Shown here: piece by piece, positions 1-64,000 of the stretch
Position numbering within the stretch: position 1 is the stretch's first letter
How the letters are laid out: every line of letters starts with the position of its first letter
NCBI GenBank assembly: GCA_009773335.1
Contig: WRPF01000010.1
Location: 1-64,000 of the forward strand
From: Caulobacteraceae bacterium
Lineage (GTDB): Bacteria > Pseudomonadota > Alphaproteobacteria > Caulobacterales > Aquidulcibacteraceae
Direction: 5' to 3'
Length of the DNA stretch: 64,000 nucleotides
Notes under the pieces: generated by a model
The model's database searches: none
The model's input: only the letters and a program-made list of their open reading frames with translations
Told to the model about the DNA's origin: nothing
Program-made: the position numbers and the translations under genes

Positions 1-296
1 GGCGCCGCTGCGGGCACGGCGATGCGCCCGGAGCCGAGGCACGCCAGAAAGCTCGCGACGAACGCCGGCCCCGGCGGGTGGGCGACGATCACGCGGTCGC
101 CGCGTCGTGTGCGCGCGATCAGTTGCGACGCTTCCGCCTGCACGGCGGCGCGCAGGTCCGCCCGGCTCCACGTCAGGCTGAGTTGCTGATCGCCCCGCCA
201 GCGCACAAACTCGAACGCCGTCTCCGCGCCGCCGGCGGCGAGCGCTGCGACTACGCACATGTCATCACTGGAGAAATTCGACAGAACACAACTCAT
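1..296 (-). CDS. Acyl-AMP ligase (AMP-binding enzyme), N-terminal part only
   Basis: Reads leftward off the window edge, so only about the first 98 residues are present. The stretch GDRVIVAHPPGPAFVASF followed by a Gly-rich segment ending in AVPA matches the early part of fatty-acyl-AMP ligases and related adenylating enzymes, where a GDRV(L/I)...PPG...F motif precedes the first nucleotide-binding core. Such enzymes activate a carboxylic acid with ATP to give an acyl-adenylate. The catalytic motifs lie outside the window, so substrate and ligase subtype cannot be told. The start at 296 (MSCVLSNFSS) is preferred; an in-frame ATG at 260 is the alternative. It is divergent from the SDR gene at 428, with about 130 bases between them. 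Confidence 0.7.
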   Translation of the reverse strand, partial: MSCVLSNFSSDDMCVVAALAAGGAETAFEFVRWRGDQQLSLTWSRADLRAAVQAEASQLIARTRRGDRVIVAHPPGPAFVASFLACLGSGRIAVPAAA

Positions 297-427
297 GCGC
301 GAATATTCAGCATATGCGCGCATTGCGTGTCAATGCGTTTGATGCACGTCCCGGTTGCTGGTCGCGCCATCGCTTGACCCGCGCAACGTCAACCGCGCAC
401 GTTTCCCGAAACATCAGGAGGCGACGC

Positions 428-1165
428 GTGGGCGATCTGGATTTCACGGGCAAGACGGTGCTCGTCGTCGGCGGCTCAAGCGGCATCGGCAACGGCATCG
501 CGCACGCGTTCAAGGCGCGCGGCGCATCGGTGCATGTGTGGGGCACGCGCGCCACGGTGGCGGACTATGCGGGGGAGGAGGGCTCCGGTCTTTCCGGGCT
601 CGGCTACGCGCAGGTCGACGTGTCGGATTTCGATGCGGTGGCGGCGGTCAGGCCAGCGTTCACGTCGCTCGATGTTCTCGTGCTCGCGCAGGGCACGGTG
701 ATCTACCGGCGCGGCGAGTTCGAGATGGCAGGCTTCCAGAAGGTCATGGACGTAAACCTCGGAAGCATCATGGCGTGCGCGACGAAGTTCCATCCGATGC
801 TGAAGGCGGCGAAGGGATCGCTGATCACCATCAGTTCGACGGCGGCCTATCACGCCACCATCGGCAACCCGGCGTACAATGCCTCGAAGGCGGGCGCGGT
901 TGGACTGACGCGCACGCTGGCGGTTTCGTGGGCCGGCGACGGCATCCGCGTGAACGGCATCGCGCCGGGGCTTGTCGACACGAAGCTCACCCGCGTCACC
1001 ACGCAAAATCCAGAACGTCTCGCGGCGTCGTTGCAGGGCATTCCGGCCAAACGCCTCGGCACGCCGGAGGACATGGCGGGCGTTGCCCTGTTTCTCGCCT
1101 CGCCCTTGTCTGCATATGTCTATGGCCAGACCATCCCCGTCGATGGCGGTCTGATCCTCAGCTGA
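428..1165 (+). CDS. Short-chain dehydrogenase/reductase (SDR)
   Basis: A 245-aa classical SDR, the usual length for the family. The nucleotide-binding loop GGSSGIG is at residues 15-21, the catalytic Ser lies in TISSTAAYH, and the Tyr-Lys pair is in YNASK near residue 150. The C-terminal VDGG motif is typical. It should be an NAD(P)H-dependent cytosolic oxidoreductase; the substrate is not evident. The GTG start at 428 is chosen because AGGAGG sits about 6 bases upstream and the protein then begins right before the Rossmann strand; an upstream in-frame start would add a non-conserved leader. It is followed after 18 bases by the YceI lipoprotein gene, so the two may be co-transcribed. Confidence 0.9.
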   Translation: MGDLDFTGKTVLVVGGSSGIGNGIAHAFKARGASVHVWGTRATVADYAGEEGSGLSGLGYAQVDVSDFDAVAAVRPAFTSLDVLVLAQGTVIYRRGEFEMAGFQKVMDVNLGSIMACATKFHPMLKAAKGSLITISSTAAYHATIGNPAYNASKAGAVGLTRTLAVSWAGDGIRVNGIAPGLVDTKLTRVTTQNPERLAASLQGIPAKRLGTPEDMAGVALFLASPLSAYVYGQTIPVDGGLILS

Positions 1166-1183
1166 GTTTTCGGGAGAACAGAG

Positions 1184-1879
1184 ATGATGAAGAAGATCAT
1201 GGCGGCCAGCCTGATGGCCGTGCTTGCAGCCTGCACGCCGGCCGCGCAGAAGGCGCCGGAAGCGGCGGCCCCCGCAGCGCCCGAGGCGCCGGTCGTCGCG
1301 GATATTCCCGCAGGCGAATACAAGCTCGACAGGACGCACGCGACGCTGCTGTTCCGGGTCAACCACCTCGGCTTCTCAAACTACACCGGCCGCTTCGAGA
1401 AGTTCGACGCCACGCTGCAGCTCGATCCGGCGAATCTCGCGGCAGCCAGCGTGACCGCGACGGTCGATCCTGCGTCGCTCGCGGTGCCCGCGCCGCCGCC
1501 GGGATTCATGGCGGAGCTGAAGGGGCCGCAGTTTCTCGATACGGCGAAGTTCCGCGAGATCACGTTCCGCTCAACGAAGGTGGAGCCGACGGGCGCGAAC
1601 ACGGCGCGCATCACCGGCGATTTCACGCTGCACGGCGTCACGCTGCCTGTGGTGCTCGACGCCACGTACAATGGCGGCTGGCGCGGCATGGAGATGGATC
1701 CCCACGCGCGAATCGGTTTCTCCGCGCACGGCACGGTGAAGCGCGCGGCGCACGGCATCACCTACGGCGTGCCCGCGCCGGGCACGACGATGGGCGTGAG
1801 CGATGACGTCGAAGTCATCATCGAGGCGGAGTTCACCGGCCCGCCGATGGCGCCGCCTGCTGCTGCGCCGACGAAGTAA
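1184..1879 (+). CDS. YceI-family lipoprotein
   Basis: A 231-aa protein with a lipoprotein signal (MKKIMAASLMAVLAAC; lipobox LAAC) and an Ala/Pro/Glu-rich linker to about residue 45. The YceI fold follows: GEYKLDRTHATLLFRVNH at the start, the FTLHGVTLPV segment near residue 150, and the HGI...PAPGTTMGVSDDVEV end. YceI proteins are lipocalin-like periplasmic barrels thought to bind isoprenoid or amphiphilic ligands; the exact role here is unknown. The lipobox predicts membrane attachment in the periplasm. It ends 4 bases from the convergent hydrolase gene. Confidence 0.88.
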   Translation: MMKKIMAASLMAVLAACTPAAQKAPEAAAPAAPEAPVVADIPAGEYKLDRTHATLLFRVNHLGFSNYTGRFEKFDATLQLDPANLAAASVTATVDPASLAVPAPPPGFMAELKGPQFLDTAKFREITFRSTKVEPTGANTARITGDFTLHGVTLPVVLDATYNGGWRGMEMDPHARIGFSAHGTVKRAAHGITYGVPAPGTTMGVSDDVEVIIEAEFTGPPMAPPAAAPTK

Positions 1880-1882
1880 CGC

Positions 1883-3037
1883 TCACCCAAAGTCGCGGTC
1901 GTCGAGCCATCCGCCGACGGCCGCGACCGCTCTCGGCAGCAGATCGCGACGCTCCACGTAATAGTGGTCGGCCTGTTCGATGTGGACGATGGACTTGTCC
2001 TTCGATCCGAGCGCGTCGAACAGGCGCTGCGCGTGGCTGGGCGTGCAGGCGAGGTCGGCGGTGTTGTTGATCACCAGCGACGGGCAGGAGATGCGCGCGG
2101 CGTTGAGCACGCCGTTGGCGCGGCTTTCATCGTAGCTCCACTGCGAGAGCCATGAGCGCAGCGTGGTGAAGCGGCCGAGGCCGACGGGGCCGTCGTTGGC
2201 GATGCGCGGATCGCCGAGATAGCACGTGCCGGGGCGGCGGTCGGAGGGATCCTGCGCGGGATCGAGCCAGCGCACGTCGCACATGGTGCCCTGCACGACG
2301 AAGCAGCGCTCGGCGTCCGGCGCGCCGGCGGCCTTCAACGTAGCGAGGCCGGTCTTTGCGCGCGCGGTGATGCGCCGGTTGCGCGCGATCTGCGCGGCGC
2401 GGAAGCGGGCGACGAAGTCGGCCGTGTACGGCGGCTGGTTGGGGCAGGCGGGATCGTGGATGTTCAGCTCCACGTCGCGCTCGAGCGGCCTGTCTTCATC
2501 GAGGATGGAAGGATCGAGCCACTCCGTCATCGTCACAGAACGCGAGATGTGCGCGGCCAGCAGCATCACGCCATCCACAGGCTGCAGGTTCGCGCCGACG
2601 AGATCGACCTCGTCGCCGGCAGGCGTCGTCGTGATCGTCGGGCGCTCGGCCTGGTCCTGGTAGAACATCGACAGCGAGCCGCCGCCGGACCAGCCGCCGA
2701 GAATGACTTTCTCGTAGCCGAAGCGCGTCTTGAGATCGGCGATGCACGCGCCGAGATCGAGAACGCATTTCTCCATGATCAGCGCCGCGTCGTTCCCGCG
2801 GTAGCGGGGGTTACAGTAGATGACGTGGCGGCCCGCATGCGCGAGGGCGCTGACCAGCGGCAGGAACGCGCCGCCGCCGATGGGGTGGCTGAAGAGGATG
2901 ACGGTCTTCGATGCGCCGGCTTCCGGCCGGATGCGCATGCACTCGACGAACACCTGCCCCGTGGGGCCGCCGTAGACCTCCTTCAGCTTGCTCGTGTCGG
3001 CATGGACAAACCCGTACGGCTCGCGCACCACAGACAT
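1883..3037 (-). CDS. Alpha/beta-hydrolase fold protein
   Basis: A 384-aa protein. An oxyanion-type segment FSHPIGGG is followed by the nucleophile elbow GWSGGGS, a candidate acid residue in NNTADLACTP and a terminal His in EQADHYYVERR, giving a plausible Ser-Asp-His triad in the correct order. No signal peptide is visible, so a cytosolic esterase or hydrolase is likely. The ATG at 3037 is preferred because GGAGGA lies just upstream; that motif sits inside the few codons that would be added by the next ATG at 3049. It is divergent from the VOC gene at 3164. The substrate cannot be named. Confidence 0.8.
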   Translation of the reverse strand: MSVVREPYGFVHADTSKLKEVYGGPTGQVFVECMRIRPEAGASKTVILFSHPIGGGAFLPLVSALAHAGRHVIYCNPRYRGNDAALIMEKCVLDLGACIADLKTRFGYEKVILGGWSGGGSLSMFYQDQAERPTITTTPAGDEVDLVGANLQPVDGVMLLAAHISRSVTMTEWLDPSILDEDRPLERDVELNIHDPACPNQPPYTADFVARFRAAQIARNRRITARAKTGLATLKAAGAPDAERCFVVQGTMCDVRWLDPAQDPSDRRPGTCYLGDPRIANDGPVGLGRFTTLRSWLSQWSYDESRANGVLNAARISCPSLVINNTADLACTPSHAQRLFDALGSKDKSIVHIEQADHYYVERRDLLPRAVAAVGGWLDDRDFG

Positions 3038-3163
3038 GACTTCCTCCATCGTATTCGTCTTGCTTGCTCGCGTCTTCCGTCTTGGCTACTCGACGGTGAG
3101 CCGGCTTCCCAATGGTTTTCGCCTGCCGCTAGGGCAGGGTCGAACGGACGGAGGAACGACGCC

Positions 3164-3865
3164 ATGGCCCAGCAGACTGCGCAGCAACCGAACGGCATCC
3201 ACCACCTCGCCTTCATGGCGGGCGACATCAAGAAGCACATCGCGTTCTTCTCGCAGGTGATGGGATGTCCGCTCGTGGCGCTGTTCGACATGCACGGCGT
3301 GCCCGGCGGCCTGCACGCCTTTCTGCGCATGAACGATCACTCGTATTTCTCGATCGTGCAGCTGCCGGACGTGGACAAAATTCCGATCGAACTCGGCGTG
3401 ACGCACGCGGGACGCGGCGAGATGCCGTGTGCGGCGGGCACGCTGCAGCATCTGGCGTTCAACGTCGACACCGACGCCGATCTCGTCGCCATGCGCGACC
3501 GCATCCGCAGCCACGGCGTCAACGTCATCGGCCCGATCGACCACGGTCTGTGCCGCTCGATCTATTTCGCGGGGCCCGATCACCTCGCGCTCGAAGTCGC
3601 CACCTCGACCGTCGGCATCGACGCGGCGCGCTGGATCGATCCGACGACGCTGGAAAAGGCGGGCATCACCGCCGAGGAAGCCGCGCGCTTCAAGGCGCCT
3701 GCGCCTTACGCGGGCCCGAGCCCGCTGCCGCAGCCGGCCTACGATCCGTCGAAGCCGCACATGGCCTACCCCGAAGAGACCTACAAGATGATGATCGCGA
3801 TCCCCGACGAGGTGATCACGAAGTCGGCGTCCTATGCGGAACCGCCGGTGAAGGCGTCTGTGTAG
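3164..3865 (+). CDS. VOC-family (glyoxalase/dioxygenase-like) metalloprotein
   Basis: A 233-aa protein with a vicinal-oxygen-chelate fold. The module starts with GIHHLAFMAGDI, a second half begins at LQHLAFNVDTD, and LALEVATS supplies the usual Glu, so two His and one Glu metal ligands can be assigned. The length and the C-terminal proline-rich tail (about 60 residues) resemble uncharacterised VOC proteins of aromatic-compound or lipid catabolism rather than lactoylglutathione lyase. GGAGG lies 8-12 bases before the ATG. It is divergent from an alpha/beta hydrolase, a pairing often seen in degradative loci, but no substrate can be inferred. Confidence 0.82.
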   Translation: MAQQTAQQPNGIHHLAFMAGDIKKHIAFFSQVMGCPLVALFDMHGVPGGLHAFLRMNDHSYFSIVQLPDVDKIPIELGVTHAGRGEMPCAAGTLQHLAFNVDTDADLVAMRDRIRSHGVNVIGPIDHGLCRSIYFAGPDHLALEVATSTVGIDAARWIDPTTLEKAGITAEEAARFKAPAPYAGPSPLPQPAYDPSKPHMAYPEETYKMMIAIPDEVITKSASYAEPPVKASV

Positions 3866-4029
3866 CGGGCGGCCTCAACCGGACGACGATCTTCAGATCG
3901 CCCCGAGGCCTTGTGCCAGGAGGTTGTCTCCGGGCTTGCGCACGAGATGCCCGCCCGCGTCAGCGCAAGCATGGCCGCGGCGCCTGCGCCTATTTCCGCG
4001 CGGTGTTTCGCGCGATCCACCCGGCGGTT

Positions 4030-4374
4030 CTATTCTTCACGCCACTGGGCCACAGCTTCCATCGCCTGCGCAGCGTACATGACGCTGGGCCCGGCTCCCA
4101 TGTAGACGGCGAGGCCCATGCACTCGGCGATCTCCGCGTCCGAAGCGCCCGCCTTGACTGCAGCCTTTGCGTGAAACGTGATACAGGCGTCGCATCGCAC
4201 GGCGACGGAGATCGCGAGCGCGACGAGTTCCTTGGTCTTGGTATCGAGGGCGTTTGTCTTGAGCGCCGCCTGCGCCATCTGGCTGAAGCCCTTCATGACG
4301 TCCGGTTGCGCCGTGCGCAGCGCCGCCACGAGCGGATTGAGTTCGTCTGCTATCTGCGGCCATTGCTTGTGCAT
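4030..4374 (-). CDS. AhpD-like / carboxymuconolactone decarboxylase-family protein
   Basis: A 114-aa protein of the AhpD/CMD fold. The CxxC...H active-site pattern is present as RCDACITFHAKAA, which in AhpD-like proteins forms a thiol peroxidase or disulfide-reductase centre. The rest (TKELVALAISVAV, then GASDAEIAECMGLAVYMG) is typical of the family. The mapping to AhpD-like rather than true carboxymuconolactone decarboxylase rests on the CxxC. It lies about 60 bases downstream of the ferredoxin reductase on the same strand, at the edge of the sulfide-oxidation locus, which fits a role in thiol or persulfide redox chemistry, though that is inference. Confidence 0.85.
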   Translation of the reverse strand: MHKQWPQIADELNPLVAALRTAQPDVMKGFSQMAQAALKTNALDTKTKELVALAISVAVRCDACITFHAKAAVKAGASDAEIAECMGLAVYMGAGPSVMYAAQAMEAVAQWREE

Positions 4375-4436
4375 GTGGTCTCCTTTGCCAATCTGCAGCT
4401 GTTGATGTTTGCGAATGAAGCGCCGGGAGGCCGACC

Positions 4437-5375
4437 TCAGCCGGCGAATGCCTTCTCGATAACGAACTCCGCAGGCGCCGAATTGGCGCCCTCCCGGAAT
4501 CCCGCCGCGGAGAGCAGCGCGTGAACATCCTGGATCATCGCGAGCGAGCCGCAGATCATGACCCTGTCGCGCGTTGGATCAAGCGGCGCGATCGCGAGGT
4601 CCGTGAACAGCTTTCCTGTCGCGATCAGGTCCGTGATCCGCCCTGTGTGTTCGCAGGCGTCGCGCGTGCAACTCGTGTAGAGCGTCACCCTGGAGCGCGC
4701 GAGATCGCCGACGAGCGGGTCCTCCGGAAGCGTTTTCACGATCTCGTGGCTGTATTCCAGTTCCGCGTCCAGCCGGCATGTGTGCGTGACGACGACTTCC
4801 TCGAACTTCGAGTACGTCTCGGGCTCTCTCAGCAGGCTCGCGAACGGCGCGAAGCCTGTTCCTGTTGAAATCAGGAAGAGGCGTTTGCCGGGAGTCAGCG
4901 CGTCCAGAACGAGAGTCCCGGTGGGCTTGCGCGCGATCAGAACTTCATCGCCGGGCTTGATATGTTGCAGTCTCGACGTGAGGGGGCCGTTCGGCGCCTT
5001 GATGGAATAGAACTCAAGCTCGTCGTCCCAGGCCGGCGAAGCGATCGAATATGCGCGCAGGAGCGGCGCCCCTGTTTCCTTGCGCAGGCCGATCATCACG
5101 AACTCGCCGGACCGGAAGCGGAACGCCTGCGGGCGCGTCAGGCGGAACTTGAAGAGGCGGTCGGTATAGTGGCGAATGCTCGTCACGCGCTCGACCGTGT
5201 ACGCGCTGGGGGTGGCGACGGGATCTGCGGCCTGTTGCGAGGCGTGATGGAGGGGCGAGGGCCTTGGCGCAAGTGGAGCCGGCGCGGCCGCAAGCCGCGC
5301 TTCAGCGGGCGGTCGTTGGGCGCCGAAGAGACGGGAGAACCAGTTCGGGCTGTTTCTGTGACGGGGCGACTTCAA
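4437..5375 (-). CDS. fpr: Ferredoxin--NADP+ reductase (flavoprotein)
   Basis: A 312-aa protein: a proline/alanine-rich N-terminal extension of about 55 residues not found in standard Fpr, then an FAD-binding barrel with the RAYSIASP motif and an NADP-binding domain with STGTGFAPFASLLREPETY and MICGSLAMIQDV. It ends in EFVIEKAFAG, close to the aromatic C-terminus typical of bacterial Fpr. It transfers electrons between NADPH and ferredoxin or flavodoxin. The FSRLFG segment and the extension may be a localisation or docking tail. It faces the ArsR-type regulator across a roughly 180-base gap that holds an 11-bp inverted repeat, so it may belong to the same sulfide-responsive regulon. Confidence 0.87.
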   Translation of the reverse strand: MKSPRHRNSPNWFSRLFGAQRPPAEARLAAAPAPLAPRPSPLHHASQQAADPVATPSAYTVERVTSIRHYTDRLFKFRLTRPQAFRFRSGEFVMIGLRKETGAPLLRAYSIASPAWDDELEFYSIKAPNGPLTSRLQHIKPGDEVLIARKPTGTLVLDALTPGKRLFLISTGTGFAPFASLLREPETYSKFEEVVVTHTCRLDAELEYSHEIVKTLPEDPLVGDLARSRVTLYTSCTRDACEHTGRITDLIATGKLFTDLAIAPLDPTRDRVMICGSLAMIQDVHALLSAAGFREGANSAPAEFVIEKAFAG

Positions 5376-5524
5376 GGGCGTTAGCTCTCTGATGGGCGAG
5401 TCATGGACTGAAACATGGTCTGCCTAGGGCGTCGGAACGTTAACGATATTGATTGCGGTCAATTGCATGCATCGCGCTCCGAGCGGAGCGGATTGCGCGC
5501 GCGCCGGCCGATATGTAAGTAGTA

Positions 5525-5535
5525 GCTAAATTAGC
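5525..5535. promoter_or_regulatory. Small inverted repeat upstream of the ArsR regulator
   Basis: GCTAA-A-TTAGC is a perfect palindrome with a one-base centre. It lies 22 bases before the ATG of the SqrR/BigR-like regulator and in the promoter region shared with the divergent ferredoxin reductase. ArsR proteins bind short AT-containing palindromes in their own promoters, so this is a candidate operator; no second copy was seen near the other ArsR gene. Confidence 0.35.
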
Positions 5536-5557
5536 GCAACTCTTGAAAAGGTGTGAC

Positions 5558-5932
5558 ATGGCGCGCAGCGCCCTATCGAGCAAGACAACGATTTCGCGCG
5601 TCAAGCCGATGGCCGGGCGCAGCGTGAAGCCCTCGCCGGTCAAGCATCTTGAGCCGCGGGTGGTTGAGGCTACGCGGTTGCTGAAGCTCCTGTCGAACGA
5701 GCAGCGGCTCACGGTGTTGTGCCGGTTGAGCGATGGCGAACTGTCGGTGACGCAGCTGGGCGAGTTCGTGGATCTTAGCCAGTCGGCGTTGTCCCAGCAT
5801 CTCGCCAAGATGCGCGCCGACGGGCTCGTCGCCACACGCAGGGACGCCCAGACGATCTATTATCGCCTCGCAGACCCCATCGCCGAGCGTCTGATCTCCG
5901 TGCTCTGCGAACTCTACGGCGGGCATCGCTGA
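5558..5932 (+). CDS. ArsR-family regulator, BigR/SqrR-like persulfide sensor
   Basis: A 124-aa winged-helix protein. The recognition region is LSQSALSQHLAKMRADGL, followed by the wing TRRDAQTIYYRL. Two cysteines sit at residues 55 (TVLCRLSDG) and 117 (SVLCELYGG), the positions used by BigR, YgaV and SqrR to form a di- or tetrasulfide bridge that releases DNA when sulfide or persulfide accumulates. The ATG at 5558 is preferred over a TTG at 5543. Neighbours include DUF2892, thioredoxin and sulfide:quinone reductase genes, which fits a repressor of sulfide detoxification. The N-terminal 35 residues are basic and not part of the fold. Confidence 0.87.
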   Translation: MARSALSSKTTISRVKPMAGRSVKPSPVKHLEPRVVEATRLLKLLSNEQRLTVLCRLSDGELSVTQLGEFVDLSQSALSQHLAKMRADGLVATRRDAQTIYYRLADPIAERLISVLCELYGGHR

Positions 5933-5960
5933 GCCGGGCTCATGGGGCGCGCCGGACAAT

Positions 5961-6164
5961 TCACTTGAAGGCTGTACCGGGCTTCACGCCGAGGCGCTTG
6001 AACAACATGGCCGCCGGGCAGAAGCCCGTGAAGGCCGCCTGGAACATATTCGCCCCCGCAAATGCCGTAAGCCAAAGCCAGTTGGGATGAACGAAGTGCG
6101 CGAGCGCGAGGCTCGCGAGGACGACAAGGCCGGCGAAGGCCATCACGCTGCGGTCGAGTGTCAT
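5961..6164 (-). CDS. DUF2892 / YgaP-like small membrane protein
   Basis: A 67-aa protein matching the DUF2892 domain, the transmembrane part of rhodanese proteins such as YgaP. It starts with TLDRSVMAFAGL, has two hydrophobic helices, and contains the characteristic FTGFCPAAMLFKRLGV segment. In other genomes it is often fused to, or next to, a rhodanese domain; here the rhodanese is a separate gene at 8369. It lies 10 bases downstream of thioredoxin 2 and is probably the last gene of the leftward sqr-trxC-DUF2892 operon. The Cys in FTGFCP may take part in sulfur handling, which is inference. Confidence 0.88.
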   Translation of the reverse strand: MTLDRSVMAFAGLVVLASLALAHFVHPNWLWLTAFAGANMFQAAFTGFCPAAMLFKRLGVKPGTAFK

Positions 6165-6174
6165 GGGAGTGCTC

Positions 6175-6633
6175 CTAGGGTTGGGTGCGGCTGGTCGCGG
6201 AAGGGAGGCTCGAACGGATCCATGCGCCGACGGCCGCGCTCGTCATCACGCCTGCTTGCCGTGCGATTTCGTTTCCGTCGTTGAACAGGATCAGCGCGGG
6301 GATGCCGCGGACGCCGAGCCGGGCGGGCGCACCGTTCCTGTCGGCGTCCAGTTTCAGGAATACGGCCTGGCCCGCAAAGTCACGCGCGGCCTGCGCGAAG
6401 TGCGGAGCCATGGTGCGGCAGGGGCCGCACCACGGGGCCCATACATCAACGAGCACTGGTCCCTTCGTGTGTTTCAGATGGTTTGCGAACGCCGTGTCAT
6501 CGACATCCACCGGCGCGCCGGTCACGAGCAGTGTGTGGCACTGTCCGCATCTGGCGGCGGTTGTGTCCTTGCCGGCCGCGATCCTGTTCGCGACGCCGCA
6601 GCCTGTGCACACGATTTGTCTCAATGTGTCCAT
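6175..6633 (-). CDS. trxC: Thioredoxin 2 (zinc-ribbon thioredoxin)
   Basis: A 152-aa protein. An N-terminal zinc ribbon has CxxC pairs at residues 9/12 and 29/32, followed by a thioredoxin domain with the active site WCGPC (Cys 69 and 72). This is the standard TrxC layout and length. It reduces cytosolic disulfides and can also reduce protein persulfides, which suits its position 7 bases downstream of sulfide:quinone reductase and 10 bases upstream of DUF2892 in one leftward operon. Confidence 0.92.
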   Translation of the reverse strand: MDTLRQIVCTGCGVANRIAAGKDTTAARCGQCHTLLVTGAPVDVDDTAFANHLKHTKGPVLVDVWAPWCGPCRTMAPHFAQAARDFAGQAVFLKLDADRNGAPARLGVRGIPALILFNDGNEIARQAGVMTSAAVGAWIRSSLPSATSRTQP

Positions 6634-6640
6634 GCGCGCC

Positions 6641-7912
6641 TCAGTCCTTGAGCTTGTCGATGCCGAGCGTGTTCATCACGAGCTTCTCGTAAAACGGCTC
6701 GCTCTCGCCCTTGCGCATCTTGCTGAGGAAGTACCTTTCGAAGGCGATCTTCGCCAGGTGCACCCATTTGCCCTCGGCAGACCAGTTGACGTTGCGCGGC
6801 GGGATCTGCGGCTGGGCGACGAACGCGACGCCGCCGTCGCCGAAATCCGCGATGCAGACGGCGTTCCAGGTCGCCTCGGTGTCTGGCTCCTTGCCGCGCA
6901 GGAGCGCGCCGATGTTGTGGGCGGTCGCGGTGACCATCGATTCGATCATGAAGCCGGTCTTCGGCACGCCCACGGGGACGGGCGTCTTGCCCATGGGCGG
7001 GATGGCGACGGTGACGCCGATGCTGAAGATGTTCGGGAACGCAGGGTTGCGCTGATGCTTGTCGATCAGCACGAAGCCACGCGGGTTGACGAGGCCTTCA
7101 ATGTTGCGGATCGCCTCGACGCCGCGGAATGCCGGCAGCAGCATGGAAAAGCCGAAGGGCAGGTCGTGGGTCGCGCGCACGGCGCCGTCCTCGCCGACTT
7201 CCTCGACGTGCATCTTTCCGGGCTCGACCTTCGTCACGCGCGCGTTGGTGATCCACTTGATGTGGCGGTTGCGCATCTCGCTTTCGAGCAGGCCCTTGGT
7301 GTCGCCGACGCCGTCGAGGCCGAGGTGGCCGATGTAAGGCTCGGCCGTGACGAACGTCATCGGCACCTTGTCGCGGATCTTGCGACGCCGGAGTTCTGTA
7401 TCGAGGATCATGGCGAATTCGTAAGCCGGCCCATAGCACGATGCGCCTTGCACGGCGCCGACGACGATGGGCCCCGGCGCCTTGCAGAACGCTTCGAAGG
7501 CCTCAGCGGTCTTTGACGCATGATCGACGTGGCAGATGGAATGGGTATTGGCGCTTGGCCCGAACCCTTCGATTTCGTCGAAGGCGAGATCCGGTCCGGT
7601 GGCGATGACGAGATAGTCATAAGGGATGGATTGCCCGTCATCGAGCTGCACGCGGTTTTCTGTCGGGTGGACCCGCTTGGCGCCGACGGGAATGAAATTG
7701 ATGCCCTTCTTCTTCATGACGCCCGGCAGCTTGATCTCGATCGCCTTGCGGGTGCGCCAGCTGACCGCGACCCACGGATTCGATGGCACGAAGTGATAGG
7801 TGTCGCCCTTGGAGATCACCGTCAGACGATCCTTGGAGCGCAACTGCGCCTTGATCTCATATGCGGCTATGACGCCTCCGAGGCCCGCGCCCAGCACCAC
7901 GACTTCAGCCAT
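6641..7912 (-). CDS. sqr: Sulfide:quinone oxidoreductase
   Basis: A 423-aa FAD flavoprotein beginning VVVLGAGLGGVIAAYEIK, the FAD dinucleotide-binding motif. Cysteines lie in THSICHVDHA, QGASCYGPAYEFA and NAVCIADFGDGG, matching the three redox cysteines of classical bacterial SQR. It oxidises sulfide to polysulfide or persulfide on the membrane and passes electrons to quinone. A hydrophobic/amphipathic C-terminal stretch (KIAFERYFLSKMR) fits monotopic membrane attachment. It is the first gene of the leftward operon and diverges from an ArsR regulator 100 bases away. A related FAD-dependent oxidoreductase cannot be fully excluded, but the gene neighbourhood strongly favours SQR. Confidence 0.9.
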   Translation of the reverse strand: MAEVVVLGAGLGGVIAAYEIKAQLRSKDRLTVISKGDTYHFVPSNPWVAVSWRTRKAIEIKLPGVMKKKGINFIPVGAKRVHPTENRVQLDDGQSIPYDYLVIATGPDLAFDEIEGFGPSANTHSICHVDHASKTAEAFEAFCKAPGPIVVGAVQGASCYGPAYEFAMILDTELRRRKIRDKVPMTFVTAEPYIGHLGLDGVGDTKGLLESEMRNRHIKWITNARVTKVEPGKMHVEEVGEDGAVRATHDLPFGFSMLLPAFRGVEAIRNIEGLVNPRGFVLIDKHQRNPAFPNIFSIGVTVAIPPMGKTPVPVGVPKTGFMIESMVTATAHNIGALLRGKEPDTEATWNAVCIADFGDGGVAFVAQPQIPPRNVNWSAEGKWVHLAKIAFERYFLSKMRKGESEPFYEKLVMNTLGIDKLKD

Positions 7913-7983
7913 TCTCGCCTCCCTTTATCGACTGCGGTGCATCGGCCCGTCCGGCTGGGCGCCGCCCGCATCCTGCTTGACTA

Positions 7984-8013
7984 TATATGCGTAAGAACGT
8001 ATATGCGCAAGAA
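7984..8013. promoter_or_regulatory. Tandem 14-bp repeat in the sqr/arsR divergent promoter
   Basis: TATATGCGTAAGAA at 7984-7997 recurs as TATATGCGCAAGAA at 8000-8013, a 16-bp period with one mismatch. The repeat lies between divergent sqr and the ArsR regulator and runs into the regulator's start codon. Side-by-side sites on one DNA face would suit binding by the adjacent ArsR dimer(s). This is the only repeated structure in the intergenic region; the operator role is inferred. Confidence 0.45.
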
Positions 8014-8357
8014 TGAATTTAGCATTCGGTGATATGCATCGGGCGGCGGACGAGGCGAGCGAACTCCTGAAGGCGCTTGCCAGTCCACACCGGCTCTTGA
8101 TCGTGTGCCGGCTGATCGAGGGCGAGCAGACGGTCGGCGCGCTCGCCGCAACCCTCGGCGTCCGCGAGTCTCTCGTTTCGCAGCATCTCGCCGTCCTTCG
8201 TCGTGAGCGCATCGTGAGCGCGCGCCGCGATGGCCAGTCGATGCACTATGCGGTCTCCAGCCCCCGCGCGCGCGCAGTGGTGGAGACGATCGCCCGACAA
8301 TTCTGTGCGCCGGTTGCGGCTTGCGACCTTGCGCTGGATCAACCTCAGGACCTTTGA
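8013..8357 (+). CDS. ArsR-family regulator, second SqrR/BigR-like persulfide sensor
   Basis: A 114-aa winged-helix protein with VRESLVSQHLAVLRRERIVS as the recognition region and RRDGQSMHYAV as the wing. Cys32 (IVCRLIEG) and Cys98 (RQFCAPV) are 66 residues apart, the same spacing as the sensing pair of SqrR, and there is an extra Cys104. It is divergent from sqr and 11 bases upstream of a rhodanese gene, with which it likely forms an operon. It differs clearly from the regulator at 5558, so the locus has two separate sulfide sensors. The start at 8013 lies right after tandem repeats; ATG at 8034 is an alternative. Confidence 0.87.
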   Translation: MNLAFGDMHRAADEASELLKALASPHRLLIVCRLIEGEQTVGALAATLGVRESLVSQHLAVLRRERIVSARRDGQSMHYAVSSPRARAVVETIARQFCAPVAACDLALDQPQDL

Positions 8358-8368
8358 AGGAGAAGAGC

Positions 8369-8734
8369 ATGCCGGTGACACAGACAGACCCGCCCGCCGA
8401 GACCCCGCAGTCGGTGCGCGTGGCGCTGATGGAAGGGCGAATCGTGCTGATCGATGTGCGCGAACCGATGGAGTACGCGGCCGAGCGCATCCACGGCGCG
8501 CTGCTCTTTCCGCTTTCGACGTTTGATCCGAAGGCTCTGCCGCAGGACGCCAGCAAGCCGATCGTCCTTCATTGTGGCTCGGGGAAGCGCTCTGCGACGG
8601 CGTTCGAGCGTTGCCGTGGCGCCGGTGTTAACGTCGCCGCGCATATGGGTGGCGGCATTGGCGCATGGAAGGCGGTGGGTCTTCCAACGGTGTCCATCGA
8701 TCCGACGAGCGGTGCGGTCCACGACCGCAAATAG
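8369..8734 (+). CDS. Rhodanese-like sulfurtransferase
   Basis: A 121-aa single-domain rhodanese. The pattern LIDVREPMEYAAERIHGA is followed by the active-site loop HCGSGKRS with catalytic Cys69 and by the MGGGIGAWKAVGLP end. Single-domain rhodaneses move sulfane sulfur from persulfides such as glutathione persulfide to acceptors. GAAGGAG lies about 8 bases before the ATG. It follows the second ArsR regulator directly and sits opposite sqr, so it most likely handles the persulfide made by SQR. Confidence 0.9.
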   Translation: MPVTQTDPPAETPQSVRVALMEGRIVLIDVREPMEYAAERIHGALLFPLSTFDPKALPQDASKPIVLHCGSGKRSATAFERCRGAGVNVAAHMGGGIGAWKAVGLPTVSIDPTSGAVHDRK

Positions 8735-8772
8735 GCCCGCGAGGGCGAAAGAAAAACCTAAGGGGAAGACGG

Positions 8773-9855
8773 ATGTCCGGGCTGCGTTCGCAGAAGGGAG
8801 TGGCGTCGAGGATGCGGAGTGCGATGACGTGGGCGATGGCCAGCGCTGTCCTCGCGGCGCTTGTGGCCTGCAGTCCGGTCAAACCGCCGTCAAAAAAAGC
8901 GCCTGCTGCGCCGCCGGCAGGCATCCTCAAAGTCTCAAGCCAGCCGGCGCCAGACTACAAGACCGTATCGGCGGTGCTGACAAATCGCGACGTGGGCGAT
9001 GCGCGCGCGCGTATCGGCGGCACCTTGCAACGTCTGCTCGTGCGCGAAGGCGACACGGTGCGTCGTGGTCAGGTTCTGGCGATCATCTCCGATCAGCGTC
9101 TTGCCCTTGAAGCGCAGGCGGGATCTGCAGGAACCGCCGCCGCCGAAGCCACTGCTGAACGCGCGCGCGGCGATCTGCGGCGCGCGCAGTTCCTGTTCGA
9201 GCGCGGCGTCTACGCGCAGGCGAAGATGGACATGGTGCAGGCCGAAACCCGCGCCGCCGAAGCGCAATTGCGCGCCGCGCGGGCGCAGCAGGGCGCGCTT
9301 GCGGAGGTCAACAATCAGGGCCGCGTGCTGGCGCCGGCGGACGGGCGCGTAACACGTGCAGCGATTCCGCAGGGTGCGGTCGTGATGCCTGGCGAAGTTG
9401 TGGTCGCGATCGCCACGGGTGCGCGCGTACTGCGCCTCGAGATGCCGGAGGGCGAGGCGCGCAACCTCACGCAGGGCGCACAGATCAGGATCATCGGCGA
9501 GGACGAGAGCGCGCCGCCGAAGATCGCGCGGGTGCGCCAGATTTACCCCGCCGTCGAAAACGGCCGCGTCACCGCCGATCTCGATGCATCGGGGATCGAG
9601 GCCGGCTTCGTTGGCGTGCGCGTCCGCGTGCTCGTGCCGGCCGGGGAGCGAACCGCGATCGTGGTTCCCGCCACCTACATCGTGACGCGCTATGGCGTCG
9701 ACTATGTGCGCCTGTGGCGCGCGGGCGGCTCCATCATCGAAGCGCCCGTGCAGCGCGGCGCGCGCATTCCGACTGACGCGGTTCCCGACGGCGTCGAGAT
9801 CCTGTCGGGTCTGCGCACGGGCGACCAGATCGTTCCGGCGGAGCCCCAGTCATGA
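8773..9855 (+). CDS. RND efflux periplasmic adaptor (membrane-fusion) lipoprotein
   Basis: About 360 aa. A lipoprotein signal ends ALVAC (lipobox), followed by a Lys/Pro linker. A biotinyl-lipoyl-like domain is split by an alpha-helical hairpin (roughly residues 105-175, Ala/Arg/Glu-rich) and closed by GRVLAPADGRVTRAAIPQG; a beta-barrel region follows. This is the HlyD/AcrA adaptor layout. It bridges the inner-membrane pump to an outer-membrane channel. Its last 4 bases overlap the start of the RND pump gene (ATGA), a sign of translational coupling. The start at 8773 is uncertain; ATG at 8812 gives a more compact signal peptide. No TolC-like gene follows, so the channel must be encoded elsewhere. 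Confidence 0.87.
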   Translation: MSGLRSQKGVASRMRSAMTWAMASAVLAALVACSPVKPPSKKAPAAPPAGILKVSSQPAPDYKTVSAVLTNRDVGDARARIGGTLQRLLVREGDTVRRGQVLAIISDQRLALEAQAGSAGTAAAEATAERARGDLRRAQFLFERGVYAQAKMDMVQAETRAAEAQLRAARAQQGALAEVNNQGRVLAPADGRVTRAAIPQGAVVMPGEVVVAIATGARVLRLEMPEGEARNLTQGAQIRIIGEDESAPPKIARVRQIYPAVENGRVTADLDASGIEAGFVGVRVRVLVPAGERTAIVVPATYIVTRYGVDYVRLWRAGGSIIEAPVQRGARIPTDAVPDGVEILSGLRTGDQIVPAEPQS

Positions 9856-12800
9856 GCCTCGGCGCGAATCTGGGACTTTCCGGGCGGCTGACGCAGGCGA
9901 CGATCAAGTCGCCGCTCACGCCGCTCTTCCTTCTCACCGCCATCGCGCTCGGCCTGCTCGCGCTCTTCACCATCCCGCGCGAGGAAGAGCCGCAGATCAG
10001 CGTGCCGCTGGTGGACATTTCCGTGCGTGCGGACGGCCTGCGCGCGCCCGATGCCGTCGAACTTGTCACCAAGCCGCTCGAAACGATCGTCAAGGGCATC
10101 GACGGCGTCGAGCACGTATACAGCCAGAGCCAGGACGATGGCGTGCTGGTGACGGCGCGGTTCATGGTCGGCACCGACCCCGACGCGGCCATCGTGCGCG
10201 TCGAGCAGGAAATCCGCGCCAACTACGACCGCATCCCCGTGGGCATTCCGCCGCCGCACATTGTCGCGCGCGGCGTGAGCGACGTGCCGATCATGGTGGT
10301 GACGCTGTCGCCGGGGGCTGCCGCCGCCGATCGCTGGAACGATTCCGCACTCTATCAGGTCGCCGACGAACTGCAGTCGGAACTGATGAAGGTGCAGGAC
10401 GTCGGGCTCACCTTCATCGTCGGCGGGCGGCCGCAGGAAATCCGCGTGGCGCCGGACCCGGGGCGACTTGCGCTTTACGGCGTTCCGCTCGGCTCGCTGA
10501 TTGACGCCGTGCGCAACGCCAACCGTTCCTTTCCGGGCGGAGACCTGCGCGGGCGGAGCGATACGGAGTCGACGACGATCGGGCGCACGCTCGACGAACC
10601 ATCGGAGATAGGCTTGCTGACCGTGCGCGCTGCGGATGGGCGCAACGTCTATCTGCGCGATCTCGCGGAAGTGACGCTCGGGCCGCGCGAGGACCAGGCG
10701 CGCATGTGGCGCTTCACCCGGGAAGACGGTCACGGACGCATGGCTCCGGCTGTCAGCCTCGCGATCGCCAAGCGTGACGGCGCCAACGCGGTGGTGGTCT
10801 CCCAGGCCGTGGAGCGGCGTCTGCACCAGCTCGAAGGTCGCCTCATCCCCGAAGGCGTCGAGACGGTTCTCACCCGCAACTACGGCGAGACGGCCAACGA
10901 GAAGGCCAACGAACTTCTCTTCCACCTTGGCCTTGCGACGCTGTCCATCGTCATCCTGATCGGCTTCACCATCGGCTGGCGTGAGGCGGCGGTGACGGCC
11001 TTCGTCATCCCGACGACGATCCTGCTCACGCTCTTCGCCTCGAATCTGATGGGCTACACCATCAACCGGGTCAGCCTCTTCGCGCTGATCTTCTCCATCG
11101 GCATCCTCGTCGATGACGCCATCGTCGTGATCGAGAACATCGCCCGCCACTGGGGCATGAACGACGGTCGCTCGCGCCATCAGGCCGCCATCGAGGCGGT
11201 GGCGGAAGTGGGCAATCCGACGATCGTCGCGACGCTGACGGTCATCGCGGCGCTCCTGCCGATGATGTTCGTGTCCGGCCTGATGGGCCCCTACATGGCG
11301 CCGATCCCGGCGAACGCGTCGGCGGCGATGGTGTTCTCGTTCTTCGTCGCGATGGTGCTGGCGCCGTGGCTCATGGTGCGGTTCGCGCGCAAGGCCATGA
11401 GCGGCGGGCACGACGCGCACGGGCACGATGAGGGGTCGCTTGGACGCCTCTACCGGCGCGTGGCGACGCCCGTCATCCGCACGCGCAAGGGCGCGCGGCG
11501 ATTCCTGATCATTGTCGGGGTGGCGACGCTGGCGGCGTGCGCGCTGTTTGCGACAAAGACCGTGCGTGTGAAACTGCTGCCCTTCGACAACAAGTCGGAA
11601 GTGCAGGTTGTGATCGATCTTCCAGAGGGCGCGAGCCTTGAAGCGACGGAGCGCGTGCTGATCGACGCCGCAGGCATCGTCCAGCAGATGCCGGAAGTTC
11701 TCTCCGTGGACGCCTACGCCGGCACGGCTGCGCCGTTCAACTTCAACGGTCTGGTGCGCCACTACTACATGCGCGCACGTCCGGAGCTCGGCGACCTCCA
11801 GGTGACACTCGCGCGGCGCGACGACCGAAAGCGCTCGAGCCATGCCATCGCGCTCGACATGCGCAAGCGTCTCGATGCGCTGGTGAAACCGGCGGGGACC
11901 GCCGTGCGCGTAGTGGAAGTGCCGCCGGGGCCGCCTGTGATCTCAACGCTGCTCGCCGAAGTCTACGGACCGGACGCGGATACGCGCCGCAAGGTCGCTG
12001 CGCAGCTGCGCGAGATCTTCGCCGGCGTGCCCTACATCGTCGACATCGACGATAGCTACGGCGAGCAACGCCCCCGTCTGCGCCTGACGCCCGACCGCGC
12101 GCAGCTCGATTTCTTCCGCGTCTCCGAACGCGACGTGATGGACTCGGTTGCAGCGACGCTGAGCGGGCAGGTGGTCGGCTATAGCCATCGCGGCGAGGGG
12201 CGAAACCCCATCGAGATCGCCGTGCGTCTGCCGCAGTCGGCGCGCACGTGGTCGCAAGGGCTCGCGTCCATGCCTGTGGCCATGTCGGGCGACGGCTCGC
12301 GGTTGATCGAACTCGGCGAACTGGTGCAGGCGCAAACGGAGAAGGGCTCCTATCCCGTCTTCCGGCGCGACGGCCGCTCTGCGGAGATGGTGATGGCGGA
12401 ACTCGCCGGCGCCTACGAGGCTCCGATCTACGGCATGCTCGACGTCGACAAGGCGATCGAGGCGCACGACTGGGGCGCCCTGCCGAAGCCGACCGTCAGC
12501 CTTTACGGTCAGCCCGAGGATGAATCCCGTCCGACCGTATTGTGGGACGGAGAGTGGGAGATCACCTACGTCACCTTCCGCGACATGGGCGCAGCCTTCG
12601 CGGTGGCGATCTTCGGCATCTACATCCTGGTGGTCGCGCAGTTCAAAAGCTTCCGGCTGCCGCTGGTGATCCTCACGCCGATCCCGCTGACGCTGATCGG
12701 CATCGTGATCGGCCACATCCTGTTCAACGCGCCGTTCACCGCGACATCGATGATCGGCTTCATCGCGCTGGCCGGCATCATCGTGCGCAACTCGATCCTG

Positions 12801-13112
12801 CTTGTGGACTTCATCCGCCACGCCGGGGCCCAGGACAAGTCGCTGCGCGAGGTGCTGCTTGAAGCGGGCGCCATCCGGTTCAAGCCGATCCTGCTCACGG
12901 CCGTCGCTGCGATGATCGGCGCGGGCGTCATCCTGACCGACCCGATCTTCCAGGGCCTGGCGATCTCGCTCCTGTTCGGCCTGGCATCGTCCACGTTGCT
13001 CACCGTGCTCGTCATTCCCGCGATCTATGTCGTCATGCGCGACGACGGTCGGGAGCTGGGCGAGCCGCCGGTCCAGCACGCGAAGCCGCATCTCGTGCAC
13101 GCGGCGGAGTAG
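9852..13112 (+). CDS. RND-family inner-membrane efflux pump (AcrB-like)
   Basis: A 1086-aa RND permease of usual size. It starts with a TM segment and FTIPREEEPQISVPLVDI, the region that reads R.P.D.....V in the family. Two blocks of TM helices follow (about 340-520 and 900-1060), with the proton-relay motif in FSIGILVDDAIVVIEN. It extrudes substrates by proton exchange; the sequence does not reveal which. It lacks the metal-specific DFG...DG...EN pattern seen in the CzcA protein at 26010, so it belongs to a non-metal branch. It is coupled to its adaptor and follows the sulfide/rhodanese genes after a short gap, so it may be part of the same response. Confidence 0.92.
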   Translation: MSLGANLGLSGRLTQATIKSPLTPLFLLTAIALGLLALFTIPREEEPQISVPLVDISVRADGLRAPDAVELVTKPLETIVKGIDGVEHVYSQSQDDGVLVTARFMVGTDPDAAIVRVEQEIRANYDRIPVGIPPPHIVARGVSDVPIMVVTLSPGAAAADRWNDSALYQVADELQSELMKVQDVGLTFIVGGRPQEIRVAPDPGRLALYGVPLGSLIDAVRNANRSFPGGDLRGRSDTESTTIGRTLDEPSEIGLLTVRAADGRNVYLRDLAEVTLGPREDQARMWRFTREDGHGRMAPAVSLAIAKRDGANAVVVSQAVERRLHQLEGRLIPEGVETVLTRNYGETANEKANELLFHLGLATLSIVILIGFTIGWREAAVTAFVIPTTILLTLFASNLMGYTINRVSLFALIFSIGILVDDAIVVIENIARHWGMNDGRSRHQAAIEAVAEVGNPTIVATLTVIAALLPMMFVSGLMGPYMAPIPANASAAMVFSFFVAMVLAPWLMVRFARKAMSGGHDAHGHDEGSLGRLYRRVATPVIRTRKGARRFLIIVGVATLAACALFATKTVRVKLLPFDNKSEVQVVIDLPEGASLEATERVLIDAAGIVQQMPEVLSVDAYAGTAAPFNFNGLVRHYYMRARPELGDLQVTLARRDDRKRSSHAIALDMRKRLDALVKPAGTAVRVVEVPPGPPVISTLLAEVYGPDADTRRKVAAQLREIFAGVPYIVDIDDSYGEQRPRLRLTPDRAQLDFFRVSERDVMDSVAATLSGQVVGYSHRGEGRNPIEIAVRLPQSARTWSQGLASMPVAMSGDGSRLIELGELVQAQTEKGSYPVFRRDGRSAEMVMAELAGAYEAPIYGMLDVDKAIEAHDWGALPKPTVSLYGQPEDESRPTVLWDGEWEITYVTFRDMGAAFAVAIFGIYILVVAQFKSFRLPLVILTPIPLTLIGIVIGHILFNAPFTATSMIGFIALAGIIVRNSILLVDFIRHAGAQDKSLREVLLEAGAIRFKPILLTAVAAMIGAGVILTDPIFQGLAISLLFGLASSTLLTVLVIPAIYVVMRDDGRELGEPPVQHAKPHLVHAAE

Positions 13113-13363
13113 ACAGCGTCGGGATGATGCTGGGGGAGACAATCCCGGCTACGGGACCCGCTCTTCAGGCGATCGCCGGCCGCGAATTTTTCCTCCACGG
13201 CGGAGAAGGCAGTGATCCGTGGACCGCGGCGTCCGCGCGGCGCCTCGATGTCCGGACGCGACAGCGCGTGACCCTATTTCCCGGAGGGCCGCGCCTTCAC
13301 CGGCATGAGATCGAAAGCCCATTCCCATCCGGGGCGGCTGCGGTCGCCGGAGGAGGCATGGTC

Positions 13364-14035
13364 ATGCGGGAATGCTCAAACCTGAAGCGTACGGTGGTGG
13401 TGCTGGCGATGCTCGGCGCGCTCGCGGCGTGCGATCCGAACCAGCAGCAGGCCAACCAGCAGCAACCCAACCCCTTCGGGCCGCAGCAGCCGCAACAGCC
13501 TCAGACGCCCGGTGCGAATGGCTGGCCGCCGATGCAGCCGACCAACCCCAATCAACCGAACCAGCCTGGCTGGCCGCCTGGCGCGCAACAGCCCCAGCAA
13601 CCCGGGTACCAGCAGCAGCCGGGCTATCCGACACAACCGGGGGGCGCGCTCTTGCAGGTCGCCGCGCCGCCCGGCATGCAGCCGCTGCAGTCGCAGTCGG
13701 GTGCGGTGTTCTTTTCCGCGATGAACGGTTCACGCTCGGCGTCGCGGCTTTCGCAGGCGATCGTGCAGGGCCTGCAGGGCTATTTCGACGGACCGCTGCA
13801 GGTCATGGGCGCGATGAACGATCCCAGCGACATGTTCGGCCAGGTGGGCTTTCAGGCCACGCTGCAGGGCCAGCCGGTGATGGGCATGATCGCGGTGGTG
13901 TCGGATGGCCAGAATGGCGGGCGGGGATACCTCATGCTCGATCGCGCCGACCGCTTCAACCAGACTGCGCCGATGATGATGAACACGATGCAGCAACATG
14001 CCGGCATGGGCGGCGGCCCCACGAGACAGTGGTGA
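13364..14035 (+). CDS. Gln/Pro/Asn/Gly-rich lipoprotein of unknown function
   Basis: A 223-aa protein. A lipoprotein signal ends GALAAC (lipobox), followed by about 90 residues of low complexity dominated by Gln, Pro, Asn and Gly with repeated QQP and PNQP units. A C-terminal domain (about residues 105-223) contains GAVFFSAMNGSRSASRLSQ and a Met-rich end. I do not recognise the C-terminal domain. AGGAGG at 13351-13356 favours the ATG at 13364 over the one at 13358. It overlaps the next small gene by 4 bases (GTGA) and opens a seven-gene rightward cluster. The linker suggests a surface or periplasmic tethered protein. Confidence 0.75.
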   Translation: MRECSNLKRTVVVLAMLGALAACDPNQQQANQQQPNPFGPQQPQQPQTPGANGWPPMQPTNPNQPNQPGWPPGAQQPQQPGYQQQPGYPTQPGGALLQVAAPPGMQPLQSQSGAVFFSAMNGSRSASRLSQAIVQGLQGYFDGPLQVMGAMNDPSDMFGQVGFQATLQGQPVMGMIAVVSDGQNGGRGYLMLDRADRFNQTAPMMMNTMQQHAGMGGGPTRQW

Positions 14036-14202
14036 GCGACCATTTCGGCGATGCCGATGTGGCCGAGCGTCACCCGCTGGTCATGTCGCTCGTTGAGGAT
14101 CGCGCGCATGCCGGTGAAGTCATCGGCGCCGACGCGGCGATCGAAGCCGTCGCCGAAGACTTGGCATCCGACGTCGATGATGACGGCGACGACGGCGACT
14201 GA
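14032..14202 (+). CDS. Small acidic protein, translationally coupled (unknown)
   Basis: A 56-aa reading frame with a GTG start overlapping the stop of the preceding lipoprotein gene (GTGA). It has a mixed, protein-like N-terminal half (HPLVMSLVEDRAHAGEV) and an Asp-rich tail ending DVDDDGDDGD. It follows the codon pattern of its neighbours (G/C at third positions). The 4-base overlap is the same arrangement seen between many true genes in this window. There is no recognisable family; an acidic tail of this kind also appears in the proteins at 16939 and 17543 of the same cluster. Confidence 0.55.
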   Translation: MSDHFGDADVAERHPLVMSLVEDRAHAGEVIGADAAIEAVAEDLASDVDDDGDDGD

Positions 14203-14225
14203 AACATGCATGACCGGAGAGACCC

Positions 14226-14696
14226 ATGTTGCCGCCCCACGCCTACGAACAGGCGCGCGTGAACGCCACGGAGCACGCGCAGGTCGAAGTCCTGCACGTG
14301 GCGCGACCTGCACCGGATGTGGACAATGACGGCGGCGCATTCGGCGCGTGTCGCGTGGACGCTCGCGTCGTGCGGGTGTTTCGCGGCCGGCTGCGGGTGG
14401 GTGAGGCTGTGAGTTTCGAAGTTTCCTGCTCGACGCCGGACGCGCGCCTGCCCGTGGGCGGCACGATCTGGACCCGGGTGGATGCGCTCGACGGCGCACG
14501 CGTGCTGGAGGGTTTTTTCAACCGCGCCGACGCCTGGCTCGAGGTGGCGCGAGACCAGATATACATCGTGCCACGCGTACGCGCCGCACCGTACTGCGGC
14601 CCGCCGACCGGCGAGTGCGTGATCCCGCCAGCGCGGCCGATGCCCCCGTCCAATCCGCTCGCGACCCTCTGGAACAGGCTTTTTGAGAGCCGGTGA
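14226..14696 (+). CDS. Hypothetical protein
   Basis: A 156-aa protein with no signal peptide or TM segment visible. The middle (VDARVVRVFRGRLRVGEAVSFEVSC as a beta-rich run, split here by position 40-75) looks like a small beta-barrel, followed by PVGGTIWTRVDALDG. The C-terminus has a Pro-rich stretch with two Cys (PYCGPP, GECVIPP). I cannot assign a family. It lies 23 bases after the small acidic gene and 73 bases before the zinc-ribbon/SHOCT gene, so it is probably part of the same operon. Confidence 0.6.
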   Translation: MLPPHAYEQARVNATEHAQVEVLHVARPAPDVDNDGGAFGACRVDARVVRVFRGRLRVGEAVSFEVSCSTPDARLPVGGTIWTRVDALDGARVLEGFFNRADAWLEVARDQIYIVPRVRAAPYCGPPTGECVIPPARPMPPSNPLATLWNRLFESR

Positions 14697-14769
14697 CCCC
14701 TTTTCCGTCGGGTCTGCGCCTTGGGAATTGAAGCCGGACGTTCCGCGTCCGCAGGAGGGAGATCCTGAG

Positions 14770-15627
14770 ATGAATGCACACGCTGGAGTAGGGATGGTTG
14801 CGTGTCCGTCCTGCCGCGCAGGAAATGCGCAGACGGCGAAGTTCTGCGGCTCGTGCGGGGCGGCTATCAATGCCGGCGCGCAGGCCGGTCCCGCGCCCCC
14901 GCCGCCGCAACCCCCGCCGTATCCGCCCAACAACTCGCGCTTCAACGTCGGTGGCATGGGCGCGATGGGCGGCGCTTGCGACATCCAGTCGATCGCGCCG
15001 ATGGATCCGCTGGAGGCGTTCGCCCATGTGGAGCAGACGCTGATGGCGTACGGCGGCCGCGCGATGATGCAGAACCCGCCATCCTCGATGCAGATCGAGC
15101 TACCCTACAAGGACATCTGGCTCACCGGCGGCATGACGGTGCGCTTTCGCGGTCTGATGACGTTCACGCCGCAGGGACCTAAGCAGACGCTCTTGCAGTC
15201 AAAGCTCGCCATCGACTGGGGCAGCGCGGCGCTGGTGCCGATCTTCGTGCTCGTTGCGGCTGCGTTCGCTGGCTTCATGAATCCGCTCTTTTTCATGATG
15301 TACCTGATCTTCGGCGCGTTGTGTGCGGGCATCGCCGCGTGGATGCTGTCGACGACGGGGCAGGCCAAGGCGGCGGCGAAATTCGTCGGCGCGCTCTCCG
15401 GCGCACAACCAGAGGTCGCCCGGCCGAAGTTCACGATGCCCAAGGTCGAGATGCCGGGCATGTCGGGTGGAGGCCATCCAGGCTGGACGCCGCCGCCGCA
15501 GGGCGGCGCGAGCGCCGATCCCGCGCCGATGGAACAGCTCGAGCGCCTCGCGAAGCTGCGAGACGCGGGCGTCGTCACCGCCGCAGAGTTCGAGGCCAAG
15601 AAGGCCGAGATATTAAAGCGCCTGTGA
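14770..15627 (+). CDS. Zinc-ribbon membrane protein with C-terminal SHOCT domain
   Basis: A 285-aa protein. An N-terminal zinc ribbon has CPSC at about residues 15-18 and CGSC at 30-33, followed by a Pro-rich linker. A central soluble region begins near residue 80, then two adjacent TM helices (about 155-200, ALVPIFVLVAAAFAGF onward). The last about 30 residues (LERLAKLRDAGVVTAAEFEA) are a SHOCT domain, a short oligomerisation helix pair. GGAGGGAG precedes the ATG. The ribbon-TM-SHOCT layout suggests a membrane scaffold rather than an enzyme. It lies 7 bases before the next zinc-ribbon gene, so the two are probably co-translated. Confidence 0.75.
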   Translation: MNAHAGVGMVACPSCRAGNAQTAKFCGSCGAAINAGAQAGPAPPPPQPPPYPPNNSRFNVGGMGAMGGACDIQSIAPMDPLEAFAHVEQTLMAYGGRAMMQNPPSSMQIELPYKDIWLTGGMTVRFRGLMTFTPQGPKQTLLQSKLAIDWGSAALVPIFVLVAAAFAGFMNPLFFMMYLIFGALCAGIAAWMLSTTGQAKAAAKFVGALSGAQPEVARPKFTMPKVEMPGMSGGGHPGWTPPPQGGASADPAPMEQLERLAKLRDAGVVTAAEFEAKKAEILKRL

Positions 15628-15634
15628 GCATCGC

Positions 15635-16930
15635 ATGAACGCGCCCGTTTCCCCGTCGCCTTCCAGCGCTTTCTGCACGCAGTGCGGCGCGGCGTCGGAA
15701 GCGGGCGCGCGCTTCTGTCCATCGTGCGGCGTCGACAGCCAGCCGTCAGCGGCCGCGCCGCCCATGCACGGCTTCGGTTGCAGCGCCTGCGGCGGCGATG
15801 GCGCGAAACTGTCGGTCGGCGAAGTGATGTGTCCCGTATGCCGCTGGCTGCGCCCGCTCGGCGATGGCTACGAACTGCCCGTGGAGACATTTCTCTGGCG
15901 CCTCGATGCCGAGGCGATGATGCGGCTGCAGTCGCTCGGTCCGGTGACGGCTGCTGCGCATCACATTTCCGAACGATACGGCCGGCCGTGGTTCGAGGCG
16001 TCGGTGAACGGCGTGCGGCTTTCGCCGTCGCAGATGCCGGACGTCTTCGCACTCGCCGTGCGCATGGCCAGGATCGTCGGCCTCAACCGCATGCCGGAAA
16101 TCTACGTTTCCGGCGAACAGATGTGGGACGCAAAGACGCTGGGCACAGACGCCTACGCATTTATCGTGCTTGGTTCTGTGCTCGTGAGCTTCAAGGGAGC
16201 CGATCTCGCTTTCATGCTCGCGCGCGAGATGGGCAGGGTGCGCGCCGGTCATGCAGTGTGGCGCACTGCGTTTGAACTGCTGATGGGGCGGCGGCAATCG
16301 CAACGCACCATCATGGGCGACGGCGTGATGCAGTTTCTCAATCCCGCCAAGATCGTGGAAAGCGCATTCGAGGCGCCGCTGATGGCGTGGGCGCGTCATT
16401 CGGAAATCACAGCCGACAGAGCCGGCCAGCTCGCGACCGGAAATCTCGACACCGCGCGGCGCGTGCTCCTGCAGTGGACGCTGAAATCCTTCCCGATCCA
16501 CGCGCGCCTCAACATGGACGACTGGATCCGTCAGGAAGACGAGAGCGACGATCCGAGCATCCAGGCCGTGGAGGCGACGATGAGTTCGACGCCGTTCATC
16601 GCGCGGCGCCTCAAGCTCGCGCGCGAGTTCCATGTCGGCGAGGACATGAAGGGCTGGCGCGCCGTCATCGAGCACTTCGATGCGGAAGACAGGCGTTTGC
16701 GTCCGCCGAAGGACGTGACGGCGACCTCTGGCGGCAAGGGCAAGGAAGCGCCTGCCGACACCGTGCGGCTGGTGTGCGTGTCGTGCCAGGCGCCGATGCG
16801 CGTGAAGCGCGCGCAACTCGTCGGCGACAAGCCGGTGAACGTGCGCTGCCCCAATCCCGCTTGCGGCAAGGTGCTTTCGGTGAAGCCGAAGAAGCCGACC
16901 GAACCGCGCCCGGACCAGGTCGGTGACTGA
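15635..16930 (+). CDS. Double zinc-ribbon protein with degenerate M48-like peptidase core
   Basis: A 431-aa protein in three parts. The N-terminus has a ribbon pair (FCTQCG...FCPSCG) and a second Cys cluster (CSACGG...CPVC). The centre, about residues 130-290, looks like an M48 (HtpX/Ste24-like) metallopeptidase: the segment ADLAFMLAREMGRVRAGH lies where M48 enzymes have HExxH, and HSEITADRAG where they have the ExxAD motif with the third zinc ligand. The first two His ligands are Arg here, so zinc catalysis is unlikely. The C-terminus has another ribbon (LVCVSCQAP...RCPNPACGK). It has no TM helices. It may be a binding or scaffold protein derived from a protease; the family assignment is my inference. 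Confidence 0.65.
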   Translation: MNAPVSPSPSSAFCTQCGAASEAGARFCPSCGVDSQPSAAAPPMHGFGCSACGGDGAKLSVGEVMCPVCRWLRPLGDGYELPVETFLWRLDAEAMMRLQSLGPVTAAAHHISERYGRPWFEASVNGVRLSPSQMPDVFALAVRMARIVGLNRMPEIYVSGEQMWDAKTLGTDAYAFIVLGSVLVSFKGADLAFMLAREMGRVRAGHAVWRTAFELLMGRRQSQRTIMGDGVMQFLNPAKIVESAFEAPLMAWARHSEITADRAGQLATGNLDTARRVLLQWTLKSFPIHARLNMDDWIRQEDESDDPSIQAVEATMSSTPFIARRLKLAREFHVGEDMKGWRAVIEHFDAEDRRLRPPKDVTATSGGKGKEAPADTVRLVCVSCQAPMRVKRAQLVGDKPVNVRCPNPACGKVLSVKPKKPTEPRPDQVGD

Positions 16931-16938
16931 CGGAGACG

Positions 16939-17511
16939 ATGACGATGGCCGACAATGACAAGACCGGCGGGCTTCTGGGCCCGATCCTCGATGGCGCGGA
17001 CCGGATCGCCGACGTGATCGGCGGGACCCTCCCGCATGCCGTGGAGGGCGTTTCGAAGGCCATCGGGCAGGACATGGATGCGCTCGTCACCGGTATTCTC
17101 GGACAGGCGGTCGAGGGATTTGACGTGAGTGAGGCCTCTGCGAGCGCCGAGGCGTCGTTCGACGCCGAACGCGATGAGGACGTGGAAGGTCTCGATGAGG
17201 TCGACCGCACTGGCCGTTCGTCCGTCGCTCATGTGCAGCAGGCGAGCGCCCAGGTTTCGCCGGCGATGGAGTCTGCACAGGCGGCCGTAGTCGACGAGGA
17301 TGTCGACGAGGACGCCGAATTGCACAGCGACGAGAACGAAGCCGCGGCTGCGCGCAGGAAGAAGGAAGAGGAAGACGCGCAAGACGCCGCCGAGCGTCAA
17401 GCGGCCCGCGAAGAGGCGGAGGCGCGCGCCGAAGCCGAACAGGAGCGCATCGAAGCCGAAGCCGAAGCCGAAGCTGAGGCGGCGGCGGAAGATGACCCGG
17501 ATTCCGACTGA
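16939..17511 (+). CDS. Acidic coiled-coil protein (unknown)
   Basis: A 190-aa protein. The first about 60 residues contain a moderately hydrophobic, Gly-rich stretch (GGLLGPILDGADRIADVIGG). The rest is very acidic, and the last 70 residues are an Ala/Glu/Arg run with EAEAEAEAEAAAEDD near the end that should form a long charged helix. Two ATGs (16939 and 16945) are both possible. There is no recognisable family. It starts 8 bases after the M48-like gene and shares its strongly acidic composition with the next gene. Confidence 0.62.
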   Translation: MTMADNDKTGGLLGPILDGADRIADVIGGTLPHAVEGVSKAIGQDMDALVTGILGQAVEGFDVSEASASAEASFDAERDEDVEGLDEVDRTGRSSVAHVQQASAQVSPAMESAQAAVVDEDVDEDAELHSDENEAAAARRKKEEEDAQDAAERQAAREEAEARAEAEQERIEAEAEAEAEAAAEDDPDSD

Positions 17512-17542
17512 ATAGCGCCACTACGGACACAGGAGGACTGAC

Positions 17543-18124
17543 ATGGCCGACCGCACGCTCGACAGCTTGTTCCCGCAGGACGGCGCAAGCGATTTCCAGA
17601 TCCAGATGGCGTCGCTGTCGGACGCCGCCCAACAGCAGGCGCGCGATGTCGTCGAAGCCGCCGCCGCCGACGGCACGCTGGGCGATCTCGATCTTGACTC
17701 CGTCATCACGAACGCACGCGACGCGAGCGATGCCCGCGAGAGCGCCGAGGACCTGCAGGTGGAGCAGGCGCAGGCGGCGGCGGCGGGCGACTACGAGGGC
17801 GCCAGGGAGCTGTCGGAGAAGGCTGAGTATGAACTGCGCGAGGTCGAGGAGAAGGGCGACGATCCGCTTGAGGCGCAGGAGGCGATCCGTGACGCCGACT
17901 ACGACCAGATGGATCTCGAAACCGCCGATCTGCATCAGGAAATCGCTGTCGGCGACATCGCCGCCGCAGCGGACGCCGCCGAAGCCGGCGATTTTGAAAC
18001 GGCCGAGGCGCTCACCGATCACGCCGCCGACCAGATCGATGTCGCGGACGACTATGGCGGCGATGTGGATGAAGTCGAGGACGCCGCGGAGGCCGACACG
18101 GCGGACGCTGGCGTCGACGCCTGA
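17543..18124 (+). CDS. Acidic helical repeat protein (unknown)
   Basis: A 193-aa protein, almost entirely helical and acidic. It has TPR-like degenerate repeats such as AGDYEGARELSEKAEYEL and AGDFETAEALTDHAADQI (Ala-Gly-Asp-[YF]-E-x-A pattern) about 65 residues apart. AGGAGG lies 8 bases before the ATG. No catalytic residues or signal peptide are visible. It is the last gene of the 13.4-18.1 kb cluster and is followed by a strong terminator. Confidence 0.65.
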   Translation: MADRTLDSLFPQDGASDFQIQMASLSDAAQQQARDVVEAAAADGTLGDLDLDSVITNARDASDARESAEDLQVEQAQAAAAGDYEGARELSEKAEYELREVEEKGDDPLEAQEAIRDADYDQMDLETADLHQEIAVGDIAAAADAAEAGDFETAEALTDHAADQIDVADDYGGDVDEVEDAAEADTADAGVDA

Positions 18125-18152
18125 AACTTGAGTGAGGGACGCACGTGGAGAC

Positions 18153-18181
18153 GCGCCCTCCCCGCAAGGGGAGGGCGCTTT
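18153..18181. terminator. Rho-independent terminator between convergent genes
   Basis: GCGCCCTCCCC (18153-18163), a GCAA tetraloop and GGGGAGGGCGC (18168-18178) form a perfect 11-bp GC stem, followed by TTTCTTC. This ends the rightward acidic-protein cluster and lies 3 bases before the stop of the convergent protease gene. Confidence 0.9.
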
Positions 18182-18183
18182 CT

Positions 18184-18921
18184 TCAATTGACGACGATCG
18201 CCCTTCGCCATGCCTGCACGATCTGACGGTAAGGCACGGGCTGCGTGTAGACCTGCATCGGATCGTTGATGTGCAGCACCGGTTCGACGCCGCCCTGTGT
18301 CTGCACGAAGGACATGCCGCGCAGGACGACGACGTGGTTCATCTGCGGCCCCGTCTGCAGTGCGAGAATGACGGCGTGCCCGCCTGCGAGCGTCCGGTAG
18401 AGGGTCATCGGATCGGTCGGTTCGGCGAAGCCCGAGTAACGGCCACCGAACTGTGCGATGAGCCCCTGGATCTGTTCCAGGGACCCGGGTCGCACGCATT
18501 GCTGGTTATAGCCGTTGCAGCACACGCCGGGCTCCGCGCCGTTCGCCATCGCCACGAGTGCGCACTGCGCTGGCGTCGACTGCTGGCCGCGCGAGGCGGC
18601 GATGATCTGCTGCGACACCGCCGCCCAGCACCACACCTCCGTTTCCTGGCGAAGATTTTCGATCGGCAGATCGACCGGGGGCGGAACCGGCTGGCCCGGC
18701 GCGGGCTGCCAGACGCCGGTGCTGGGCTGGTAGGACGCGTTCTGCTGCGTCGGTGCGCCGCCGTCGCCCAGCCGTGAGATCCCGCCGCCGGTCATCTGGT
18801 CGATGCCGGCCAGGATCGCGATGGCGCCCACGACGGCGAGAATTATGCGGTTTCGGCTCGGAACGCCGCGCTGTTTCGGGCGGTGCGCCGGTTGCTCCCC
18901 GAGATGTCGCCACTCGTTCAT
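18184..18921 (-). CDS. Papain-like (C39/C70-type) cysteine protease, membrane-anchored
   Basis: A 245-aa protein. One TM helix near residues 23-42 (RIILAVVGAIAILAG) is followed by a Pro/Gln-rich linker and a papain-like domain. The catalytic Cys is in EVWCWAAVSQQII, the His in MNHVVVLRG and the Asn/Asp in HINDPM, the order expected for papain-fold families such as C39_2 and C70. Extra cysteines in PGVCCNGYNQQC may form disulfides, which fits an extracytoplasmic domain. The start at 18921 has GGAGG just upstream. It is divergent in function from, but next to, the Ser/Thr kinase gene on the same strand. The substrate is unknown; a bacteriocin-type peptide or a surface protein are possibilities. 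Confidence 0.78.
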   Translation of the reverse strand: MNEWRHLGEQPAHRPKQRGVPSRNRIILAVVGAIAILAGIDQMTGGGISRLGDGGAPTQQNASYQPSTGVWQPAPGQPVPPPVDLPIENLRQETEVWCWAAVSQQIIAASRGQQSTPAQCALVAMANGAEPGVCCNGYNQQCVRPGSLEQIQGLIAQFGGRYSGFAEPTDPMTLYRTLAGGHAVILALQTGPQMNHVVVLRGMSFVQTQGGVEPVLHINDPMQVYTQPVPYRQIVQAWRRAIVVN

Positions 18922-18989
18922 GTCGGGTGTCCTCCCTGTCCGTTTGAAAGCCTGTCGGCCTGAAAGGCGCGACGCGGCGACAAAACAGG

Positions 18990-21437
18990 TCAGGTCTCGA
19001 GACGGATGGCTGAAGCGGGCTTGCGACGCGCGCAGACGTCGAGGTTGTTGCTCAGCAAGCCGAGTTGCGTGGAGGTGTCCCACGGCGTCAGCACGCCGCG
19101 CGTCTTGAGGGAAAGAAACTGTTGTTCCGCCTCGGCCCATGACCGGCAGGCCTCTGCCCGGCGACCCGCCCGCCAGTTGATCGTCCCGAGGACCATTGTG
19201 TCGAACGCGAGATCTCGTTCGGCGCGGATCTCGCCCGGGTGCGCGCGGCGGTACGCCTGCTTGGCCGCGACGACGGCCGTTTCCTCACGCAGGGCGTCGC
19301 GGAACTGTCCGGTGGATGCGAGCAGCTGCGCGAGCGCGCTCTGCTGGCGCCACATGAGACGGCGCAGGTTGTGGTCCCGGGATTCAAAACTCAGCAGCCG
19401 GTTGCCGTATGCAAGGCTCTCGCGCATGCGCGGGATCGCTCCCCGCGTCTGGCCGAGACTGTCGAGCGTGGTGGCCACATCGTAGTTGTTGACGATCAGC
19501 GCCTTGATCAGGCTGGTGCTGTTCGGCATGCGCACGAGCGCTTCGCGCAGGAGCGCGTCCGCCGACTGGAAGACCTGCAGGCCGCCCTCGCGGTCTCCGA
19601 GGTACCAGCGCGCGTTGCCGAGCTTGGAAAGCACGCCTGCGCGCCAGACCGGATAGCGGTCGTCGAGCCGCATGTCGCCGCGCCATGTGTCCAGGGCGGC
19701 GAGGCTCTTCGCGCCGATGATCCGCACGTCGTCGTAGCGTTCTTCCCAATCAGCGATCTCCATCTGCCGCAGCAACAGGCTCTGCTGCGTGTCGAGCCAC
19801 CTTGCGCTGATCGGGTCCGTCGGCGCGCCAAGCAGCCGTTCCGCTTCCGCGACAAGAGCCTTGGCGGCATCCATGCGCTGGTCGCTCTGGATCGCGATGG
19901 TCGCCATCATCAGCTTGCAGTGCGCGCGTTCGAGCGATGCGCCGGGCAGATCGGTCTTCGCCAACATGGCGTCTGCCCGGGCGAGGTTGGCGCGCGCCGC
20001 GTCGAGATCGCCGAGGTTCGGCATGCTCGGTACGCCCTGGACCTGTGCGAGCCGGATGTAGCCCGCCGCGGTTTCAAGACGCACTTCGGGCGGCGTCGAG
20101 GGCGCGCGGGCGAGCCTGTCGAGATAGCCCTGCGCCACGCGCGCCATGCGGAAACGCGTCTCGGTGGTGCCCGGCGTCTGCGCGAGCGCGTCGTAGAGAT
20201 CGAATATCTGGAACTTGGACAGCGACCGCACCTCGCCGAAGCGCTGTTCGGCCTGCACGCGCATCGCCTCGGCGCGGTTGTAGAGCACGCCCATGACGAC
20301 AAGCGCGGTCGTCAACCCGACGAGGGCGGCGACAGTCGCGGTCACGCCCCAGCGGTGGCGGCGTATGAAGAGGGATGTCTCGTACCGCCAGTCGCGATCG
20401 CGGGCCGCGAGGGGATGCAGGCCAAGCCAGTTCTCAAGATCGGTCGCGAGCGCGCTGGCGCTCGCGTAACGGTGGTCCGGGCGCGGGTCGGTCGCCCTGG
20501 CGACGATGAACGCGAGATCGCCCTCGAAGGTCGCCATGCGTTGGTCGCCAACGTCGATGGCGCTGGCGAGCGACAGCGGCAACCGGGCGGCTGCGTCGCG
20601 CGGGGCGCCGACCAGCAGTTCGTAGAGCATGACGCCCAGCGCGAAGACATCGTCGCTGGGTGTTGGCCGCTCGCCGGCCAGGCGCGACGGGCTCGCGTAC
20701 GCGGGCGTCAGCGGGTAGGCGCCGGATTCGTCCGCGCCGTCGGATGGTTGCGCGGTCAGCACCTGCGCGATGCCGAAATCGAGCAACTTCACGACGCCGT
20801 CGCCGTCAACGATGATGTTCGACGGCTTTATGTCGGCGTGGACGACGAAGGCCGCATGCGCGTGCTGCACGCCGGCGCAGACGTCGATCACCAGCCGGGC
20901 GATGGCGCGTGGCTCGAGCTTGCGTCGGCGCACATGATGGTCGATGGGATCGCCCGTCAGCAATTCCATGACGAAGTAAGCGAGGCCGGACGGGTCTGCG
21001 CCGCCGTCGTAGAGCTGCGCGATGTTCCTGTGACGCAGCCGCGCGAGCACACGCCGTTCGGTGTCGAAGTATGCCGCGGACGTTGCAGCGTAGAGGCTCG
21101 GGCGGAGAAGCTTCACCGCCACGGATTGCTCGAACAGGCCGTCGTCGCGCTCCGCGCGCCAGACGTCGCCCATTCCGCCACTGCCGATGCGTTCGGTGAG
21201 CCTGTAGGCGCCGATGCGTTCGGGCGGTGCGATGGTTGCGGGACGCGCGCGGGCTGAGGGCGCCTCGGTGGGGAAGGCGGTCGAGCGGCGTGCGGCGTCG
21301 ACCAGAGCGCGCACGGCCTCACGAAGCTGGGGATCATCGCCGCACTTCGCCGCGATCCATGCGTCCCGGGCGTCCGGCGCCTCCATCAGGGACTCCTCGA
21401 ACGTCCTCAGCGCGCGGCGTTCGAGTGCGATATCCAT
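18990..21437 (-). CDS. Membrane Ser/Thr protein kinase with TPR-like sensor region
   Basis: An 815-aa protein. The kinase domain spans about residues 75-335: Gly loop IGSGGMGDVWRAERDD, VAVKLLRP lysine, catalytic loop VHADIKPSNIIVDG, and DFGIAQV. The loop reads HAD rather than HRD, so it is a non-RD kinase that may not need activation-loop phosphorylation. A TM helix follows (WGVTATVAALVGLTTALVVMG), then about 440 residues of helical TPR-like repeats outside the membrane. It lies 2 bases downstream of the ECF sigma factor gene on the same strand, so the two form an operon. Kinase/sigma pairs of this kind link an extracytoplasmic signal to transcription. Confidence 0.9.
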   Translation of the reverse strand: MDIALERRALRTFEESLMEAPDARDAWIAAKCGDDPQLREAVRALVDAARRSTAFPTEAPSARARPATIAPPERIGAYRLTERIGSGGMGDVWRAERDDGLFEQSVAVKLLRPSLYAATSAAYFDTERRVLARLRHRNIAQLYDGGADPSGLAYFVMELLTGDPIDHHVRRRKLEPRAIARLVIDVCAGVQHAHAAFVVHADIKPSNIIVDGDGVVKLLDFGIAQVLTAQPSDGADESGAYPLTPAYASPSRLAGERPTPSDDVFALGVMLYELLVGAPRDAAARLPLSLASAIDVGDQRMATFEGDLAFIVARATDPRPDHRYASASALATDLENWLGLHPLAARDRDWRYETSLFIRRHRWGVTATVAALVGLTTALVVMGVLYNRAEAMRVQAEQRFGEVRSLSKFQIFDLYDALAQTPGTTETRFRMARVAQGYLDRLARAPSTPPEVRLETAAGYIRLAQVQGVPSMPNLGDLDAARANLARADAMLAKTDLPGASLERAHCKLMMATIAIQSDQRMDAAKALVAEAERLLGAPTDPISARWLDTQQSLLLRQMEIADWEERYDDVRIIGAKSLAALDTWRGDMRLDDRYPVWRAGVLSKLGNARWYLGDREGGLQVFQSADALLREALVRMPNSTSLIKALIVNNYDVATTLDSLGQTRGAIPRMRESLAYGNRLLSFESRDHNLRRLMWRQQSALAQLLASTGQFRDALREETAVVAAKQAYRRAHPGEIRAERDLAFDTMVLGTINWRAGRRAEACRSWAEAEQQFLSLKTRGVLTPWDTSTQLGLLSNNLDVCARRKPASAIRLET

Positions 21438-21439
21438 GG

Positions 21440-22042
21440 TCAGGCCCGCTCCGGATCCTGGTCGTCATGGCCCAGATCCTTCAGCAGCCACGCGCGCGCC
21501 GTGCGCCATTGCCGCTTCACGGTGGATTCCGAGACGCCGTCCATCTGCGCGATCTCTTCGATCGTGAGGCCGGCGAAAAAGCGCATCTCCACAAGCCGCG
21601 CCTTGTCCGGATCGATCGTGGCGAGCCGTGTAAGGCTGTCGTCGAAGGCTTCCAGATCCAGCGGCGCGCGCGCCTTCTCGTCGGCGGCATGATCGACCCA
21701 GCGGGTGACCACGGGCGGCGCCTGGCGCTTCTGCGCCCGGAAGCGACGCACCTCGTCGATCAGGATCTGGCGCATGACGCGGGCGGACACGGCCAGGAAG
21801 TGCGTCCGCTCCTTCCAGGCGATCCGGTCTAGGTGGAGGAGGCGGATCGCCGCCTCGTTGGCGAGTTCGGTCGGCTGGATATTGAGCTTGGCGCCCTCGT
21901 CGCGCAGCACCCGGCGCGCCACCCGACGCATCTCGTCGTAGTGCAATGCAAGCAGCCGGTCGCGGGCCTTGGGATCGCCTCGGCCGAAACCGTCCCAGAG
22001 CGTCGTCAGATCGATCTCGACCGGTTCCGGTTCGTCCATCAC
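21440..22042 (-). CDS. ECF-type RNA polymerase sigma factor (kinase-linked)
   Basis: A 200-aa sigma-70-like factor. Region 2 includes LALHYDEMRRVARRVLRDEG and THFLAVSARVMRQILIDEVR; region 4 includes VEMRFFAGLTIEEIAQMDGV then SESTVKRQWRTARAWLLKDL. These match the ECF group that lacks an anti-sigma partner and is encoded beside Ser/Thr kinases. Its activity is probably controlled by phosphorylation by the downstream kinase (inference from the group). No autoregulatory promoter could be assigned. Confidence 0.9.
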   Translation of the reverse strand: MMDEPEPVEIDLTTLWDGFGRGDPKARDRLLALHYDEMRRVARRVLRDEGAKLNIQPTELANEAAIRLLHLDRIAWKERTHFLAVSARVMRQILIDEVRRFRAQKRQAPPVVTRWVDHAADEKARAPLDLEAFDDSLTRLATIDPDKARLVEMRFFAGLTIEEIAQMDGVSESTVKRQWRTARAWLLKDLGHDDQDPERA

Positions 22043-22358
22043 TCGCTTCCGCGGGGCGTCGCGCCCGAACTCTGCGCCTGAACTTTACGCAATGTCGCGA
22101 AAATGGCAAAGCGCATCACCCTGCGGGGGCTGGAATTCGATGCGCGGCCGGTCGGGAGGCGGGTCCGGGCGCGCGATGGGCGAGCGGGCTCCCTGGCCTG
22201 GCGAGCCGGAAATTTCACGTCGGCGCGGCGGGTGGACAGAATCTCGCTCTCCGGGACGACGGCTTCCGGCGCGGGCGCAGCAGGCGCGCAGGAAGACCAA
22301 CTACACATGGGCACGCGTGCGACCTCCGGAAGTTGACCAAAACGCGCCATAGACGCCC
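22043..22358. other. Non-coding stretch before the first att site
   Basis: About 315 bases between the sigma factor start and the dusA-like att core. No reading frame with a ribosome site or recognisable product was found on either strand, and no dusA 5' sequence is seen immediately left of the core. It must contain the sigma factor promoter, which could not be pinpointed. Confidence 0.5.
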
Positions 22359-22426
22359 CTGATGGATTGCACAGAGAGTTGCGTGTTTTCAATGGGTTGC
22401 AAGCGGTTGGGCACACGGCGGGCACA
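22359..22426 (+). mobile_element. att site 1: dusA-like core plus two integrase arm repeats
   Basis: The core CTGATGGATTGCACAGAGAG (22359-22378) encodes the L-M-D-C-T-E equivalent of the DusA motif MMDWT. It is followed by TGTTTTC and two heptamers GGGCACA at 22409-22415 and 22420-22426, exactly 11 bp apart. The same order recurs at 35.9 and 62.7 kb. Unlike those, the sequence left of this core does not encode the DusA DHRFxVxP start. I read it as the left end of element 1. Confidence 0.7.
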
Positions 22427-22463
22427 GCAAGAATGATAGGCGTGCGTTGTCGCGCGTTGTCCA

Positions 22464-22750
22464 CTAGCGCCCTATGGATCCTTCCAGCCGTTGAGTTGTG
22501 ACCGAGAAGGGCCGCCATCGGACGCGCGCAGCGCCAGACCTGCGCACCGGATGAAATACGCGCGACCAGCAGGGCCACTGCCGGCGTGCAGCGCGCTGAA
22601 ACCGGCAGAGCATGCAGGGCGGTTGGCCGATGATCTCACCGACAAATAACGCGCCAAGCGTTGCAGCAAGTCCGACGAAATAGGCTCCGAGCAACAACCA
22701 CCACGCCCGTCGGTTGTGAGACTCAATATTGCGCGGCCTCGCCGCATCAT
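22464..22750 (-). pseudogene. Frameshifted, truncated dsbB (disulfide bond protein B) remnant
   Basis: One frame holds WWLLLGAYFVGLAATLGALF and, a few residues on, GQPPCMLCRFQRA: the first TM helix and the CxxCxxQR quinone-reactive motif of DsbB. The likely start (ATGATG at 22745-22750 with GGGAG before it) is in a different frame, and after FQRA the DsbB-like continuation (MALLVARISS, then PMAALLG) moves to a third frame. The gene then ends near the island's left end without the second periplasmic Cys pair. It is therefore a decayed remnant, not a working gene. It lies downstream of the MAPEG gene at the tail of the metal operon. Confidence 0.7.
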
Positions 22751-22788
22751 TCTCCCGTCCGAGGTCGCGAACAACTTGCGCGAGGTTG

Positions 22789-23346
22789 CTATCCGGCGGC
22801 GATCTGCGCGATGAGCAACGCAATGGCCAGAGCAAATGCCGCGAACGTCGGCAGGGCCGTCAGCACCATGCCGAAGGATCGCATTTCCAGGCCTTTCGAC
22901 CTGTCCATGAGGAACGCCACTCGTCCGGCGCAGAACAGGACAACCGCGCCCGGAATGAGCGCGAGGGCGGGCCCTTTGAGGAGCGTCGCCAGAACCAGAT
23001 GCGCCATGACGGCGATGAAGGCCTGTTCCAGCGTGTTCAGCAGGAAGGTTCTCGGGACGGCCCTCTCTGCCTGCTTTGGCGCCGCAGGCTTCTTCGACAC
23101 GGTCGGCGCGGGCGCCTGGTAGAAGCGCGCCTGCGCCTCTAGCCTTGTGGCGATGAGAACCCATACAGCGACAAACACGTCGGCGCGCAATGCGAAGGCA
23201 AGGCGTTCGCCCATGTCGCCCGGAATGCGCCACAGCGCCGGAATGATGAAGTACGCGCCTGCAAGGACCACAGCGCAGGCGACAAGCGCGACGCTGTTGT
23301 TCCAGACGAGACGGCGTTGGTCGTTGGCTAGGGTCATGGTCTGCAT
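22789..23346 (-). CDS. MAPEG-family membrane protein
   Basis: About 185 aa with four hydrophobic helices. The segment RTFLLNTLEQAFIAVMAHLVLATLL carries the N-x-x-E-Q pattern typical of MAPEG proteins (membrane-associated proteins in eicosanoid and glutathione metabolism), which are usually about 130-200 aa. A soluble loop rich in Ala/Pro/Lys separates helices 2 and 3. The ATG at 23346 (or 23337) lies only a few bases after the P-type ATPase stop, so it is co-transcribed. Bacterial MAPEG proteins are poorly understood; glutathione-linked detoxification is possible. Confidence 0.72.
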   Translation of the reverse strand: MQTMTLANDQRRLVWNNSVALVACAVVLAGAYFIIPALWRIPGDMGERLAFALRADVFVAVWVLIATRLEAQARFYQAPAPTVSKKPAAPKQAERAVPRTFLLNTLEQAFIAVMAHLVLATLLKGPALALIPGAVVLFCAGRVAFLMDRSKGLEMRSFGMVLTALPTFAAFALAIALLIAQIAAG

Positions 23347-23350
23347 GCCA

Positions 23351-25381
23351 TCACGAAGCGACTGCCTCCTTGTATCCCAGCAGACGCAGCGCATTGACCA
23401 CCACCACCAGCGTTGAGCCTTCGTGGAAGATGATCGCAGCGCCGATCTTCAGACCAAATATCGTCGCCGGTATGAGAAAGGCGACAACGCCCAGGCTGAC
23501 CCAGAGATTTTGCTTGATGATGCCGCTCGCGCGACGGCTCAGGCCGACGGCGAAAGGGAGATGGTTGAGATCGTCGGCCATGAGCGCGACATCAGCGGTT
23601 TCCAGTGCGACATCCGATCCAGCTGCACCCATCGCGATGCCGACGCTCGCATTGGCGAGCGCCGGTGCGTCGTTGACGCCGTCACCCACCATGGCGACGC
23701 CGCCTTGCGCGCTCAAAGCCTTGATGAAGGCGACCTTGTCTTCCGGCATGAGGCCGCCGCGTGCTTCGGTGAGGCCGACCTTCGTGGCGATCGCGTCAGC
23801 GACCCGCTGGTTGTCGCCGGTCAGCATGATCATCCGGACGATGCCCAATGCTGCGAGACGGTTCAGGACTTCCCTAGCGGCGGCACGCTCGGTATCCATA
23901 AGACCAAGAACACCGAGATACTGCCCGCCGCGTCGCACCATCATCACGGTGCGACCGTCCGCCTCCAGCTGGTTGGCGGCGGCCTTCACCGCCTCCGGAG
24001 GCGGCGTGGGAGACTCCGTAAACAGCGTCGGCTTGCCGATCTGGACGCTCATGCCGCCGATGCGGCCCTGGACGCCCTTGCCGGTGATGCTTTCGACGGC
24101 CTCGGTCTCCGGGAGCGGCGTTGCGCCAAGTCGTTCGAGGCCGTCGCGGACAACTGCGCCGGCGAGGGGATGGTCGCTGCTTTTCTCGATTGCGACGGCA
24201 ACAGCGAGGAGATCGCTTTCGCTTACTCCGGGCGCGGCGATGACATCCGTGAGACGAGGTTTGCCTTCCGTCAGTGTGCCGGTCTTGTCGAACGCGATGG
24301 AGGTGACGGTACCCAAGGCTTCCAGCGGTCCGCCGCCTTTCACCAGCACGCCGCCCCGTGCCGCTCGTGCGACGCCGCTCAACACGGCGCTGGGGACCGA
24401 AATCGCGAGGGCGCAGGGGCTCGCGGCGACGAGCACCGCCATGGCGCGGTAGAAGCTCTTCGCAAAGGTTTCGTCGATCACGAGCCAGGCAAAACAGAGC
24501 ACGGCGACAAGCACGAGCACCGCAGGTACGAAATACTTTTCGAAGTGATCAGTGAACCGTTGCGTCGGCGAACGTTGCGCTTCGGCGTCCGCGACCATGC
24601 GCACAATGCGAGCGAGCGTGCTTTCACCCGCCGGGCGTGCGACGCGCACGTCAAGCGCTCCGGCGCCGTTGATCGTGCCAGCGAAGACGCGGTGTTCCGT
24701 CGGCGCCTTGGCGAAGTCCAGCGCCGACTCCGCGCCGCCGGGGGCTGGGCGCTTGTCGGCGGGCACGCTTTCACCGGTGATCGGCGCCTGATTCACGCTG
24801 CTTTCGCCGACGATGACGAGGCCGTCGGCGGGCAGGCGCTCGTTCGGCCTGACGACCATGATGTCGCCGACCTGCAGCGCCTCGACGGCGACGTCTTCGG
24901 TCGCTTCGCCTCGGCGGATCGTGGCGCGTTCAGGCGCGAGTTTGGAGAGCGCTTCGATCTCGCGACGCGCGCGCCCCATGGCGTAGTGTTCCAGCGCATG
25001 GCCGAGACTGAACAGGAAGAGCAGAAGCGCGCCCTCTGCCCATGCGCCGAGAAACGCCGCACCTGCCGCTGCGGCCAGCATAAGGGTGTCGATCTTGAAC
25101 TGGCGTCGAGCAAGATTTCCGAGCGCTTCGCGCGCGGCGAAGTACCCTCCGAGGCCATAAGCCAGGACGTAGAGAGACAGCGAAACGAACCCAGGCGCGC
25201 GCGATTCAAGAAGCCAGCCCACACCAAGCGCCGCGCCCGAGGACAGCGCGAACACGAGTTCGGTGCGCTCGCCGAACAGCCCGCCACCTTCGTGGTCATG
25301 CGCCTCTGCGCCATGGGCGTCGCCGCCAGGTGCCGCGACGGGCGCGGCGGCGACCGTCGGATCGTTGTCAGGCATGCTCAT
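23351..25381 (-). CDS. P1B-4-type heavy-metal exporting ATPase
   Basis: A 676-aa P-type ATPase. The short N-terminus is His-rich (GGDAHGAEAHDHEGGG) and lacks a CxxC domain. It has the phosphorylation motif DKTGTLTEGKP, the hinge GDGVNDAP, an SPC motif (AASPCALAIS) in the metal-site helix and HEGST near the C-terminus. SPC plus HEG(G/S)T defines subgroup P1B-4, known from CoaT, CtpD and CzcP, which export Co, Fe or Zn. It moves metal from the cytosol to the periplasm, complementing the CzcCBA pump upstream. It overlaps the AhpD-like gene by 4 bases (ATGA). Confidence 0.92.
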   Translation of the reverse strand: MSMPDNDPTVAAAPVAAPGGDAHGAEAHDHEGGGLFGERTELVFALSSGAALGVGWLLESRAPGFVSLSLYVLAYGLGGYFAAREALGNLARRQFKIDTLMLAAAAGAAFLGAWAEGALLLFLFSLGHALEHYAMGRARREIEALSKLAPERATIRRGEATEDVAVEALQVGDIMVVRPNERLPADGLVIVGESSVNQAPITGESVPADKRPAPGGAESALDFAKAPTEHRVFAGTINGAGALDVRVARPAGESTLARIVRMVADAEAQRSPTQRFTDHFEKYFVPAVLVLVAVLCFAWLVIDETFAKSFYRAMAVLVAASPCALAISVPSAVLSGVARAARGGVLVKGGGPLEALGTVTSIAFDKTGTLTEGKPRLTDVIAAPGVSESDLLAVAVAIEKSSDHPLAGAVVRDGLERLGATPLPETEAVESITGKGVQGRIGGMSVQIGKPTLFTESPTPPPEAVKAAANQLEADGRTVMMVRRGGQYLGVLGLMDTERAAAREVLNRLAALGIVRMIMLTGDNQRVADAIATKVGLTEARGGLMPEDKVAFIKALSAQGGVAMVGDGVNDAPALANASVGIAMGAAGSDVALETADVALMADDLNHLPFAVGLSRRASGIIKQNLWVSLGVVAFLIPATIFGLKIGAAIIFHEGSTLVVVVNALRLLGYKEAVAS

Positions 25382-25908
25382 GCTGCAGCGGCTTCAATGA
25401 GCACGGTCGCGCTCACGGCGCTGATCGTCGAGGCGATGCGAAGCGCGGCTTGAACGCGCTCCAGAGAAACGCCACGCTTGTGCAGGTCGGACTCGTGCGC
25501 GTTGAGGCAAGAGCCACACCCGTGTACCGCAGACACCGCCAGCGCCCAGAGTTCGAAGTCGATTTTGTCGACGCCCGCCTGCGATAGCGCCAGCATGCTG
25601 AGGTGAGCCGGCGCAGCGCGGTAGTCGTGATTGTTCAAAAGATTGATGGCGCGGTAGTAAACGGTATTCATCGCCATGACGGTCGCGGCGGACTTCGCGG
25701 CTACCCTGGCGTCGGCGCTCAAGCGGGATGTGGCGTCTGCTTCGATCGCCTTTATTACCTGTGCGACGCCGGTGGCGTAGGCGCATGCCAGAAAGCAGCC
25801 CCACTTCTGTTGCTCCGTGAGCAGTGTTTCAGCACTCAGAACGTCGATGTTTACCTGCTGATCGGCGGCGTAAGCGGGCAGGGCGTCTCGCAGTGCAGTT
25901 AGCGACAT
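25378..25908 (-). CDS. AhpD-family alkylhydroperoxidase-like protein
   Basis: A 176-aa all-helical protein. The AhpD active-site pattern is seen as AVHGCGSCLNAHESDLHKRG (CxxC followed by His), and the length matches AhpD itself (about 175 aa). AhpD reduces peroxiredoxin AhpC through a lipoyl or thiol carrier; no ahpC gene is present here. It is translationally coupled to the P1B-4 ATPase downstream and lies about 100 bases after czcA, so it seems to serve against redox stress caused by metals (inference). Confidence 0.88.
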   Translation of the reverse strand: MSLTALRDALPAYAADQQVNIDVLSAETLLTEQQKWGCFLACAYATGVAQVIKAIEADATSRLSADARVAAKSAATVMAMNTVYYRAINLLNNHDYRAAPAHLSMLALSQAGVDKIDFELWALAVSAVHGCGSCLNAHESDLHKRGVSLERVQAALRIASTISAVSATVLIEAAAA

Positions 25909-26009
25909 TGTCGAACTCCTTCCACTACTGGCGGTCGCCCCCGCCGAGCCGACGGGTTGTTGACGAGCGCCGGCATCGCGATCCAGGTGCGGGCGTCAGT
26001 GACATCTGG

Positions 26010-29000
26010 CTACTCCGCCTGCACGGGCGTTTCTGTTGAGTAGGCGGTGGGCATTTCGCCCTCTTTGCCGCGGTGACCTGTGCGCAGCATCACGCGGCAG
26101 ATCGCAGGCAGCACAAAGAGCGTGAGCAGCGTCGCGGTGATGAGGCCGCCAATGACCACCGTCGCGAGCGGTTTTTGCACTTCCGCGCCGGTGCCGTGGG
26201 CGATCGCCATCGGCACAAACCCGATGGCCGGCACGATGCCGGTCATCAGCACGGCGCGGAACTTCTCGATCATGCCGTCGGAAATAGCGTCATCGAGCGG
26301 CATGCCGAGGTCGAGCCGCTTGTTGATGCTGGTCATCACGATGAGGCCGTTGAGCACGGCAACGCCCGCGAGACAGATGAACCCGACAGCTGCGGAAATG
26401 GAGAACGCCATGCCGGTGATGACCAGCGTGAAGACCCCGCCCGCGAGCGCCAATGGCACGGCGGTGAACACCGCCGCAGCGGCGCGGGTTGTGCCGAGCG
26501 CCATGTAGAGAATGCCGAAGATGAGGACAAAGCAGGCGGGAACAATGATCGACATTCTTTGCGATGCCGACTTCAGGTTCTCGAACTGACCGCCCCAGTT
26601 GAGCCATGACCCGGTGGGTAGTGCCACTTCGGCGCTGACGCGGCGTTGCGCCTCGCCCACGAAGGAGCCGAGATCGCGTCCGCGCACGTTGGCCTGGACC
26701 ACGACACGCCGCTTGCCGTTCTCGCGGCTGACTTGATTGAGCCCTTCGGAGAAGCTGAAGCGCGCCAACTCCCGCAGAGGGATCGACGCCCGCGACCCAT
26801 TGCCGTCTTCAGGAAGCATGACGGGCAGGGCGCCAACTGCATCAAGATCGTCGCGCACGGAGTCGGGAAGGCGGACAACGACGTCGAACCGGCGATCGCC
26901 TTCAAACACGAGCCCGGCATCGCGCCCGCCCATGGCCGTGGCGACGGTGTCAGTCACTTCCTCCAGCGACAGGCCGTATCGCGCGATCGCGTCACGATCG
27001 AACGTCACGTCGAGGGTAGGAAACCCTGCGGTCTGTTCGACTTTCACGTCGGCGGCGCCGTCGATGGATTGCAGCACCTTCGCGACCCGTCCGGCCGCGG
27101 CGCTCATTTCAGCGAGATCGTCGCCGTAGAGCTTGATCGCGACGTCCCCACGTACGCCCGCGATAAGTTCGTTGAAGCGCATCTGGATGGGCTGTGTGAA
27201 CTCATAGGAGTTACCGACCAACTGCTGCAGGCGTGCCTCGATGCGTGCGATGAGTTCGGCCTTGGTCTGGTTCCGGTTGGGCCATTCATCGCGCGGCTTC
27301 AGGATGATGAAGGAGTCCGAGATGTTGACCGGCATCGGGTCCGACGCCACTTCTGCGGTGCCTGTCTTTGAGAAGACGAAGGCGACTTCCGGAAATTCCG
27401 AGATCACTTGCTCCACTCGCGCCTGCATCGCCGTGGATTGCTGAAGCGAAGTGGACGGAATGCGTACGGCCTGAACCGCGATGTCCTGTTCGTCGAGGGT
27501 GGGGATGAACTCCTGTCCCAGCGTGAAGAAGAGCGCGCCCGCGAGCGCGAAAACGGCGATGCCGCCGCCGATCACGGGAATAGGACGGCGGATCGAGAAG
27601 CGCAGCGCCGGCTCGTACGCCCGACGTGAAAGCTCGATCGCCTTGACCTCCTTTTCGGCGACCTTGCCGTTGATGAGGAGGGCCACCATCGCCGGCACGA
27701 AAGTGAGCGACAGGATGAAGGCGGCGCCCAGGGCGAGCATCAGCGTGATCGCCATCGGCGAGAACATCTTGCCCTCGACGCCGGTGAAGGTCAGCAGCGG
27801 CGCAAAGACCAGGAAGATGATGATCTGACCGAAGATGGTCGGCTGGATCATCTCGCGTGACGCCTCCATGGTTTCATGCAGACGTTCCTGCAGCGTCAGC
27901 AATCTCCCCTCGTGATGCTGGCGCTCGGCTAGTCGTCGGAGACAATTTTCAATGATGATCACCGAGCCATCGACGATGAGGCCGAAGTCCAGCGCGCCGA
28001 GCGACATGAGGTTGCCCGACACGCCGAAGAAATTCATCCCGATCGACGTCATCAGCATCGAGAAGGGGATGATGAGCGTGGCGATGATGGCCGCGCGCAC
28101 ATTGCCGAGCAGGAGGAAGAGCGTGGCGGCAACAAGCAGCGCGCCTTCGGCAAGGTTCCGCTGGACGGTAGCGATGGTCGCGTTGACCAGTTTGGACCGG
28201 TCGTAGACCACTTCCGCGATGATGCCCGGGGGAAGAGTGCTGGAGACCTCGCCGAGGCGCTTGGCCGCCGCAGCGGCGACCGTGCGGCTGTTGCCGCCGG
28301 TGAGCATCAAGACTGTGCCGACGACCACTTCTTTGCCATCGGATGTGGCGGCCCCGGTTCTCAGGTCTCCCCCGACACTGACATTGGCCACATCGCGCAC
28401 CGTGATCGGCACGCCGTCGCGCGTCGCGACGACGGCTTCGGAGATTTCAGCAAGCGTGCGGATGCGGGCGTCCGCGCGAACCAGGAAAGATTCGCCGCCG
28501 CGCTGGATGAAGTTGGCCCCCACGGAGAGGTTGGCGCGTTCGAGCGCGTCGGCAAGTTCCGAAAATGAGATGCCGTAGGCCGAGAGCGCACCCGCGTCCG
28601 GTTCCACCACATACTGCTTTTCATAGCCACCGATGGAGTCGACGCCGGCCACGCCGCCAACGGAGCGCATCTGCGGGCGCACGATCCAGTCCTGCACTGT
28701 GCGCAGGTATGCGCCTTGCGCCACGGGGTCGCTGAGGCGCTCGCCTTCGGGCGTGAGATATGCCCCATCGGCTTGCCAGCCGGGCTTGCCAGGCTCCGCG
28801 CGCGCGCCTTCGGCTTTGGGGTCCGCGAAGTGGATCGTCCACATCAGCACTTCGCCGAGACCCGTGGAGATCGGGCCCATTTGCGGCTCGACGGCGTCCG
28901 GCAGGCTTTCGCGCGCCTGTGTCAGACGTTCCGCCACCTGCTGTCGGGCAAAATACACATCCACATCGTCACGGAAGACAACGGTGACCTGGCTAAAGCC

Positions 29001-29264
29001 GTTGCGCGAAATCGAGCGCGTGCTTTCCAGACCGACGATGCCAGACATCGCCGTTTCCACAGGATAGGTGACCAGGCGTTCGATATCGAGCGGACCGAAC
29101 GACGGCGCCACGGTGTTGATCTGCACCTGCTTGTTGGTGATGTCAGGCACCGCGTCGATGGGCAGACGCACGATGTTGAACACGCCGACAGCGGCGATGA
29201 TGAGCGTGACGATAACGACAGCCCAACGGGCTTTGACGGCAAATTCGAGGAGACGGCTGATCAT
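26010..29264 (-). CDS. czcA: CzcA-type heavy-metal RND efflux pump
   Basis: A 1084-aa HME-RND protein. The N-terminus IDAVPDITNKQVQINT is diagnostic of the CzcA/CusA family. The fourth TM segment reads LDFGLIVDGSVIIIENC, with the Asp-Asp-Glu proton/metal residues characteristic of the Co/Zn/Cd (HME1) group. It exports divalent cations from periplasm or cytosol to the exterior with CzcB and CzcC, whose genes precede it on the same strand (34-base gap to czcB). The length and all 12 TM helices appear intact. Confidence 0.94.
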   Translation of the reverse strand: MISRLLEFAVKARWAVVIVTLIIAAVGVFNIVRLPIDAVPDITNKQVQINTVAPSFGPLDIERLVTYPVETAMSGIVGLESTRSISRNGFSQVTVVFRDDVDVYFARQQVAERLTQARESLPDAVEPQMGPISTGLGEVLMWTIHFADPKAEGARAEPGKPGWQADGAYLTPEGERLSDPVAQGAYLRTVQDWIVRPQMRSVGGVAGVDSIGGYEKQYVVEPDAGALSAYGISFSELADALERANLSVGANFIQRGGESFLVRADARIRTLAEISEAVVATRDGVPITVRDVANVSVGGDLRTGAATSDGKEVVVGTVLMLTGGNSRTVAAAAAKRLGEVSSTLPPGIIAEVVYDRSKLVNATIATVQRNLAEGALLVAATLFLLLGNVRAAIIATLIIPFSMLMTSIGMNFFGVSGNLMSLGALDFGLIVDGSVIIIENCLRRLAERQHHEGRLLTLQERLHETMEASREMIQPTIFGQIIIFLVFAPLLTFTGVEGKMFSPMAITLMLALGAAFILSLTFVPAMVALLINGKVAEKEVKAIELSRRAYEPALRFSIRRPIPVIGGGIAVFALAGALFFTLGQEFIPTLDEQDIAVQAVRIPSTSLQQSTAMQARVEQVISEFPEVAFVFSKTGTAEVASDPMPVNISDSFIILKPRDEWPNRNQTKAELIARIEARLQQLVGNSYEFTQPIQMRFNELIAGVRGDVAIKLYGDDLAEMSAAAGRVAKVLQSIDGAADVKVEQTAGFPTLDVTFDRDAIARYGLSLEEVTDTVATAMGGRDAGLVFEGDRRFDVVVRLPDSVRDDLDAVGALPVMLPEDGNGSRASIPLRELARFSFSEGLNQVSRENGKRRVVVQANVRGRDLGSFVGEAQRRVSAEVALPTGSWLNWGGQFENLKSASQRMSIIVPACFVLIFGILYMALGTTRAAAAVFTAVPLALAGGVFTLVITGMAFSISAAVGFICLAGVAVLNGLIVMTSINKRLDLGMPLDDAISDGMIEKFRAVLMTGIVPAIGFVPMAIAHGTGAEVQKPLATVVIGGLITATLLTLFVLPAICRVMLRTGHRGKEGEMPTAYSTETPVQAE

Positions 29265-29297
29265 GTTTACGTATCCGATTGGAAGACTGGCCGAGAC

Positions 29298-30341
29298 CTA
29301 GTGGTCGTGAGAAGCGGACCCTTTTCCGATCTCCGCCTTCACCAGGAAGGCGTTCTCGGACACGTAAGTTTCGCCGGCAGCCAGTCCTGACGTGATCTCG
29401 ACACTGGCGGCGCCCGTGCGCCCTAGCGTGACCGGACGCGCCTCGTAGGTGTCTGCCGCCACGCGCACGAAGACGACGCTCTTGCCCTCAAGCGTCTGCA
29501 CGGCGTCCGTCACAACGGCCACTGGCGCGTTGCGTTCGGTGAGGACGACGGAGCCGCGCACCGCCATGCCTGGACGCAAGGGAGAGTTGGCGGCGATCGT
29601 GAGCGGCGCGCGCGCGAGCAGCGTCTGGCTATGCGCGTCGGCGGTCGGCAACACGGTGGCGATTCGCGCGTCGATCCGCGTGGCGCCGTCGAGACCCGTG
29701 ATCGTAACGCTCTGGCCCGGCGCCACCCTGCCGATATCGCGGGTCACGACGTTGAGTTCCGCCTGCAGCTTGGAGAGGTCGCCCACGACGAACAGTGGTT
29801 CGTCACTTGTCACGTCGCCGATGTTTGTCTGGCGCTCAAGGACAATGCCGGAGATCGGCGTCGTGATCGAGTAGACTTGCAGGCTTTCTGCGCTTTCCAC
29901 ACGCGCCAGTGTCTCGCCGCGTCGCACCGTGTCGCCAATGTTGCGCGACACGACGCGCACGGGCCCGGGATAGGGTGCATGCACCTCGGCACGCGCGGCA
30001 GGCTGCAGCATGATGCGCCCGGTGAGGTTGAGCCGTTCCTGAATGGCGCCGGGCCCAGCTGCGGAGACCTTTATGCCGGACGCTTCGGCCGATGCAGCGG
30101 GAATCGTGACGCGCTCGCCGTTTTCCTCACCGGCGTGTTCACCGCCTTCCTCTTCATGGCCTTCTTCGGCATGCCCGGCGTCGCCGCCTTCCTTTTCGCC
30201 TTCCTTGTGGCCCGGCTCTTCGTGCCCGGCGTCAGCGGTGGTTTTTTCCGCATCGGCCTCGCCGCGCCCGCAAGACGCCAGTCCGAGGGCGAGCAGGAGC
30301 GCCAACGGCGCGGCGGCAGTCTTCATTCTGAAGGTCTTCAT
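29298..30341 (-). CDS. czcB: CzcB-type membrane-fusion protein (lipoprotein)
   Basis: A 347-aa adaptor. A lipoprotein signal ends LGLASC (lipobox). A strikingly His/Glu-rich stretch at residues 35-75 (units such as GHKEGEKEGG and GHEEEGGEHAGEE) probably binds metal in the periplasm. Lipoyl-like (SITTPISGIVLERQTNIGDV) and beta-barrel domains follow. It ends KGSASHDH. It joins CzcA to CzcC. The start at 30341 overlaps the czcC stop by one base; ATG at 30326 is the alternative. Confidence 0.92.
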   Translation of the reverse strand: MKTFRMKTAAAPLALLLALGLASCGRGEADAEKTTADAGHEEPGHKEGEKEGGDAGHAEEGHEEEGGEHAGEENGERVTIPAASAEASGIKVSAAGPGAIQERLNLTGRIMLQPAARAEVHAPYPGPVRVVSRNIGDTVRRGETLARVESAESLQVYSITTPISGIVLERQTNIGDVTSDEPLFVVGDLSKLQAELNVVTRDIGRVAPGQSVTITGLDGATRIDARIATVLPTADAHSQTLLARAPLTIAANSPLRPGMAVRGSVVLTERNAPVAVVTDAVQTLEGKSVVFVRVAADTYEARPVTLGRTGAASVEITSGLAAGETYVSENAFLVKAEIGKGSASHDH

Positions 30342-31666
30342 CAGTGGATCTCCTCGCCCGGCAGGGCCTCGGCGAAACGGGCGGTGAGGCGGTCAAGAGC
30401 CGCTTCGTTGGCATGATAGGAGCGCAGTGACTCCACGCGGCCTTGTCGCGCGTCCGACAACGAACGCTGAGCTTCGAGGACGTCGAGATAGGAGAAAGCG
30501 CCGCGGTCGTAGCCCTGCTGCGCCAATGAAAGCGCGCGCTGTGCTTGTGGAATGACGTCTTCCTCAGTGGCGCGCACAGCGGCGGCGTCGCTGGCGAGCG
30601 CGCGCTGCAGCGCGACAAACTCTCCGGTGATCGCGCGGCGGCGTGCTTCGAGATCAAACTCCGCGCGCCGTCGTTCGGCGTCGGCCCGTGCTATGGAGCC
30701 CTGGTTGCGGTCGAAAATGCCGAGCGGGATAGCGAAGCCCGCGACGAGGGCGCCATCGCCATTGCGATCCTCGAACCGCCGATACCCAAGACTCAGCGTA
30801 GGGTTTCTGTAGCTGAGGGATCGTTCGAGCCGCGTCGCCGCATCCAGCCGTTCGCGTTCTGCGGCGAGCCGCGCAAGATCGGGACTGGCGTCCGTTGGCA
30901 GGTCGTGACCGTGATCGCTGGTCTGGGGAACCGCGTACTCAGCGCGCAGCAGCGTGAAGGTCTGTTCGTCCCCAAGTCCGAGTAGTGTTGCGAGCCGACC
31001 ACGGGCTGTGGCGGCTGCGGCCAGCGCCCGTGTGAGTGCAATTCGGGCCTCCGCCAGCCCGGCTTGTGCGCGTGCGCCTGCCATCAGCGGATCTCGGGCC
31101 GCCGCGACGCGTCGCGCCACCGATGCATTCAGCGCCTCCGCGGTCGTCAATCTCTCGCGTTCTATGGAAACGATCTCTTCTGCCGCGAGCGCGTCGTAGT
31201 AGGCGGTCTGCACGTCGCGGATGAGATCGAGGCCGCGAAGCACACGTTCCAACTCGGCGCCATGCAACTCACGATCTGCGACCCGAATCCGCGCCTTGCG
31301 TTGACCGCCGAGTTCTACTTCCTGGGCGAGACTGATTGTGGTTTCAGCGCCTTGAAGGCCGCGTAGATCGTCTTTGCCGCCAAAGTTCTCGACTTCCGTC
31401 GAAAGCTCGGGGTTTAGGCGCACGCGCGCTTGACGCACACCGCCGCGCGCCGCGTCTACGCTGGCGCCGGCTGCGCGCAGCCCGGGATCGGCCTCCACCG
31501 CAAGGCCAACCGCATCGCGCAAGGCGAGGGGCGGGCTGGTCTGCGCGAGCGCCGCTGGCGCGAGCAAAGGCGCGGCGATCGCAAAGACCGCGAGATGTGA
31601 AGTCGCCGAGGCGAGGCGTCGCAAGACGCGCGCAGTGCGCCAAAGGGAACCGTAGGTGTCGGGCAT
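30341..31666 (-). CDS. czcC: CzcC-type outer-membrane efflux channel (TolC family)
   Basis: A 441-aa protein with an N-terminal signal ending in LLAPAALAQ, then two homologous halves of long alpha-helical hairpins, each opening with a LxLxxA..xA pattern (PLALRDAVGLAVEADPGLR and the QRALSLAQQGYDRGAFSYLD repeat). This is the outer-membrane factor fold; trimers form the exit duct for the CzcCBA complex. Its stop touches the czcB start and it lies 53 bases after the small periplasmic gene. Confidence 0.92.
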   Translation of the reverse strand: MPDTYGSLWRTARVLRRLASATSHLAVFAIAAPLLAPAALAQTSPPLALRDAVGLAVEADPGLRAAGASVDAARGGVRQARVRLNPELSTEVENFGGKDDLRGLQGAETTISLAQEVELGGQRKARIRVADRELHGAELERVLRGLDLIRDVQTAYYDALAAEEIVSIERERLTTAEALNASVARRVAAARDPLMAGARAQAGLAEARIALTRALAAAATARGRLATLLGLGDEQTFTLLRAEYAVPQTSDHGHDLPTDASPDLARLAAERERLDAATRLERSLSYRNPTLSLGYRRFEDRNGDGALVAGFAIPLGIFDRNQGSIARADAERRRAEFDLEARRRAITGEFVALQRALASDAAAVRATEEDVIPQAQRALSLAQQGYDRGAFSYLDVLEAQRSLSDARQGRVESLRSYHANEAALDRLTARFAEALPGEEIH

Positions 31667-31719
31667 GGAAATTCCGCGATGCGTGAGGGATCACGCGCAG
31701 CGGAATGGCCCGCTGCGCG

Positions 31720-32088
31720 TTAGGCGAGCGCGGTCGTTCTTGGCGGTCGGTCGAGCCCTTGCGGCGTCGCAAGAGGCGCATCGCCTGACTCGGTGGGCGT
31801 CGTTGTTTCCCGCGACACGCGCAGCGCAACCGCCACATGGTCCACGCCCGGAAGGACTGTCGCATGCGCCGCACAGCAATGATCTGTCTGCGTCTGGATC
31901 AACGGGTCATGCGGCGGCGCAGAGTGAGAGCCATCGGCCTGCATTTGTGTTATGTTATAGGATACGGAGAATTCAGCGCGCTCTTTTGCGTAGTCTGACG
32001 CGACGTGTCCGATCGCAAGGAATGCGATGAGCGCAACGCATAGCGTCGCAACCCACCGGTTCCAGTTGATCGACCCGCGCAACATCAA
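31720..32088 (-). CDS. Small exported His/Cys-containing protein, CzcI-like by position
   Basis: A 122-aa protein. One N-terminal hydrophobic segment (WVATLCVALIAFLAIGHVA) acts as a signal or anchor, and the mature part carries QTDHCCAAHATVLPGVDH, a likely metal-binding patch. Short exported proteins of this sort precede czcCBA in other metal loci (CzcI), but sequence identity cannot be judged here. It overlaps the CDF gene by 4 bases, which supports it as a real gene. The C-terminus is Pro/Thr-rich and probably disordered. Confidence 0.65.
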   Translation of the reverse strand: MMLRGSINWNRWVATLCVALIAFLAIGHVASDYAKERAEFSVSYNITQMQADGSHSAPPHDPLIQTQTDHCCAAHATVLPGVDHVAVALRVSRETTTPTESGDAPLATPQGLDRPPRTTALA

Positions 32089-32723
32089 GCGCTCATCCCC
32101 TGTGGCGCAAAAGCCGATTCGCGGCGCGCCTGTCTATATACAGACCAGGACCCGCTGAGAAACAGTAAAGACATGATAACCCCGACCGCGAGATCGGGCC
32201 ACGGCGATCGTGTCGCAGCTGTCGCACCCGCGGCGGCGATAACCAATCCATTCCCGAAGGCGTCATTGCGCGAGCACAGCCACACCGACCGCAGGTTGGC
32301 GTCGCTGTGCCTAAACCGAAGCAGGAGGACGACCGCGCCAACGTTCACGGCGAGGGCGAGCGCGCCGATGACGCCCATCGGCGCAGGCTCGGGCGGCGTC
32401 GCCGCGATGAACTTGGCGACAGCCATCGCGAGGACGAACACGCCCATCGCCAGCATTGCCGCGCTCTTGACCAGAGCGGCCCGTGTCCGCACGCGCGCGG
32501 AACGGCCGATCGCCCAGAGCGTGATCGCATAAGTCGCAGCGTCAGCGCCGAAATCCAGCGCGTCGGCTTGTAGCGCCAGTGATCCGGCGGCATGGCCGCC
32601 AATCGCCTCAATCGCGAACATTGCGGCGTTGGCGATCAGGACGATCCAGAGGATGCGGCGCGCTTGCGCATCGACGGGCGGCGGACCGATGCTTCCGCAA
32701 CCGTCGCTGCAATTCTTGCTCAT
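32085..32723 (-). CDS. CDF-like cation transporter (short form)
   Basis: A 212-aa, roughly six-helix membrane protein. It contains the LALQADALDFGADAATYAIT segment where CDF transporters have the HxxxD metal site of TM2, and SRNDAFGNGLV for TM5. The usual His is replaced by Asp/Leu context, so its metal preference differs from ZitB/CzcD. It lacks the C-terminal cytosolic domain of typical CDF proteins (about 300 aa). The N-terminus has a Cys pair (NCSDGCG). It is coupled to its neighbours by 4-base overlaps at both ends. Confidence 0.78.
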   Translation of the reverse strand: MSKNCSDGCGSIGPPPVDAQARRILWIVLIANAAMFAIEAIGGHAAGSLALQADALDFGADAATYAITLWAIGRSARVRTRAALVKSAAMLAMGVFVLAMAVAKFIAATPPEPAPMGVIGALALAVNVGAVVLLLRFRHSDANLRSVWLCSRNDAFGNGLVIAAAGATAATRSPWPDLAVGVIMSLLFLSGSWSVYRQARRESAFAPQGMSA

Positions 32724-33400
32724 GGAGCCCTCCCGCTGCCTGTCAGCGGCCGTCGCGCAAAATAGATCGAGATCGACCCCGTCGGCGTGGGCACTACCGC
32801 GCGCTCCTCCACGTCATCGAATCCGGCCTCGCGCATCAAGCTCGGCAAAATACCTTCCGCATTGGGCGTGGTGTTCTCGAACCCATCAAGTCGCTGCACT
32901 TGTCTGAAAAGTGTGCGCATTAGGCGCGTCCTTTGCAGGCCATAGTCAGCAATGTGAACCTCGCCATTTGCGATCAGCGCGTCATGCATCGCCTTCAGAC
33001 CGAGCCGCTTTTCCGCCATCGGAATCTGATGGAAAACCAGGCTTGAAACTGCCTTGTTCAGGCGCCGGGCTCCCGTGCCCGCAGCGTCTCTCGCAAAGCC
33101 TTGCACGAAAAGAATTTCGCGATTGGCGCGCCGGGCCTTCTCTTCGGCGCGCTTCAGTACGGCAGTGTCTGGGTCAAGCCCCGACACTATCGCCTTGGGC
33201 GCAGCTCGCTTGAGCATGAGTGCAAATGTGCCCGTCCCGCAGCCGACATCGAGAATCACTTCATCCGGCATCGGCGCGACTTGACGCAGAAGCCTCTCGC
33301 GCCATCGTCCCTCGCGCGTCAAAAGCGCGATCGCGGCATCGTAGAACGGCGTCAAGACGGCGTGGCCGAGGGCAGGCGTAAACTCTTGGTTCTTTGTCAT
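32720..33400 (-). CDS. Class I SAM-dependent methyltransferase
   Basis: A 226-aa Rossmann-type methyltransferase. The SAM-binding motif I is ILDVGCGTGTFALML, with acidic motif II around SGLDPDTAVL. No signal peptide or TM helix is visible. The substrate is unknown; UbiE-like small-molecule or lipid methyltransferases have this size. It is coupled by 4-base overlaps both to the CDF gene and to the upstream membrane methyltransferase, so two methyltransferases open the metal-resistance operon. Confidence 0.82.
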   Translation of the reverse strand: MTKNQEFTPALGHAVLTPFYDAAIALLTREGRWRERLLRQVAPMPDEVILDVGCGTGTFALMLKRAAPKAIVSGLDPDTAVLKRAEEKARRANREILFVQGFARDAAGTGARRLNKAVSSLVFHQIPMAEKRLGLKAMHDALIANGEVHIADYGLQRTRLMRTLFRQVQRLDGFENTTPNAEGILPSLMREAGFDDVEERAVVPTPTGSISIYFARRPLTGSGRAP

Positions 33401-34017
33401 TGTGACAACCGCCCGAACCAGCGTCCCACTTCGGCGGCGTAGCGCTCGTAGGCGTCGCCATGTTTTTCACGCAGGGCTTCTTCTTCGATGCGCACCTGGA
33501 TCAGTGTCAGCGTCCAGGTCGCCGCCAGAATGGCGGCCGTACCAATGTGCGGCGACCATAAGAAGAGCGCCAAGAGGGCGCCGATCATCCCGACGAAGAT
33601 CGGATTGCGCGACCAGCGAAACAGGCCGCGCGCGACCAGCGGCCCCGGTCCTTCAGTCGGCACGCCGATGCGCCATGAGGCACCCATCTGGATTTGCGCA
33701 AGGGCGATGACGAGGACCGAGCCGGCGAAGATCGCGGCGGCGCTCCATTTCAGTGCGGCGCTGTCGGCCCAGCTTGGCCGCCCCAACATGATTTCCCAAG
33801 CCGGCGCCAGCCATGACAAGGCGGCGAAGGCGAGCGCGAGCACGACCGCGATTTTCCAGTTGCGCTCGGCCACACTCTGGATGGCCGCGTGACGCCCAAA
33901 ACTGAACGCCTTGACCCCGTGGGCGCGCTCGACGCCCAAAACCCGCAATGCCGACACGGCGATGATGAGGAGGATGGCAGCCAGCGGAAGCCAGGCGGGC
34001 GGTGAAAGCAGCGACAT
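33397..34017 (-). CDS. czcN: CzcN-like membrane methyltransferase (ICMT/PEMT family)
   Basis: A 206-aa protein with about five TM helices and the C-terminal methyltransferase signature of isoprenylcysteine carboxyl methyltransferase/PEMT-like enzymes: GLFRWSRNPIFVGMIG followed by RIEEEALREKHGDAYERYAAEV. CzcN and NccN of Cupriavidus metal-resistance operons belong to this family, hence the symbol. It is the first gene of the leftward operon, with a MerR-type promoter just upstream. Its methyl acceptor is unknown. Confidence 0.82.
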   Translation of the reverse strand: MSLLSPPAWLPLAAILLIIAVSALRVLGVERAHGVKAFSFGRHAAIQSVAERNWKIAVVLALAFAALSWLAPAWEIMLGRPSWADSAALKWSAAAIFAGSVLVIALAQIQMGASWRIGVPTEGPGPLVARGLFRWSRNPIFVGMIGALLALFLWSPHIGTAAILAATWTLTLIQVRIEEEALREKHGDAYERYAAEVGRWFGRLSQ

Positions 34018-34040
34018 TGGAAGGGCCTCGATTTTCGACG

Positions 34041-34077
34041 CCCAATCCTCTACATTCTCTAGTGACTAGAGGATCAA
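34041..34077 (-). promoter_or_regulatory. MerR-type promoter of the czc operon
   Basis: On the minus strand -35 TTGATC (34072-34077) and -10 TAGAGG (34047-34052) are separated by exactly 19 bases, the stretched spacing that MerR activators need. The spacer contains CTCTAG-TGA-CTAGAG (34057-34071), a dyad like those bound by CadR/ZntR/PbrR-type proteins. It drives the czcN...czcCBA...ATPase operon. The same region would serve the adjacent, now broken, merR gene at 34085. Confidence 0.75.
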
Positions 34078-34084
34078 GACTAAA

Positions 34085-34499
34085 ATGCAGGCCATCGGCG
34101 CTGTCGCCAATCACACCGGACTGAAGATCCCGACCATCCGCTTCTACGAGCAGGAGGGGCTCATCCGCGCGCCCGACCGCACGGGTAGCGGGTGAACTCG
34201 ACGACATCCGCTCTCTCCTTGATCTGACCGACAACCCGGACCGCTCTTGCGATGACGCCGACCGCATCGCCCGCAAGCACCTGGCCGAAGTCGAGCAGCG
34301 CCTCGTGCAATTGACTGCACTGAAAGCGGAACTGAAACGGATTGTAAGGTCATGCGCCGGCGGAAGCGCCGCCCAATGCCGCGTGATCGAGGCATTGGCG
34401 GATCACGCCCATTGCAGCGCGGACCATGCAGGCGCGCAGCGTTCACCGGCCCGTTCGGCGCGCGCCAAGTCCGCGCGCTTGGCAGGACGGCGAAAATGA
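34085..34499 (+). pseudogene. Broken MerR-family metal regulator
   Basis: The 5' part encodes a normal MerR start (IGAVANHTGLKIPTIRFYEQ then EGLIRAPDRTGSG) and stops at TGA 34193-34195. In another frame the middle and C-terminal parts continue directly (ELDDIRSLLDLTDNPDRSC) and end with a Cys-containing metal-binding region (SCAGG...[14 protein letters not shown]). The segment that should link the HTH to the helix (the second HTH helix and about 20-25 residues) is missing, so a deletion plus frameshift has destroyed the gene. The Cys pattern resembles CadR/ZntR-type sensors. Its target promoter, just left, is intact. Confidence 0.85.
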
Positions 34500-34828
34500 G
34501 TCCGGCCACGATCGCCATCTACGCCGCTGCGGCGGTCGCAGAGATCGCCGGTTGCTTTGCATTCTGGGCATGGCTGCGCCTTGGCCGTTCGCCGTGGTGG
34601 TTGGCGCCGGGCCTGGTTTCGCTGTGCCTCTTTGCCTGGTTGCTTACGCTTGTGCCCACGAGTGCGGCGGGAAGGGCGTATGCGGCCTATGGCGGCGTCT
34701 ATATCGCGGCATCGCTTGCGTGGCTCTGGATGGTGGAGGGCATGCGCCCCGATCGCTGGGATGTGCTCGGCGCAGGCGTCTGCGTATTGGGCGCTGCAAT
34801 TATCCTGCTCGGACCACGCGGCGCCTAG
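34496..34828 (+). CDS. YnfA (UPF0060) family membrane protein
   Basis: A 110-aa protein with four TM helices. It matches the YnfA/UPF0060 family: [19 protein letters not shown] at the start, [18 protein letters not shown] in the third helix and [20 protein letters not shown] at the end, with the family's normal length (about 108 aa). These are small multidrug-resistance-like proteins; transport substrate unknown. The ATG overlaps the stop of the merR remnant (ATGA), so it was once coupled to that regulator. Confidence 0.9.
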
Positions 34829-34832
34829 ACGC

Positions 34833-35246
34833 TCACGTCGCCAGATCAACGATCAGCGCGCATTGCGATGCGGGCCGGGCAACGCATGCGTCCGTGCAGG
34901 TGGCGGCCATTGTCTTCAGCGTGCGTTCAAGCGCTTCGAGTTCGATGCGGCGCGCCCGCACCGTTTCAAGGTGCTGAAGGGTGAGGTCGCGTGCGGACAG
35001 GCACGATGGCGCTCTCGCGTCCATAACATCGAGCAGGGAGCGGATGTCGTCGATGGGGAAATTCAGGTCGCGGCATCGCCGAATGAAGCGCAGTCGATGA
35101 ATTTCGGGATGCCCATATGCCCGTCGGCCGTTGGCGCCGCGACCAACGGGGCGGAGCAATCCGATTTCTTCATAGTAGCGGATTGTCGCGGGCGTGCATT
35201 GGGTGCGCGCGGCGGCGTCTCCGATGGTCATGCCCGCACTAGCCAT
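34833..35246 (-). CDS. MerR-family regulator (thiol-metal type)
   Basis: A 137-aa protein. The winged HTH reads MTIGDAAARTQCTPATIRYY, then EEIGLLRPVGRGANGRRAYG; a dimerisation helix leads to a C-terminal Cys cluster (CTDACVARPASQC), with a further Cys at SCLSARD. In mercury-type MerR the ligands are one Cys before the long helix and two after it about nine residues apart, close to this pattern but with one residue less between the last two. Hg(II) or another thiophilic metal is likely. It is divergent from a small membrane protein and faces a perfect palindrome. Confidence 0.85.
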   Translation of the reverse strand: MASAGMTIGDAAARTQCTPATIRYYEEIGLLRPVGRGANGRRAYGHPEIHRLRFIRRCRDLNFPIDDIRSLLDVMDARAPSCLSARDLTLQHLETVRARRIELEALERTLKTMAATCTDACVARPASQCALIVDLAT

Positions 35247-35265
35247 CGTGTTCTCCTATAAGCGC

Positions 35266-35296
35266 TTGCTCCTCAAGCTACTTGAGGAGCTACGCC
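35266..35296 (+). promoter_or_regulatory. MerR operator/promoter with perfect 10-bp dyad
   Basis: GCTCCTCAAG (35268-35277), CTA, CTTGAGGAGC (35281-35290) is a perfect inverted repeat. On the plus strand it lies between a TTGCTC -35 (35266-35271) and a TACGCC -10 (35291-35296) that are 19 bases apart, the arrangement of MerR-activated promoters. Transcription would run to the MerT/MerF-like gene at 35343. The core resembles a SoxR box but is one base shorter, and the neighbouring regulator lacks the SoxR iron-sulfur cysteines. Confidence 0.8.
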
Positions 35297-35342
35297 AGAT
35301 TCCGCAAGGCGGGAGTGTCCGCGCTTTTGGAGGGAGGCGTTT

Positions 35343-35642
35343 GTGAAGAGGACATGGTTGCTGTGGTTGGGGCTTGGCGCGGCGTGTGTGGCCTGCTGCG
35401 CGCCCCTCATCGTGCCGCTGTTGGCGGCAGGCGGCATATTTGGCCTGGGCGCCGGGGCCGGCGTTTCGCTGTTCGGGTTGAGCGTCGCCGAGGCCATCTG
35501 CGCGGCGTTGATCGTGATCGCCGCCGTCGGCGTAGTGATCGTCTTCATTGCACGTAACCGGGCCAAACGCCGAGACGCCGATGGCGCACACTGTCAACTC
35601 GATGGCGCGCGCGCACGGCGTGCAGGCTGCAGCAATTCCTAA
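35343..35642 (+). CDS. Mer-like small membrane transporter
   Basis: A 99-aa protein with two TM helices. The first carries ACVACCAPLIVPLLAAGG, a vicinal Cys pair near a Pro, as in MerT and MerF mercury uptake proteins. The second helix is followed by a basic, Cys-containing tail (DGAHCQLDGARARRAGCSNS). It is controlled by the divergent MerR through the dyad at 35268. No merA or merP is present, so it is not a full mer operon; it may move another thiophilic metal. It is the last gene of element 1. Confidence 0.65.
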   Translation: MKRTWLLWLGLGAACVACCAPLIVPLLAAGGIFGLGAGAGVSLFGLSVAEAICAALIVIAAVGVVIVFIARNRAKRRDADGAHCQLDGARARRAGCSNS

Positions 35643-35817
35643 GGCGATGCCGCGTCGCGGCCGGGCCATAGGCTTCAGAACGCAACGCGCAAGCATCCCA
35701 TGACGCCGCCGAGCGCACTGGCGGGCGAATCACAGAGCGTGTGAGCTGCGTGTGAACAGAAGTTGCGCGCAAGACCTCGCGCGCCGCGGATTGTCGAGAT
35801 AAATCAACGTGCCAAAC

Positions 35818-35850
35818 TCAGTCTGTCCAGTAGGGTATTGGACAGACTGA
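35818..35850. promoter_or_regulatory. Perfect 12-bp inverted repeat upstream of the dusA fragment
   Basis: TCAGTCTGTCCA (35818-35829), a 9-base loop, and TGGACAGACTGA (35839-35850) form a perfect dyad. It ends 20 bases before the ATG of the dusA 5' fragment and lacks a T-run, so it is more likely an operator or promoter element that the island supplies to dusA than a terminator. No regulator can be matched to it. Confidence 0.5.
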
Positions 35851-35870
35851 CGAGAAAAAAGACGACTAAA

Positions 35871-36002
35871 ATGAAGCAACTAGACCACCGCTTCGGCGTT
35901 CCGAGCATGATGGACTGCACAGAGAGGTGTGTTTTTTCAGATAGTTGGAGGCACGTGGGCACAAGGCCGGCACACGCGCTCTGCTCGTACAACGATGTTT
36001 GA
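35871..36002 (+). pseudogene. dusA 5' fragment (right end of element 1 / left end of element 2)
   Basis: The 43-codon frame starts MKQLDHRFGVPSMMDCTERC, matching the start of tRNA-dihydrouridine synthase A (consensus DHRFSVAPMMDWT). After the motif it runs into unrelated island sequence and a stop. Elements of this kind carry their own dusA start, so that the host gene is rebuilt after insertion; here the gene has been cut again by the next element. Confidence 0.85.
35907..35974 (+). mobile_element. att site 2: dusA core plus two integrase arm repeats
   Basis: The core ATGATGGACTGCACAGAGAG (35907-35926) is followed by TGTTTTTTC and the heptamers GGGCACA (35957-35963) and CGGCACA (35968-35974), 11 bp apart. 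The layout and distances match att site 1 almost base for base beyond the core, showing that both are left ends of related elements. Confidence 0.8.
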
Positions 36003-36128
36003 TGTAAGCGCTCGTTGGATTTAGGTGCCCACCTCTGGGCCAAGAAGCGAGCGGGTCGTGCCCGTGGTGTGCCTTGCCTTTCCCGAATGGAAAGTGCCGC
36101 GGTCGAATGAGACTTGTCGGTGAGCGTC

Positions 36129-36144
36129 GCTCTGGCACTCTGGG
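36129..36144 (+). repeat. 16-bp direct repeat, left copy
   Basis: GCTCTGGCACTCTGGG here is identical to 37642-37657. The two copies flank the small TM/hydrolase gene pair and the right copy touches the 5' end of repA, which looks like the footprint of an inserted cassette. Confidence 0.7.
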
Positions 36145-36165
36145 TGCGCAACACAACAGAGCACC

Positions 36166-36366
36166 ATGTCGAACCTGACCCCTATCATTCTTTCATTAGT
36201 TGCTCTGGCCGCTCTGGCATTTGTCGTCTTCGTAGATTGGGGCCCAACGTCGAGGAGCGACTCCCGAGAGGTAACTAGGGGCGAGAAATTTTACTGTCAC
36301 CTACGAAGTCCGGAGGCGGCACAAGCCGATCCGTTAGGAGAGGAATGCGTCAACGAATTGTACTAG
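36166..36366 (+). CDS. Small membrane protein (unknown)
   Basis: A 66-aa protein with one N-terminal TM helix (PIILSLVALAALAFVVFVDW), then a polar tail with two Cys (FYCHLRSP and EECVNELY). It overlaps the following hydrolase gene by 22 bases, which suggests coupled translation. Base composition is lower in GC than the surrounding element, as in the next gene. There is no recognisable family. Confidence 0.55.
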   Translation: MSNLTPIILSLVALAALAFVVFVDWGPTSRSDSREVTRGEKFYCHLRSPEAAQADPLGEECVNELY

Positions 36367-37586
36367 CCGTATTGGTCGGCTCGCTCCTGCTTCTCGGCGG
36401 GTTCATGCTCGCAAAAGAAGTGCACGTTCAGGGCAAGTTCAAAGAGTGGCGTCGCATCTTGGCGGAGTATAAGGCCGGCGCGGACAGTACCAGCATCTAC
36501 TGCACATCCAACAACTACAATCTGCCGCAAGATAGAATCCAAGGTTACGAGAGCATCACTGACTTTGACTATGCGCGGGTTGTGCAGTTTGAGAATGCCG
36601 CCGACGTGCAGTCACGCCGCGACGCCATTCGGACAATGCTGTTTGGAGATAGCGGGCCGAGCTTCCGAGTCACACAAGAAGAGCCTGTAACACCCGAGTA
36701 TCACTGGCTGTCTCATGCAGCAGCGGAAGGGGCGGAGCGGCAAGTGATCGATATCGCTGACAGCTATCGCTTGCGTGTGGACATGCCCTTCGGGCTCCAA
36801 TCAAATATTCTGCACCACATCCCGAAACAAGGTCGCAAGGACAAGGCGATCATTATTTTTCACAAAGGCCACGGTTCTGACTATCCGAACCGGTTCAAGC
36901 CGCTGGCTAGCCTGATTGCAGCTGGTCATGAAGTGTACGAAGTCGGGATGCCCCTCATTAAAGAGAATAAGGTGAAGGGGCTCGTGTATGAGAGCCCACG
37001 CTACGGGCGCATTGCACTTCGACAGCATGACGATTTTTGGTTCATGGATTTGCCGCAAGGGAGTCCGCTTCGCTACTTCGTCGAGCCGGTTTTAGCGCTG
37101 GTGGAGCGAATTCGCAGCAGAGATGCACAGCGCCCGATTGTGATGGTGGGCTTGAGCGGTGGTGGATGGACTACCGTTTTGGCTGCTGCGATAGAGCCCC
37201 GAATTGACGGCTCGGTTTCTGTCGCGGGGAGCTGGCCGGAACACCTTCTAACGAAAAATATGCGTTACCCTGGAGATTACGAGCAGGTGACGCCTGAGCT
37301 TTATCGGATCGCGAACCGGTTGGAGCTTTACACAATGGCTGGCTACGGCGAGGGCCGGAGACACCTGCAAGTGTTCAATGAGAGGGATACCTGTTGCTTT
37401 GCGGGCAGCGAGGGCAAGGCATACGAGACCGTTGTACAGGATCGTCTGAAAGCGCTGGGCGCTGGCGCTTTCGAGGTGAACATCGACCACGATGCAAATG
37501 GCCACATCATTGGCGATCTTGCGCTGGAGGCCGTATTGCGAAGCGCCGCTGAACTCAGCCATTCTCGATCGCAGACTAGGCAGTAG
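36345..37586 (+). CDS. Membrane-anchored alpha/beta hydrolase-like protein
   Basis: A 413-aa protein. An N-terminal TM/signal segment (IVLAVLVGSLLLLGGFMLA) is followed by about 150 residues of unknown sequence with AIIIFHKGHGSDYPNRF, then a nucleophile elbow VMVGLSGGGWTTVLAA and a possible acid/His pair near NERDTCCF and IDHDANGHIIGD. The order fits an alpha/beta hydrolase acting outside the cytosol. GC content is visibly lower than in the flanking genes. Together with the small TM gene it sits between 16-bp direct repeats, so it is probably recent cargo. The substrate is unknown. Confidence 0.7.
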   Translation: MRQRIVLAVLVGSLLLLGGFMLAKEVHVQGKFKEWRRILAEYKAGADSTSIYCTSNNYNLPQDRIQGYESITDFDYARVVQFENAADVQSRRDAIRTMLFGDSGPSFRVTQEEPVTPEYHWLSHAAAEGAERQVIDIADSYRLRVDMPFGLQSNILHHIPKQGRKDKAIIIFHKGHGSDYPNRFKPLASLIAAGHEVYEVGMPLIKENKVKGLVYESPRYGRIALRQHDDFWFMDLPQGSPLRYFVEPVLALVERIRSRDAQRPIVMVGLSGGGWTTVLAAAIEPRIDGSVSVAGSWPEHLLTKNMRYPGDYEQVTPELYRIANRLELYTMAGYGEGRRHLQVFNERDTCCFAGSEGKAYETVVQDRLKALGAGAFEVNIDHDANGHIIGDLALEAVLRSAAELSHSRSQTRQ

Positions 37587-37626
37587 CGGGCTTTCCGTTT
37601 TGGAACGTTCTTCGCACTAATCAGGC

Positions 37627-38724
37627 TTGCCGATACGTGAGGCTCTGGCACTCTGGGCCGTGGTATCCAAGAGTAGCTTTTTATCGTCATCGACGCGCAC
37701 TGACCCGCATCCGATCCGCGACTTCTTCATCGCGGACTTGATCGACTACGCGCCAAAGGACCACCCGGAAATGATGGAGCGGCCGTTCTTCGCGATCGCG
37801 AAGCGGAAACGCATGCGGCCTATCGTGTACGAGAGCGCTGATGCCTCCGTCTGGATCAAAGTCAGCTCACATCCCGAGCACGGCATGGCGACCATCTGGG
37901 ACGCTGACATTCTCATCTACTGCATCTCAAAGATCGTCGCGGCGCGAGACGCCGGCGACAATGACTTCGGCCCGAGTATCCATGTCTCGCCCTATGAGCT
38001 GCTGAAAAGCATCGCGCGCGAAACCGGCGGCAAGAATTATCAGGAGCTGATGGCGGCGATCAAACGCCTCAAGACGACCACCATCGAGACCAATATCCGT
38101 GGGGGTAAGAACCGCATTGCGATCTTCAACTGGCTCGCCGAAGTCGAAGGTGAGGGACAGACGATTGAAAACCCCGAGCAGCTGAAGACTCTCGAACTGC
38201 GGCTCTCCAACTGGCTCTTCAAGGGCATCATGTCAGGGAAGGGCGTGCTGACGCTCGACCGCGAATGGTTCTTGCTCAAGGGCGGCCTTGAGCGGGTGCT
38301 TTATCGCATCGCGCGGAAGCATGCTGGCGAACAGCCACATGGCTGGACCTGCCGCTTTGACGTGCTCTACCAAAAGACAGGCAGTGAAGAGCCGGCGCGC
38401 AACTTCGCTGTGCGCCTGCGGAGGCTCGTGAAGAAGAATAGCCTTCCGCGATATTCTATGCGGCTCACCAAGACGCAGGACGGTTCTGAGGCCGTGCATT
38501 TCGTCGGCCGCGCCTTCCTGTCACCCTCCGAGCAAGCAACAGCGCGTGGTGTCAGCCTCGGCGATCAGATCAGTCAGGCGCGTGATGAAGCGCGCACCTT
38601 CTGGATTGATAGCGGACGCAATCCTCGCGGCTTTGACGCCACATGGTCTCGCTGGCTTGGCGACGGTCGCGACCCGAGCGAATTCACGCGCGCGCACAAA
38701 GATGCAGCCGCACCAAGCCTTTAG
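37627..38724 (+). CDS. repA: Plasmid replication initiator protein RepA (RPA family)
   Basis: About 355-365 aa. The region from FFIADLIDYAPKDHPEMMER through PFFAIAKRKR, then WDADILIYCISKIVAARDAG and NYQELMAAIKRLKTTTIETN, matches replication initiator protein A of broad-host-range plasmids. These winged-helix proteins bind iterons and open the origin; iterons lie directly downstream. The start is unclear: TTG 37627 and GTG 37660 are both possible, and the 16-bp repeat at 37642 suggests that the original 5' end was altered by cassette insertion. The gene shows that this integrated element has, or had, plasmid replication. Confidence 0.88.
   Translation: MPIREALALWAVVSKSSFLSSSTRTDPHPIRDFFIADLIDYAPKDHPEMMERPFFAIAKRKRMRPIVYESADASVWIKVSSHPEHGMATIWDADILIYCISKIVAARDAGDNDFGPSIHVSPYELLKSIARETGGKNYQELMAAIKRLKTTTIETNIRGGKNRIAIFNWLAEVEGEGQTIENPEQLKTLELRLSNWLFKGIMSGKGVLTLDREWFLLKGGLERVLYRIARKHAGEQPHGWTCRFDVLYQKTGSEEPARNFAVRLRRLVKKNSLPRYSMRLTKTQDGSEAVHFVGRAFLSPSEQATARGVSLGDQISQARDEARTFWIDSGRNPRGFDATWSRWLGDGRDPSEFTRAHKDAAAPSL
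37642..37657 (+). repeat. 16-bp direct repeat, right copy
   Basis: Identical to 36129-36144. It lies at the 5' end of repA, overlapping the possible N-terminal codons. Confidence 0.7.
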
Positions 38725-38734
38725 GTAAGCCGTC

Positions 38735-39165
38735 TATCGGGGTATCGAGTGCAGCGCGGGTGCGTTTTGGACTTCCAGAGTTCTGCAAATACAGAAGTGG
38801 AGGTGTGGGAAAGGCCCGTGCCCTCGGAAAGTCAGTCGTTTAGCGGAAAATCTATCGGTGTATCGGGTGCAGGCCTATCGGGTATCGAGTGCAAAAGAGT
38901 CAAACGCTTCGCGGGCCAAGGCACGGTGTATCGGGTGCAGCAGACTCGGTGGAACGGATGCAGCGTGTATCGGTGTATCGGGTGCAGTCGGTATCGGTGG
39001 ATAAAGTGCTCCACAGTCGGTGGATGAAATGCAGACTATCGGTGGAACGGATGCAAGGGCTTCAGCTAAGTGCCTGTACTGGCGCCGAGATTTGCCATTC
39101 CCGCGCTGCTTAACGCCTTAACTTATCTACTAACTGAATCTCTTTAACGATAGCCACCGCATTTC
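38735..39165 (+). repeat. Iteron array and AT-rich region: plasmid-type origin (oriV)
   Basis: At least nine degenerate 20-bp iterons of consensus TATCGGTGTATCGGGTGCAG start at 38735, 38853, 38876, about 38921, 38944, 38968, 38992, 39015 and 39037. Those from 38853 on mostly follow a 22-24 bp period, about two helical turns; the first stands apart. A stretch rich in A+T (about 39111-39165) follows and could be the unwinding element. The position right after repA is the classical arrangement of an iteron-controlled origin. The array is not a CRISPR: there are no separate spacers. Confidence 0.85.
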
Positions 39166-39189
39166 AGAGCTGAAGAGATCCATTGAAGC

Positions 39190-39213
39190 GAGGGGGCTCA
39201 TCGCCGCCCCCTC
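39190..39213. terminator. GC-rich hairpin downstream of oriV
   Basis: GAGGGGGC (39190-39197), 8-base loop, GCCCCCTC (39206-39213). There is no T-run, so an intrinsic terminator is uncertain. The surrounding 39057-39465 stretch contains no gene that I can support; apart from the AT-rich region it also shows a direct repeat AGGATATT twice near 39230-39250. Confidence 0.35.
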
Positions 39214-39465
39214 GAAAACCCCCGCTAGGATATTTGTCCAAGGATATTGGATGCGGGGCCGCGCATGGTCGCCCAGCGCTATGGCGCTCAACGCTTTCGC
39301 AATCAGCAAGTAGCGCCTTGCGACATCGGAAAGCGCGGAAAGTCGGGCTGCAGCTCCCGGATTCCCTCCCACGGCGGCTGTCGCTAGAATCTGCGAATGA
39401 CCGCCCCCAAACTCGTCTCACTCATCTGGCCTGGTTGGGTCGCGTCGAAAGAGGCTAGCTCCGCC

Positions 39466-39900
39466 ATGGCTATCAAGTACCTGCCGTCGCCCCTCAGAAC
39501 GCGCCTATTTGTTTCTCGCAGAGCGCTCGATCTGGCCGGAGGGCAAGTGGCGCTGCTTGAACTGTTTGCGTCTCGCCTTCGCGCTTTCAGTCGTGAGCAA
39601 GGTCACCTGCATGATGTCGGCAGCCATACAGATTGCGCATGGCGACGCACGGAGGTTGGCGAGGGGCCACAGCAATACTTTCGCATCTACCCGGCGCAGA
39701 ACATTGAGCCGCCGGTTAACGTCGAAGCCGCGCTTGAGACCTATGACACCCAGCGGGAAATATTTCCGGACCAGTTTGAGCCGGACTTGGTGCCCGATGA
39801 TCCGCTGCTCGACTTACACAACACGCTCGTCGCGCTGATGCGCGACTGGCCAGAAATCGCGCGTCGCATGGGCACGGTGCCGCGCCGTCGTCGGGCTTAG
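39466..39900 (+). CDS. Hypothetical protein, paralog A
   Basis: About 144 aa from ATG 39466 (ATG 39397 would add 23 residues). I do not recognise a family. It is clearly related to the next gene: both have an AGG...A(S/T)RL.AF.R..G block and an acidic C-terminal block ending in (M/V)xDWPE(I/V). The N-terminal start is chosen from this alignment. The C-terminus is basic (RRRRA). There is no TM segment. The pair lies between the plasmid origin and the DUF736 genes. Confidence 0.6.
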   Translation: MAIKYLPSPLRTRLFVSRRALDLAGGQVALLELFASRLRAFSREQGHLHDVGSHTDCAWRRTEVGEGPQQYFRIYPAQNIEPPVNVEAALETYDTQREIFPDQFEPDLVPDDPLLDLHNTLVALMRDWPEIARRMGTVPRRRRA

Positions 39901-39904
39901 AGTG

Positions 39905-40381
39905 ATGGCTCTCAATCTGCCAATATGCGCGGGCGGCCTGAATTGCCGCTGCTGGCGGCAATCGGCATACGTTGACGCGATGCGTGCAACCGGCTCGCGA
40001 CTCCGCGTGAAGTATTGCGTGCCTAGTCAGACAATGCAGATCGCGGGCGGTCCTAGCGCATTGAATGATCGCTTCGCGACTCGTCTATCTGCCTTCTTTC
40101 GAGATAGGGGACTGGCGTATGATGTGTCGTATCAAGACACCATGGCCATTGCTATTGAATGCGTGCCCACAAAGCCTCGCATGATTATTCTGGGCTGTGA
40201 CGTTTGCGAGTGGCGCGACCGTGACCCGACCGTGACTTACACGCTGGAAGCTTTCGACTTGGCGCGCGGTATAATTCCTGAGCAGGGCCTGGATGTTCTC
40301 CCAGCGGATGACGCGCTTCTCGTCATGTTCGATGCGCTCGCTCAATTGGTCACAGATTGGCCTGAGGTCATCGGTCGATGA
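39905..40381 (+). CDS. Hypothetical protein, paralog B
   Basis: A 158-aa protein from ATG 39905, 4 bases after the stop of paralog A; an ATG at 39980 would match the related gene better. Shared features with paralog A are FATRLSAFFRDRG versus FASRLRAFSREQG and TLEAFDLARGIIPEQ versus ALETYDTQREIFPDQ, then LVTDWPEVI versus LMRDWPEIA. It has several Cys (CDVCEW). It is a tandem duplicate that has diverged strongly; the function is unknown. Confidence 0.6.
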   Translation: MALNLPICAGGLNCRCWRQSAYVDAMRATGSRLRVKYCVPSQTMQIAGGPSALNDRFATRLSAFFRDRGLAYDVSYQDTMAIAIECVPTKPRMIILGCDVCEWRDRDPTVTYTLEAFDLARGIIPEQGLDVLPADDALLVMFDALAQLVTDWPEVIGR

Positions 40382-40481
40382 CGTGCCAGAGCGATTTCGC
40401 TCATCATTTGTTCTGTTAAATGAGAGCAGAGTTTTCGAGCCCAGTCAGTGGCTTAGCGAAGTACCTGAACCGCCTGCTTGT

Positions 40482-40592
40482 TTAGTCGAACAGCCATGAG
40501 GTGATCTGGTTCGGGATATAGATCATCACGGTAATCAAGATGCCGATGAAAATGAGCAACACGTCCGTTTTCGTGGGCATCGAGTTTACCAT
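40482..40592 (-). CDS. Very small single-TM protein
   Basis: A 36-aa frame starting MVNSMPTKTDVLLIFIGILI: a short polar N-terminus, one strongly hydrophobic helix of about 20 residues, and a short tail (PNQITSWLFD). AGGAAG lies about 5 bases before the ATG. Both the composition and the ribosome site support translation. Its size recalls small membrane stress or toxin peptides, but no family can be assigned. Confidence 0.45.
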   Translation of the reverse strand: MVNSMPTKTDVLLIFIGILITVMIYIPNQITSWLFD

Positions 40593-40939
40593 GCTTCCTA
40601 GCAGCGTTTGAGCAGCGGGACGCAAGCTGGTGCTGGCCCCTTTGTAAAATGACGACAACCGGGATTATCGGCTGCCGTCATCTATATCCTCGGCGATCAT
40701 CGGCATCCCTGCCTGTACCGCGAAGCAATCATACCACTGACGCTCGCGACGCCTAGAGTGATTCATTTGCACCCAATTGTGCGCTGCGATGTGAAACACA
40801 TCCTGTGGAAAACGATCCATGGGCGCAACATCATTGCGAAGATGCCCGGTCGCTCCACTTTTTTCTTGGCGTGATGTTTTCGACTGCTAACGAAGAAGCG
40901 TTGCAAAGCCAAAAACAAAAACAAGAAAAGGAGCGCAAC
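40593..40939. other. Intergenic stretch upstream of the DUF736 genes
   Basis: About 350 bases of moderate GC. A 51-codon frame on the minus strand (40665-40820) is present but has no convincing ribosome site. The promoter of the rightward DUF736 gene must be here; the last 60 bases are A-rich and precede an AAGGAG site. No repeat or hairpin of note was seen. Confidence 0.4.
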
Positions 40940-41347
40940 ATGCAACTAGGTACATTCACCTTCGATGCCCAAACAGGCGTCTACAGTGGTTCACTAAAAA
41001 CTCTCGCAAGCGTGGTTGAGCTGGTAGAAATCGCACCAGCGCCCTCGAAGCGAGGCGACGCCAGCCCCGACTTCCGCGTCTATGGGCCGACCGGCAGCGA
41101 CTTTGGCGCCGGTTGGAACAAGATCAGCGAAGGCGGCAAGAAGTACGTTTCGCTCGTCCTTCGTGATCCGGCCTTCAATGACGGGCAGCCGCTCTATCCG
41201 ATTTTGGTTGAGGGCGATGACGGCGCCTTTGCGATGATCTGGGAAGCTGCTGATGGCGCCCGCGCATCGCGTCCGACGGTTACGCCGAACGAACGTGTGG
41301 CGGCAGAGACCCCCGCACCCGGTTCAACGAAACGCCGCACGGCCTAA
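40940..41347 (+). CDS. DUF736-family protein 1
   Basis: A 135-aa protein. It opens LGTFTFDAQTGVYSGSLKTL and contains PDFRVYGPTGSDFGAGWNKI and a PLYPILVEGDDG block, all typical of DUF736, a beta-rich family found on alphaproteobacterial plasmids and integrative elements next to conjugation genes. Its function is unknown. A disordered C-terminal tail of about 30 residues ends in STKRRTA. AAGGAG precedes the ATG. It lies 25 bases upstream of a second, divergent DUF736 copy. Confidence 0.88.
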   Translation: MQLGTFTFDAQTGVYSGSLKTLASVVELVEIAPAPSKRGDASPDFRVYGPTGSDFGAGWNKISEGGKKYVSLVLRDPAFNDGQPLYPILVEGDDGAFAMIWEAADGARASRPTVTPNERVAAETPAPGSTKRRTA

Positions 41348-41372
41348 CACCTGCGCAGCAAGGGAGGCTCGA

Positions 41373-41708
41373 ATGGCGATTGTTGGACGCTTTGCCGAAC
41401 AGCGTGATGGGACTTTGATCGGCCACATCCGCACCATGTTTTTCAAGTCGGACAAGGTCGTGTTCGAGCCTGCCGAGCTGGGGAAAGGCGAGAAGGCTCC
41501 AGCCTTCCGCATCTTCACGGCGGACGAAATCGAACTCGGCGCTGCATGGCGACGCGAGGGGAAGGAAACCGGGCTCGTCTACTACGACGTGAAGCTCGAC
41601 GATCCTACCTTTGCGGCTCCCGTGTGGTGTCGTCTCGCGCAGGCCAAGAATAGCGATGGCTTTGTGCTCGTCTGGGAACGGACAAAAACAAGAAAGACGG
41701 CCGCCTAA
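41373..41708 (+). CDS. DUF736-family protein 2
   Basis: A 111-aa protein with the same fold pattern as its neighbour: IVGRFAEQRDGTLIGHIRTM, then APAFRIFTADEIELGAAWRR and a PVWCRLAQAKNSDGFVLVWE end. It differs enough from the first copy to be an old duplication. AGGGAGG lies before the ATG. It is followed by an 11-bp hairpin, probably the end of this transcription unit. Confidence 0.82.
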   Translation: MAIVGRFAEQRDGTLIGHIRTMFFKSDKVVFEPAELGKGEKAPAFRIFTADEIELGAAWRREGKETGLVYYDVKLDDPTFAAPVWCRLAQAKNSDGFVLVWERTKTRKTAA

Positions 41709-41733
41709 GAAGCCGCGTTATCACACGAGCACA

Positions 41734-41766
41734 GCCCGTCGCCTCTGTCTCAGATAGGCGACGGGC
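41734..41766. terminator. Hairpin after the DUF736 genes
   Basis: GCCCGTCGCCT (41734-41744) and AGGCGACGGGC (41756-41766) form a perfect 11-bp stem with an 11-base loop. The T-run is missing, so it may be a weak terminator or a processing structure. Confidence 0.6.
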
Positions 41767-42009
41767 ACCTCGCGACCGCCATCCTTGGTTTCATCATGCC
41801 TCGTGCGCGCCGCAGCTTGCGTCCAGTCCGTGGGGTTTGCCACCGCGCGGCTCGTGCGCAACGGGCTGCCCGCTCCCTTCGCTCTGCCTTCGGCTCTCGC
41901 TCCCGTGTTGCCCATTTCCCGCCATGCGGCGGTGCGCCCGCGCCTTTCGCGCGTCGGCACTGCAACCCCACTGGCCGCAATCACGCGGCCACCACGGCTA
42001 GGAGGCCAC
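41767..42009 (+). other. A-poor leader upstream of ardC
   Basis: About 240 bases, low in A on the plus strand and rich in C/T. No convincing gene is visible: although a frame continues upstream of ardC, the ribosome site (AGGAGG at 42000-42005) clearly marks the true start at 42010. A similar leader precedes the gene at 46437. Confidence 0.4.
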
Positions 42010-42993
42010 ATGAAACCAACAAGACCCAATGGGTCCGAGCGTGTCGATATCCACGCACTCATCACCAATCAGATCGTCGCCGCTATCGATGCAGGCGCAG
42101 GGACGTTCGAGATGCCCTGGCATCGGTCCAAGGGATCGCTCATGCGGCCCGTCAACGTTGCGACCGGCAAAGGCTACCAAGGGATCAATATTCTTGCGCT
42201 GTGGGTCGCTGCTGAAGCACGCGGCTACAGCGCGCCTGTCTGGGGCACGTTTAAGCAATGGCTCGACAAGGGCTATCCGGTGCGCAAGGGCGAGAAGTCG
42301 GTGACCGGGGTCTTCTACAAGGATCTTCAGCTTGCCGAGACTGACGAGGCCACCGGCGAAACCAACGAGCGCAAGGTAGGCATGGCGCGAGCGTTTCCAC
42401 TTTTCAACTGTGCGCAGGTCGAAGGCTACACCGTTCCCGACGAAGACTTTACGCCCGTGCAGTTCGACGCGAGCGCTCGCGTCGAGGCGCTCTTGGCCGC
42501 CAGTGGCGCGCAGATCGTGTACGGCGGCGACCGGGCTTTCTACCGACCGCTGGGAGATCAAGTGCAGATTCCTGAACCCAACCGGTTCACCGGCACCGAG
42601 ACCATGACGCCCGCCGAAGCGTTTGACGCAACTCGGCTGCACGAACTCATACACTGGTCCGGCGCCAAACACCGACTGGACCGCGATTTCGGCAAACGCT
42701 TTGGTGACAGAGCCTACGCCTTCGAGGAGCTGATCGCCGAACTCGGCGCGGCCTATCTCTGCGCGGAGCTTGGCGTTACGCCGATCGCTCGTCCCGACCA
42801 CGCCCAATACCTCGCCAGTTGGCTGAGCGTGATGAAGGAAGACAAGAAGGCGATCTTCACTGCCGCAGGCCAGGCGCAGCGGGCCGCGACCTTCCTGATG
42901 CAGTTTGCGCCGCCCGACCCGGACAACGATCCCGGTGAGGATTCCAGACCAGAACCCGGCAATGATCGCGGGGTGGGCCAGTTCACGCCATAG
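42010..42993 (+). CDS. ardC: ArdC-like antirestriction protein with zincin domain
   Basis: A 327-aa protein. The N-terminal domain (IVAAIDAGAGTFEMPWHRSK, then GKGYQGINILALW and GYPVRKGEKSV) is the ssDNA-binding ArdC domain. The C-terminal domain is a metallopeptidase-like fold with HELIH (about residue 210) and EELIAELGAAYLC as the Glu helix. ArdC proteins protect incoming single-stranded DNA from restriction during conjugation. AGGAGG lies 4 bases before the ATG. It fits the mobilizable nature of the element. Confidence 0.92.
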   Translation: MKPTRPNGSERVDIHALITNQIVAAIDAGAGTFEMPWHRSKGSLMRPVNVATGKGYQGINILALWVAAEARGYSAPVWGTFKQWLDKGYPVRKGEKSVTGVFYKDLQLAETDEATGETNERKVGMARAFPLFNCAQVEGYTVPDEDFTPVQFDASARVEALLAASGAQIVYGGDRAFYRPLGDQVQIPEPNRFTGTETMTPAEAFDATRLHELIHWSGAKHRLDRDFGKRFGDRAYAFEELIAELGAAYLCAELGVTPIARPDHAQYLASWLSVMKEDKKAIFTAAGQAQRAATFLMQFAPPDPDNDPGEDSRPEPGNDRGVGQFTP

Positions 42994-43080
42994 CGGCAAC
43001 GCAAGGCAGCAGGAGGCAACAGATCGCGGGAGCGCCAATCCAGCGATCTATGCGATGCTGCGCCATGCGCGAGTCACGCC

Positions 43081-43536
43081 ATGTCCAATAGCACCGGCTA
43101 TATCCTGCCAGGTCATCGTGAGCCGATTGGGGATTGGCCAGTCGAGCGGTTGATGAGCGCGCTTGAGGACCTGCTATTTGACCGCGAGCACGGTTATCTG
43201 CCGCCAGAAGTCCAAACGTCCGTTGATGCCGTGTCAGCAGAGCTGTTTAGTCGCGAGGCAGGTGATAGCGAAGCACGAGAAGAGCGTCGAAACACGCTCG
43301 GGCGGGCGCTTGAGCGCTGGTTTCCAAGTGAAGCTGCGACCATCCCAAATCTTCGCGGTGAGCCGGTGCCGGATGAGCGCATGTCCATTCCAGAGCGTTT
43401 CGCGGCGCGCGCCATCGACTTCGTGAAGGAGTTGGCTCCAGAGGTAGAAAGCACCGGGCTCGACCGCTGGATAGATCAGGGCCAAAGCCCCAGCAATGAT
43501 AACGAAACCGGCCGCGACGTTGGTCCGGAGTGGTGA
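43081..43536 (+). CDS. Hypothetical protein
   Basis: A 151-aa acidic, largely helical protein starting MSNSTGYILPGHREPIGDWP. There is no signal peptide, TM helix or recognised motif. It lies 88 bases after ardC on the same strand and converges on the coupling ATPase gene with a 39-base gap. The ribosome site is weak. Codon use is like its neighbours. Confidence 0.55.
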   Translation: MSNSTGYILPGHREPIGDWPVERLMSALEDLLFDREHGYLPPEVQTSVDAVSAELFSREAGDSEAREERRNTLGRALERWFPSEAATIPNLRGEPVPDERMSIPERFAARAIDFVKELAPEVESTGLDRWIDQGQSPSNDNETGRDVGPEW

Positions 43537-43575
43537 GCGGGGCGTACTCGGTTTAGCCCCGCTCCTTCACTTTCC

Positions 43576-45495
43576 TCATGCCTTTCGCTTCAAGGCGAGT
43601 CGTGCCTCGACAATCCGCAACAGCAGGGCGGGGTTGCGGTGGAAGTGCATTTTCGGCACGAGCACGCCCGGCCCGCGCTCAATGAAGACGACAGCCTTAT
43701 CTCGATCAAGCGACCGCACCTCTTGTACCGTTAAGAGGCGGCGACGCTCCGTTATCGACTCCGACGCGCCGCTCTGAGCGCCTCCGCCTACAGACGTATT
43801 CTTCCCGGTGGTCTTTGTCGCGCCGGTGCCGCCACTCTTTCCCTTGCCGCTTTGCGTGGTCAAATTGATGCTCTGCCCTGAACTGTCACTGTTCGTGATC
43901 CCGCGAGATAGCGTAAAGGACTCTGTGTCGCTGCTGCTTTTACCGGTGGTCTTCGTGACGCTTCCAGATTTCCCAACGCTCTCGCTGTTTGAACCGTTGA
44001 AGCTGCCGCCGTTAGGGCCGCCCCAACTCGACCCTGAAGTGGTGTTGTGCGACCAGCCCTCACTCGTGGCCTCGCTTTCGCTCGAACCGTCCGTGTGACT
44101 CCAGCCATGCGAGGCGCTTAATGAACGCGTGCGCGATTGGCCGCGATTGACGCCGACAGCGAGGCTATCTCCGGTCGTCTCCGACCAGCCACTTTGCTCG
44201 CTTTGGCTTTCGCCGGTGTTTTGTCCCTCGCTCCAGCTCCAATTCTTGCCCTCGTTCGTCGAGCGTGACCGATCGAGAACCGTCGTCTCGCCCGCGAGCT
44301 TCGCGATCCATTCACAGGTCTCGACATCGTTCGAGCCTAGAAATTGGATCACCTTGACTGCTGTAATCCGCGTATAGCCCTCCCGCCACGCGGCGCGCAT
44401 CTGAGCGATATTCTGGTAGGCAAGATGCAGGCTGATGCGCTCGCTCCGTAGTGCGCGCAGGCCTTCATCAATCATGCGCCAGGCACCGAAGGCTTTGGCT
44501 TCATCAATGACAATATGGACATCGGCGGCGGCGCGTCGTCGCTCCGCTGGCAAATGCGCGTAACGCATCGCCTGCAAGCTCACTTCCACCATGAGCCGGA
44601 GCCAAGGCGCGGCCATTCCGAGTTCGGCATCCGGCACCGTGATGTACACCGTCGCGCCGGCGTCTCGTACGTGGGACCAGTCGAAAGTCGAACGGGCGAG
44701 AACACGCGCCAGCCGCGGATCGTCCGTGAACTCGGTGTGCTGGCTGATCACCGACAAGTAGCCCTGCAATTCTTTGGGAGCCTTGTGGAAGAGCCGGAGC
44801 AACTCGTTGCCCGTTTGGCGCACGAAGTCCGGGGCGTAAGCGTTCCGCGCCATCGCGTCACAGAAGGTTTGAAAAGTGTCGGCGTCCGACCGAATGAAAG
44901 CGCGGAGGCGCATCAAGGTCTTCTCTTCGCTGGGGTCGGAGGCGACGTGTCCGATGATGCCGGTCAACAGCTCACGCGCCCGCACCTGCCAACGCACGCC
45001 GTCGTGACCGTCGTCATCGGCCTCACCGACGAGCGCTCTGGCAAGGCCCGCGCAGCGTGCGAAGTAGTCCACGTCGTTCGGGTTCAAGAGGGCAAGCGGG
45101 TTGCAGCCGTCGGTGTCGCCAGCGAGTCCGAACGGGTCGAGCGTGAAGACCGGACTTGAAAACATCTCGCGCACGGGACGGGTTAGACGCACCAGCTCGG
45201 CGTCCTTCGGGTCGATGACCACCATGCCAGCGCGTCGGCCGTTGGCACCGCGCACGTCATGGAGCAGCAGCGGAATGAAGACGGAGGTGCCTTTGCCTTC
45301 GCCTGGGTCGCCAAGGATCAAGCGATGGCCCTCCAATGCGTAGGCAATCACCCCGTCCCCATCTGCTGTAATTGGGACGCCCGCGACTTTGCGCGGCCAG
45401 TTCCGAAGGAGGGGCGATTGATCGGTCACGAGACGAAGCCCACGCTCTAATTTCGCGAGCGACCAATCCATGGGACGCACCACGGGCAGGGTCAT
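43576..45495 (-). CDS. Conjugative coupling ATPase (TraG/TraD-like) with Ser/Gly-rich tail
   Basis: A 639-aa protein. The Walker A motif is LILGDPGEGKGTSVFIPLLL, with Walker B IVIDEAKAFGAWRMIDEG and a downstream HLAYQNIAQM segment, as in TraG/VirD4/TrwB-like coupling proteins that pump DNA into the transfer channel. There is no obvious N-terminal TM domain. After about residue 415 lies a stretch of about 160 residues made mostly of Ser, Gly, Thr and Asn with spaced Trp (GWSETTGD, HGWSHTDG, SWGGPNGG), before a normal C-terminal end. The tail is unusual for this family. It is coupled by a 4-base overlap to the coiled-coil gene upstream. Confidence 0.82.
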   Translation of the reverse strand: MTLPVVRPMDWSLAKLERGLRLVTDQSPLLRNWPRKVAGVPITADGDGVIAYALEGHRLILGDPGEGKGTSVFIPLLLHDVRGANGRRAGMVVIDPKDAELVRLTRPVREMFSSPVFTLDPFGLAGDTDGCNPLALLNPNDVDYFARCAGLARALVGEADDDGHDGVRWQVRARELLTGIIGHVASDPSEEKTLMRLRAFIRSDADTFQTFCDAMARNAYAPDFVRQTGNELLRLFHKAPKELQGYLSVISQHTEFTDDPRLARVLARSTFDWSHVRDAGATVYITVPDAELGMAAPWLRLMVEVSLQAMRYAHLPAERRRAAADVHIVIDEAKAFGAWRMIDEGLRALRSERISLHLAYQNIAQMRAAWREGYTRITAVKVIQFLGSNDVETCEWIAKLAGETTVLDRSRSTNEGKNWSWSEGQNTGESQSEQSGWSETTGDSLAVGVNRGQSRTRSLSASHGWSHTDGSSESEATSEGWSHNTTSGSSWGGPNGGSFNGSNSESVGKSGSVTKTTGKSSSDTESFTLSRGITNSDSSGQSINLTTQSGKGKSGGTGATKTTGKNTSVGGGAQSGASESITERRRLLTVQEVRSLDRDKAVVFIERGPGVLVPKMHFHRNPALLLRIVEARLALKRKA

Positions 45496-46055
45496 TGTGC
45501 ATCTTCCAACGACTTTGAGACGGCGGCGGCAAAAGTCTCGCCGCCGAAGAGCAGCGCGGTCGCAGCGTCGGGTGTCGTGCGCAGCTCATCCAGTACGCGC
45601 GCGAAGTCCTTGCGCCAGTCGGCTGGCAACTGCTCAATCTTCTTGATCAGGTCGCCCCGAATGGAATCCATGCGCCGATCTTGCTCGACGCGGGTTTGCT
45701 GCGCCCGCTCAAGTTGCTTCACGACGTTTTCAAGCCGTGCGGCCATGGTCTGGTGCTCTGCGGACATCTTCTGAAGCGCTTCTGCAATAGCGGCCGCCAT
45801 TGCTTCGAAGGGCTCGGAGCGCGCTGCCGTGGCCTCGGTTGCCAGTCGCTCTAGGGTTTCGATGGCGACGCGCTCGCCGCGTTCCAGCCCGAACACCCGA
45901 ACTGCGAGATTCCGCAAACCTTGATCCGCCGCCTCGCCTGAGAGTTCTGCCCAGAACTTATCCCATTCGGAAAAGTGTCTGACGCCGTAGTCATAGGCGA
46001 GGCGCGTCTTGGAGGGGCTTGCGGCGCTTTTTCTTGCGGCTGCTAGATAGTCCAT
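45492..46055 (-). CDS. Coiled-coil protein linked to the coupling ATPase
   Basis: About 187 aa (an alternative start at 46070 adds 5 residues). The middle, roughly residues 65-145, is a heptad-like coiled coil (MSAEHQTMAARLENVVKQLE and so on). There is no TM helix or known motif. It overlaps the coupling ATPase gene by 4 bases and is read before it, so it is probably a partner, for example an accessory DNA-processing or relaxosome-docking protein (inference). Confidence 0.6.
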   Translation of the reverse strand: MDYLAAARKSAASPSKTRLAYDYGVRHFSEWDKFWAELSGEAADQGLRNLAVRVFGLERGERVAIETLERLATEATAARSEPFEAMAAAIAEALQKMSAEHQTMAARLENVVKQLERAQQTRVEQDRRMDSIRGDLIKKIEQLPADWRKDFARVLDELRTTPDAATALLFGGETFAAAVSKSLEDAQ

Positions 46056-46070
46056 GTGTCGTGCTCCCAT

Positions 46071-46436
46071 CGGGTTCGATGCGAGGCTTCATCTGTTCGC
46101 GACGCGCCGTAAGGAGTCGGTCGTAACGCGGCGACGTAGGGCTACATGTGGAGTGATCCTGCGCTGTACTTCCCCAATCTCCGAGGACGAGGTCGAGACG
46201 GATGTGACGCCTCGGCTCCTTTCATCGCCGTGGCGGATAGTGCGCTGACGGTCTGGACGGGGGCTTACGGGGTCGCGCCAGCGCCGCAAGACGCTCGCTT
46301 CCTCCGCTAACGCTCCGTGCAGCAGCGCCCCTCCGGGCGCGCATGCGCGCGGTCTGTGCGCCTCTGGCTCCGCCGACCCCGTCTTCAGCTCCCGTCCGTC
46401 GCGCAATCCCGCGTGGCGGAAATCAAGGAGCACTTT
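46071..46436 (+). other. Non-coding stretch between divergent transfer genes
   Basis: About 365 bases. The right half (46260-46420) is pyrimidine-rich and A-poor on the plus strand, like the ardC leader. Promoters for the leftward coiled-coil/ATPase operon and the rightward pair at 46437 must lie here. No gene is supported. Confidence 0.4.
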
Positions 46437-46631
46437 ATGTCGAAACAACCCACCCACTACGCTTTTGTCGTCACCGGCGACGGCGAGAAGAAGTCTTGGA
46501 CCCGCATCGGCGCCGCATGGCGCAACAACGACGGCGCCGGCTTCAACATCGTGCTGGACGCGGTTCCAGTATCGGGTCGCGTCACCCTTCGCGTTCCCAG
46601 CGCGAAGGACGCGGAAGGGGGTGCGCAATGA
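46437..46631 (+). CDS. Small conserved element protein
   Basis: A 64-aa protein opening SKQPTHYAFVVTGDGEKKSW, then TRIGAAWRNNDGAGFNIVLD and a VSGRVTLRVPS end. Proteins of this pattern are common next to DUF736 genes on alphaproteobacterial plasmids and islands; function unknown. AAGGAG lies 6 bases before the ATG. It overlaps the next gene by 4 bases (ATGA). Confidence 0.72.
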   Translation: MSKQPTHYAFVVTGDGEKKSWTRIGAAWRNNDGAGFNIVLDAVPVSGRVTLRVPSAKDAEGGAQ

Positions 46632-47002
46632 GCGCGCGCCCCGATGGGGGCCCGCTGACCCCGCTCCCGCCTCCAGAGATGATTGAGGATGAGTTTCACA
46701 ATGGGTCGCCGCGATTCATCCGTCACGAGTTCATGGACTGGAATGGTGTGCGAATACGGATCGAATATGAGGAGAACTACCTCGACGGCTACATGTCCCA
46801 TATCGCGTTGCACGTCGTTGAACCGTTCAAAGCGCCACTCCCCGTCACGGAAACGGGTTATCGTTCGCACTTCCTGGATCATGGCATTGTCGAAGCCTGC
46901 GGTGGGTTAGTCGCCTTTGTGCAGACTTGGCTCGACCATGAAGCTCTGAGCGACGAGTGGCAGGCTCAGCAACTGGCGAGCCGCCAAATGTCATTGTTCT
47001 GA
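46628..47002 (+). CDS. Hypothetical protein
   Basis: A 124-aa protein. The N-terminal 20 residues are Pro-rich; then comes a beta-rich region (RFIRHEFMDWNGVRIRIEYE, HIALHVVEPF) and a helical C-terminus with several Gln. I do not recognise a family. It is coupled to the preceding small gene and followed by a 10-bp hairpin. Confidence 0.62.
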   Translation: MSARPDGGPLTPLPPPEMIEDEFHNGSPRFIRHEFMDWNGVRIRIEYEENYLDGYMSHIALHVVEPFKAPLPVTETGYRSHFLDHGIVEACGGLVAFVQTWLDHEALSDEWQAQQLASRQMSLF

Positions 47003-47010
47003 TCCGCGAA

Positions 47011-47037
47011 AGCCGGTCGCCTTTGTTGCGACCGGCT
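47011..47037. terminator. Hairpin terminator candidate
   Basis: AGCCGGTCGC (47011-47020), loop CTTTGTT, GCGACCGGCT (47028-47037): a perfect 10-bp GC-rich stem 8 bases after the stop of the preceding gene. The T-run is missing. Confidence 0.6.
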
Positions 47038-47195
47038 GAGCTGCGCCTTTACTCGTCCCGCTCTCATGCTCCGCCAACTTTCCATAGTTCTGCATTCGCA
47101 GAACCACAGAAGCGCAGAAAACTCGGGACATATCCTTGGTCAAATATCCCGGGAGAGCGCGAGAGGGCTGGCCCTCTCGCCCCATCCTTCCAGTG

Positions 47196-47687
47196 TCACG
47201 AACCCGGAACGTCTCCCGTTTGCGACCAGCCGAGCAGGGCTCTTTCGTCCGGTCGTGTGATGTGTGGTGACAGAGCGGCGCGAAGCGCCGCCGCGAATTT
47301 TTCATCATCCGCCATCGCGGCCTCAAGCGCGCGCCCGAGCACAAACCATCGCCGTGAGAGGCTCCTCGCCTGACGCAGCTCGCGGTTGTCGATCAGCTCC
47401 TTATGTCGCACGGCGTCGAGCGCTAAGCGCTCCGCTCGGCGGCGCATGCGGTCTTCCAATTTGGCCGCAGTCCTAGAGCCATCGCGCGCGCGCTTCGCGC
47501 CGCCGCGTTGCGGTCCCGGTCCTTCGTCGCTCGTCATGCGCACTATCTCCGCACACACCGCTTCGAAATCAGCGTCCGACCCCTCGCCCAGCGCATGCAA
47601 CGCGCTCAAGCCTGCCGATTGCTCTCCTTCCAAAGCGGCGTAACGGAGCGCCGACACTGGTCGCCCCATTTCGCCAATCCTCGTCAA
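47196..47687 (-). CDS. Putative mobilization accessory protein (TraC/MobC position)
   Basis: A 163-aa, Arg/Ala-rich, mostly helical protein (KLEDRMRRRAERLALDAVRH, RQARSLSRRWFVLGRALEAA). No defined motif is visible. It is divergent from the relaxase gene with the candidate oriT between them, the place where Ti-type and MOBQ-type systems encode DNA-binding accessory proteins. The role is inferred from position and basic composition only. Confidence 0.5.
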   Translation of the reverse strand: MTRIGEMGRPVSALRYAALEGEQSAGLSALHALGEGSDADFEAVCAEIVRMTSDEGPGPQRGGAKRARDGSRTAAKLEDRMRRRAERLALDAVRHKELIDNRELRQARSLSRRWFVLGRALEAAMADDEKFAAALRAALSPHITRPDERALLGWSQTGDVPGS

Positions 47688-47745
47688 AGCTGATCGGCCA
47701 CATAAAGAAACGTACGAATGATTCGAAGCATTGGCAAGGCGAAGC

Positions 47746-47780
47746 TAAGTGTGCACTTATACGTCGGCAAGGCCGACGTA
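47746..47780. other. Candidate origin of transfer (oriT)
   Basis: Two adjacent dyads lie in the divergent region upstream of the relaxase: TAAGTG-TG-CACTTA (47746-47759) and TACGTCGGC-AAG-GCCGACGTA (47760-47780, perfect 9-bp arms). The TAAGTGNGC-type half and the neighbouring TTATACGTCG recall nick regions recognised by RSF1010/Ti-type (MOBQ) relaxases. The location next to traA supports it. The nick position is not known. Confidence 0.6.
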
Positions 47781-47842
47781 GGTAAACGCAATAAAAAGCA
47801 AGAATAAGAAGCGTCGTATTACATGCGGAGATAAAAAGCTAC

Positions 47843-50242
47843 GTGTTCCATCTGCGGGCAAAAGTAATCGGACGATCCGGAGGTCGATCGGCTGGCGGTG
47901 CCGTCGCGTATCGCGCAGGCAGCACCATAGCGGCTGCGAGTATCGCTTACCGAGCAGGGGAGTCCCTCACCGACCCCGCCTCCGGTCGCGTTTTCGATTA
48001 TCGCGCCAAGGGTCGCCTCGACGCCAATGGCTACGGCGTGCTGCACAAGGAGATCATGGCGCCCGAGGGCTCTCCAGCGTGGGCCTATGACCTACAGGGC
48101 CTCGTGAACAAGGTGGAGGCCACCGAGAAGCGCAAGGACGCACAGCTCTTTCGCGAACTCGAAGTCAGCCTGCCACGCGAGCTGTCGCTTGAAGACCAAA
48201 AGGCCCTTGTGCGGGCCTTCGTGGAGCGGACATGCGTGCGCGAGGGAATGGTCGCTGCCATCTTCATCCACAATGAACGGGCATCAGACGGCGGCGATAA
48301 CCCACATGCGCATGTACTTTTGACCATGCGCTCCATTGGCCCGGAGGGCTTTGGCGCCAAGCGACGGGAGTGGAATGCCGCCGCGCGCGTCCAAGATTGG
48401 CGAGAAGCCTGGGCGCAATATGCCAACGAGTTTTTGCTGGCGCATGGACACGCACCCCGTCTCGATCATCGCAGCCACCAAGAGCGCGGTCTCGACGTGG
48501 AGCCGGACAACTATATCGGCCCAACCAAGGGCCGCAATTTCGATGGCGTCGTGGTCGCCCACCGGCAAGCCGAGAGAACCGCCGGCAAGGCGCGCAATCT
48601 GCAAAAGGTCTCACTCGATCCACAATGGGTGCTCGACCAGATCACGCGCACCCAATCGACCTTTACCGAGCGCGACGTTGCGAAATTCATTCACCGCTAC
48701 ACGGCCGTCACAAACCAAGACGGTCGCTTCGCCGAGCTGCTCGCGAAAGTCATGCAATCCCCGGACCTCCAGAAACTTGCAGAAGCAGAGGGCCAAAAAC
48801 CTGCCCGTTTCACCACGCGCGCGATGCTTGCGGTCGAAACGGATCTCAAAGCCACGGCGGAGCGCCTTGCTGGGCGCGCAACGTCGGTGGTGCTCACCGA
48901 GGACTTGGCCGGATTGACGCCTGAGCAAGCGAAAGCGGCGAAAGCCATTCTTTCGGGACGTGACCTTGTTGCGCTGCACGGACTGGCGGGCACAGGAAAG
49001 ACCCACCTCCTTGCCGAGATTGCCGAAGTCTATGCGAAGGCAGGGCATCGCGTGCGTGGCGCCGCCTTGTCGGGGATTGTGGCCCGCAGTCTCGGCGACG
49101 CCGCGCATGTCCCATCGCAAACGATTGCATCCTTGCTTCGCGACCTTGAACGCGAGAGGCCGTTCCAGCCGCTTAGCAGGGGAGACGTTCTCATCATCGA
49201 TGAAGCCGGCATGATCGGCTCGCGTCAGCTTGCAAAGGTTTTGGAGCACGCCGAGCGTGTTGGGGCCAAGGTCGTGCTGGTTGGCGACACACAACAGCTT
49301 CAGGCGATTGAAGCAGGTGGTGCATTCAGAACCATCGTGAAGCGCCATGGCGCCGCTGAACTCAGCACCATCCAACGTCAGCGCCATGGCTGGCAGCGAC
49401 AAGCCAGCAGCGACCTTGCGCGCGGCGCTGTGCCTGAAGCGCTGGCGGCCTACCGGGCGCAGGGCAGTTTCCACCCCTCGCCCACTTCATCGGGTGCGAT
49501 GGAGGCTCTGATTGATCGTTGGCACGCAGACCGCAGTGCTGGCCAGTCCCAGGTTATTCTCGCGCATCGGCGCACCGAGACGCAGGCTCTCAACAGACTG
49601 GCGCGCGCCAAACTTCGGGCAGAAGGACTTCTCGGGCGCGAAGTCGATGTAACGGTCATGGTGATGGAGGAAGAGAATGGCGAGGTTTCGCCGCGCGCGG
49701 TGACTCGCTCCTTTGCGACGGGCGACCGCATGCTCTTCACGCGCAACGACAAGGCGCTTGGCGTGCAGAATGGTTCACTCGGGACGATTACGTCCCTCAC
49801 CCGTCAAGGCGCCTTCAGGGTTCGGCTCGATGACGGTCGCGAAGTGGCGTTCGACTCTACCCGCTACAGCTACTTGGAGCAGGGCTATGCAATGACCGTC
49901 CACAAAGCGCAGGGCGCTACGGTGGACCGCGCCTACGTGCTGGCGGGCGAGATGTTCGACGCGCATATGGCTTACGTCGCGCTGACCCGACATCGCGAGC
50001 GCGTTGATGTGTTTTACAACCGCACAGACCTCCCAACCGACGCCAAGCTGATGCGCACGCTCGCGCGTGATCGGACCAAAGACACAAGCATTGACTATGC
50101 CTTCCCCATCGTCATGGAGGCCGACTTGCCACGCGTACCGCCTGGCGTCGTGACCTCTGGCCCCATCAACGGCGACTGGGCATTGCTCCGTGGGCAGGAG
50201 CCGTCGATCGTTCGCGACATTGGGCTCGGCATTGGCGAATAG
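47843..50242 (+). CDS. traA: Ti-type conjugative relaxase/helicase TraA
   Basis: A 799-aa protein with GTG start. The MobA/MobL-type relaxase domain (residues 1-220) opens with HLRAKVIGRSGGRSAGGAVA and carries the metal-binding histidines in NPHAHVLLTMRSIG. A RecD/TraI-like helicase domain follows, with Walker A GLAGTGKTHLLAEIAEVY, Walker B LIIDEAGMIGSRQLAKVLEH and the YAMTVHKAQGATVDRAYV motif. It nicks at oriT, stays attached to the strand and unwinds it. TraA of pTi-like plasmids is longer (about 1100 aa), so this is a short form lacking the usual C-terminal extension. Confidence 0.93.
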   Translation: MFHLRAKVIGRSGGRSAGGAVAYRAGSTIAAASIAYRAGESLTDPASGRVFDYRAKGRLDANGYGVLHKEIMAPEGSPAWAYDLQGLVNKVEATEKRKDAQLFRELEVSLPRELSLEDQKALVRAFVERTCVREGMVAAIFIHNERASDGGDNPHAHVLLTMRSIGPEGFGAKRREWNAAARVQDWREAWAQYANEFLLAHGHAPRLDHRSHQERGLDVEPDNYIGPTKGRNFDGVVVAHRQAERTAGKARNLQKVSLDPQWVLDQITRTQSTFTERDVAKFIHRYTAVTNQDGRFAELLAKVMQSPDLQKLAEAEGQKPARFTTRAMLAVETDLKATAERLAGRATSVVLTEDLAGLTPEQAKAAKAILSGRDLVALHGLAGTGKTHLLAEIAEVYAKAGHRVRGAALSGIVARSLGDAAHVPSQTIASLLRDLERERPFQPLSRGDVLIIDEAGMIGSRQLAKVLEHAERVGAKVVLVGDTQQLQAIEAGGAFRTIVKRHGAAELSTIQRQRHGWQRQASSDLARGAVPEALAAYRAQGSFHPSPTSSGAMEALIDRWHADRSAGQSQVILAHRRTETQALNRLARAKLRAEGLLGREVDVTVMVMEEENGEVSPRAVTRSFATGDRMLFTRNDKALGVQNGSLGTITSLTRQGAFRVRLDDGREVAFDSTRYSYLEQGYAMTVHKAQGATVDRAYVLAGEMFDAHMAYVALTRHRERVDVFYNRTDLPTDAKLMRTLARDRTKDTSIDYAFPIVMEADLPRVPPGVVTSGPINGDWALLRGQEPSIVRDIGLGIGE

Positions 50243-50257
50243 GGGACATTCCTTCGC

Positions 50258-51265
50258 TTAGCGTGGCACCCGCGCCCCACCCCGACCAAAGACCGTGTGC
50301 GATCCTGTGCGGCGTCGCGGTTGCGTCCGGGGCGCTTGCGCTGGCTTTCGTGCGTCGGGCCGTTGAGGCGGCGCCGGAGCGCGATGCTCCTCTGTTTCTA
50401 GAATGACCGGTTGCCGCGCGTTTGGCGTACGCCCCCGCGAGAGCCCGCCCCACACGCCGAAGGTGAGCATCAGCTTCATCGCGATGGTTGCGACCCAGGC
50501 CATGCTTGAGCGCACGTCCTCTGCCGAAACGTCGGCATTGGGCGCGCGGCCGACCATGCGTTCAGCCGAACGCAGCGTGGTTGTCATCATCTCAGCGAAG
50601 GGCTGGAATTCCTGCGGCCCGGTCGCGGGGCGCGGCGCATGGAGCGCCGGCATCGCGCGCAGGCGCTCCCGCTCCGCCTCCCATCCAGCTGTTTCCACGG
50701 CGGTCGCTCGCGCCGCCTGTAGATTGGTTAGTTCGGCTTCCAGTCGTCGTAGTTGGGAGCTGCGAGCCCCATCGCGTCTCGCCGTCGCAATCTCGCGCCG
50801 CTTGCCCGTCATCGATGCATCGTAGGCAGCAACGCTGAGAAGTCGTTCGTCGTAGGGATCGTCCGCAGCTTCAATGCGCCGCTCTAGGTCTTCGAGCCGT
50901 GCTTGCTGCGCATCATAGGCGGCAGCGGCCTCAGCGCGCGCCCCGTCTCCATCGCGCAGCACGCCTGAGAGGGCATTGATGTCCGCCGTGAACGTGGTCA
51001 CGGCGAGTACCATCCAGAGCGCGCGAAGGGTGTTGGCTCGCTTGTTCTCGTCCGCCAGATCGGCGCGGCTAGCCATGTCGAGCGCAACTACCTCACCGGC
51101 GACAAATCCGAGGCCAAGCGCGCGCAGCGCGGCCTGATGCATTGGATCTGGACTAACCGCTCCCCAGAACTCCCACGCAAAGAAGCCCTGGACGCCCGTG
51201 ATCGTTGCCACGGCGCCAAACCATATCGGATTGCGCTTTGCGCCTTCCTTCAGCTCCGCAAGCAC
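50258..51265 (-). CDS. Membrane/coiled-coil protein of unknown function, type A
   Basis: A 335-aa protein. Three to four N-terminal TM helices (GVQGFFAWEFWGAV onward) are followed by an extended, charged coiled coil (about residues 115-215), a further TM helix near 265-285 (AWVATIAMKLMLTFGVWGGL), and a Pro/Arg-rich tail. The layout repeats that of the protein at 54809, with matching segments (FFAWEFWG versus LTWDFWG; KLMLTFGVWG versus KLWLAFGLWA). No family is recognised. It converges with traA. Confidence 0.62.
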   Translation of the reverse strand: MLAELKEGAKRNPIWFGAVATITGVQGFFAWEFWGAVSPDPMHQAALRALGLGFVAGEVVALDMASRADLADENKRANTLRALWMVLAVTTFTADINALSGVLRDGDGARAEAAAAYDAQQARLEDLERRIEAADDPYDERLLSVAAYDASMTGKRREIATARRDGARSSQLRRLEAELTNLQAARATAVETAGWEAERERLRAMPALHAPRPATGPQEFQPFAEMMTTTLRSAERMVGRAPNADVSAEDVRSSMAWVATIAMKLMLTFGVWGGLSRGRTPNARQPVILETEEHRAPAPPQRPDARKPAQAPRTQPRRRTGSHTVFGRGGARVPR

Positions 51266-51398
51266 AGCGAGGACTCTGCCATCGCCGTTCGGTCACGCTG
51301 ATAAGATTCAGGCTTAGAGCGACGATTCTTGTTCTTGTTGTTTTTCGTCATGGCGGTAATCTGCACGGGCCGACAATAATCAACAAGAAGAAACGGCC

Positions 51399-51797
51399 AT
51401 GATATCCGCATCCGAAATCAATGATCAGAAATCGCGCGTCCTCGCTCTGGCTGAGGCTCTGAAATATTGTGGCTTCGATTGCCGCGTGTGGCGTGAGCAG
51501 CGCGTCTACCTGCAAGGCTATGGTCGCGACATCACCGCGTATCTGGAGCCATTCGACGGCGAAGGCCTTGGTCTCGCCGATGGCGCCCGCTTAGACGTGC
51601 GCTCAAATTGGCAAGCGGCGAAACACAATGGTCTGCGCTGCAAAGGCGTGAAGCACGCAATCCTCAAAGACCTTTGGACGGCCCGCCTCGTCACCACGCC
51701 GCCACCCGAGAAATGGCAAGACGTTGTGCTCGTCGAAGCCCGTCCCGACCAGCGCGCGATTCGTCCTTATGACGCGCAGAATACCAAAAGCGCATAA
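51399..51797 (+). CDS. Hypothetical protein
   Basis: A 132-aa protein. Most of it is a compact alpha/beta-looking domain: ALAEALKYCGFDCRVWREQR, then VYLQGYGRDITAYLEPF and LKDLWTARLVTTPPPEKW. There is no signal or TM segment and no known motif. The last residues (PYDAQNTKSA) are polar. The ATG follows an A-rich stretch with an AAGAAG-like site. It lies upstream of parA. Confidence 0.55.
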   Translation: MISASEINDQKSRVLALAEALKYCGFDCRVWREQRVYLQGYGRDITAYLEPFDGEGLGLADGARLDVRSNWQAAKHNGLRCKGVKHAILKDLWTARLVTTPPPEKWQDVVLVEARPDQRAIRPYDAQNTKSA

Positions 51798-52017
51798 CCA
51801 CAGAACGCCATAGATGCAGAGCAGAACCGCACAAGCCCAGAAATGCGAAGCGCGTTTTGTGGCCTTATATCTCGCTTTCTTCGCGTCGGCACATTCTGTG
51901 GTTCTGTAGTACCAGAAGTACAAAGCAACAAAATTGCGCGGTTATGGACTTGGCGAACTCTGCGCCTGTGTAATTCTGAATCTCAGCAATTATGTAGCTC
52001 CATGTGGAAGTGCCGCC

Positions 52018-52773
52018 GTGAAAACACTCTCAATCGTTTCAACCAAAGGCGGGGTCGGGAAGACGACCCTCGCGGTGCATATTGCAGTCGCGGCCCAGAA
52101 GGCGAAGCAGAAGACACTTGTCATCGACCTCGATCCGCAAGGCAGCGCCGCGCAATGGGCAAAGGATCGCGTACGTCTCGCGGAGCAACATGGGCGGTGG
52201 TTCGATACGCCGCTTGATGTGCGTCGCCTATTTGCGAATGATCTCGTGGAAGAGATCGCCGCTGCCAAGCGCCAAGGCTACCAGCTCGTCATTATCGACA
52301 CGCCGCCACATGCCGACTTTCCGGCCGCGCGCGCCGTGGAAGTAGCGGACCTCGTCTTGATGCCAGTGCGCCCTGGCTACTTCGACCTGCATGCAGCTAA
52401 GGCGACCATCAATCTCGTGCACGACATGCGCGCACATGCGTTCTTCGTGGTGAACCAAACGCCGCACACGTCGCCGGGCATGGCGGCGGACGCCGCGTCT
52501 TATCTCGCCAGCAAGGACATCACGCCCGCGCCCGTTTCAATTACGATGCTCCAACCCTATGTGCGCGCGCTGCGCGACGGTTTGACCGCGCCAGAGATTG
52601 CGCCTGAGGGGCGGAGCGCCGAGGAGATCAATGCACTTTGGAGCTGGCTCGCGCAGGCGCTGATTAATGCCCCTCAGAAGAAGGTCGTTGAAGCAGCGCC
52701 CGAGCCAGCGCCAGCGATGCTCGACGATCCATTCGCGCGTCTGCGCCGACCAATCATTGAAGGGGCCGCATGA
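52018..52773 (+). CDS. parA: ParA-family partition ATPase
   Basis: A 251-aa protein with GTG start. The deviant Walker A is STKGGVGKTTLAVHIAVAAQ, followed by VIDLDPQGSAAQWA and VIIDTPPHADFPAARAVEVA. It belongs to the short ParA type that lacks an N-terminal HTH, typical of plasmids and integrative elements. It should segregate or retain the element with the small partner encoded immediately downstream (4-base overlap). An upstream in-frame ATG (51934) is disfavoured as it adds non-conserved residues. Confidence 0.9.
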   Translation: MKTLSIVSTKGGVGKTTLAVHIAVAAQKAKQKTLVIDLDPQGSAAQWAKDRVRLAEQHGRWFDTPLDVRRLFANDLVEEIAAAKRQGYQLVIIDTPPHADFPAARAVEVADLVLMPVRPGYFDLHAAKATINLVHDMRAHAFFVVNQTPHTSPGMAADAASYLASKDITPAPVSITMLQPYVRALRDGLTAPEIAPEGRSAEEINALWSWLAQALINAPQKKVVEAAPEPAPAMLDDPFARLRRPIIEGAA

Positions 52774-53075
52774 CGAAAGAGAACCGCGTCATTCGTGACG
52801 ATGACGATAGTGCCCCCATCCAACCTCGCAGCCAGGCGCTTGAACCAGCCGCGACCAGCGAGGCACCGCTCACGCGCCGCCGCCGCCGCCCCAAGCCGAG
52901 TGGGGGAGGGGTGTATCCCGGCATGCGTCAAGTGACGGCCTATGTGGAGCCTGCGCTCTTCAAGTGGCTGAAATCCATCAGCGCCGAGACCGACAAACCC
53001 ATGGTGCAGATCATGGAAGAGGCGCTCACCGCCTACGTCCAGAGCTTCGCTGCGGGCCGAAAATTCGGCGGTTGA
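52770..53075 (+). CDS. Small ParA partner (ribbon-helix-helix-like)
   Basis: A 101-aa protein. The first half is disordered, Arg/Pro-rich (TRRRRRPKPSGGG). The second half, PGMRQVTAYVEPALFKWLKS followed by ISAETDKPMVQIMEEALTAY, has the beta-strand plus two-helix pattern of ribbon-helix-helix DNA-binding proteins such as ParG/CopG. Its 4-base overlap with parA supports a centromere-binding role. Confidence 0.75.
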   Translation: MTKENRVIRDDDDSAPIQPRSQALEPAATSEAPLTRRRRRPKPSGGGVYPGMRQVTAYVEPALFKWLKSISAETDKPMVQIMEEALTAYVQSFAAGRKFGG

Positions 53076-53132
53076 CGGGCCTGTCACGCGACGATTGACG
53101 CGCCGCGCTGACTCTGGGCTATCTTCTCCCTA

Positions 53133-53960
53133 ATGGCCCAGAAACCCACCTCTACATCGACCGGGAAGGACGCCAAAGCGCCCACGAAGGGGCCTCTGCG
53201 CGCACGGTTGGGGCTGCCCGACGCCGAGACGCCCAGCCGCAAGATGCGTGTCAATGTCTTGGCTCCCGAACCGGCGGAAGGGACGGGGGCAACGGGGAAG
53301 GTCGCGGTCAAATTCCGGCATGAAGCCACCACGCGCTTCGCAACTGTTGCCGCCGAGGTTCGCCAACTTTGCCTATCTGATGAAAGTATTTCCTCTGATA
53401 GCATCGAGCGCGTGAAGCGCCTTTTGCGCGACACCTTCAGGAGCGTGGACCAGAACAGTCGCAAAGAGTTACTCGCCGCGTTGGTAAAACATGTCGCGGC
53501 TTTGCAGGACAGCGGCGCGCTAAAGCGCGTGCCCTCCGACCGAGTGGCGCGTGTGGTGTCGCTAGTTGGTGAAGCGGCGGCGCTTGTATCGACGCCCGCA
53601 AGCTCTGATCCTCGCAAAGCGCTAGTAGAAAACGCGGCTTCGCTGCCCCCCATGTTCGCGGATCGCACTGTTGACCCTCAAGGCAAGCTACCAACCGCCT
53701 TGCAGTGGTTTGAAATGCACTGGCGTCCACTGATTGTCGAAGGTCGATCGGGCGACGATATTCGCCAGCACGATTTCAAATATTACAGCGCGCTCGCGTC
53801 AGCACTGAAGCGGAGTGGCCGCAAACTCAGCGATATCCTTCCACCGTCTCCGACGCGGAGCCGTAAAGGCGAGACCGAGGAGGAACGTCAAACGCGTCTG
53901 CGCAACCTCAACACTGCCCGCGTACGGCGGCACAGGGCCAACAAGCGAACCCCGTCGTGA
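53133..53960 (+). CDS. Hypothetical protein
   Basis: A 275-aa protein. The N-terminal 60 residues are disordered (Thr/Pro/Lys-rich). The middle (RHEATTRFATVAAEVRQLCL and SIERVKRLLRDTFRSVDQNS) is helical. The C-terminal third contains LQWFEMHWRPLIVEGRSGDD and IRQHDFKYYSALASALKRSG and ends in a basic tail (RRHRANKRTPS). It has no known motif. It follows the ParA partner by 57 bases on the same strand, so it may be part of the maintenance module. Confidence 0.55.
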   Translation: MAQKPTSTSTGKDAKAPTKGPLRARLGLPDAETPSRKMRVNVLAPEPAEGTGATGKVAVKFRHEATTRFATVAAEVRQLCLSDESISSDSIERVKRLLRDTFRSVDQNSRKELLAALVKHVAALQDSGALKRVPSDRVARVVSLVGEAAALVSTPASSDPRKALVENAASLPPMFADRTVDPQGKLPTALQWFEMHWRPLIVEGRSGDDIRQHDFKYYSALASALKRSGRKLSDILPPSPTRSRKGETEEERQTRLRNLNTARVRRHRANKRTPS

Positions 53961-54022
53961 AATGGGACCATTGACGCATTAACATCGAATCAGCATGTTG
54001 GGCTTCAGCCAAGGAGACCGGC

Positions 54023-54223
54023 ATGACCGAGCGTCGAATTCTCTGCGTGAAAGGGGCGGCCCGATATGTCGGGCTCTCTAAGAGCGTGCTGGACCGTTGG
54101 CGCATCAAGAAGCCCGAGCCGTATGGCCCTCCCTTCGTGGAGCTAGGGCCAAAGAAGATTGGCTACCTCGTCGAAGACCTGGACGAATGGATTGCCTCGC
54201 GACGCCGCACGACTTCGCGATGA
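54023..54223 (+). CDS. AlpA/excisionase-like HTH protein
   Basis: A 66-aa protein: CVKGAARYVGLSKSVLDRWR is a MerR-type winged HTH start, followed by PPFVELGPKKIGYLVEDLDE and WIASRR. This is the layout of AlpA/excisionase-like regulators of mobile elements, which act as recombination directionality factors or activators of the integrase. GGAG lies about 10 bases before the ATG. Its target could be the integrase at 61455 or the att arms; this is inference. Confidence 0.8.
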   Translation: MTERRILCVKGAARYVGLSKSVLDRWRIKKPEPYGPPFVELGPKKIGYLVEDLDEWIASRRRTTSR

Positions 54224-54252
54224 TCGCACCTCACGCTCACCAGCCCACCAAA

Positions 54253-54357
54253 GGAAGCACCCGTGGGTTGGGAGCCATCTTCCACCACTGGAGCCGCGCA
54301 AGGGGCGGTGCGGGGCAGACCCCTCGCGCGGCTCCAGCGGCTCCAGAGGAAGCACCC
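54253..54357. repeat. 18-bp stem-loop between 10-bp direct repeats
   Basis: CTGGAGCCGCGCAAGGGG (54288-54305) and its near-perfect complement at 54320-54337 (one mismatch in 18) enclose a 14-base loop. The structure sits between two copies of GGAAGCACCC (54253-54262 and 54348-54357). It lies in the gap between the HTH gene and the duplicated-domain gene, without a T-run. It could be an RNA structure, a centromere-like site or a protein-binding site. Confidence 0.6.
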
Positions 54358-54404
54358 AGCCTCTAGCCGCCAGGCAATCAAGCCACTCCGTGGAGTTTAC
54401 CCCC

Positions 54405-54812
54405 GTGGAATCCTCGATCCGAAAACCCAAGCAGGTCACGACCGAGATTCCCGAGGAGGTCTTCGTGAAGCTCCAGGCAGCGAAGCTCTACAGCCGCAAG
54501 TCGGCAGGCGTTCTCATAGCTGAAGGCTGCGCGATCGTTGCCGAACACTATCGCATGCGCCGCGACACCGAACGTCTCACGGGCGCGCCGGCGATCCTTC
54601 AACCGTTTGCCGCGCCTGCCGGTCCCCACAAGAAGGTGACGGCAGGTCTTTCGGATGAACTGTACCTCAGCCTGTGGGCGGCGCGGCACTTCGCGCGGCG
54701 CCCTCTAAAGGTGCTTGTCGCTGAAGCCTGTGGTCTGATCGCAGAGCACTATTGGGAGCTGCGCCGCGCCGAGCGCGACGCCACGCGCGCCGCACAGGGA
54801 AGAAACCAGTGA
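54405..54812 (+). CDS. Protein with two tandem copies of a small helical domain
   Basis: A 135-aa protein from GTG 54405 (GGAG about 10 bases upstream; GTG 54390 is an alternative). Two related halves are visible: VTTEIPEEVFVKLQAAKLYS with AEGCAIVAEHYRMRRDTER, and VTAGLSDELYLSLWAARHFA with AEACGLIAEHYWELRRAER, about 60 residues apart. Each resembles a strand-helix-helix unit, so the protein may be a single-chain pseudo-dimer DNA-binding protein. No family is named. It overlaps the next gene by 4 bases (GTGA). Confidence 0.65.
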   Translation: MESSIRKPKQVTTEIPEEVFVKLQAAKLYSRKSAGVLIAEGCAIVAEHYRMRRDTERLTGAPAILQPFAAPAGPHKKVTAGLSDELYLSLWAARHFARRPLKVLVAEACGLIAEHYWELRRAERDATRAAQGRNQ

Positions 54813-55744
54813 AGGCCGCACGCTTCGCGCTGACATGCGCCGTTGTGGGTCTCGCCATCCTCCAGATCATTCTCACTTGGGACTTCTGGGGTACGTTCGG
54901 AGCGGGTAGCGGCGCCCTGACGCTCGTCTTTCAGGGCATCGGCGCCTTGCTTGCCGTGATCGAAGCGCTTGCCCTTGTCGTCGCAGGGCAGGCGGCGGAT
55001 CGCGGCGAATTCAATCGTGCGAATGTCGCTCGTGCGCTTTTCATTCCGCTCTTCGTCATCAACCTAGCAGGCGACATCGGTGCCATCGCGACATTCAGCG
55101 CGGCCGAGGAAACGCGCCGGGACCAGCAAGCTGCAGGGTTCGACGCGAACACACGCATTGCCGCCGAGGCGGGCAGGGAGGCCGAGCGCCTTCGCGCAAT
55201 TCTGGAGGCAGATGGCTTCAACCTGCCATCAAGCGCTCTCAGACCGCAGGCCGAGAATGCAACCGGTCGCCTCGCGCGGTGGGAGGCGACTGGCACCCTG
55301 GTCCCGCGAACGGTGCGCGCGGAGGCGGCGCGGCTGGAGTCAGCCCTCGCAACCGCTACCGAAATGGAAGCCAAGGTCGAGGCGCGGGATCAGGCCCTTG
55401 CGGCCAATGCCGCCATTGGCGCGAGGCCGAGGGAAGCGCATCCGCAGTTCGAGGCACTCTCCACCTTGCTTCAGGGGGTGGGCGTGCAGGCGACGTCGGA
55501 CAGCGTCCGAGTCTGGCTGGCGGCCGGGGTCGGGCTGGCGGTTAAGCTCTGGCTGGCCTTCGGGCTATGGGCCGCATCGGCTCGGGCGTTGCCTCCGCTG
55601 AAGCCCGAACCGGCGACCGCGGAACCGCCCGCTCCACCCGACGCGGTTGCCGAGCCACTTCGGCCGGAGAGCGCTCCGTCAAAAGCCCTGACGCACCCGC
55701 CGGTAATCCAAGACGTTCTGGACGAAATATGGGGCGGGAGTTGA
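54809..55744 (+). CDS. Membrane/coiled-coil protein of unknown function, type B
   Basis: A 311-aa protein with GTG start overlapping the previous stop. N-terminal TM helices (FALTCAVVGLAILQIILTWD and on to about residue 100) are followed by an Ala/Glu/Arg-rich coiled coil, a TM helix near 240-255 (LAAGVGLAVKLWLAFGLWAA) and a Pro-rich tail. The architecture and several short motifs match the leftward protein at 50258. It was presumably duplicated from a common ancestor and diverged. The function is unknown; it lies in the maintenance part of the element. Confidence 0.62.
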   Translation: MKAARFALTCAVVGLAILQIILTWDFWGTFGAGSGALTLVFQGIGALLAVIEALALVVAGQAADRGEFNRANVARALFIPLFVINLAGDIGAIATFSAAEETRRDQQAAGFDANTRIAAEAGREAERLRAILEADGFNLPSSALRPQAENATGRLARWEATGTLVPRTVRAEAARLESALATATEMEAKVEARDQALAANAAIGARPREAHPQFEALSTLLQGVGVQATSDSVRVWLAAGVGLAVKLWLAFGLWAASARALPPLKPEPATAEPPAPPDAVAEPLRPESAPSKALTHPPVIQDVLDEIWGGS

Positions 55745-55842
55745 GCAGGCACCGTCACGTCGGTGTCGTTTCCTGTCGTTGATCAAGCGAATCTTGTCAG
55801 TTTGGGCAACGCAAGGCAGACTGAAACAAAAGGGAAACATTT

Positions 55843-57675
55843 ATGCCACGCGCCGCGCGACAATCGCTCAAGACTGCGCCGGTTCGCGTTGTTCGCAAAC
55901 CGGCGCAAAGTCGCGCGGATATTTCTTCGTTCGCCTCTGTGCGGGGTATGCTTACTGGATGGGTGTCGTCCTTCTCCAATGGGCTCGTGCGAAACCGCGC
56001 GGCTCAGGGGCTACTCGCGAACGCAATCGAAGCTTATTGTACGGCGCTTCAGGGCATTGAAGGGGAGTTCGCGCATACTCCTGCGCCAACGAACTCGTTC
56101 GACCTTGATCTCGGCGCAAAAGCGTTGTCGCGCGCAATTGTCGAGGCAGCGTCGCTAACGACGCCTTCGCGCGCGGCGTTTGAGATAGGTGCCCTCTATA
56201 CCCTTGCACTTTCACCAGAGTTCAGGTCGGAGAACGGCGTCTATTACACTCCCCCTTCGCTAAGTGCACATTTGCTAGATATGGCGGAAGCGGGTGGCGT
56301 GGATTGGCGCACGGCGCGCGTTCTAGATCCAGCGTGCGGAGGAGGGGCGTTTCTGTCGCCAGCTGCCGAACGTATCGTAGCGGCGTTGAGTGACTGCCTG
56401 CCGTCGCTCGTTCTGCAAAATGTCGCGAGCCGTCTGCGGGGGATGGAGCTCGACCCGTTCGCCGCTTGGATGTCTCAGGTCTTCCTCGAAATCACGTTGC
56501 GAAACGTCACTCGCGCCGCCGGCCGAGCGCTGCCAAATCTTGTAAGCGTGTGCGACAGCCTTGATGCGTCGCCACCTGAGGACGGCTTCGATTTGGTCAT
56601 CGGCAACCCACCCTTTGGCAAGGTCAAGTTATCCGTAGAGCAACGCGCTCGTTACAAGCGGTCACTATACGGGCATGCGAATCTGTACGGACTATTTCTC
56701 GATCTAGCTGCGCGGTTTGCTAAGTCAGGCGGGGTTATTGCCTACGTAACGCCGACTAGCTTCCTTGCGGGCGAATACTTCAAAGCGTTAAGGGCTACCC
56801 TTCTTGAGGAAGCGCCTCCAACGGCAATTCACCTGGTTGCTGATCGGAAAGGTGTGTTCGAGGGCGTTCTGCAGGAGACCGCGCTCTCGACATTCAAGCG
56901 CGGCAGTAAGCGTGTTCCCATTGCTGCCCGGCATATCCAGCCCTCCTCGTCGGAGACGTTAGAGGCCACTGACCTCGGTTCGATCCGGCCGCCGATTGAG
57001 CCAGAAAGCCCGTGGCTGTTGCCGCGTTCGGCAGCGGATGCAGTTCTCATAAAACGCCTTGCCGGCAAGCGCACGCGTCTCGCGGATTGGGGCTACACAG
57101 TCTCTACCGGTCCGCTTGTATGGAATCGACATAAGCCGCAGCTCACTGCCAAACTGAAAAAGAACAGTTTGCCGTTGATCTGGGCCGAGGCAATTACAGC
57201 GGACGGTCGGTTCGTTTTTCGAGCCGACAAGAAGAACCATACTCCCTATTTTAACGTCGAAAGGGGGGACGACTGGCTCGTGACACACAAGCCGTGTGTG
57301 CTTCTTCAAAGGACAACTGCCAAAGAGCAGCACAGGCGAATTATCGCAGCGGAGTTGCCCGCCGCCTTCGTAAAGAAGCACGGTGGCGTTGTGATTGAAA
57401 ACCACATCAACATGGTGCGGCCGATCGGCGCCACGGCGAAAATTTCGCCCGCAGCACTCGCTGCTGTTCTCAATAGCTCAGTTATTGATCAGGCGTTCCG
57501 CTGCATCAGTGGCAGTGTTGCGGTCTCGGCTTTCGAGTTGGAGGCGTTGCCGCTGCCTACGGTCAGGCAGATGGCGGCGATTGAGAAACTTGTGGCGGCA
57601 AAATCAAGCCCCGCCGTCATTAACGCCAAGCTTGCCGCGATCTACGGGGTTGAATCGCCTGGGCGAGCGCGATGA
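55843..57675 (+). CDS. N6-adenine DNA methyltransferase (restriction-modification)
   Basis: A 610-aa enzyme. Motif I is VLDPACGGGAFLSPAAERIV and motif IV is DLVIGNPPFGKVKLS, the NPPF catalytic tetrad of amino-methyltransferases acting on adenine. An N-terminal helical region of about 120 residues and a C-terminal region (from about 380) that should read the DNA target complete it. It resembles Eco57I/BsuBI-type methylases of type II systems. Its stop overlaps the endonuclease gene start by 4 bases. It protects the host from the linked nuclease. Confidence 0.9.
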   Translation: MPRAARQSLKTAPVRVVRKPAQSRADISSFASVRGMLTGWVSSFSNGLVRNRAAQGLLANAIEAYCTALQGIEGEFAHTPAPTNSFDLDLGAKALSRAIVEAASLTTPSRAAFEIGALYTLALSPEFRSENGVYYTPPSLSAHLLDMAEAGGVDWRTARVLDPACGGGAFLSPAAERIVAALSDCLPSLVLQNVASRLRGMELDPFAAWMSQVFLEITLRNVTRAAGRALPNLVSVCDSLDASPPEDGFDLVIGNPPFGKVKLSVEQRARYKRSLYGHANLYGLFLDLAARFAKSGGVIAYVTPTSFLAGEYFKALRATLLEEAPPTAIHLVADRKGVFEGVLQETALSTFKRGSKRVPIAARHIQPSSSETLEATDLGSIRPPIEPESPWLLPRSAADAVLIKRLAGKRTRLADWGYTVSTGPLVWNRHKPQLTAKLKKNSLPLIWAEAITADGRFVFRADKKNHTPYFNVERGDDWLVTHKPCVLLQRTTAKEQHRRIIAAELPAAFVKKHGGVVIENHINMVRPIGATAKISPAALAAVLNSSVIDQAFRCISGSVAVSAFELEALPLPTVRQMAAIEKLVAAKSSPAVINAKLAAIYGVESPGRAR

Positions 57676-58727
57676 CGATGCTTCCTCTCATACCTGTCCC
57701 AGACATCCAGCAGCGGCTCTCGGTTATTTTTCCCGAGGGCACGGCACACAGAGCAAATTGTGTCTCGCTAATCGCCGCGCGTATCGTGTTTGTGATGCTG
57801 TATATCGATGCAGTCGAAGGGGCGGACGTATGGCTTCGCCCGAGCCAAGTTGCCCGAATGACGGACGCGCAAGCGAAACTTGGCGATGACGCAGCGCGTG
57901 GTGACTGGCGCACAGCATCGCTTAGTCCTGGGACAGGCGAAATTCCCGGACGTTGGTATGCAAGTGACACAAGAGAATCCATACGCGACGACAGTTTGCG
58001 GATGGGGTTAATTGCTATCGGCGCAGTCATAGAGAAGGCGGGGTTAGCAACAACATCGCCCGCAGGCCGCTATGCGCTCCAATCCGCGTTCGCGGCGCTA
58101 ATGAACCCTACGCTCAGCGGAGCGGCCTTGGAGAAGGCTATACATGCGTGGCAAACGACGCACCTGAACGCAGCGGCGCTTGCGCGGATCGTGCTTTTGC
58201 GAAGGGGGACCTCAGGCGGCGACCCCGTGCTTGTGAAGTTTCCTAACGGTGAGACGCGCCGCATGGCGCCAGGTCCCAGCTCTCTTTTGTCGAAGGCTGC
58301 GATTGAGGATTTTGCTCCTCGGTTTCTGAAACAACCCGCTTTGCTCTGGTTGAGTGAGAGCGCGACAAAGGTGGTCGAGCGTGATGATGTCCTCGCCAAA
58401 TCGATAGGCATCGTTATCGAGCCAGATCGTAATTTGCCGGACATCATATTGGTTGATCTTGGCAGAACTCCGCCTCAGCTCGTATTTGTTGAAGTTGTGG
58501 CGACTGACGGCCCCGTCACCGTGACACGCAAAGCAGCATTACTGGAGCTTTCAAACAAAGCTGGCTTTGCTCATGACCACGTATCATTCGTGACGGTTTT
58601 TGCCGACCGAGGCGATGCGGCCTTCAAGAAGGCCGTGCCGGCGCTAGCGTGGGGAGCCTACGCTTGGTTCATGAGCGAACCAGACAACTTGATAGAACTA
58701 GTGGATGCGCCGCGTTGGTTGACATGA
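57672..58727 (+). CDS. BsuBI/PstI-family type II restriction endonuclease
   Basis: A 351-aa protein. The C-terminal part carries LPDIILVDLGRTPPQLVFVE followed by VVATDGPVTVTRKAALLELS, the D...(E)VxxxxGPVxxxR signature of the BsuBI/PstI nuclease domain. The N-terminal part is helical, as in that family. By homology the target may be a CTGCAG-like site, but specificity cannot be read from sequence. It is coupled to the methyltransferase and followed by the 66-aa gene. Confidence 0.82.
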   Translation: MTMLPLIPVPDIQQRLSVIFPEGTAHRANCVSLIAARIVFVMLYIDAVEGADVWLRPSQVARMTDAQAKLGDDAARGDWRTASLSPGTGEIPGRWYASDTRESIRDDSLRMGLIAIGAVIEKAGLATTSPAGRYALQSAFAALMNPTLSGAALEKAIHAWQTTHLNAAALARIVLLRRGTSGGDPVLVKFPNGETRRMAPGPSSLLSKAAIEDFAPRFLKQPALLWLSESATKVVERDDVLAKSIGIVIEPDRNLPDIILVDLGRTPPQLVFVEVVATDGPVTVTRKAALLELSNKAGFAHDHVSFVTVFADRGDAAFKKAVPALAWGAYAWFMSEPDNLIELVDAPRWLT

Positions 58728-58766
58728 TCGGCGCATACTTGGTCGGGCAGGGCGAGGGCGCGGACT

Positions 58767-58967
58767 ATGGCAGACGCTGAGGTTGAGGCCAAGGAACTGA
58801 CCAACTTCGAGCGCCTCAAGGCTGCGCTACCGGAAGTCGGAATTGCACGCGCATTGCTCGATACGTGGCAAACCGGCGACGCCGCAGATCGCATCATCAG
58901 AATGGTAAAGGTCGCGCAGCCGGGTCACGCGACAAACGAGGCCGACGATGACGCGCCCAAGGATTAA
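58767..58967 (+). CDS. Small protein within the restriction/ATPase operon
   Basis: A 66-aa acidic protein (MADAEVEAKELTNFERLKAA..., DTWQTGDAADRIIRMVK). It has no TM helix and no motif. It overlaps the SMC-like ATPase gene by 20 bases and lies 39 bases after the endonuclease stop. Its position suggests a control or adaptor subunit for the ATPase, but it does not look like an HTH controller protein. Confidence 0.6.
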   Translation: MADAEVEAKELTNFERLKAALPEVGIARALLDTWQTGDAADRIIRMVKVAQPGHATNEADDDAPKD

Positions 58968-61467
58968 GCGCATCGCGATCACGGGTTTCCGGGGTTTTGG
59001 CAGCGTGCAGCAAATTGCCGAACCTGCCGAAACGGTTTCGGTATTTTGGGGTGGCAACAGCAACGGCAAAACCAGTTTCGGTGAGGCTATTGAGTTTCTG
59101 CTGACGGGGCAGATTGCGCGGCGCGAATTGCTGGCCGGTGCGAAAGATGAATTCGCCGATTCACTTCGTAACGCGCACGTCGATGATAAAACTGTAGTGG
59201 CAGTGGACATCGTGTTTGCCGATGCGAGCGGCACAGACCACGCAGTGCGTCGCGAATTGAAAGACGATTATCAGCGGGGCAGTGCGGCCGGTTGCGTTAG
59301 CGTGTTGACCATCGACGGAAAGCCGGCCGCGGAGGGCGACCTTCAATCGGCCCTTGGCTTGACGCTATTTCCTGCTCCACTTCAGGCGCCGGTGCTCTCG
59401 CAACATTCCCTGGGCTTTTTGTTTTCGTCGTCCCCCACGGATCGTGCGACCTATTTCCGCGCCGTTTTAGACACGCAGGACTTGGAGGATTTTCGCCAAG
59501 CGGTCTCCGTTCTAGACCAATCTCTCGAAAAGCCGGTGGGTAAGGAAATAGACGACTTCGCTGAGCTGCAGAAAACGCCCGCCTTTGCAGACGCAGCTAA
59601 GCGGCTGCTCAAATGCAAAGACAAGGCCGCCGCCGAGAAAGTTTTGAGCGGAGAACTTGGCCGAGTGCTGGAAGAGGCCGGGCTTGTGCCAGAGCCGGGG
59701 CTTTCCGCGCGCGCTGGGCAACTTGTCGCCGAATTAAATCGCCGCCGCGACTTAGTGTTTCCGATTCAACTTCTTGCGCGCAAAGCGTTTGTCCCGGCTG
59801 TTGATCAGGGCGAGACGGTAAGACTGGCTATCGAGAAGCTTGCTCAAGAGGCGGCTCTTTGCGACGCGGAAGCTGTGCGGCTTATCGGTCTCTTCGAGAC
59901 GGCGTTGAAGATCCCACACCTGGGAGAGCACCTTCCCGAAGACTGCCCCTTGTGTGGCAGCGCAGCGGCGCTGACGGCGGAGCGAGTAGCTTGGATTAAG
60001 GGGCAGACGCAGGCGACGGCGGCCTACCAGTTGGCTCGCAAGACACTCACCGAGCTTCTTGGACGCCTAAGCACCCTCAACGATAGCTCTAGGCAATCGG
60101 CGCACAGCGCACTTCCGTTGCTTGCGCAGCGCTCTCCGAGCGAGAGACGGGCAGCGGGCTTCACGCGATCGAGCCTGAAGGCGCTCGGCATCGACGACCA
60201 ACTTGTTGCTGATTGGATTGCGGACTATCGCACTCTGCTTCGTAGCGGTCGTAAAGCACGTGTTGCGTTTGCTGCCGTGAACTCCGAACTCAAGCAAGCG
60301 ATTGACCAATTCGATACGTGGAGCCGACAGGCTGACCTTCTGTCGGCATTGCACATCTTGGCGTTGGCACAGGCTGATCTTCTGTCTGCGGTCGCATCGC
60401 ATGAAGGCCCCGCCTCCCGTCTCAATGAGGCTCTCACCACAATCATTGATCAATCTTCGGCGGTCGCTGGCTGGGAGGCTTTGGCCAATCGAGGTGCTGA
60501 TCCTGAGGGCGCTGTCGCGGCAGCGCGCTTGCTTGCGACCTTCGCCGACCAGCAAAAAGCCGTCGCAAAGGCGCTAACGGATATAGATAAGGCGATAGGC
60601 ACCGTTCAGGATGCGAAGTTTGCGACGCTGAGCGATGCAATCCGAACTTGGTGGGATCGATTGCGCCCCGACGAAGTCACCTTTTTCGACGCCGTTCAGC
60701 GTCGTGGTGCCAAGACGCGCCGCATGATCGACATGCGTGCCGGGCTCTCTCTCAAAGACGATAAAAGCGATCCTAAATTTCGGGACGCTGTTGCCGTCTT
60801 CAGTCAGTCGCAGCTTCACTGCCTTGGGCTAGCGATATTCCTAGCGCGTGCTTCATCTGAAGGTGTCGGTTTCATTGTGCTCGATGATCCGGTCTTAACG
60901 AGTGATGATGACTACCGTCCGAACTTCGCATCTACGGTCATTGAAGGACTGTTGGCCGAAGGTATTCAGACCATCATTGCGACTCAAGACCACGCCACGG
61001 CGAAAGATATCGAAACACGATGGGCGCATCGGAACGTCGCGCGCTTCAATATAGTTCGGAACGACCCTCTTCTCGGGTCAGAAATTCGCAATGAGGACGA
61101 TCAGCTTGCGGCGATGATTGCTCGCGCGCAGCCGTTCTGCAATTCGGAAGACCCTGAGCAGCGAAAGCTCGGCGGGACCAGAGTGCGGGAAGCTATCGAG
61201 CGCTTCTGCAAGCTGCTCTTGGTGAAGGACCGGGTGGGGAAGGGCGATACGCTGGCCTCGATCACCGACTATGATGGGAAGAACTTTGGCAACTTCAGCA
61301 ATGACGTGAAGGCGTTGCTCATCCAAGACGCGTCGCACCCTGGAAAGCTTCAAGCCGCTCACAACTATGTCACGCCCGGCACACATGATGATACGCCGCC
61401 GCCGAAGGCGCAGCTGAAAGTCGCCTTGGGTGATCTTCGGCGGCTGAAGGCGGATTACTTAGGCTGA
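58948..61467 (+). CDS. SMC/RecF-like AAA ATPase with CxxC hook, defence-linked
   Basis: An 839-aa protein. Residues 1-45 contain the Walker A VFWGGNSNGKTSFGEAIEFL. A helical/coiled-coil middle carries DCPLCGSAA (about residue 333), a zinc-hook-like CxxC. The C-terminal lobe has the ABC signature-like FSQSQLHCLGLAIFLA (about 620), Walker B FIVLDDPVLTSDDDY and TIIATQDHATAKDIETRW. The last about 120 residues (ending SHPGKLQAAHNYVTPGTHDD and so on) form a further domain. This is the layout of Rad50/RecF-like ATPases used in anti-phage systems such as Lamassu, Septu and RloC. None of these can be assigned; the family is not recognised beyond that. Confidence 0.75.
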   Translation: MTRPRIKRIAITGFRGFGSVQQIAEPAETVSVFWGGNSNGKTSFGEAIEFLLTGQIARRELLAGAKDEFADSLRNAHVDDKTVVAVDIVFADASGTDHAVRRELKDDYQRGSAAGCVSVLTIDGKPAAEGDLQSALGLTLFPAPLQAPVLSQHSLGFLFSSSPTDRATYFRAVLDTQDLEDFRQAVSVLDQSLEKPVGKEIDDFAELQKTPAFADAAKRLLKCKDKAAAEKVLSGELGRVLEEAGLVPEPGLSARAGQLVAELNRRRDLVFPIQLLARKAFVPAVDQGETVRLAIEKLAQEAALCDAEAVRLIGLFETALKIPHLGEHLPEDCPLCGSAAALTAERVAWIKGQTQATAAYQLARKTLTELLGRLSTLNDSSRQSAHSALPLLAQRSPSERRAAGFTRSSLKALGIDDQLVADWIADYRTLLRSGRKARVAFAAVNSELKQAIDQFDTWSRQADLLSALHILALAQADLLSAVASHEGPASRLNEALTTIIDQSSAVAGWEALANRGADPEGAVAAARLLATFADQQKAVAKALTDIDKAIGTVQDAKFATLSDAIRTWWDRLRPDEVTFFDAVQRRGAKTRRMIDMRAGLSLKDDKSDPKFRDAVAVFSQSQLHCLGLAIFLARASSEGVGFIVLDDPVLTSDDDYRPNFASTVIEGLLAEGIQTIIATQDHATAKDIETRWAHRNVARFNIVRNDPLLGSEIRNEDDQLAAMIARAQPFCNSEDPEQRKLGGTRVREAIERFCKLLLVKDRVGKGDTLASITDYDGKNFGNFSNDVKALLIQDASHPGKLQAAHNYVTPGTHDDTPPPKAQLKVALGDLRRLKADYLG

Positions 61468-62510
61468 CCCGAGAGCTTGGCATGCAGGCCTTCTGGCCGA
61501 AGCTGTGTGTAGCGCTTCAGCATCTTCCAATCTTTGTGGCCAGTGACGAGCGGCACCTGCTCAATTGTGAGGCCTGCCTCGAACAAGCGGCTGGTCGCCT
61601 CATGACGCAAGTCATGGAAGTGCAGGTCGATGATCTTTAGCTCTTTGCACGCGCGCTGAAACGCACTGCCCGCCGACTTCGCATTGTACGGGAAGCATGC
61701 TGGCGGATTGAGCCGAAGCTCACGTTGCTCTTCGAGAAGCGCCCAGGCGTCATAGCCGGTCGCTGCGAGAAGGGGGACGCGCTGGTTGTTGCCATCCTTC
61801 TTCCGAGGGTCTTTGCGGTCAGGCACGAGGATCGTGCGGTTCTTGGCGTCAAGCGTGTCCCATTCAATCCGGAAAATCTCATCGATGCGCATAGCGGTCG
61901 CGATGGCGAACTTGACCACGCGCGTCATAGGTATCGTCAGGCGGTCGTTGCCATCGAAGTACGCGAAGAGTTTTTGCAGCTCCGCATCGGTTGGGCGCCG
62001 ATCGCGCTCCATGCCGGCCCCTACAAGGCCAAGGCGACGGAGCGCAATACGCGCGAGCTTCACGGACTCCGTATTGATGGCGATGCCGTGCACGGCGGCG
62101 GCGTGCGTGAGGACAGTGCCGATGAAGGAGATATCGACCGCGAGGGTGGCAGGCCCGGCTCCCTCCTTGGCTCTCTGGCGCCCATAGAGGATCAGGCGCT
62201 CCCGCGTCAGGTTGGCGAGGGGTGTTTCGCCTATCTCCTCCCGTAGGTGCTCCAGCACATGCCGCTTCGAGCGGCGAAGTGGCTTGCCGACCGCATGGAG
62301 GTCCTCGATATGCAGGTCGATAAGGCTCGCGAACGTATCCTTGCGGCTAATACGCTTCGTTGACGGGTCGATCTCCTTATCGATCGAATGCTCGGCCTCG
62401 CGGGCCCATTCGTCCGCGTCCATCTTGCGGTAGAAGGTTTTGGAAAGCGCATGACCATTTCTGCGGATTTGCACCCGCCACTTGCCCCGGCGCTTCTGGA
62501 CCGTTGCCAC
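61455..62510 (-). CDS. int: Tyrosine integrase of the dusA-targeting element
   Basis: About 351 aa. The N-terminal arm-binding region is ATVQKRRGKWRVQIRRNGHA, with a core-binding helical domain and a catalytic domain showing Arg in ATAMRIDEIFRIEW, HxxR in HFHDLRHEATSRLF and the last His/Tyr in TGHKDWKMLKRYTQL. The GTG at 62510 is preferred over ATG 62597: the extra 29 residues would be non-conserved and would run over the arm-type sites at 62554-62571. It overlaps the convergent ATPase gene by 13 bases. It lies next to the dusA fragment, the normal place for this integrase family. Confidence 0.9.
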   Translation of the reverse strand: MATVQKRRGKWRVQIRRNGHALSKTFYRKMDADEWAREAEHSIDKEIDPSTKRISRKDTFASLIDLHIEDLHAVGKPLRRSKRHVLEHLREEIGETPLANLTRERLILYGRQRAKEGAGPATLAVDISFIGTVLTHAAAVHGIAINTESVKLARIALRRLGLVGAGMERDRRPTDAELQKLFAYFDGNDRLTIPMTRVVKFAIATAMRIDEIFRIEWDTLDAKNRTILVPDRKDPRKKDGNNQRVPLLAATGYDAWALLEEQRELRLNPPACFPYNAKSAGSAFQRACKELKIIDLHFHDLRHEATSRLFEAGLTIEQVPLVTGHKDWKMLKRYTQLRPEGLHAKLSGQPK

Positions 62511-62553
62511 GGGATGCCACTCCAAACCGACCGCTTCCGAACCCACTTGGCGC

Positions 62554-62650
62554 GGGCACAATCCGGGCACAAGGAGCCCAAAAACGTGCGGCAACATGCG
62601 GAATCTTTAGCGAACAAATGGGCACAAATGACGCTTGGCCGTGTGTGCCC
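62554..62650. promoter_or_regulatory. Integrase arm-type sites at the right end of element 2
   Basis: GGGCACA occurs at 62554-62560 and 62565-62571 (11-bp period), again at 62620-62626, and inverted as TGTGCCC at 62644-62650. The heptamer and period are the same as in the left-end arms. They lie between the integrase start and the dusA core, as expected for the P' arm. Confidence 0.75.
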
Positions 62651-62677
62651 AACGGCTTGAATATGCTACAAAAGGCT

Positions 62678-62755
62678 ATGAAAAACAACGATCACCGCTT
62701 CTCCGTCGCTCCAATGATGGACTGGACGGAGACCGCCATTTATTCAGCCGCTTAG
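62678..62755 (+). pseudogene. dusA 5' fragment (right end of element 2)
   Basis: A 25-codon frame MKNNDHRFSVAPMMDWTETA then a few residues and a stop. The first 17 residues match DusA perfectly in pattern. After the core it diverges because another element begins. A complete dusA, if present, must lie beyond the window. Confidence 0.88.
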
Positions 62756-62781
62756 CGACGTGCGGTCACAACGCGGTCACA
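62714..62781 (+). mobile_element. att site 3: dusA core plus variant arm repeats
   Basis: The core ATGATGGACTGGACGGAGAC (62714-62733) is followed by TTATTCA and heptamers GGTCACA at 62764-62770 and 62775-62781, again 11 bp apart. The heptamer variant (GGTCACA rather than GGGCACA) implies a third, somewhat different element with its own integrase specificity, starting here and leaving the window. Confidence 0.75.
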
Positions 62782-62849
62782 CGTTGTGTTGTTGCCTCGT
62801 GTTGTGCCGTTCCCGCGCATGAATTTTGAGGCGCAAACGGAGGACAAGG

Positions 62850-63185
62850 ATGCCAACACTCACGCGGCGAGCGCTGTACGATCTCGTCTGGGAGAAGCCT
62901 GTCCGCACGGTGGCAGGCGAACTCGGTCTCTCTGACGTCGGCCTGAAAAAGGTGTGTACGCGCTTCGATATTCCTGTGCCGCATCGCGGCTACTGGGCCA
63001 AGCTCGCGGCCGGCCAACGGGTTCATCGAAGTCCCCTGCCACCGCGCGGTCCGGGCATGCCAGACCTTGCTTTCGGCGAAACGCAACGCTCGTACAGATG
63101 GCCGCCAGACCCCGAGGCAGAGCTTGCGGAGCCCGAGCCTGTTGAGCCCGTCTTTGAGGAAACGCTCGATGCGGTGGAGGTGTGA
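62850..63185 (+). pseudogene. HTH-domain protein truncated by an IS3-family element
   Basis: 111 codons remain. The start (TRRALYDLVWEKPVRTVAGE, then LGLSDVGLKKVCTRFDIPVP and HRGYWAKLAAG) resembles longer HTH-containing element proteins with the same opening. The stop codon is formed by the first bases of the insertion sequence (TGAACCGCTCC from 63183), and the C-terminus is acidic and Pro-rich without a natural end. GGAGGACAAGG precedes the ATG. The full gene was probably much longer. Confidence 0.65.
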
Positions 63186-64000
63186 ACCGCTCCGGATTCT
63201 TCGGAGGCCAAGTTATTTGAATCAGGCGGCCATGGCCGTCTGCTCATGTGCTGCGTAGTAATTCGCCTCCGCCTCGGCGGGCGGGATATGTCCGACCGGC
63301 TCCATCAGTCTCGTGTTGTTGTACCAGTCTACCCATTCCAGCGTGGCGTATTCCACGGCGTCCATCGTTCGCCATGGTCCGCGCCGCCAGATGACTTCCG
63401 CTTTGTAGAGTCCGTTGACGGTCTCGGCGAGGGCGTTGTCATAAGAGTCCCCCACGCTGCCCACGGACGGCTCCAGTCCTGCCTCGGCCAAGCGCTCCGT
63501 GTACGCAATCGCAAGATATTGCGACCCTCTGTCCGAGTAATGTACGAGGCCGCCGCCATGGTTGCTTTTTGGGGGCCGGCGATCATGGACGGCCTGTTCG
63601 AGTGCATCGAGCACGAAGGCAGCGTGCGCCGTACGCGACACGCGCCAGCCGACGATCTTTCGTGCGAAGACATCGGTGACGAAGGCCACATAGACGAAGC
63701 CTGCCCATGTCGCCACGTACGTGAAATCGGCGACCCACAGCATGTTCGGCGCGGGCGCTTTGAAGTTGCGGTTCACCTTGTCGAGAGGACATGGCGCGGA
63801 CTTGTCCTGGATAGTCGTGCGATGCGGCTTGCCGCGTATGACGCCCTTTAATCCCAGGGCCTTCATGAGCCTCGATACCGTGCAGCGCGCGATCTCGAAG
63901 CCTTCCCGCAAGAGCTGCTTCCAGACCTTGCGCACGCCGTAGACGCCGAAATTCTCGTCGAAGACGCGTTGAATTTCCGGCTTCAGCGCTTCGTCACGCT
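63183..64000 (-). mobile_element. IS3-family insertion sequence (partial)
   Basis: The terminal TGAACCGCTCCGGATTCTTC at 63183 looks like an IS3-family inverted repeat, starting with TG. The transposase frame inside reads leftward and the other end is outside the window. Confidence 0.72.
63222..64000 (-). CDS. IS3-family transposase OrfB (partial)
   Basis: At least 259 residues; the N-terminus continues past the window edge (the frame is open upstream of the first ATG at 63935, reading GVYGVRKVWKQLLREGFEIA). The DDE catalytic residues are seen in LWVADFTYVATW, VHYSDRGSQYLA and DNALAETVNGLYKAE. This is the integrase-core half (OrfB) of IS3 elements, normally made by frameshifting from OrfA. 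It inserted into an HTH gene of element 3. Confidence 0.93.
   Translation of the reverse strand, partial: RDEALKPEIQRVFDENFGVYGVRKVWKQLLREGFEIARCTVSRLMKALGLKGVIRGKPHRTTIQDKSAPCPLDKVNRNFKAPAPNMLWVADFTYVATWAGFVYVAFVTDVFARKIVGWRVSRTAHAAFVLDALEQAVHDRRPPKSNHGGGLVHYSDRGSQYLAIAYTERLAEAGLEPSVGSVGDSYDNALAETVNGLYKAEVIWRRGPWRTMDAVEYATLEWVDWYNNTRLMEPVGHIPPAEAEANYYAAHEQTAMAA

Follow-up and report, generated by a model that had tools for sequence, protein, structure and literature searches.

The 66-residue gene and the Rad50-like ATPase gene that close a predicted four-gene operon at positions 55,843 to 61,467 of the window (the whole 64,000-nucleotide stretch of Caulobacteraceae DNA analyzed) are a separable unit, which is found elsewhere without restriction-modification (R-M) genes and which in another branch of the family is represented by one longer protein. 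The linkage between this pair and R-M genes is recurrent but facultative, and a dedicated four-gene system is unlikely. The operon itself is carried as cargo by a mobile element, at the end where the integrase is located (draft genome, 285 contigs).

The operon and its mobile-element setting

An earlier note, made from the sequence of the window, had described four genes linked by short junctions. The open reading frames (ORFs) were confirmed, all on the forward strand: the start of the endonuclease gene overlaps the end of the methyltransferase gene by 4 bases, a 39-base gap separates the end of the endonuclease gene from the 66-residue ORF, and that ORF overlaps the start of the ATPase gene by 20 bases. 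The features of the operon and its surroundings are as follows.

43579-45495, upstream of the operon: VirD4/TraG-type coupling protein
47843-50239, upstream of the operon: MobA/MobL relaxase fused to a helicase
51934-52770, upstream of the operon: ParA
55843..57675, + strand: N6-adenine DNA methyltransferase of a BsuBI/PstI-type II R-M system (610 aa)
57672..58727, + strand: BsuBI/PstI family type II restriction endonuclease (351 aa)
58767..58967, + strand: 66-aa presumed partner of the ATPase, with a like-sized ORF in the same place in relatives
58948..61467, + strand: Rad50/SMC-like ABC ATPase with a CPLC hook and a helical C-terminal domain (839 aa; SMC_N, AAA_23)
61186..61386, + strand: codons R747 to H813 within the ATPase gene, holding candidate active-site residues (R747-x3-E751, H797 with Ser before it, H813)
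61455..62597, - strand: tyrosine integrase bordering the cargo (Phage_integrase, 77.5 bits)

The integrase gene, which was absent from the earlier note, and the ATPase gene overlap at their 3′ ends by 13 bases. The coupling protein, relaxase and ParA are those of a conjugative or mobilizable element, to which the integrase probably belongs, and a weak AlpA/HTH_17-like ORF, scoring below the cut-off, is also located upstream of the operon. Genes for a P-type ATPase, an AcrB-type RND pump, an HlyD-like adaptor and an outer-membrane factor at 23354-31666, consistent with metal or drug efflux, are probably cargo of the same element, and the ORF at 63222-63935 is what we take to be an IS3-type transposase. 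A pattern scan of 55400-62700 found no sigma-70 type promoter and four terminator-like sites, versus 8.8 in shuffles, two of the four being inside the operon on the minus strand; both results say little in this organism.

The restriction-modification genes

As judged by their sequences, the methyltransferase and endonuclease are an ordinary BsuBI/PstI-type II R-M system. The N6-adenine methyltransferase matched Eco57I (57 bits), N6_Mtase (40 bits) and PADLOC MTase_II (765 bits), and it is 48-59% identical to those of 16 other loci. The endonuclease encoded by the adjoining gene has both the catalytic domain of the family (BsuBI_PstI_RE, PF06616, 134.7 bits) and its N-terminal domain (RE_N, PF17728, 100.4 bits), for which the cut-offs are 27. 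It also matched PADLOC REase_II with 408 bits over residues 2-344 of its 351 and is a relative of SdaI (PDB 2ixs, E 1.5e-14).

Type II systems are generally regarded as acting on their own, and the statement in the earlier note that systems of the BsuBI/PstI type normally stand alone was borne out. The endonuclease was present in 10 of 385 genomes of the class, own genome included, and in all nine others a methyltransferase gene adjoins it; the fetched flanks of these nine held no relative of the window ATPase (at L039 the flank stops 1.3 kb downstream, and the endonuclease ORF of L042 is shortened). On plasmids the endonuclease was matched in 140 records, six of which were read. No such ATPase was found at five of the six, and the sixth, Xanthomonas L026, has an ATPase of the fused form described below upstream of its BsuBI/PstI genes, an arrangement other than that of the window. 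Closely similar Xanthomonas R-M genes are present without the ATPase in L031. Because R-M genes of this type are usually without the ATPase, the junction in the window is unusual. Conversely, the endonuclease was unmatched in all three genomes that hold the ATPase loci L011, L012 and L014, in a search that had no positive control.

In the two Xanthomonas plasmid systems a ribbon-helix-helix gene, perhaps a controller, overlaps the start of the methyltransferase gene (L026 10849-11043 and L031 3534-3728). No ribbon-helix-helix gene was seen directly before the methyltransferase gene of the window.

The ATPase and its relatives

The CxxC hook reported for the 839-residue ATPase in the earlier note was confirmed as CPLC at residues 333-336; the Walker B motif is FIVLDDPV from residue 642, and the C-terminal domain covers about residues 700-839. 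The best Foldseek match of the predicted structure, a low-confidence model, was Rad50 (7zr1_D, E 1.5e-9). With a pLDDT of 55.5 from a four-row alignment, the model of the whole ATPase is good only for the Rad50/SMC-like look of the head and coiled coil. A PDB sequence search with the ATPase gave SMC heads only (E 0.02 or worse), and a search with a profile of five relatives gave mainly SMC and Rad50 heads, followed by PtuA, GajA and RecF, with no PrrC/RloC entry among its 53 listed matches. PHROGs held no match for the window ATPase. PADLOC matches did not exceed 95 bits in the four members of the ATPase family that were scanned, and this family could be a new defense gene family.

Relatives of the ATPase were rare in the samples searched, which amounted to 1,592 genome-searches in overlapping sets, the search of its own genome included. 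Matches were obtained in 4 of 101 related genomes at E 0.001 (own included, two others partial), in 2 of 385 genomes of the class at 1e-8 (its own and a partial match in G358) and in 2 of 299 genomes of a phylum sample at 1e-40 (the window and again the place in G719). The order to which L014 belongs yielded 3 of 397 genomes, namely that of L014 itself, G672 and G719, and the families of G719 (1 of 198) and G672 (1 of 11) returned the known matches themselves. None of 200 genomes of another order matched at 1e-40, a sample with no positive control. No relative was identified in viral_contigs. We rejected a phage origin, since neither viral_contigs nor the phage records, the latter searched with the L060 and L008 proteins, held a relative.

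Three forms of the ATPase were distinguished. The near clade consists of the window, L060 (40% identity, full length) and L061 (38%, with the last part of the ATPase missing); the ATPases of L060 and L061 are 50% identical. Both were found by ATPase similarity alone, and they are the only two relatives of the near clade known beside the window, one with a truncated ATPase. The two-gene form, at about 25% identity, comprises L005 (broken), L006, L011, L014 and a Phenylobacterium cassette whose ATPase is identical in L002, L012, L013 and L043 and was counted once. The two-gene locus L065, matched over 22% of L060 and without the C-terminal pattern described below, is a doubtful member, and L015, a contig-end fragment, was left out of the counts. 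Matches to the fused form came from 28 plasmid records, 21 of them typed conjugative, and from the chromosomes of 20 of the 5,426 E. coli genomes searched; 24 of the plasmid matches and 17 of those in E. coli cover at least 80% of the query. In 15 of the 20 E. coli genomes listed, the copy is at 75.6-75.7% identity to the Klebsiella gene; of these only E14 was read, where the fused ATPase gene (L070 7998-10610) has prophage tail genes on one side and, on the other, a broken SOS-peptidase gene that adjoins ssrA.

The 66-residue ORF is probably a real gene, because its codon-position GC (0.70/0.42/0.67) is gene-like, resembling that of the ATPase gene (0.66/0.46/0.62), and because each of the eight two-gene relatives (L060, L061, L002, L005, L006, L011, L014 and L065) has in this place an ORF of 65-85 residues that runs 4-29 bases into the ATPase gene. 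The search for remote homologs that had been proposed for this protein gave no match in Pfam, PADLOC or NCBIfam; the protein also found nothing on plasmids. Its sequence was not significantly alignable with the five small proteins compared (at least 35 of 500 shuffles reached the score). The small ORFs of L060 (65 residues) and L061 (66 residues) are homologous to one another (0 of 500 shuffles, z 12.7). In the two fused-form relatives compared, an N-terminal extension of approximately 80 residues stands in the place of the small protein, and the alignment of these two extensions with four small proteins is suggestive only.

Genes beside the ATPase loci

In all three members of the near clade, the window included, R-M genes on the same strand immediately precede the unit. 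L061 represents a second species with the gene order of the window, having a methyltransferase (57%), an endonuclease (54%), 190 nt, a 66-residue ORF and the ATPase, and among the loci read it is the only other in which BsuBI/PstI genes are followed by the small ORF and ATPase. The ATPase unit of L060 begins 536 nt after a run of genes for an SNF2-type helicase, a type III Mod, a 231-residue ORF and a type III Res with an endonuclease domain. Since the gaps from the R-M genes to the pair vary (39, 190, and 536 nt), the pair may carry its own promoter.

Beyond the near clade, a restriction gene is adjacent to one of the six other two-gene loci, the doubtful L065, where a Res-type enzyme is encoded 282 nt downstream. 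Restriction genes are therefore present beside three of the eight two-gene loci other than the window (two of seven without L065), and none was recognized beside the other five, the neighbor calls being from annotation for L005 and L006 and from a Pfam scan of ten neighboring ORFs, two of them matchless, for L011, L012/L013 and L014. For the fused form, 21 loci were read (19 of the 28 plasmid records and 2 of the 20 E. coli genomes). At four of them a restriction gene in the same orientation is no more than 1 kb away: BsuBI/PstI in L026, Pac25I/XcyI in L047, MvaI/BcnI in L055 and an Mrr-like enzyme in L008. At the remaining 17, where the plasmid gene tables are incomplete, no restriction gene is listed within 1 kb on the same strand. 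Included in the 17 are L054 (split), L050, which has a lone DNA methyltransferase gene 1.3 kb downstream, L049, which has an annotated restriction endonuclease gene 3 kb upstream among transfer genes, and L068, which has a broken ATPase and, about 0.5 kb upstream, a PDDEXK nuclease gene that was not called a restriction gene. At L066 no genes are listed for approximately 7 kb around and after the match.

Two other sets of neighbors were observed. In the Phenylobacterium cassette the gene 18 nt downstream of the ATPase gene (L012 10467-11186 and L002 508-1227) matches PADLOC HamC2 (DUF3223) with 250 bits, and perhaps encodes another exchangeable partner of the pair. At L065 1818-6537 an annotated DNA repair exonuclease / YhaN pair, perhaps a Rad50-Mre11-like set, is divergent from the small ORF and ATPase.

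The survey of co-occurrence that the earlier note had suggested for the four genes recovered the same order in L061 and found R-M genes to be mostly absent from the wider family. That note had named an ATPase mostly without R-M neighbors as counting against its proposal; this is the pattern of the wider family and not that of the nearest clade, with R-M genes upstream in three of three. The composite reading of that note was borne out in part; one dedicated four-part system found no support, given the 5 of 8 two-gene and 17 of 21 fused loci at which no restriction gene was recognized alongside, the type III partners in L060, and R-M genes of the window and L061 that are not sisters.

The last point comes from trees of 17 methyltransferases and of 17 endonucleases. 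In both, L061 groups with the plasmid systems L029 and L030, and the window is placed elsewhere on a long branch. Holding the window and L061 together was rejected for each R-M gene (AU p 3.1e-5 and 2.8e-5), p values that are somewhat optimistic as the test was chosen after the tree had been seen, because of the shared gene order. For the ATPase, by contrast, the closest kin of the window in this analysis are L060 and L061, at 38-40% identity. As the R-M genes are non-sister and the ATPases near kin, either the pair or the R-M genes were exchanged: the ATPase pair may have joined BsuBI/PstI systems twice, or the R-M genes may have been replaced beside the pair. With L060, the near clade has three different R-M backgrounds.

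The C-terminal domain

Structure prediction and remote homology searches, recommended in the earlier note for the C-terminal domain, provided a helical model (pLDDT 62.6), with which, at this low confidence, a fold search gave no PDB match below E 1. We consider R747, E751, and H797 or H813 to be candidate active-site residues, whose pairing across the forms is dependent on the alignment. Every sequence in alignments A1 (5 of 5) and A4 (14 of 14) keeps R747, E751 and H813; the invariant histidine is H813 in these two and H797 in alignment A3. The arrangement R747-x3-E751-x45-H797, with a serine before the histidine, is common to the window and L060, and a larger alignment pairs R747 with a different arginine of the fused forms. 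An R-x3-E-x36-52-His pattern is present in 19 of 25 intact proteins, window included, and missing from L065 and five fused forms; triad-like spacing also appeared in 665 of 5000 shuffled window C-terminal domains (13%). The truncated ATPase of L061 ends at residue 767, before both histidines, and shows the R-x3-E/His pattern only outside the domain. The sequence that follows its end, in which Pfam shows nothing, is presumably the start of an insertion sequence.

RloC and PrrC belong to AAA_13 (PF13166). This family had no match to the window ATPase at E up to 1; L060 scored 20.2 bits versus a cut-off of 36, and the distant relative L006 scored 42.2 bits. One AAA_13 protein, L072, which carries a CxxC hook and scores 520 bits with PF13166, has R-x3-D and SH motifs that align on R747-x3-E751 and S796-H797 in one multiple alignment; in another, only its SH pair falls on S796-H797. 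Alignment by hhalign to the AAA_13 proteins L072 and L073 reached only the Walker B segment and not the C-terminal domain. The PADLOC candidate PDC-S06 was rejected, as the window ATPase scored 18.6 bits over the Walker B part only versus 472 bits for L072. A HEPN identity found no support either. The motif R.{4,6}H is absent from the last 150 residues of the window ATPase (L060 has one match, at 732, ahead of the R-x3-E site), and the profile and fold searches gave no usable match, DUF7014 being the most frequent family in the profile search (2 of 14 members, best E 0.0041).

Possible roles of the pair

Our tentative preference is that the pair is a facultative, exchangeable accessory of R-M systems that would work like PrrC/RloC. 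In the accessible parts of the sources, PrrC and RloC link an ABC head both to an RNase and to the state of the R-M system or DNA breaks (PMC2610378, PMC12707154, PMC3710099), and hook-bearing Rad50-like heads (Rad50, Lamassu) sense DNA ends or abnormal DNA (PMC10586767). By analogy, the head and hook of the ATPase might sense DNA ends, or the disturbance when restriction acts or a phage blocks restriction, while the small protein might hold or license the ATPase. The C-terminal domain (R747, E751, H797 or H813), perhaps an RNase, could then provide a second line of defense. Because the R-M partners are of different types, the pair would more probably respond to some general effect of restriction or of its inhibition than to a single enzyme. 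There is precedent in the R-M guardian systems and in the guards that answer anti-restriction, PrrC for type I systems and PARIS, that appear in the accessible text of PMC12707154. A more specific version is doubtful, namely a roaming two-gene guard that attaches to type II or type III R-M systems. Its hook-bearing head would detect cut DNA or a block on restriction, and its C-terminal domain, RNase-like and of a new kind, would shut down the cell. If true, this guard would be the first recognized behind type II systems, as far as the literature found tells.

Plain juxtaposition is nearly as likely as the accessory reading. The R-M genes and the ATPase pair would then be independent mobile units that share variable spots of mobile elements, and chance adjacency in such defense-rich spots stays the main rival because both favor mobile elements. 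Most of the loci read have the pair or fused form without recognized R-M genes, or R-M genes without the ATPase, and of the closely similar Xanthomonas R-M genes, those in L026 have an ATPase and those in L031 have none. An integrase gene adjoins the ATPase gene in the window, L011 and L012, and the E14 copy is placed between a broken SOS-peptidase gene and prophage genes, likewise as independent mobile units would be. Chance adjacency accounts less readily for a nearest clade in which three of three are directly downstream of different R-M systems on the same strand, or for the same gene order occurring twice with non-sister R-M genes.

Two further explanations are improbable. One follows the logic of Lamassu/ABC-3C, with the 66-residue protein as the middle component and the upstream restriction nuclease as the effector used by the ATPase. 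The small gene between nuclease and ATPase is indeed placed like the Lamassu middle component in the accessible part of PMC10586767, LmuB was the best PADLOC name for the ATPase (57.4 bits, best of 41 families at E up to 1), and Foldseek, with the low-confidence model, also lists Lamassu 9hqu_A (E 5.4e-6). Yet the LmuB scores are partial and, in our judgement, as no cut-off was given, weak; the Walker B motif has Asp (LDDP) and not the Gln usual in LmuB; the genes upstream are a plain R-M pair, with the plain BsuBI/PstI model matching the endonuclease nearly end to end and no LmuA-type effector recognized; and at several loci the pair is not preceded by a nuclease gene. On these tests, the weak LmuB score and the failure to recognize an LmuA led us to reject Lamassu membership. 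The other explanation, to which we give similarly little credence, is that the pair protects or repairs DNA ends, helping the mobile element to survive breaks made by its own or host restriction enzymes, and is not anti-phage. It draws on the resemblance of the ATPase head and hook to Rad50, the 21 of 28 fused-form plasmid records typed conjugative and the umuD/umuC or SOS-type genes beside some loci, but the operon has no Mre11-type nuclease partner and the conserved extra C-terminal domain is missing from Rad50/SbcC, according to the accessible part of PMC2610378. A Rad50/SbcCD identity was rejected, because a scan of nine window proteins encoded around the locus revealed no Mre11/SbcD partner.

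If the pair is an R-M accessory, it would make layered defense around type II restriction directly testable. In the near clade the unit follows type II and type III systems that are unrelated to each other, and other forms of it stand by themselves on conjugative plasmids and in one prophage region or more. No title among the literature matches listed deals with an SMC-like ATPase beside a BsuBI/PstI R-M system, and a 2020 classification of ABC ATPases may already contain the family.

Comparison with known systems

The two R-M enzymes of the window match those of BsuBI/PstI-type II systems over nearly their full length, and their gene order and overlap are the usual ones; the difference is that in the window a small ORF and a Rad50-like ATPase follow. 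Shared with Lamassu/ABC-3C systems are a Rad50-like ATPase with a hook (LmuB), a small gene upstream and a nuclease gene before it, whereas the window ATPase has an extra C-terminal domain. PDC-S06 proteins are also long ABC ATPases, and L072, the one member examined, has a hook and is extended at its C terminus. In the accessible part of PMC2610378, PrrC is linked to type I R-M systems, RloC has a zinc hook, a length of 658-897 residues and the motif Arg-x3-Glu-x36-52-His, and 8 of 73 RloC are linked to type I or III R-M systems. The window ATPase has an ABC head, a CxxC hook, an LDDP Walker B and a similar size (839 residues), and its R-x3-E-x45-SH fits the RloC motif as given in that part of PMC2610378, a spacing also present in 13% of shuffles. 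Homology between its C-terminal domain and those of RloC/PrrC could not be demonstrated. In common with RloC/PrrC the pair is linked to R-M systems, and it differs in having a separate small partner and links to type II as well as type III systems.
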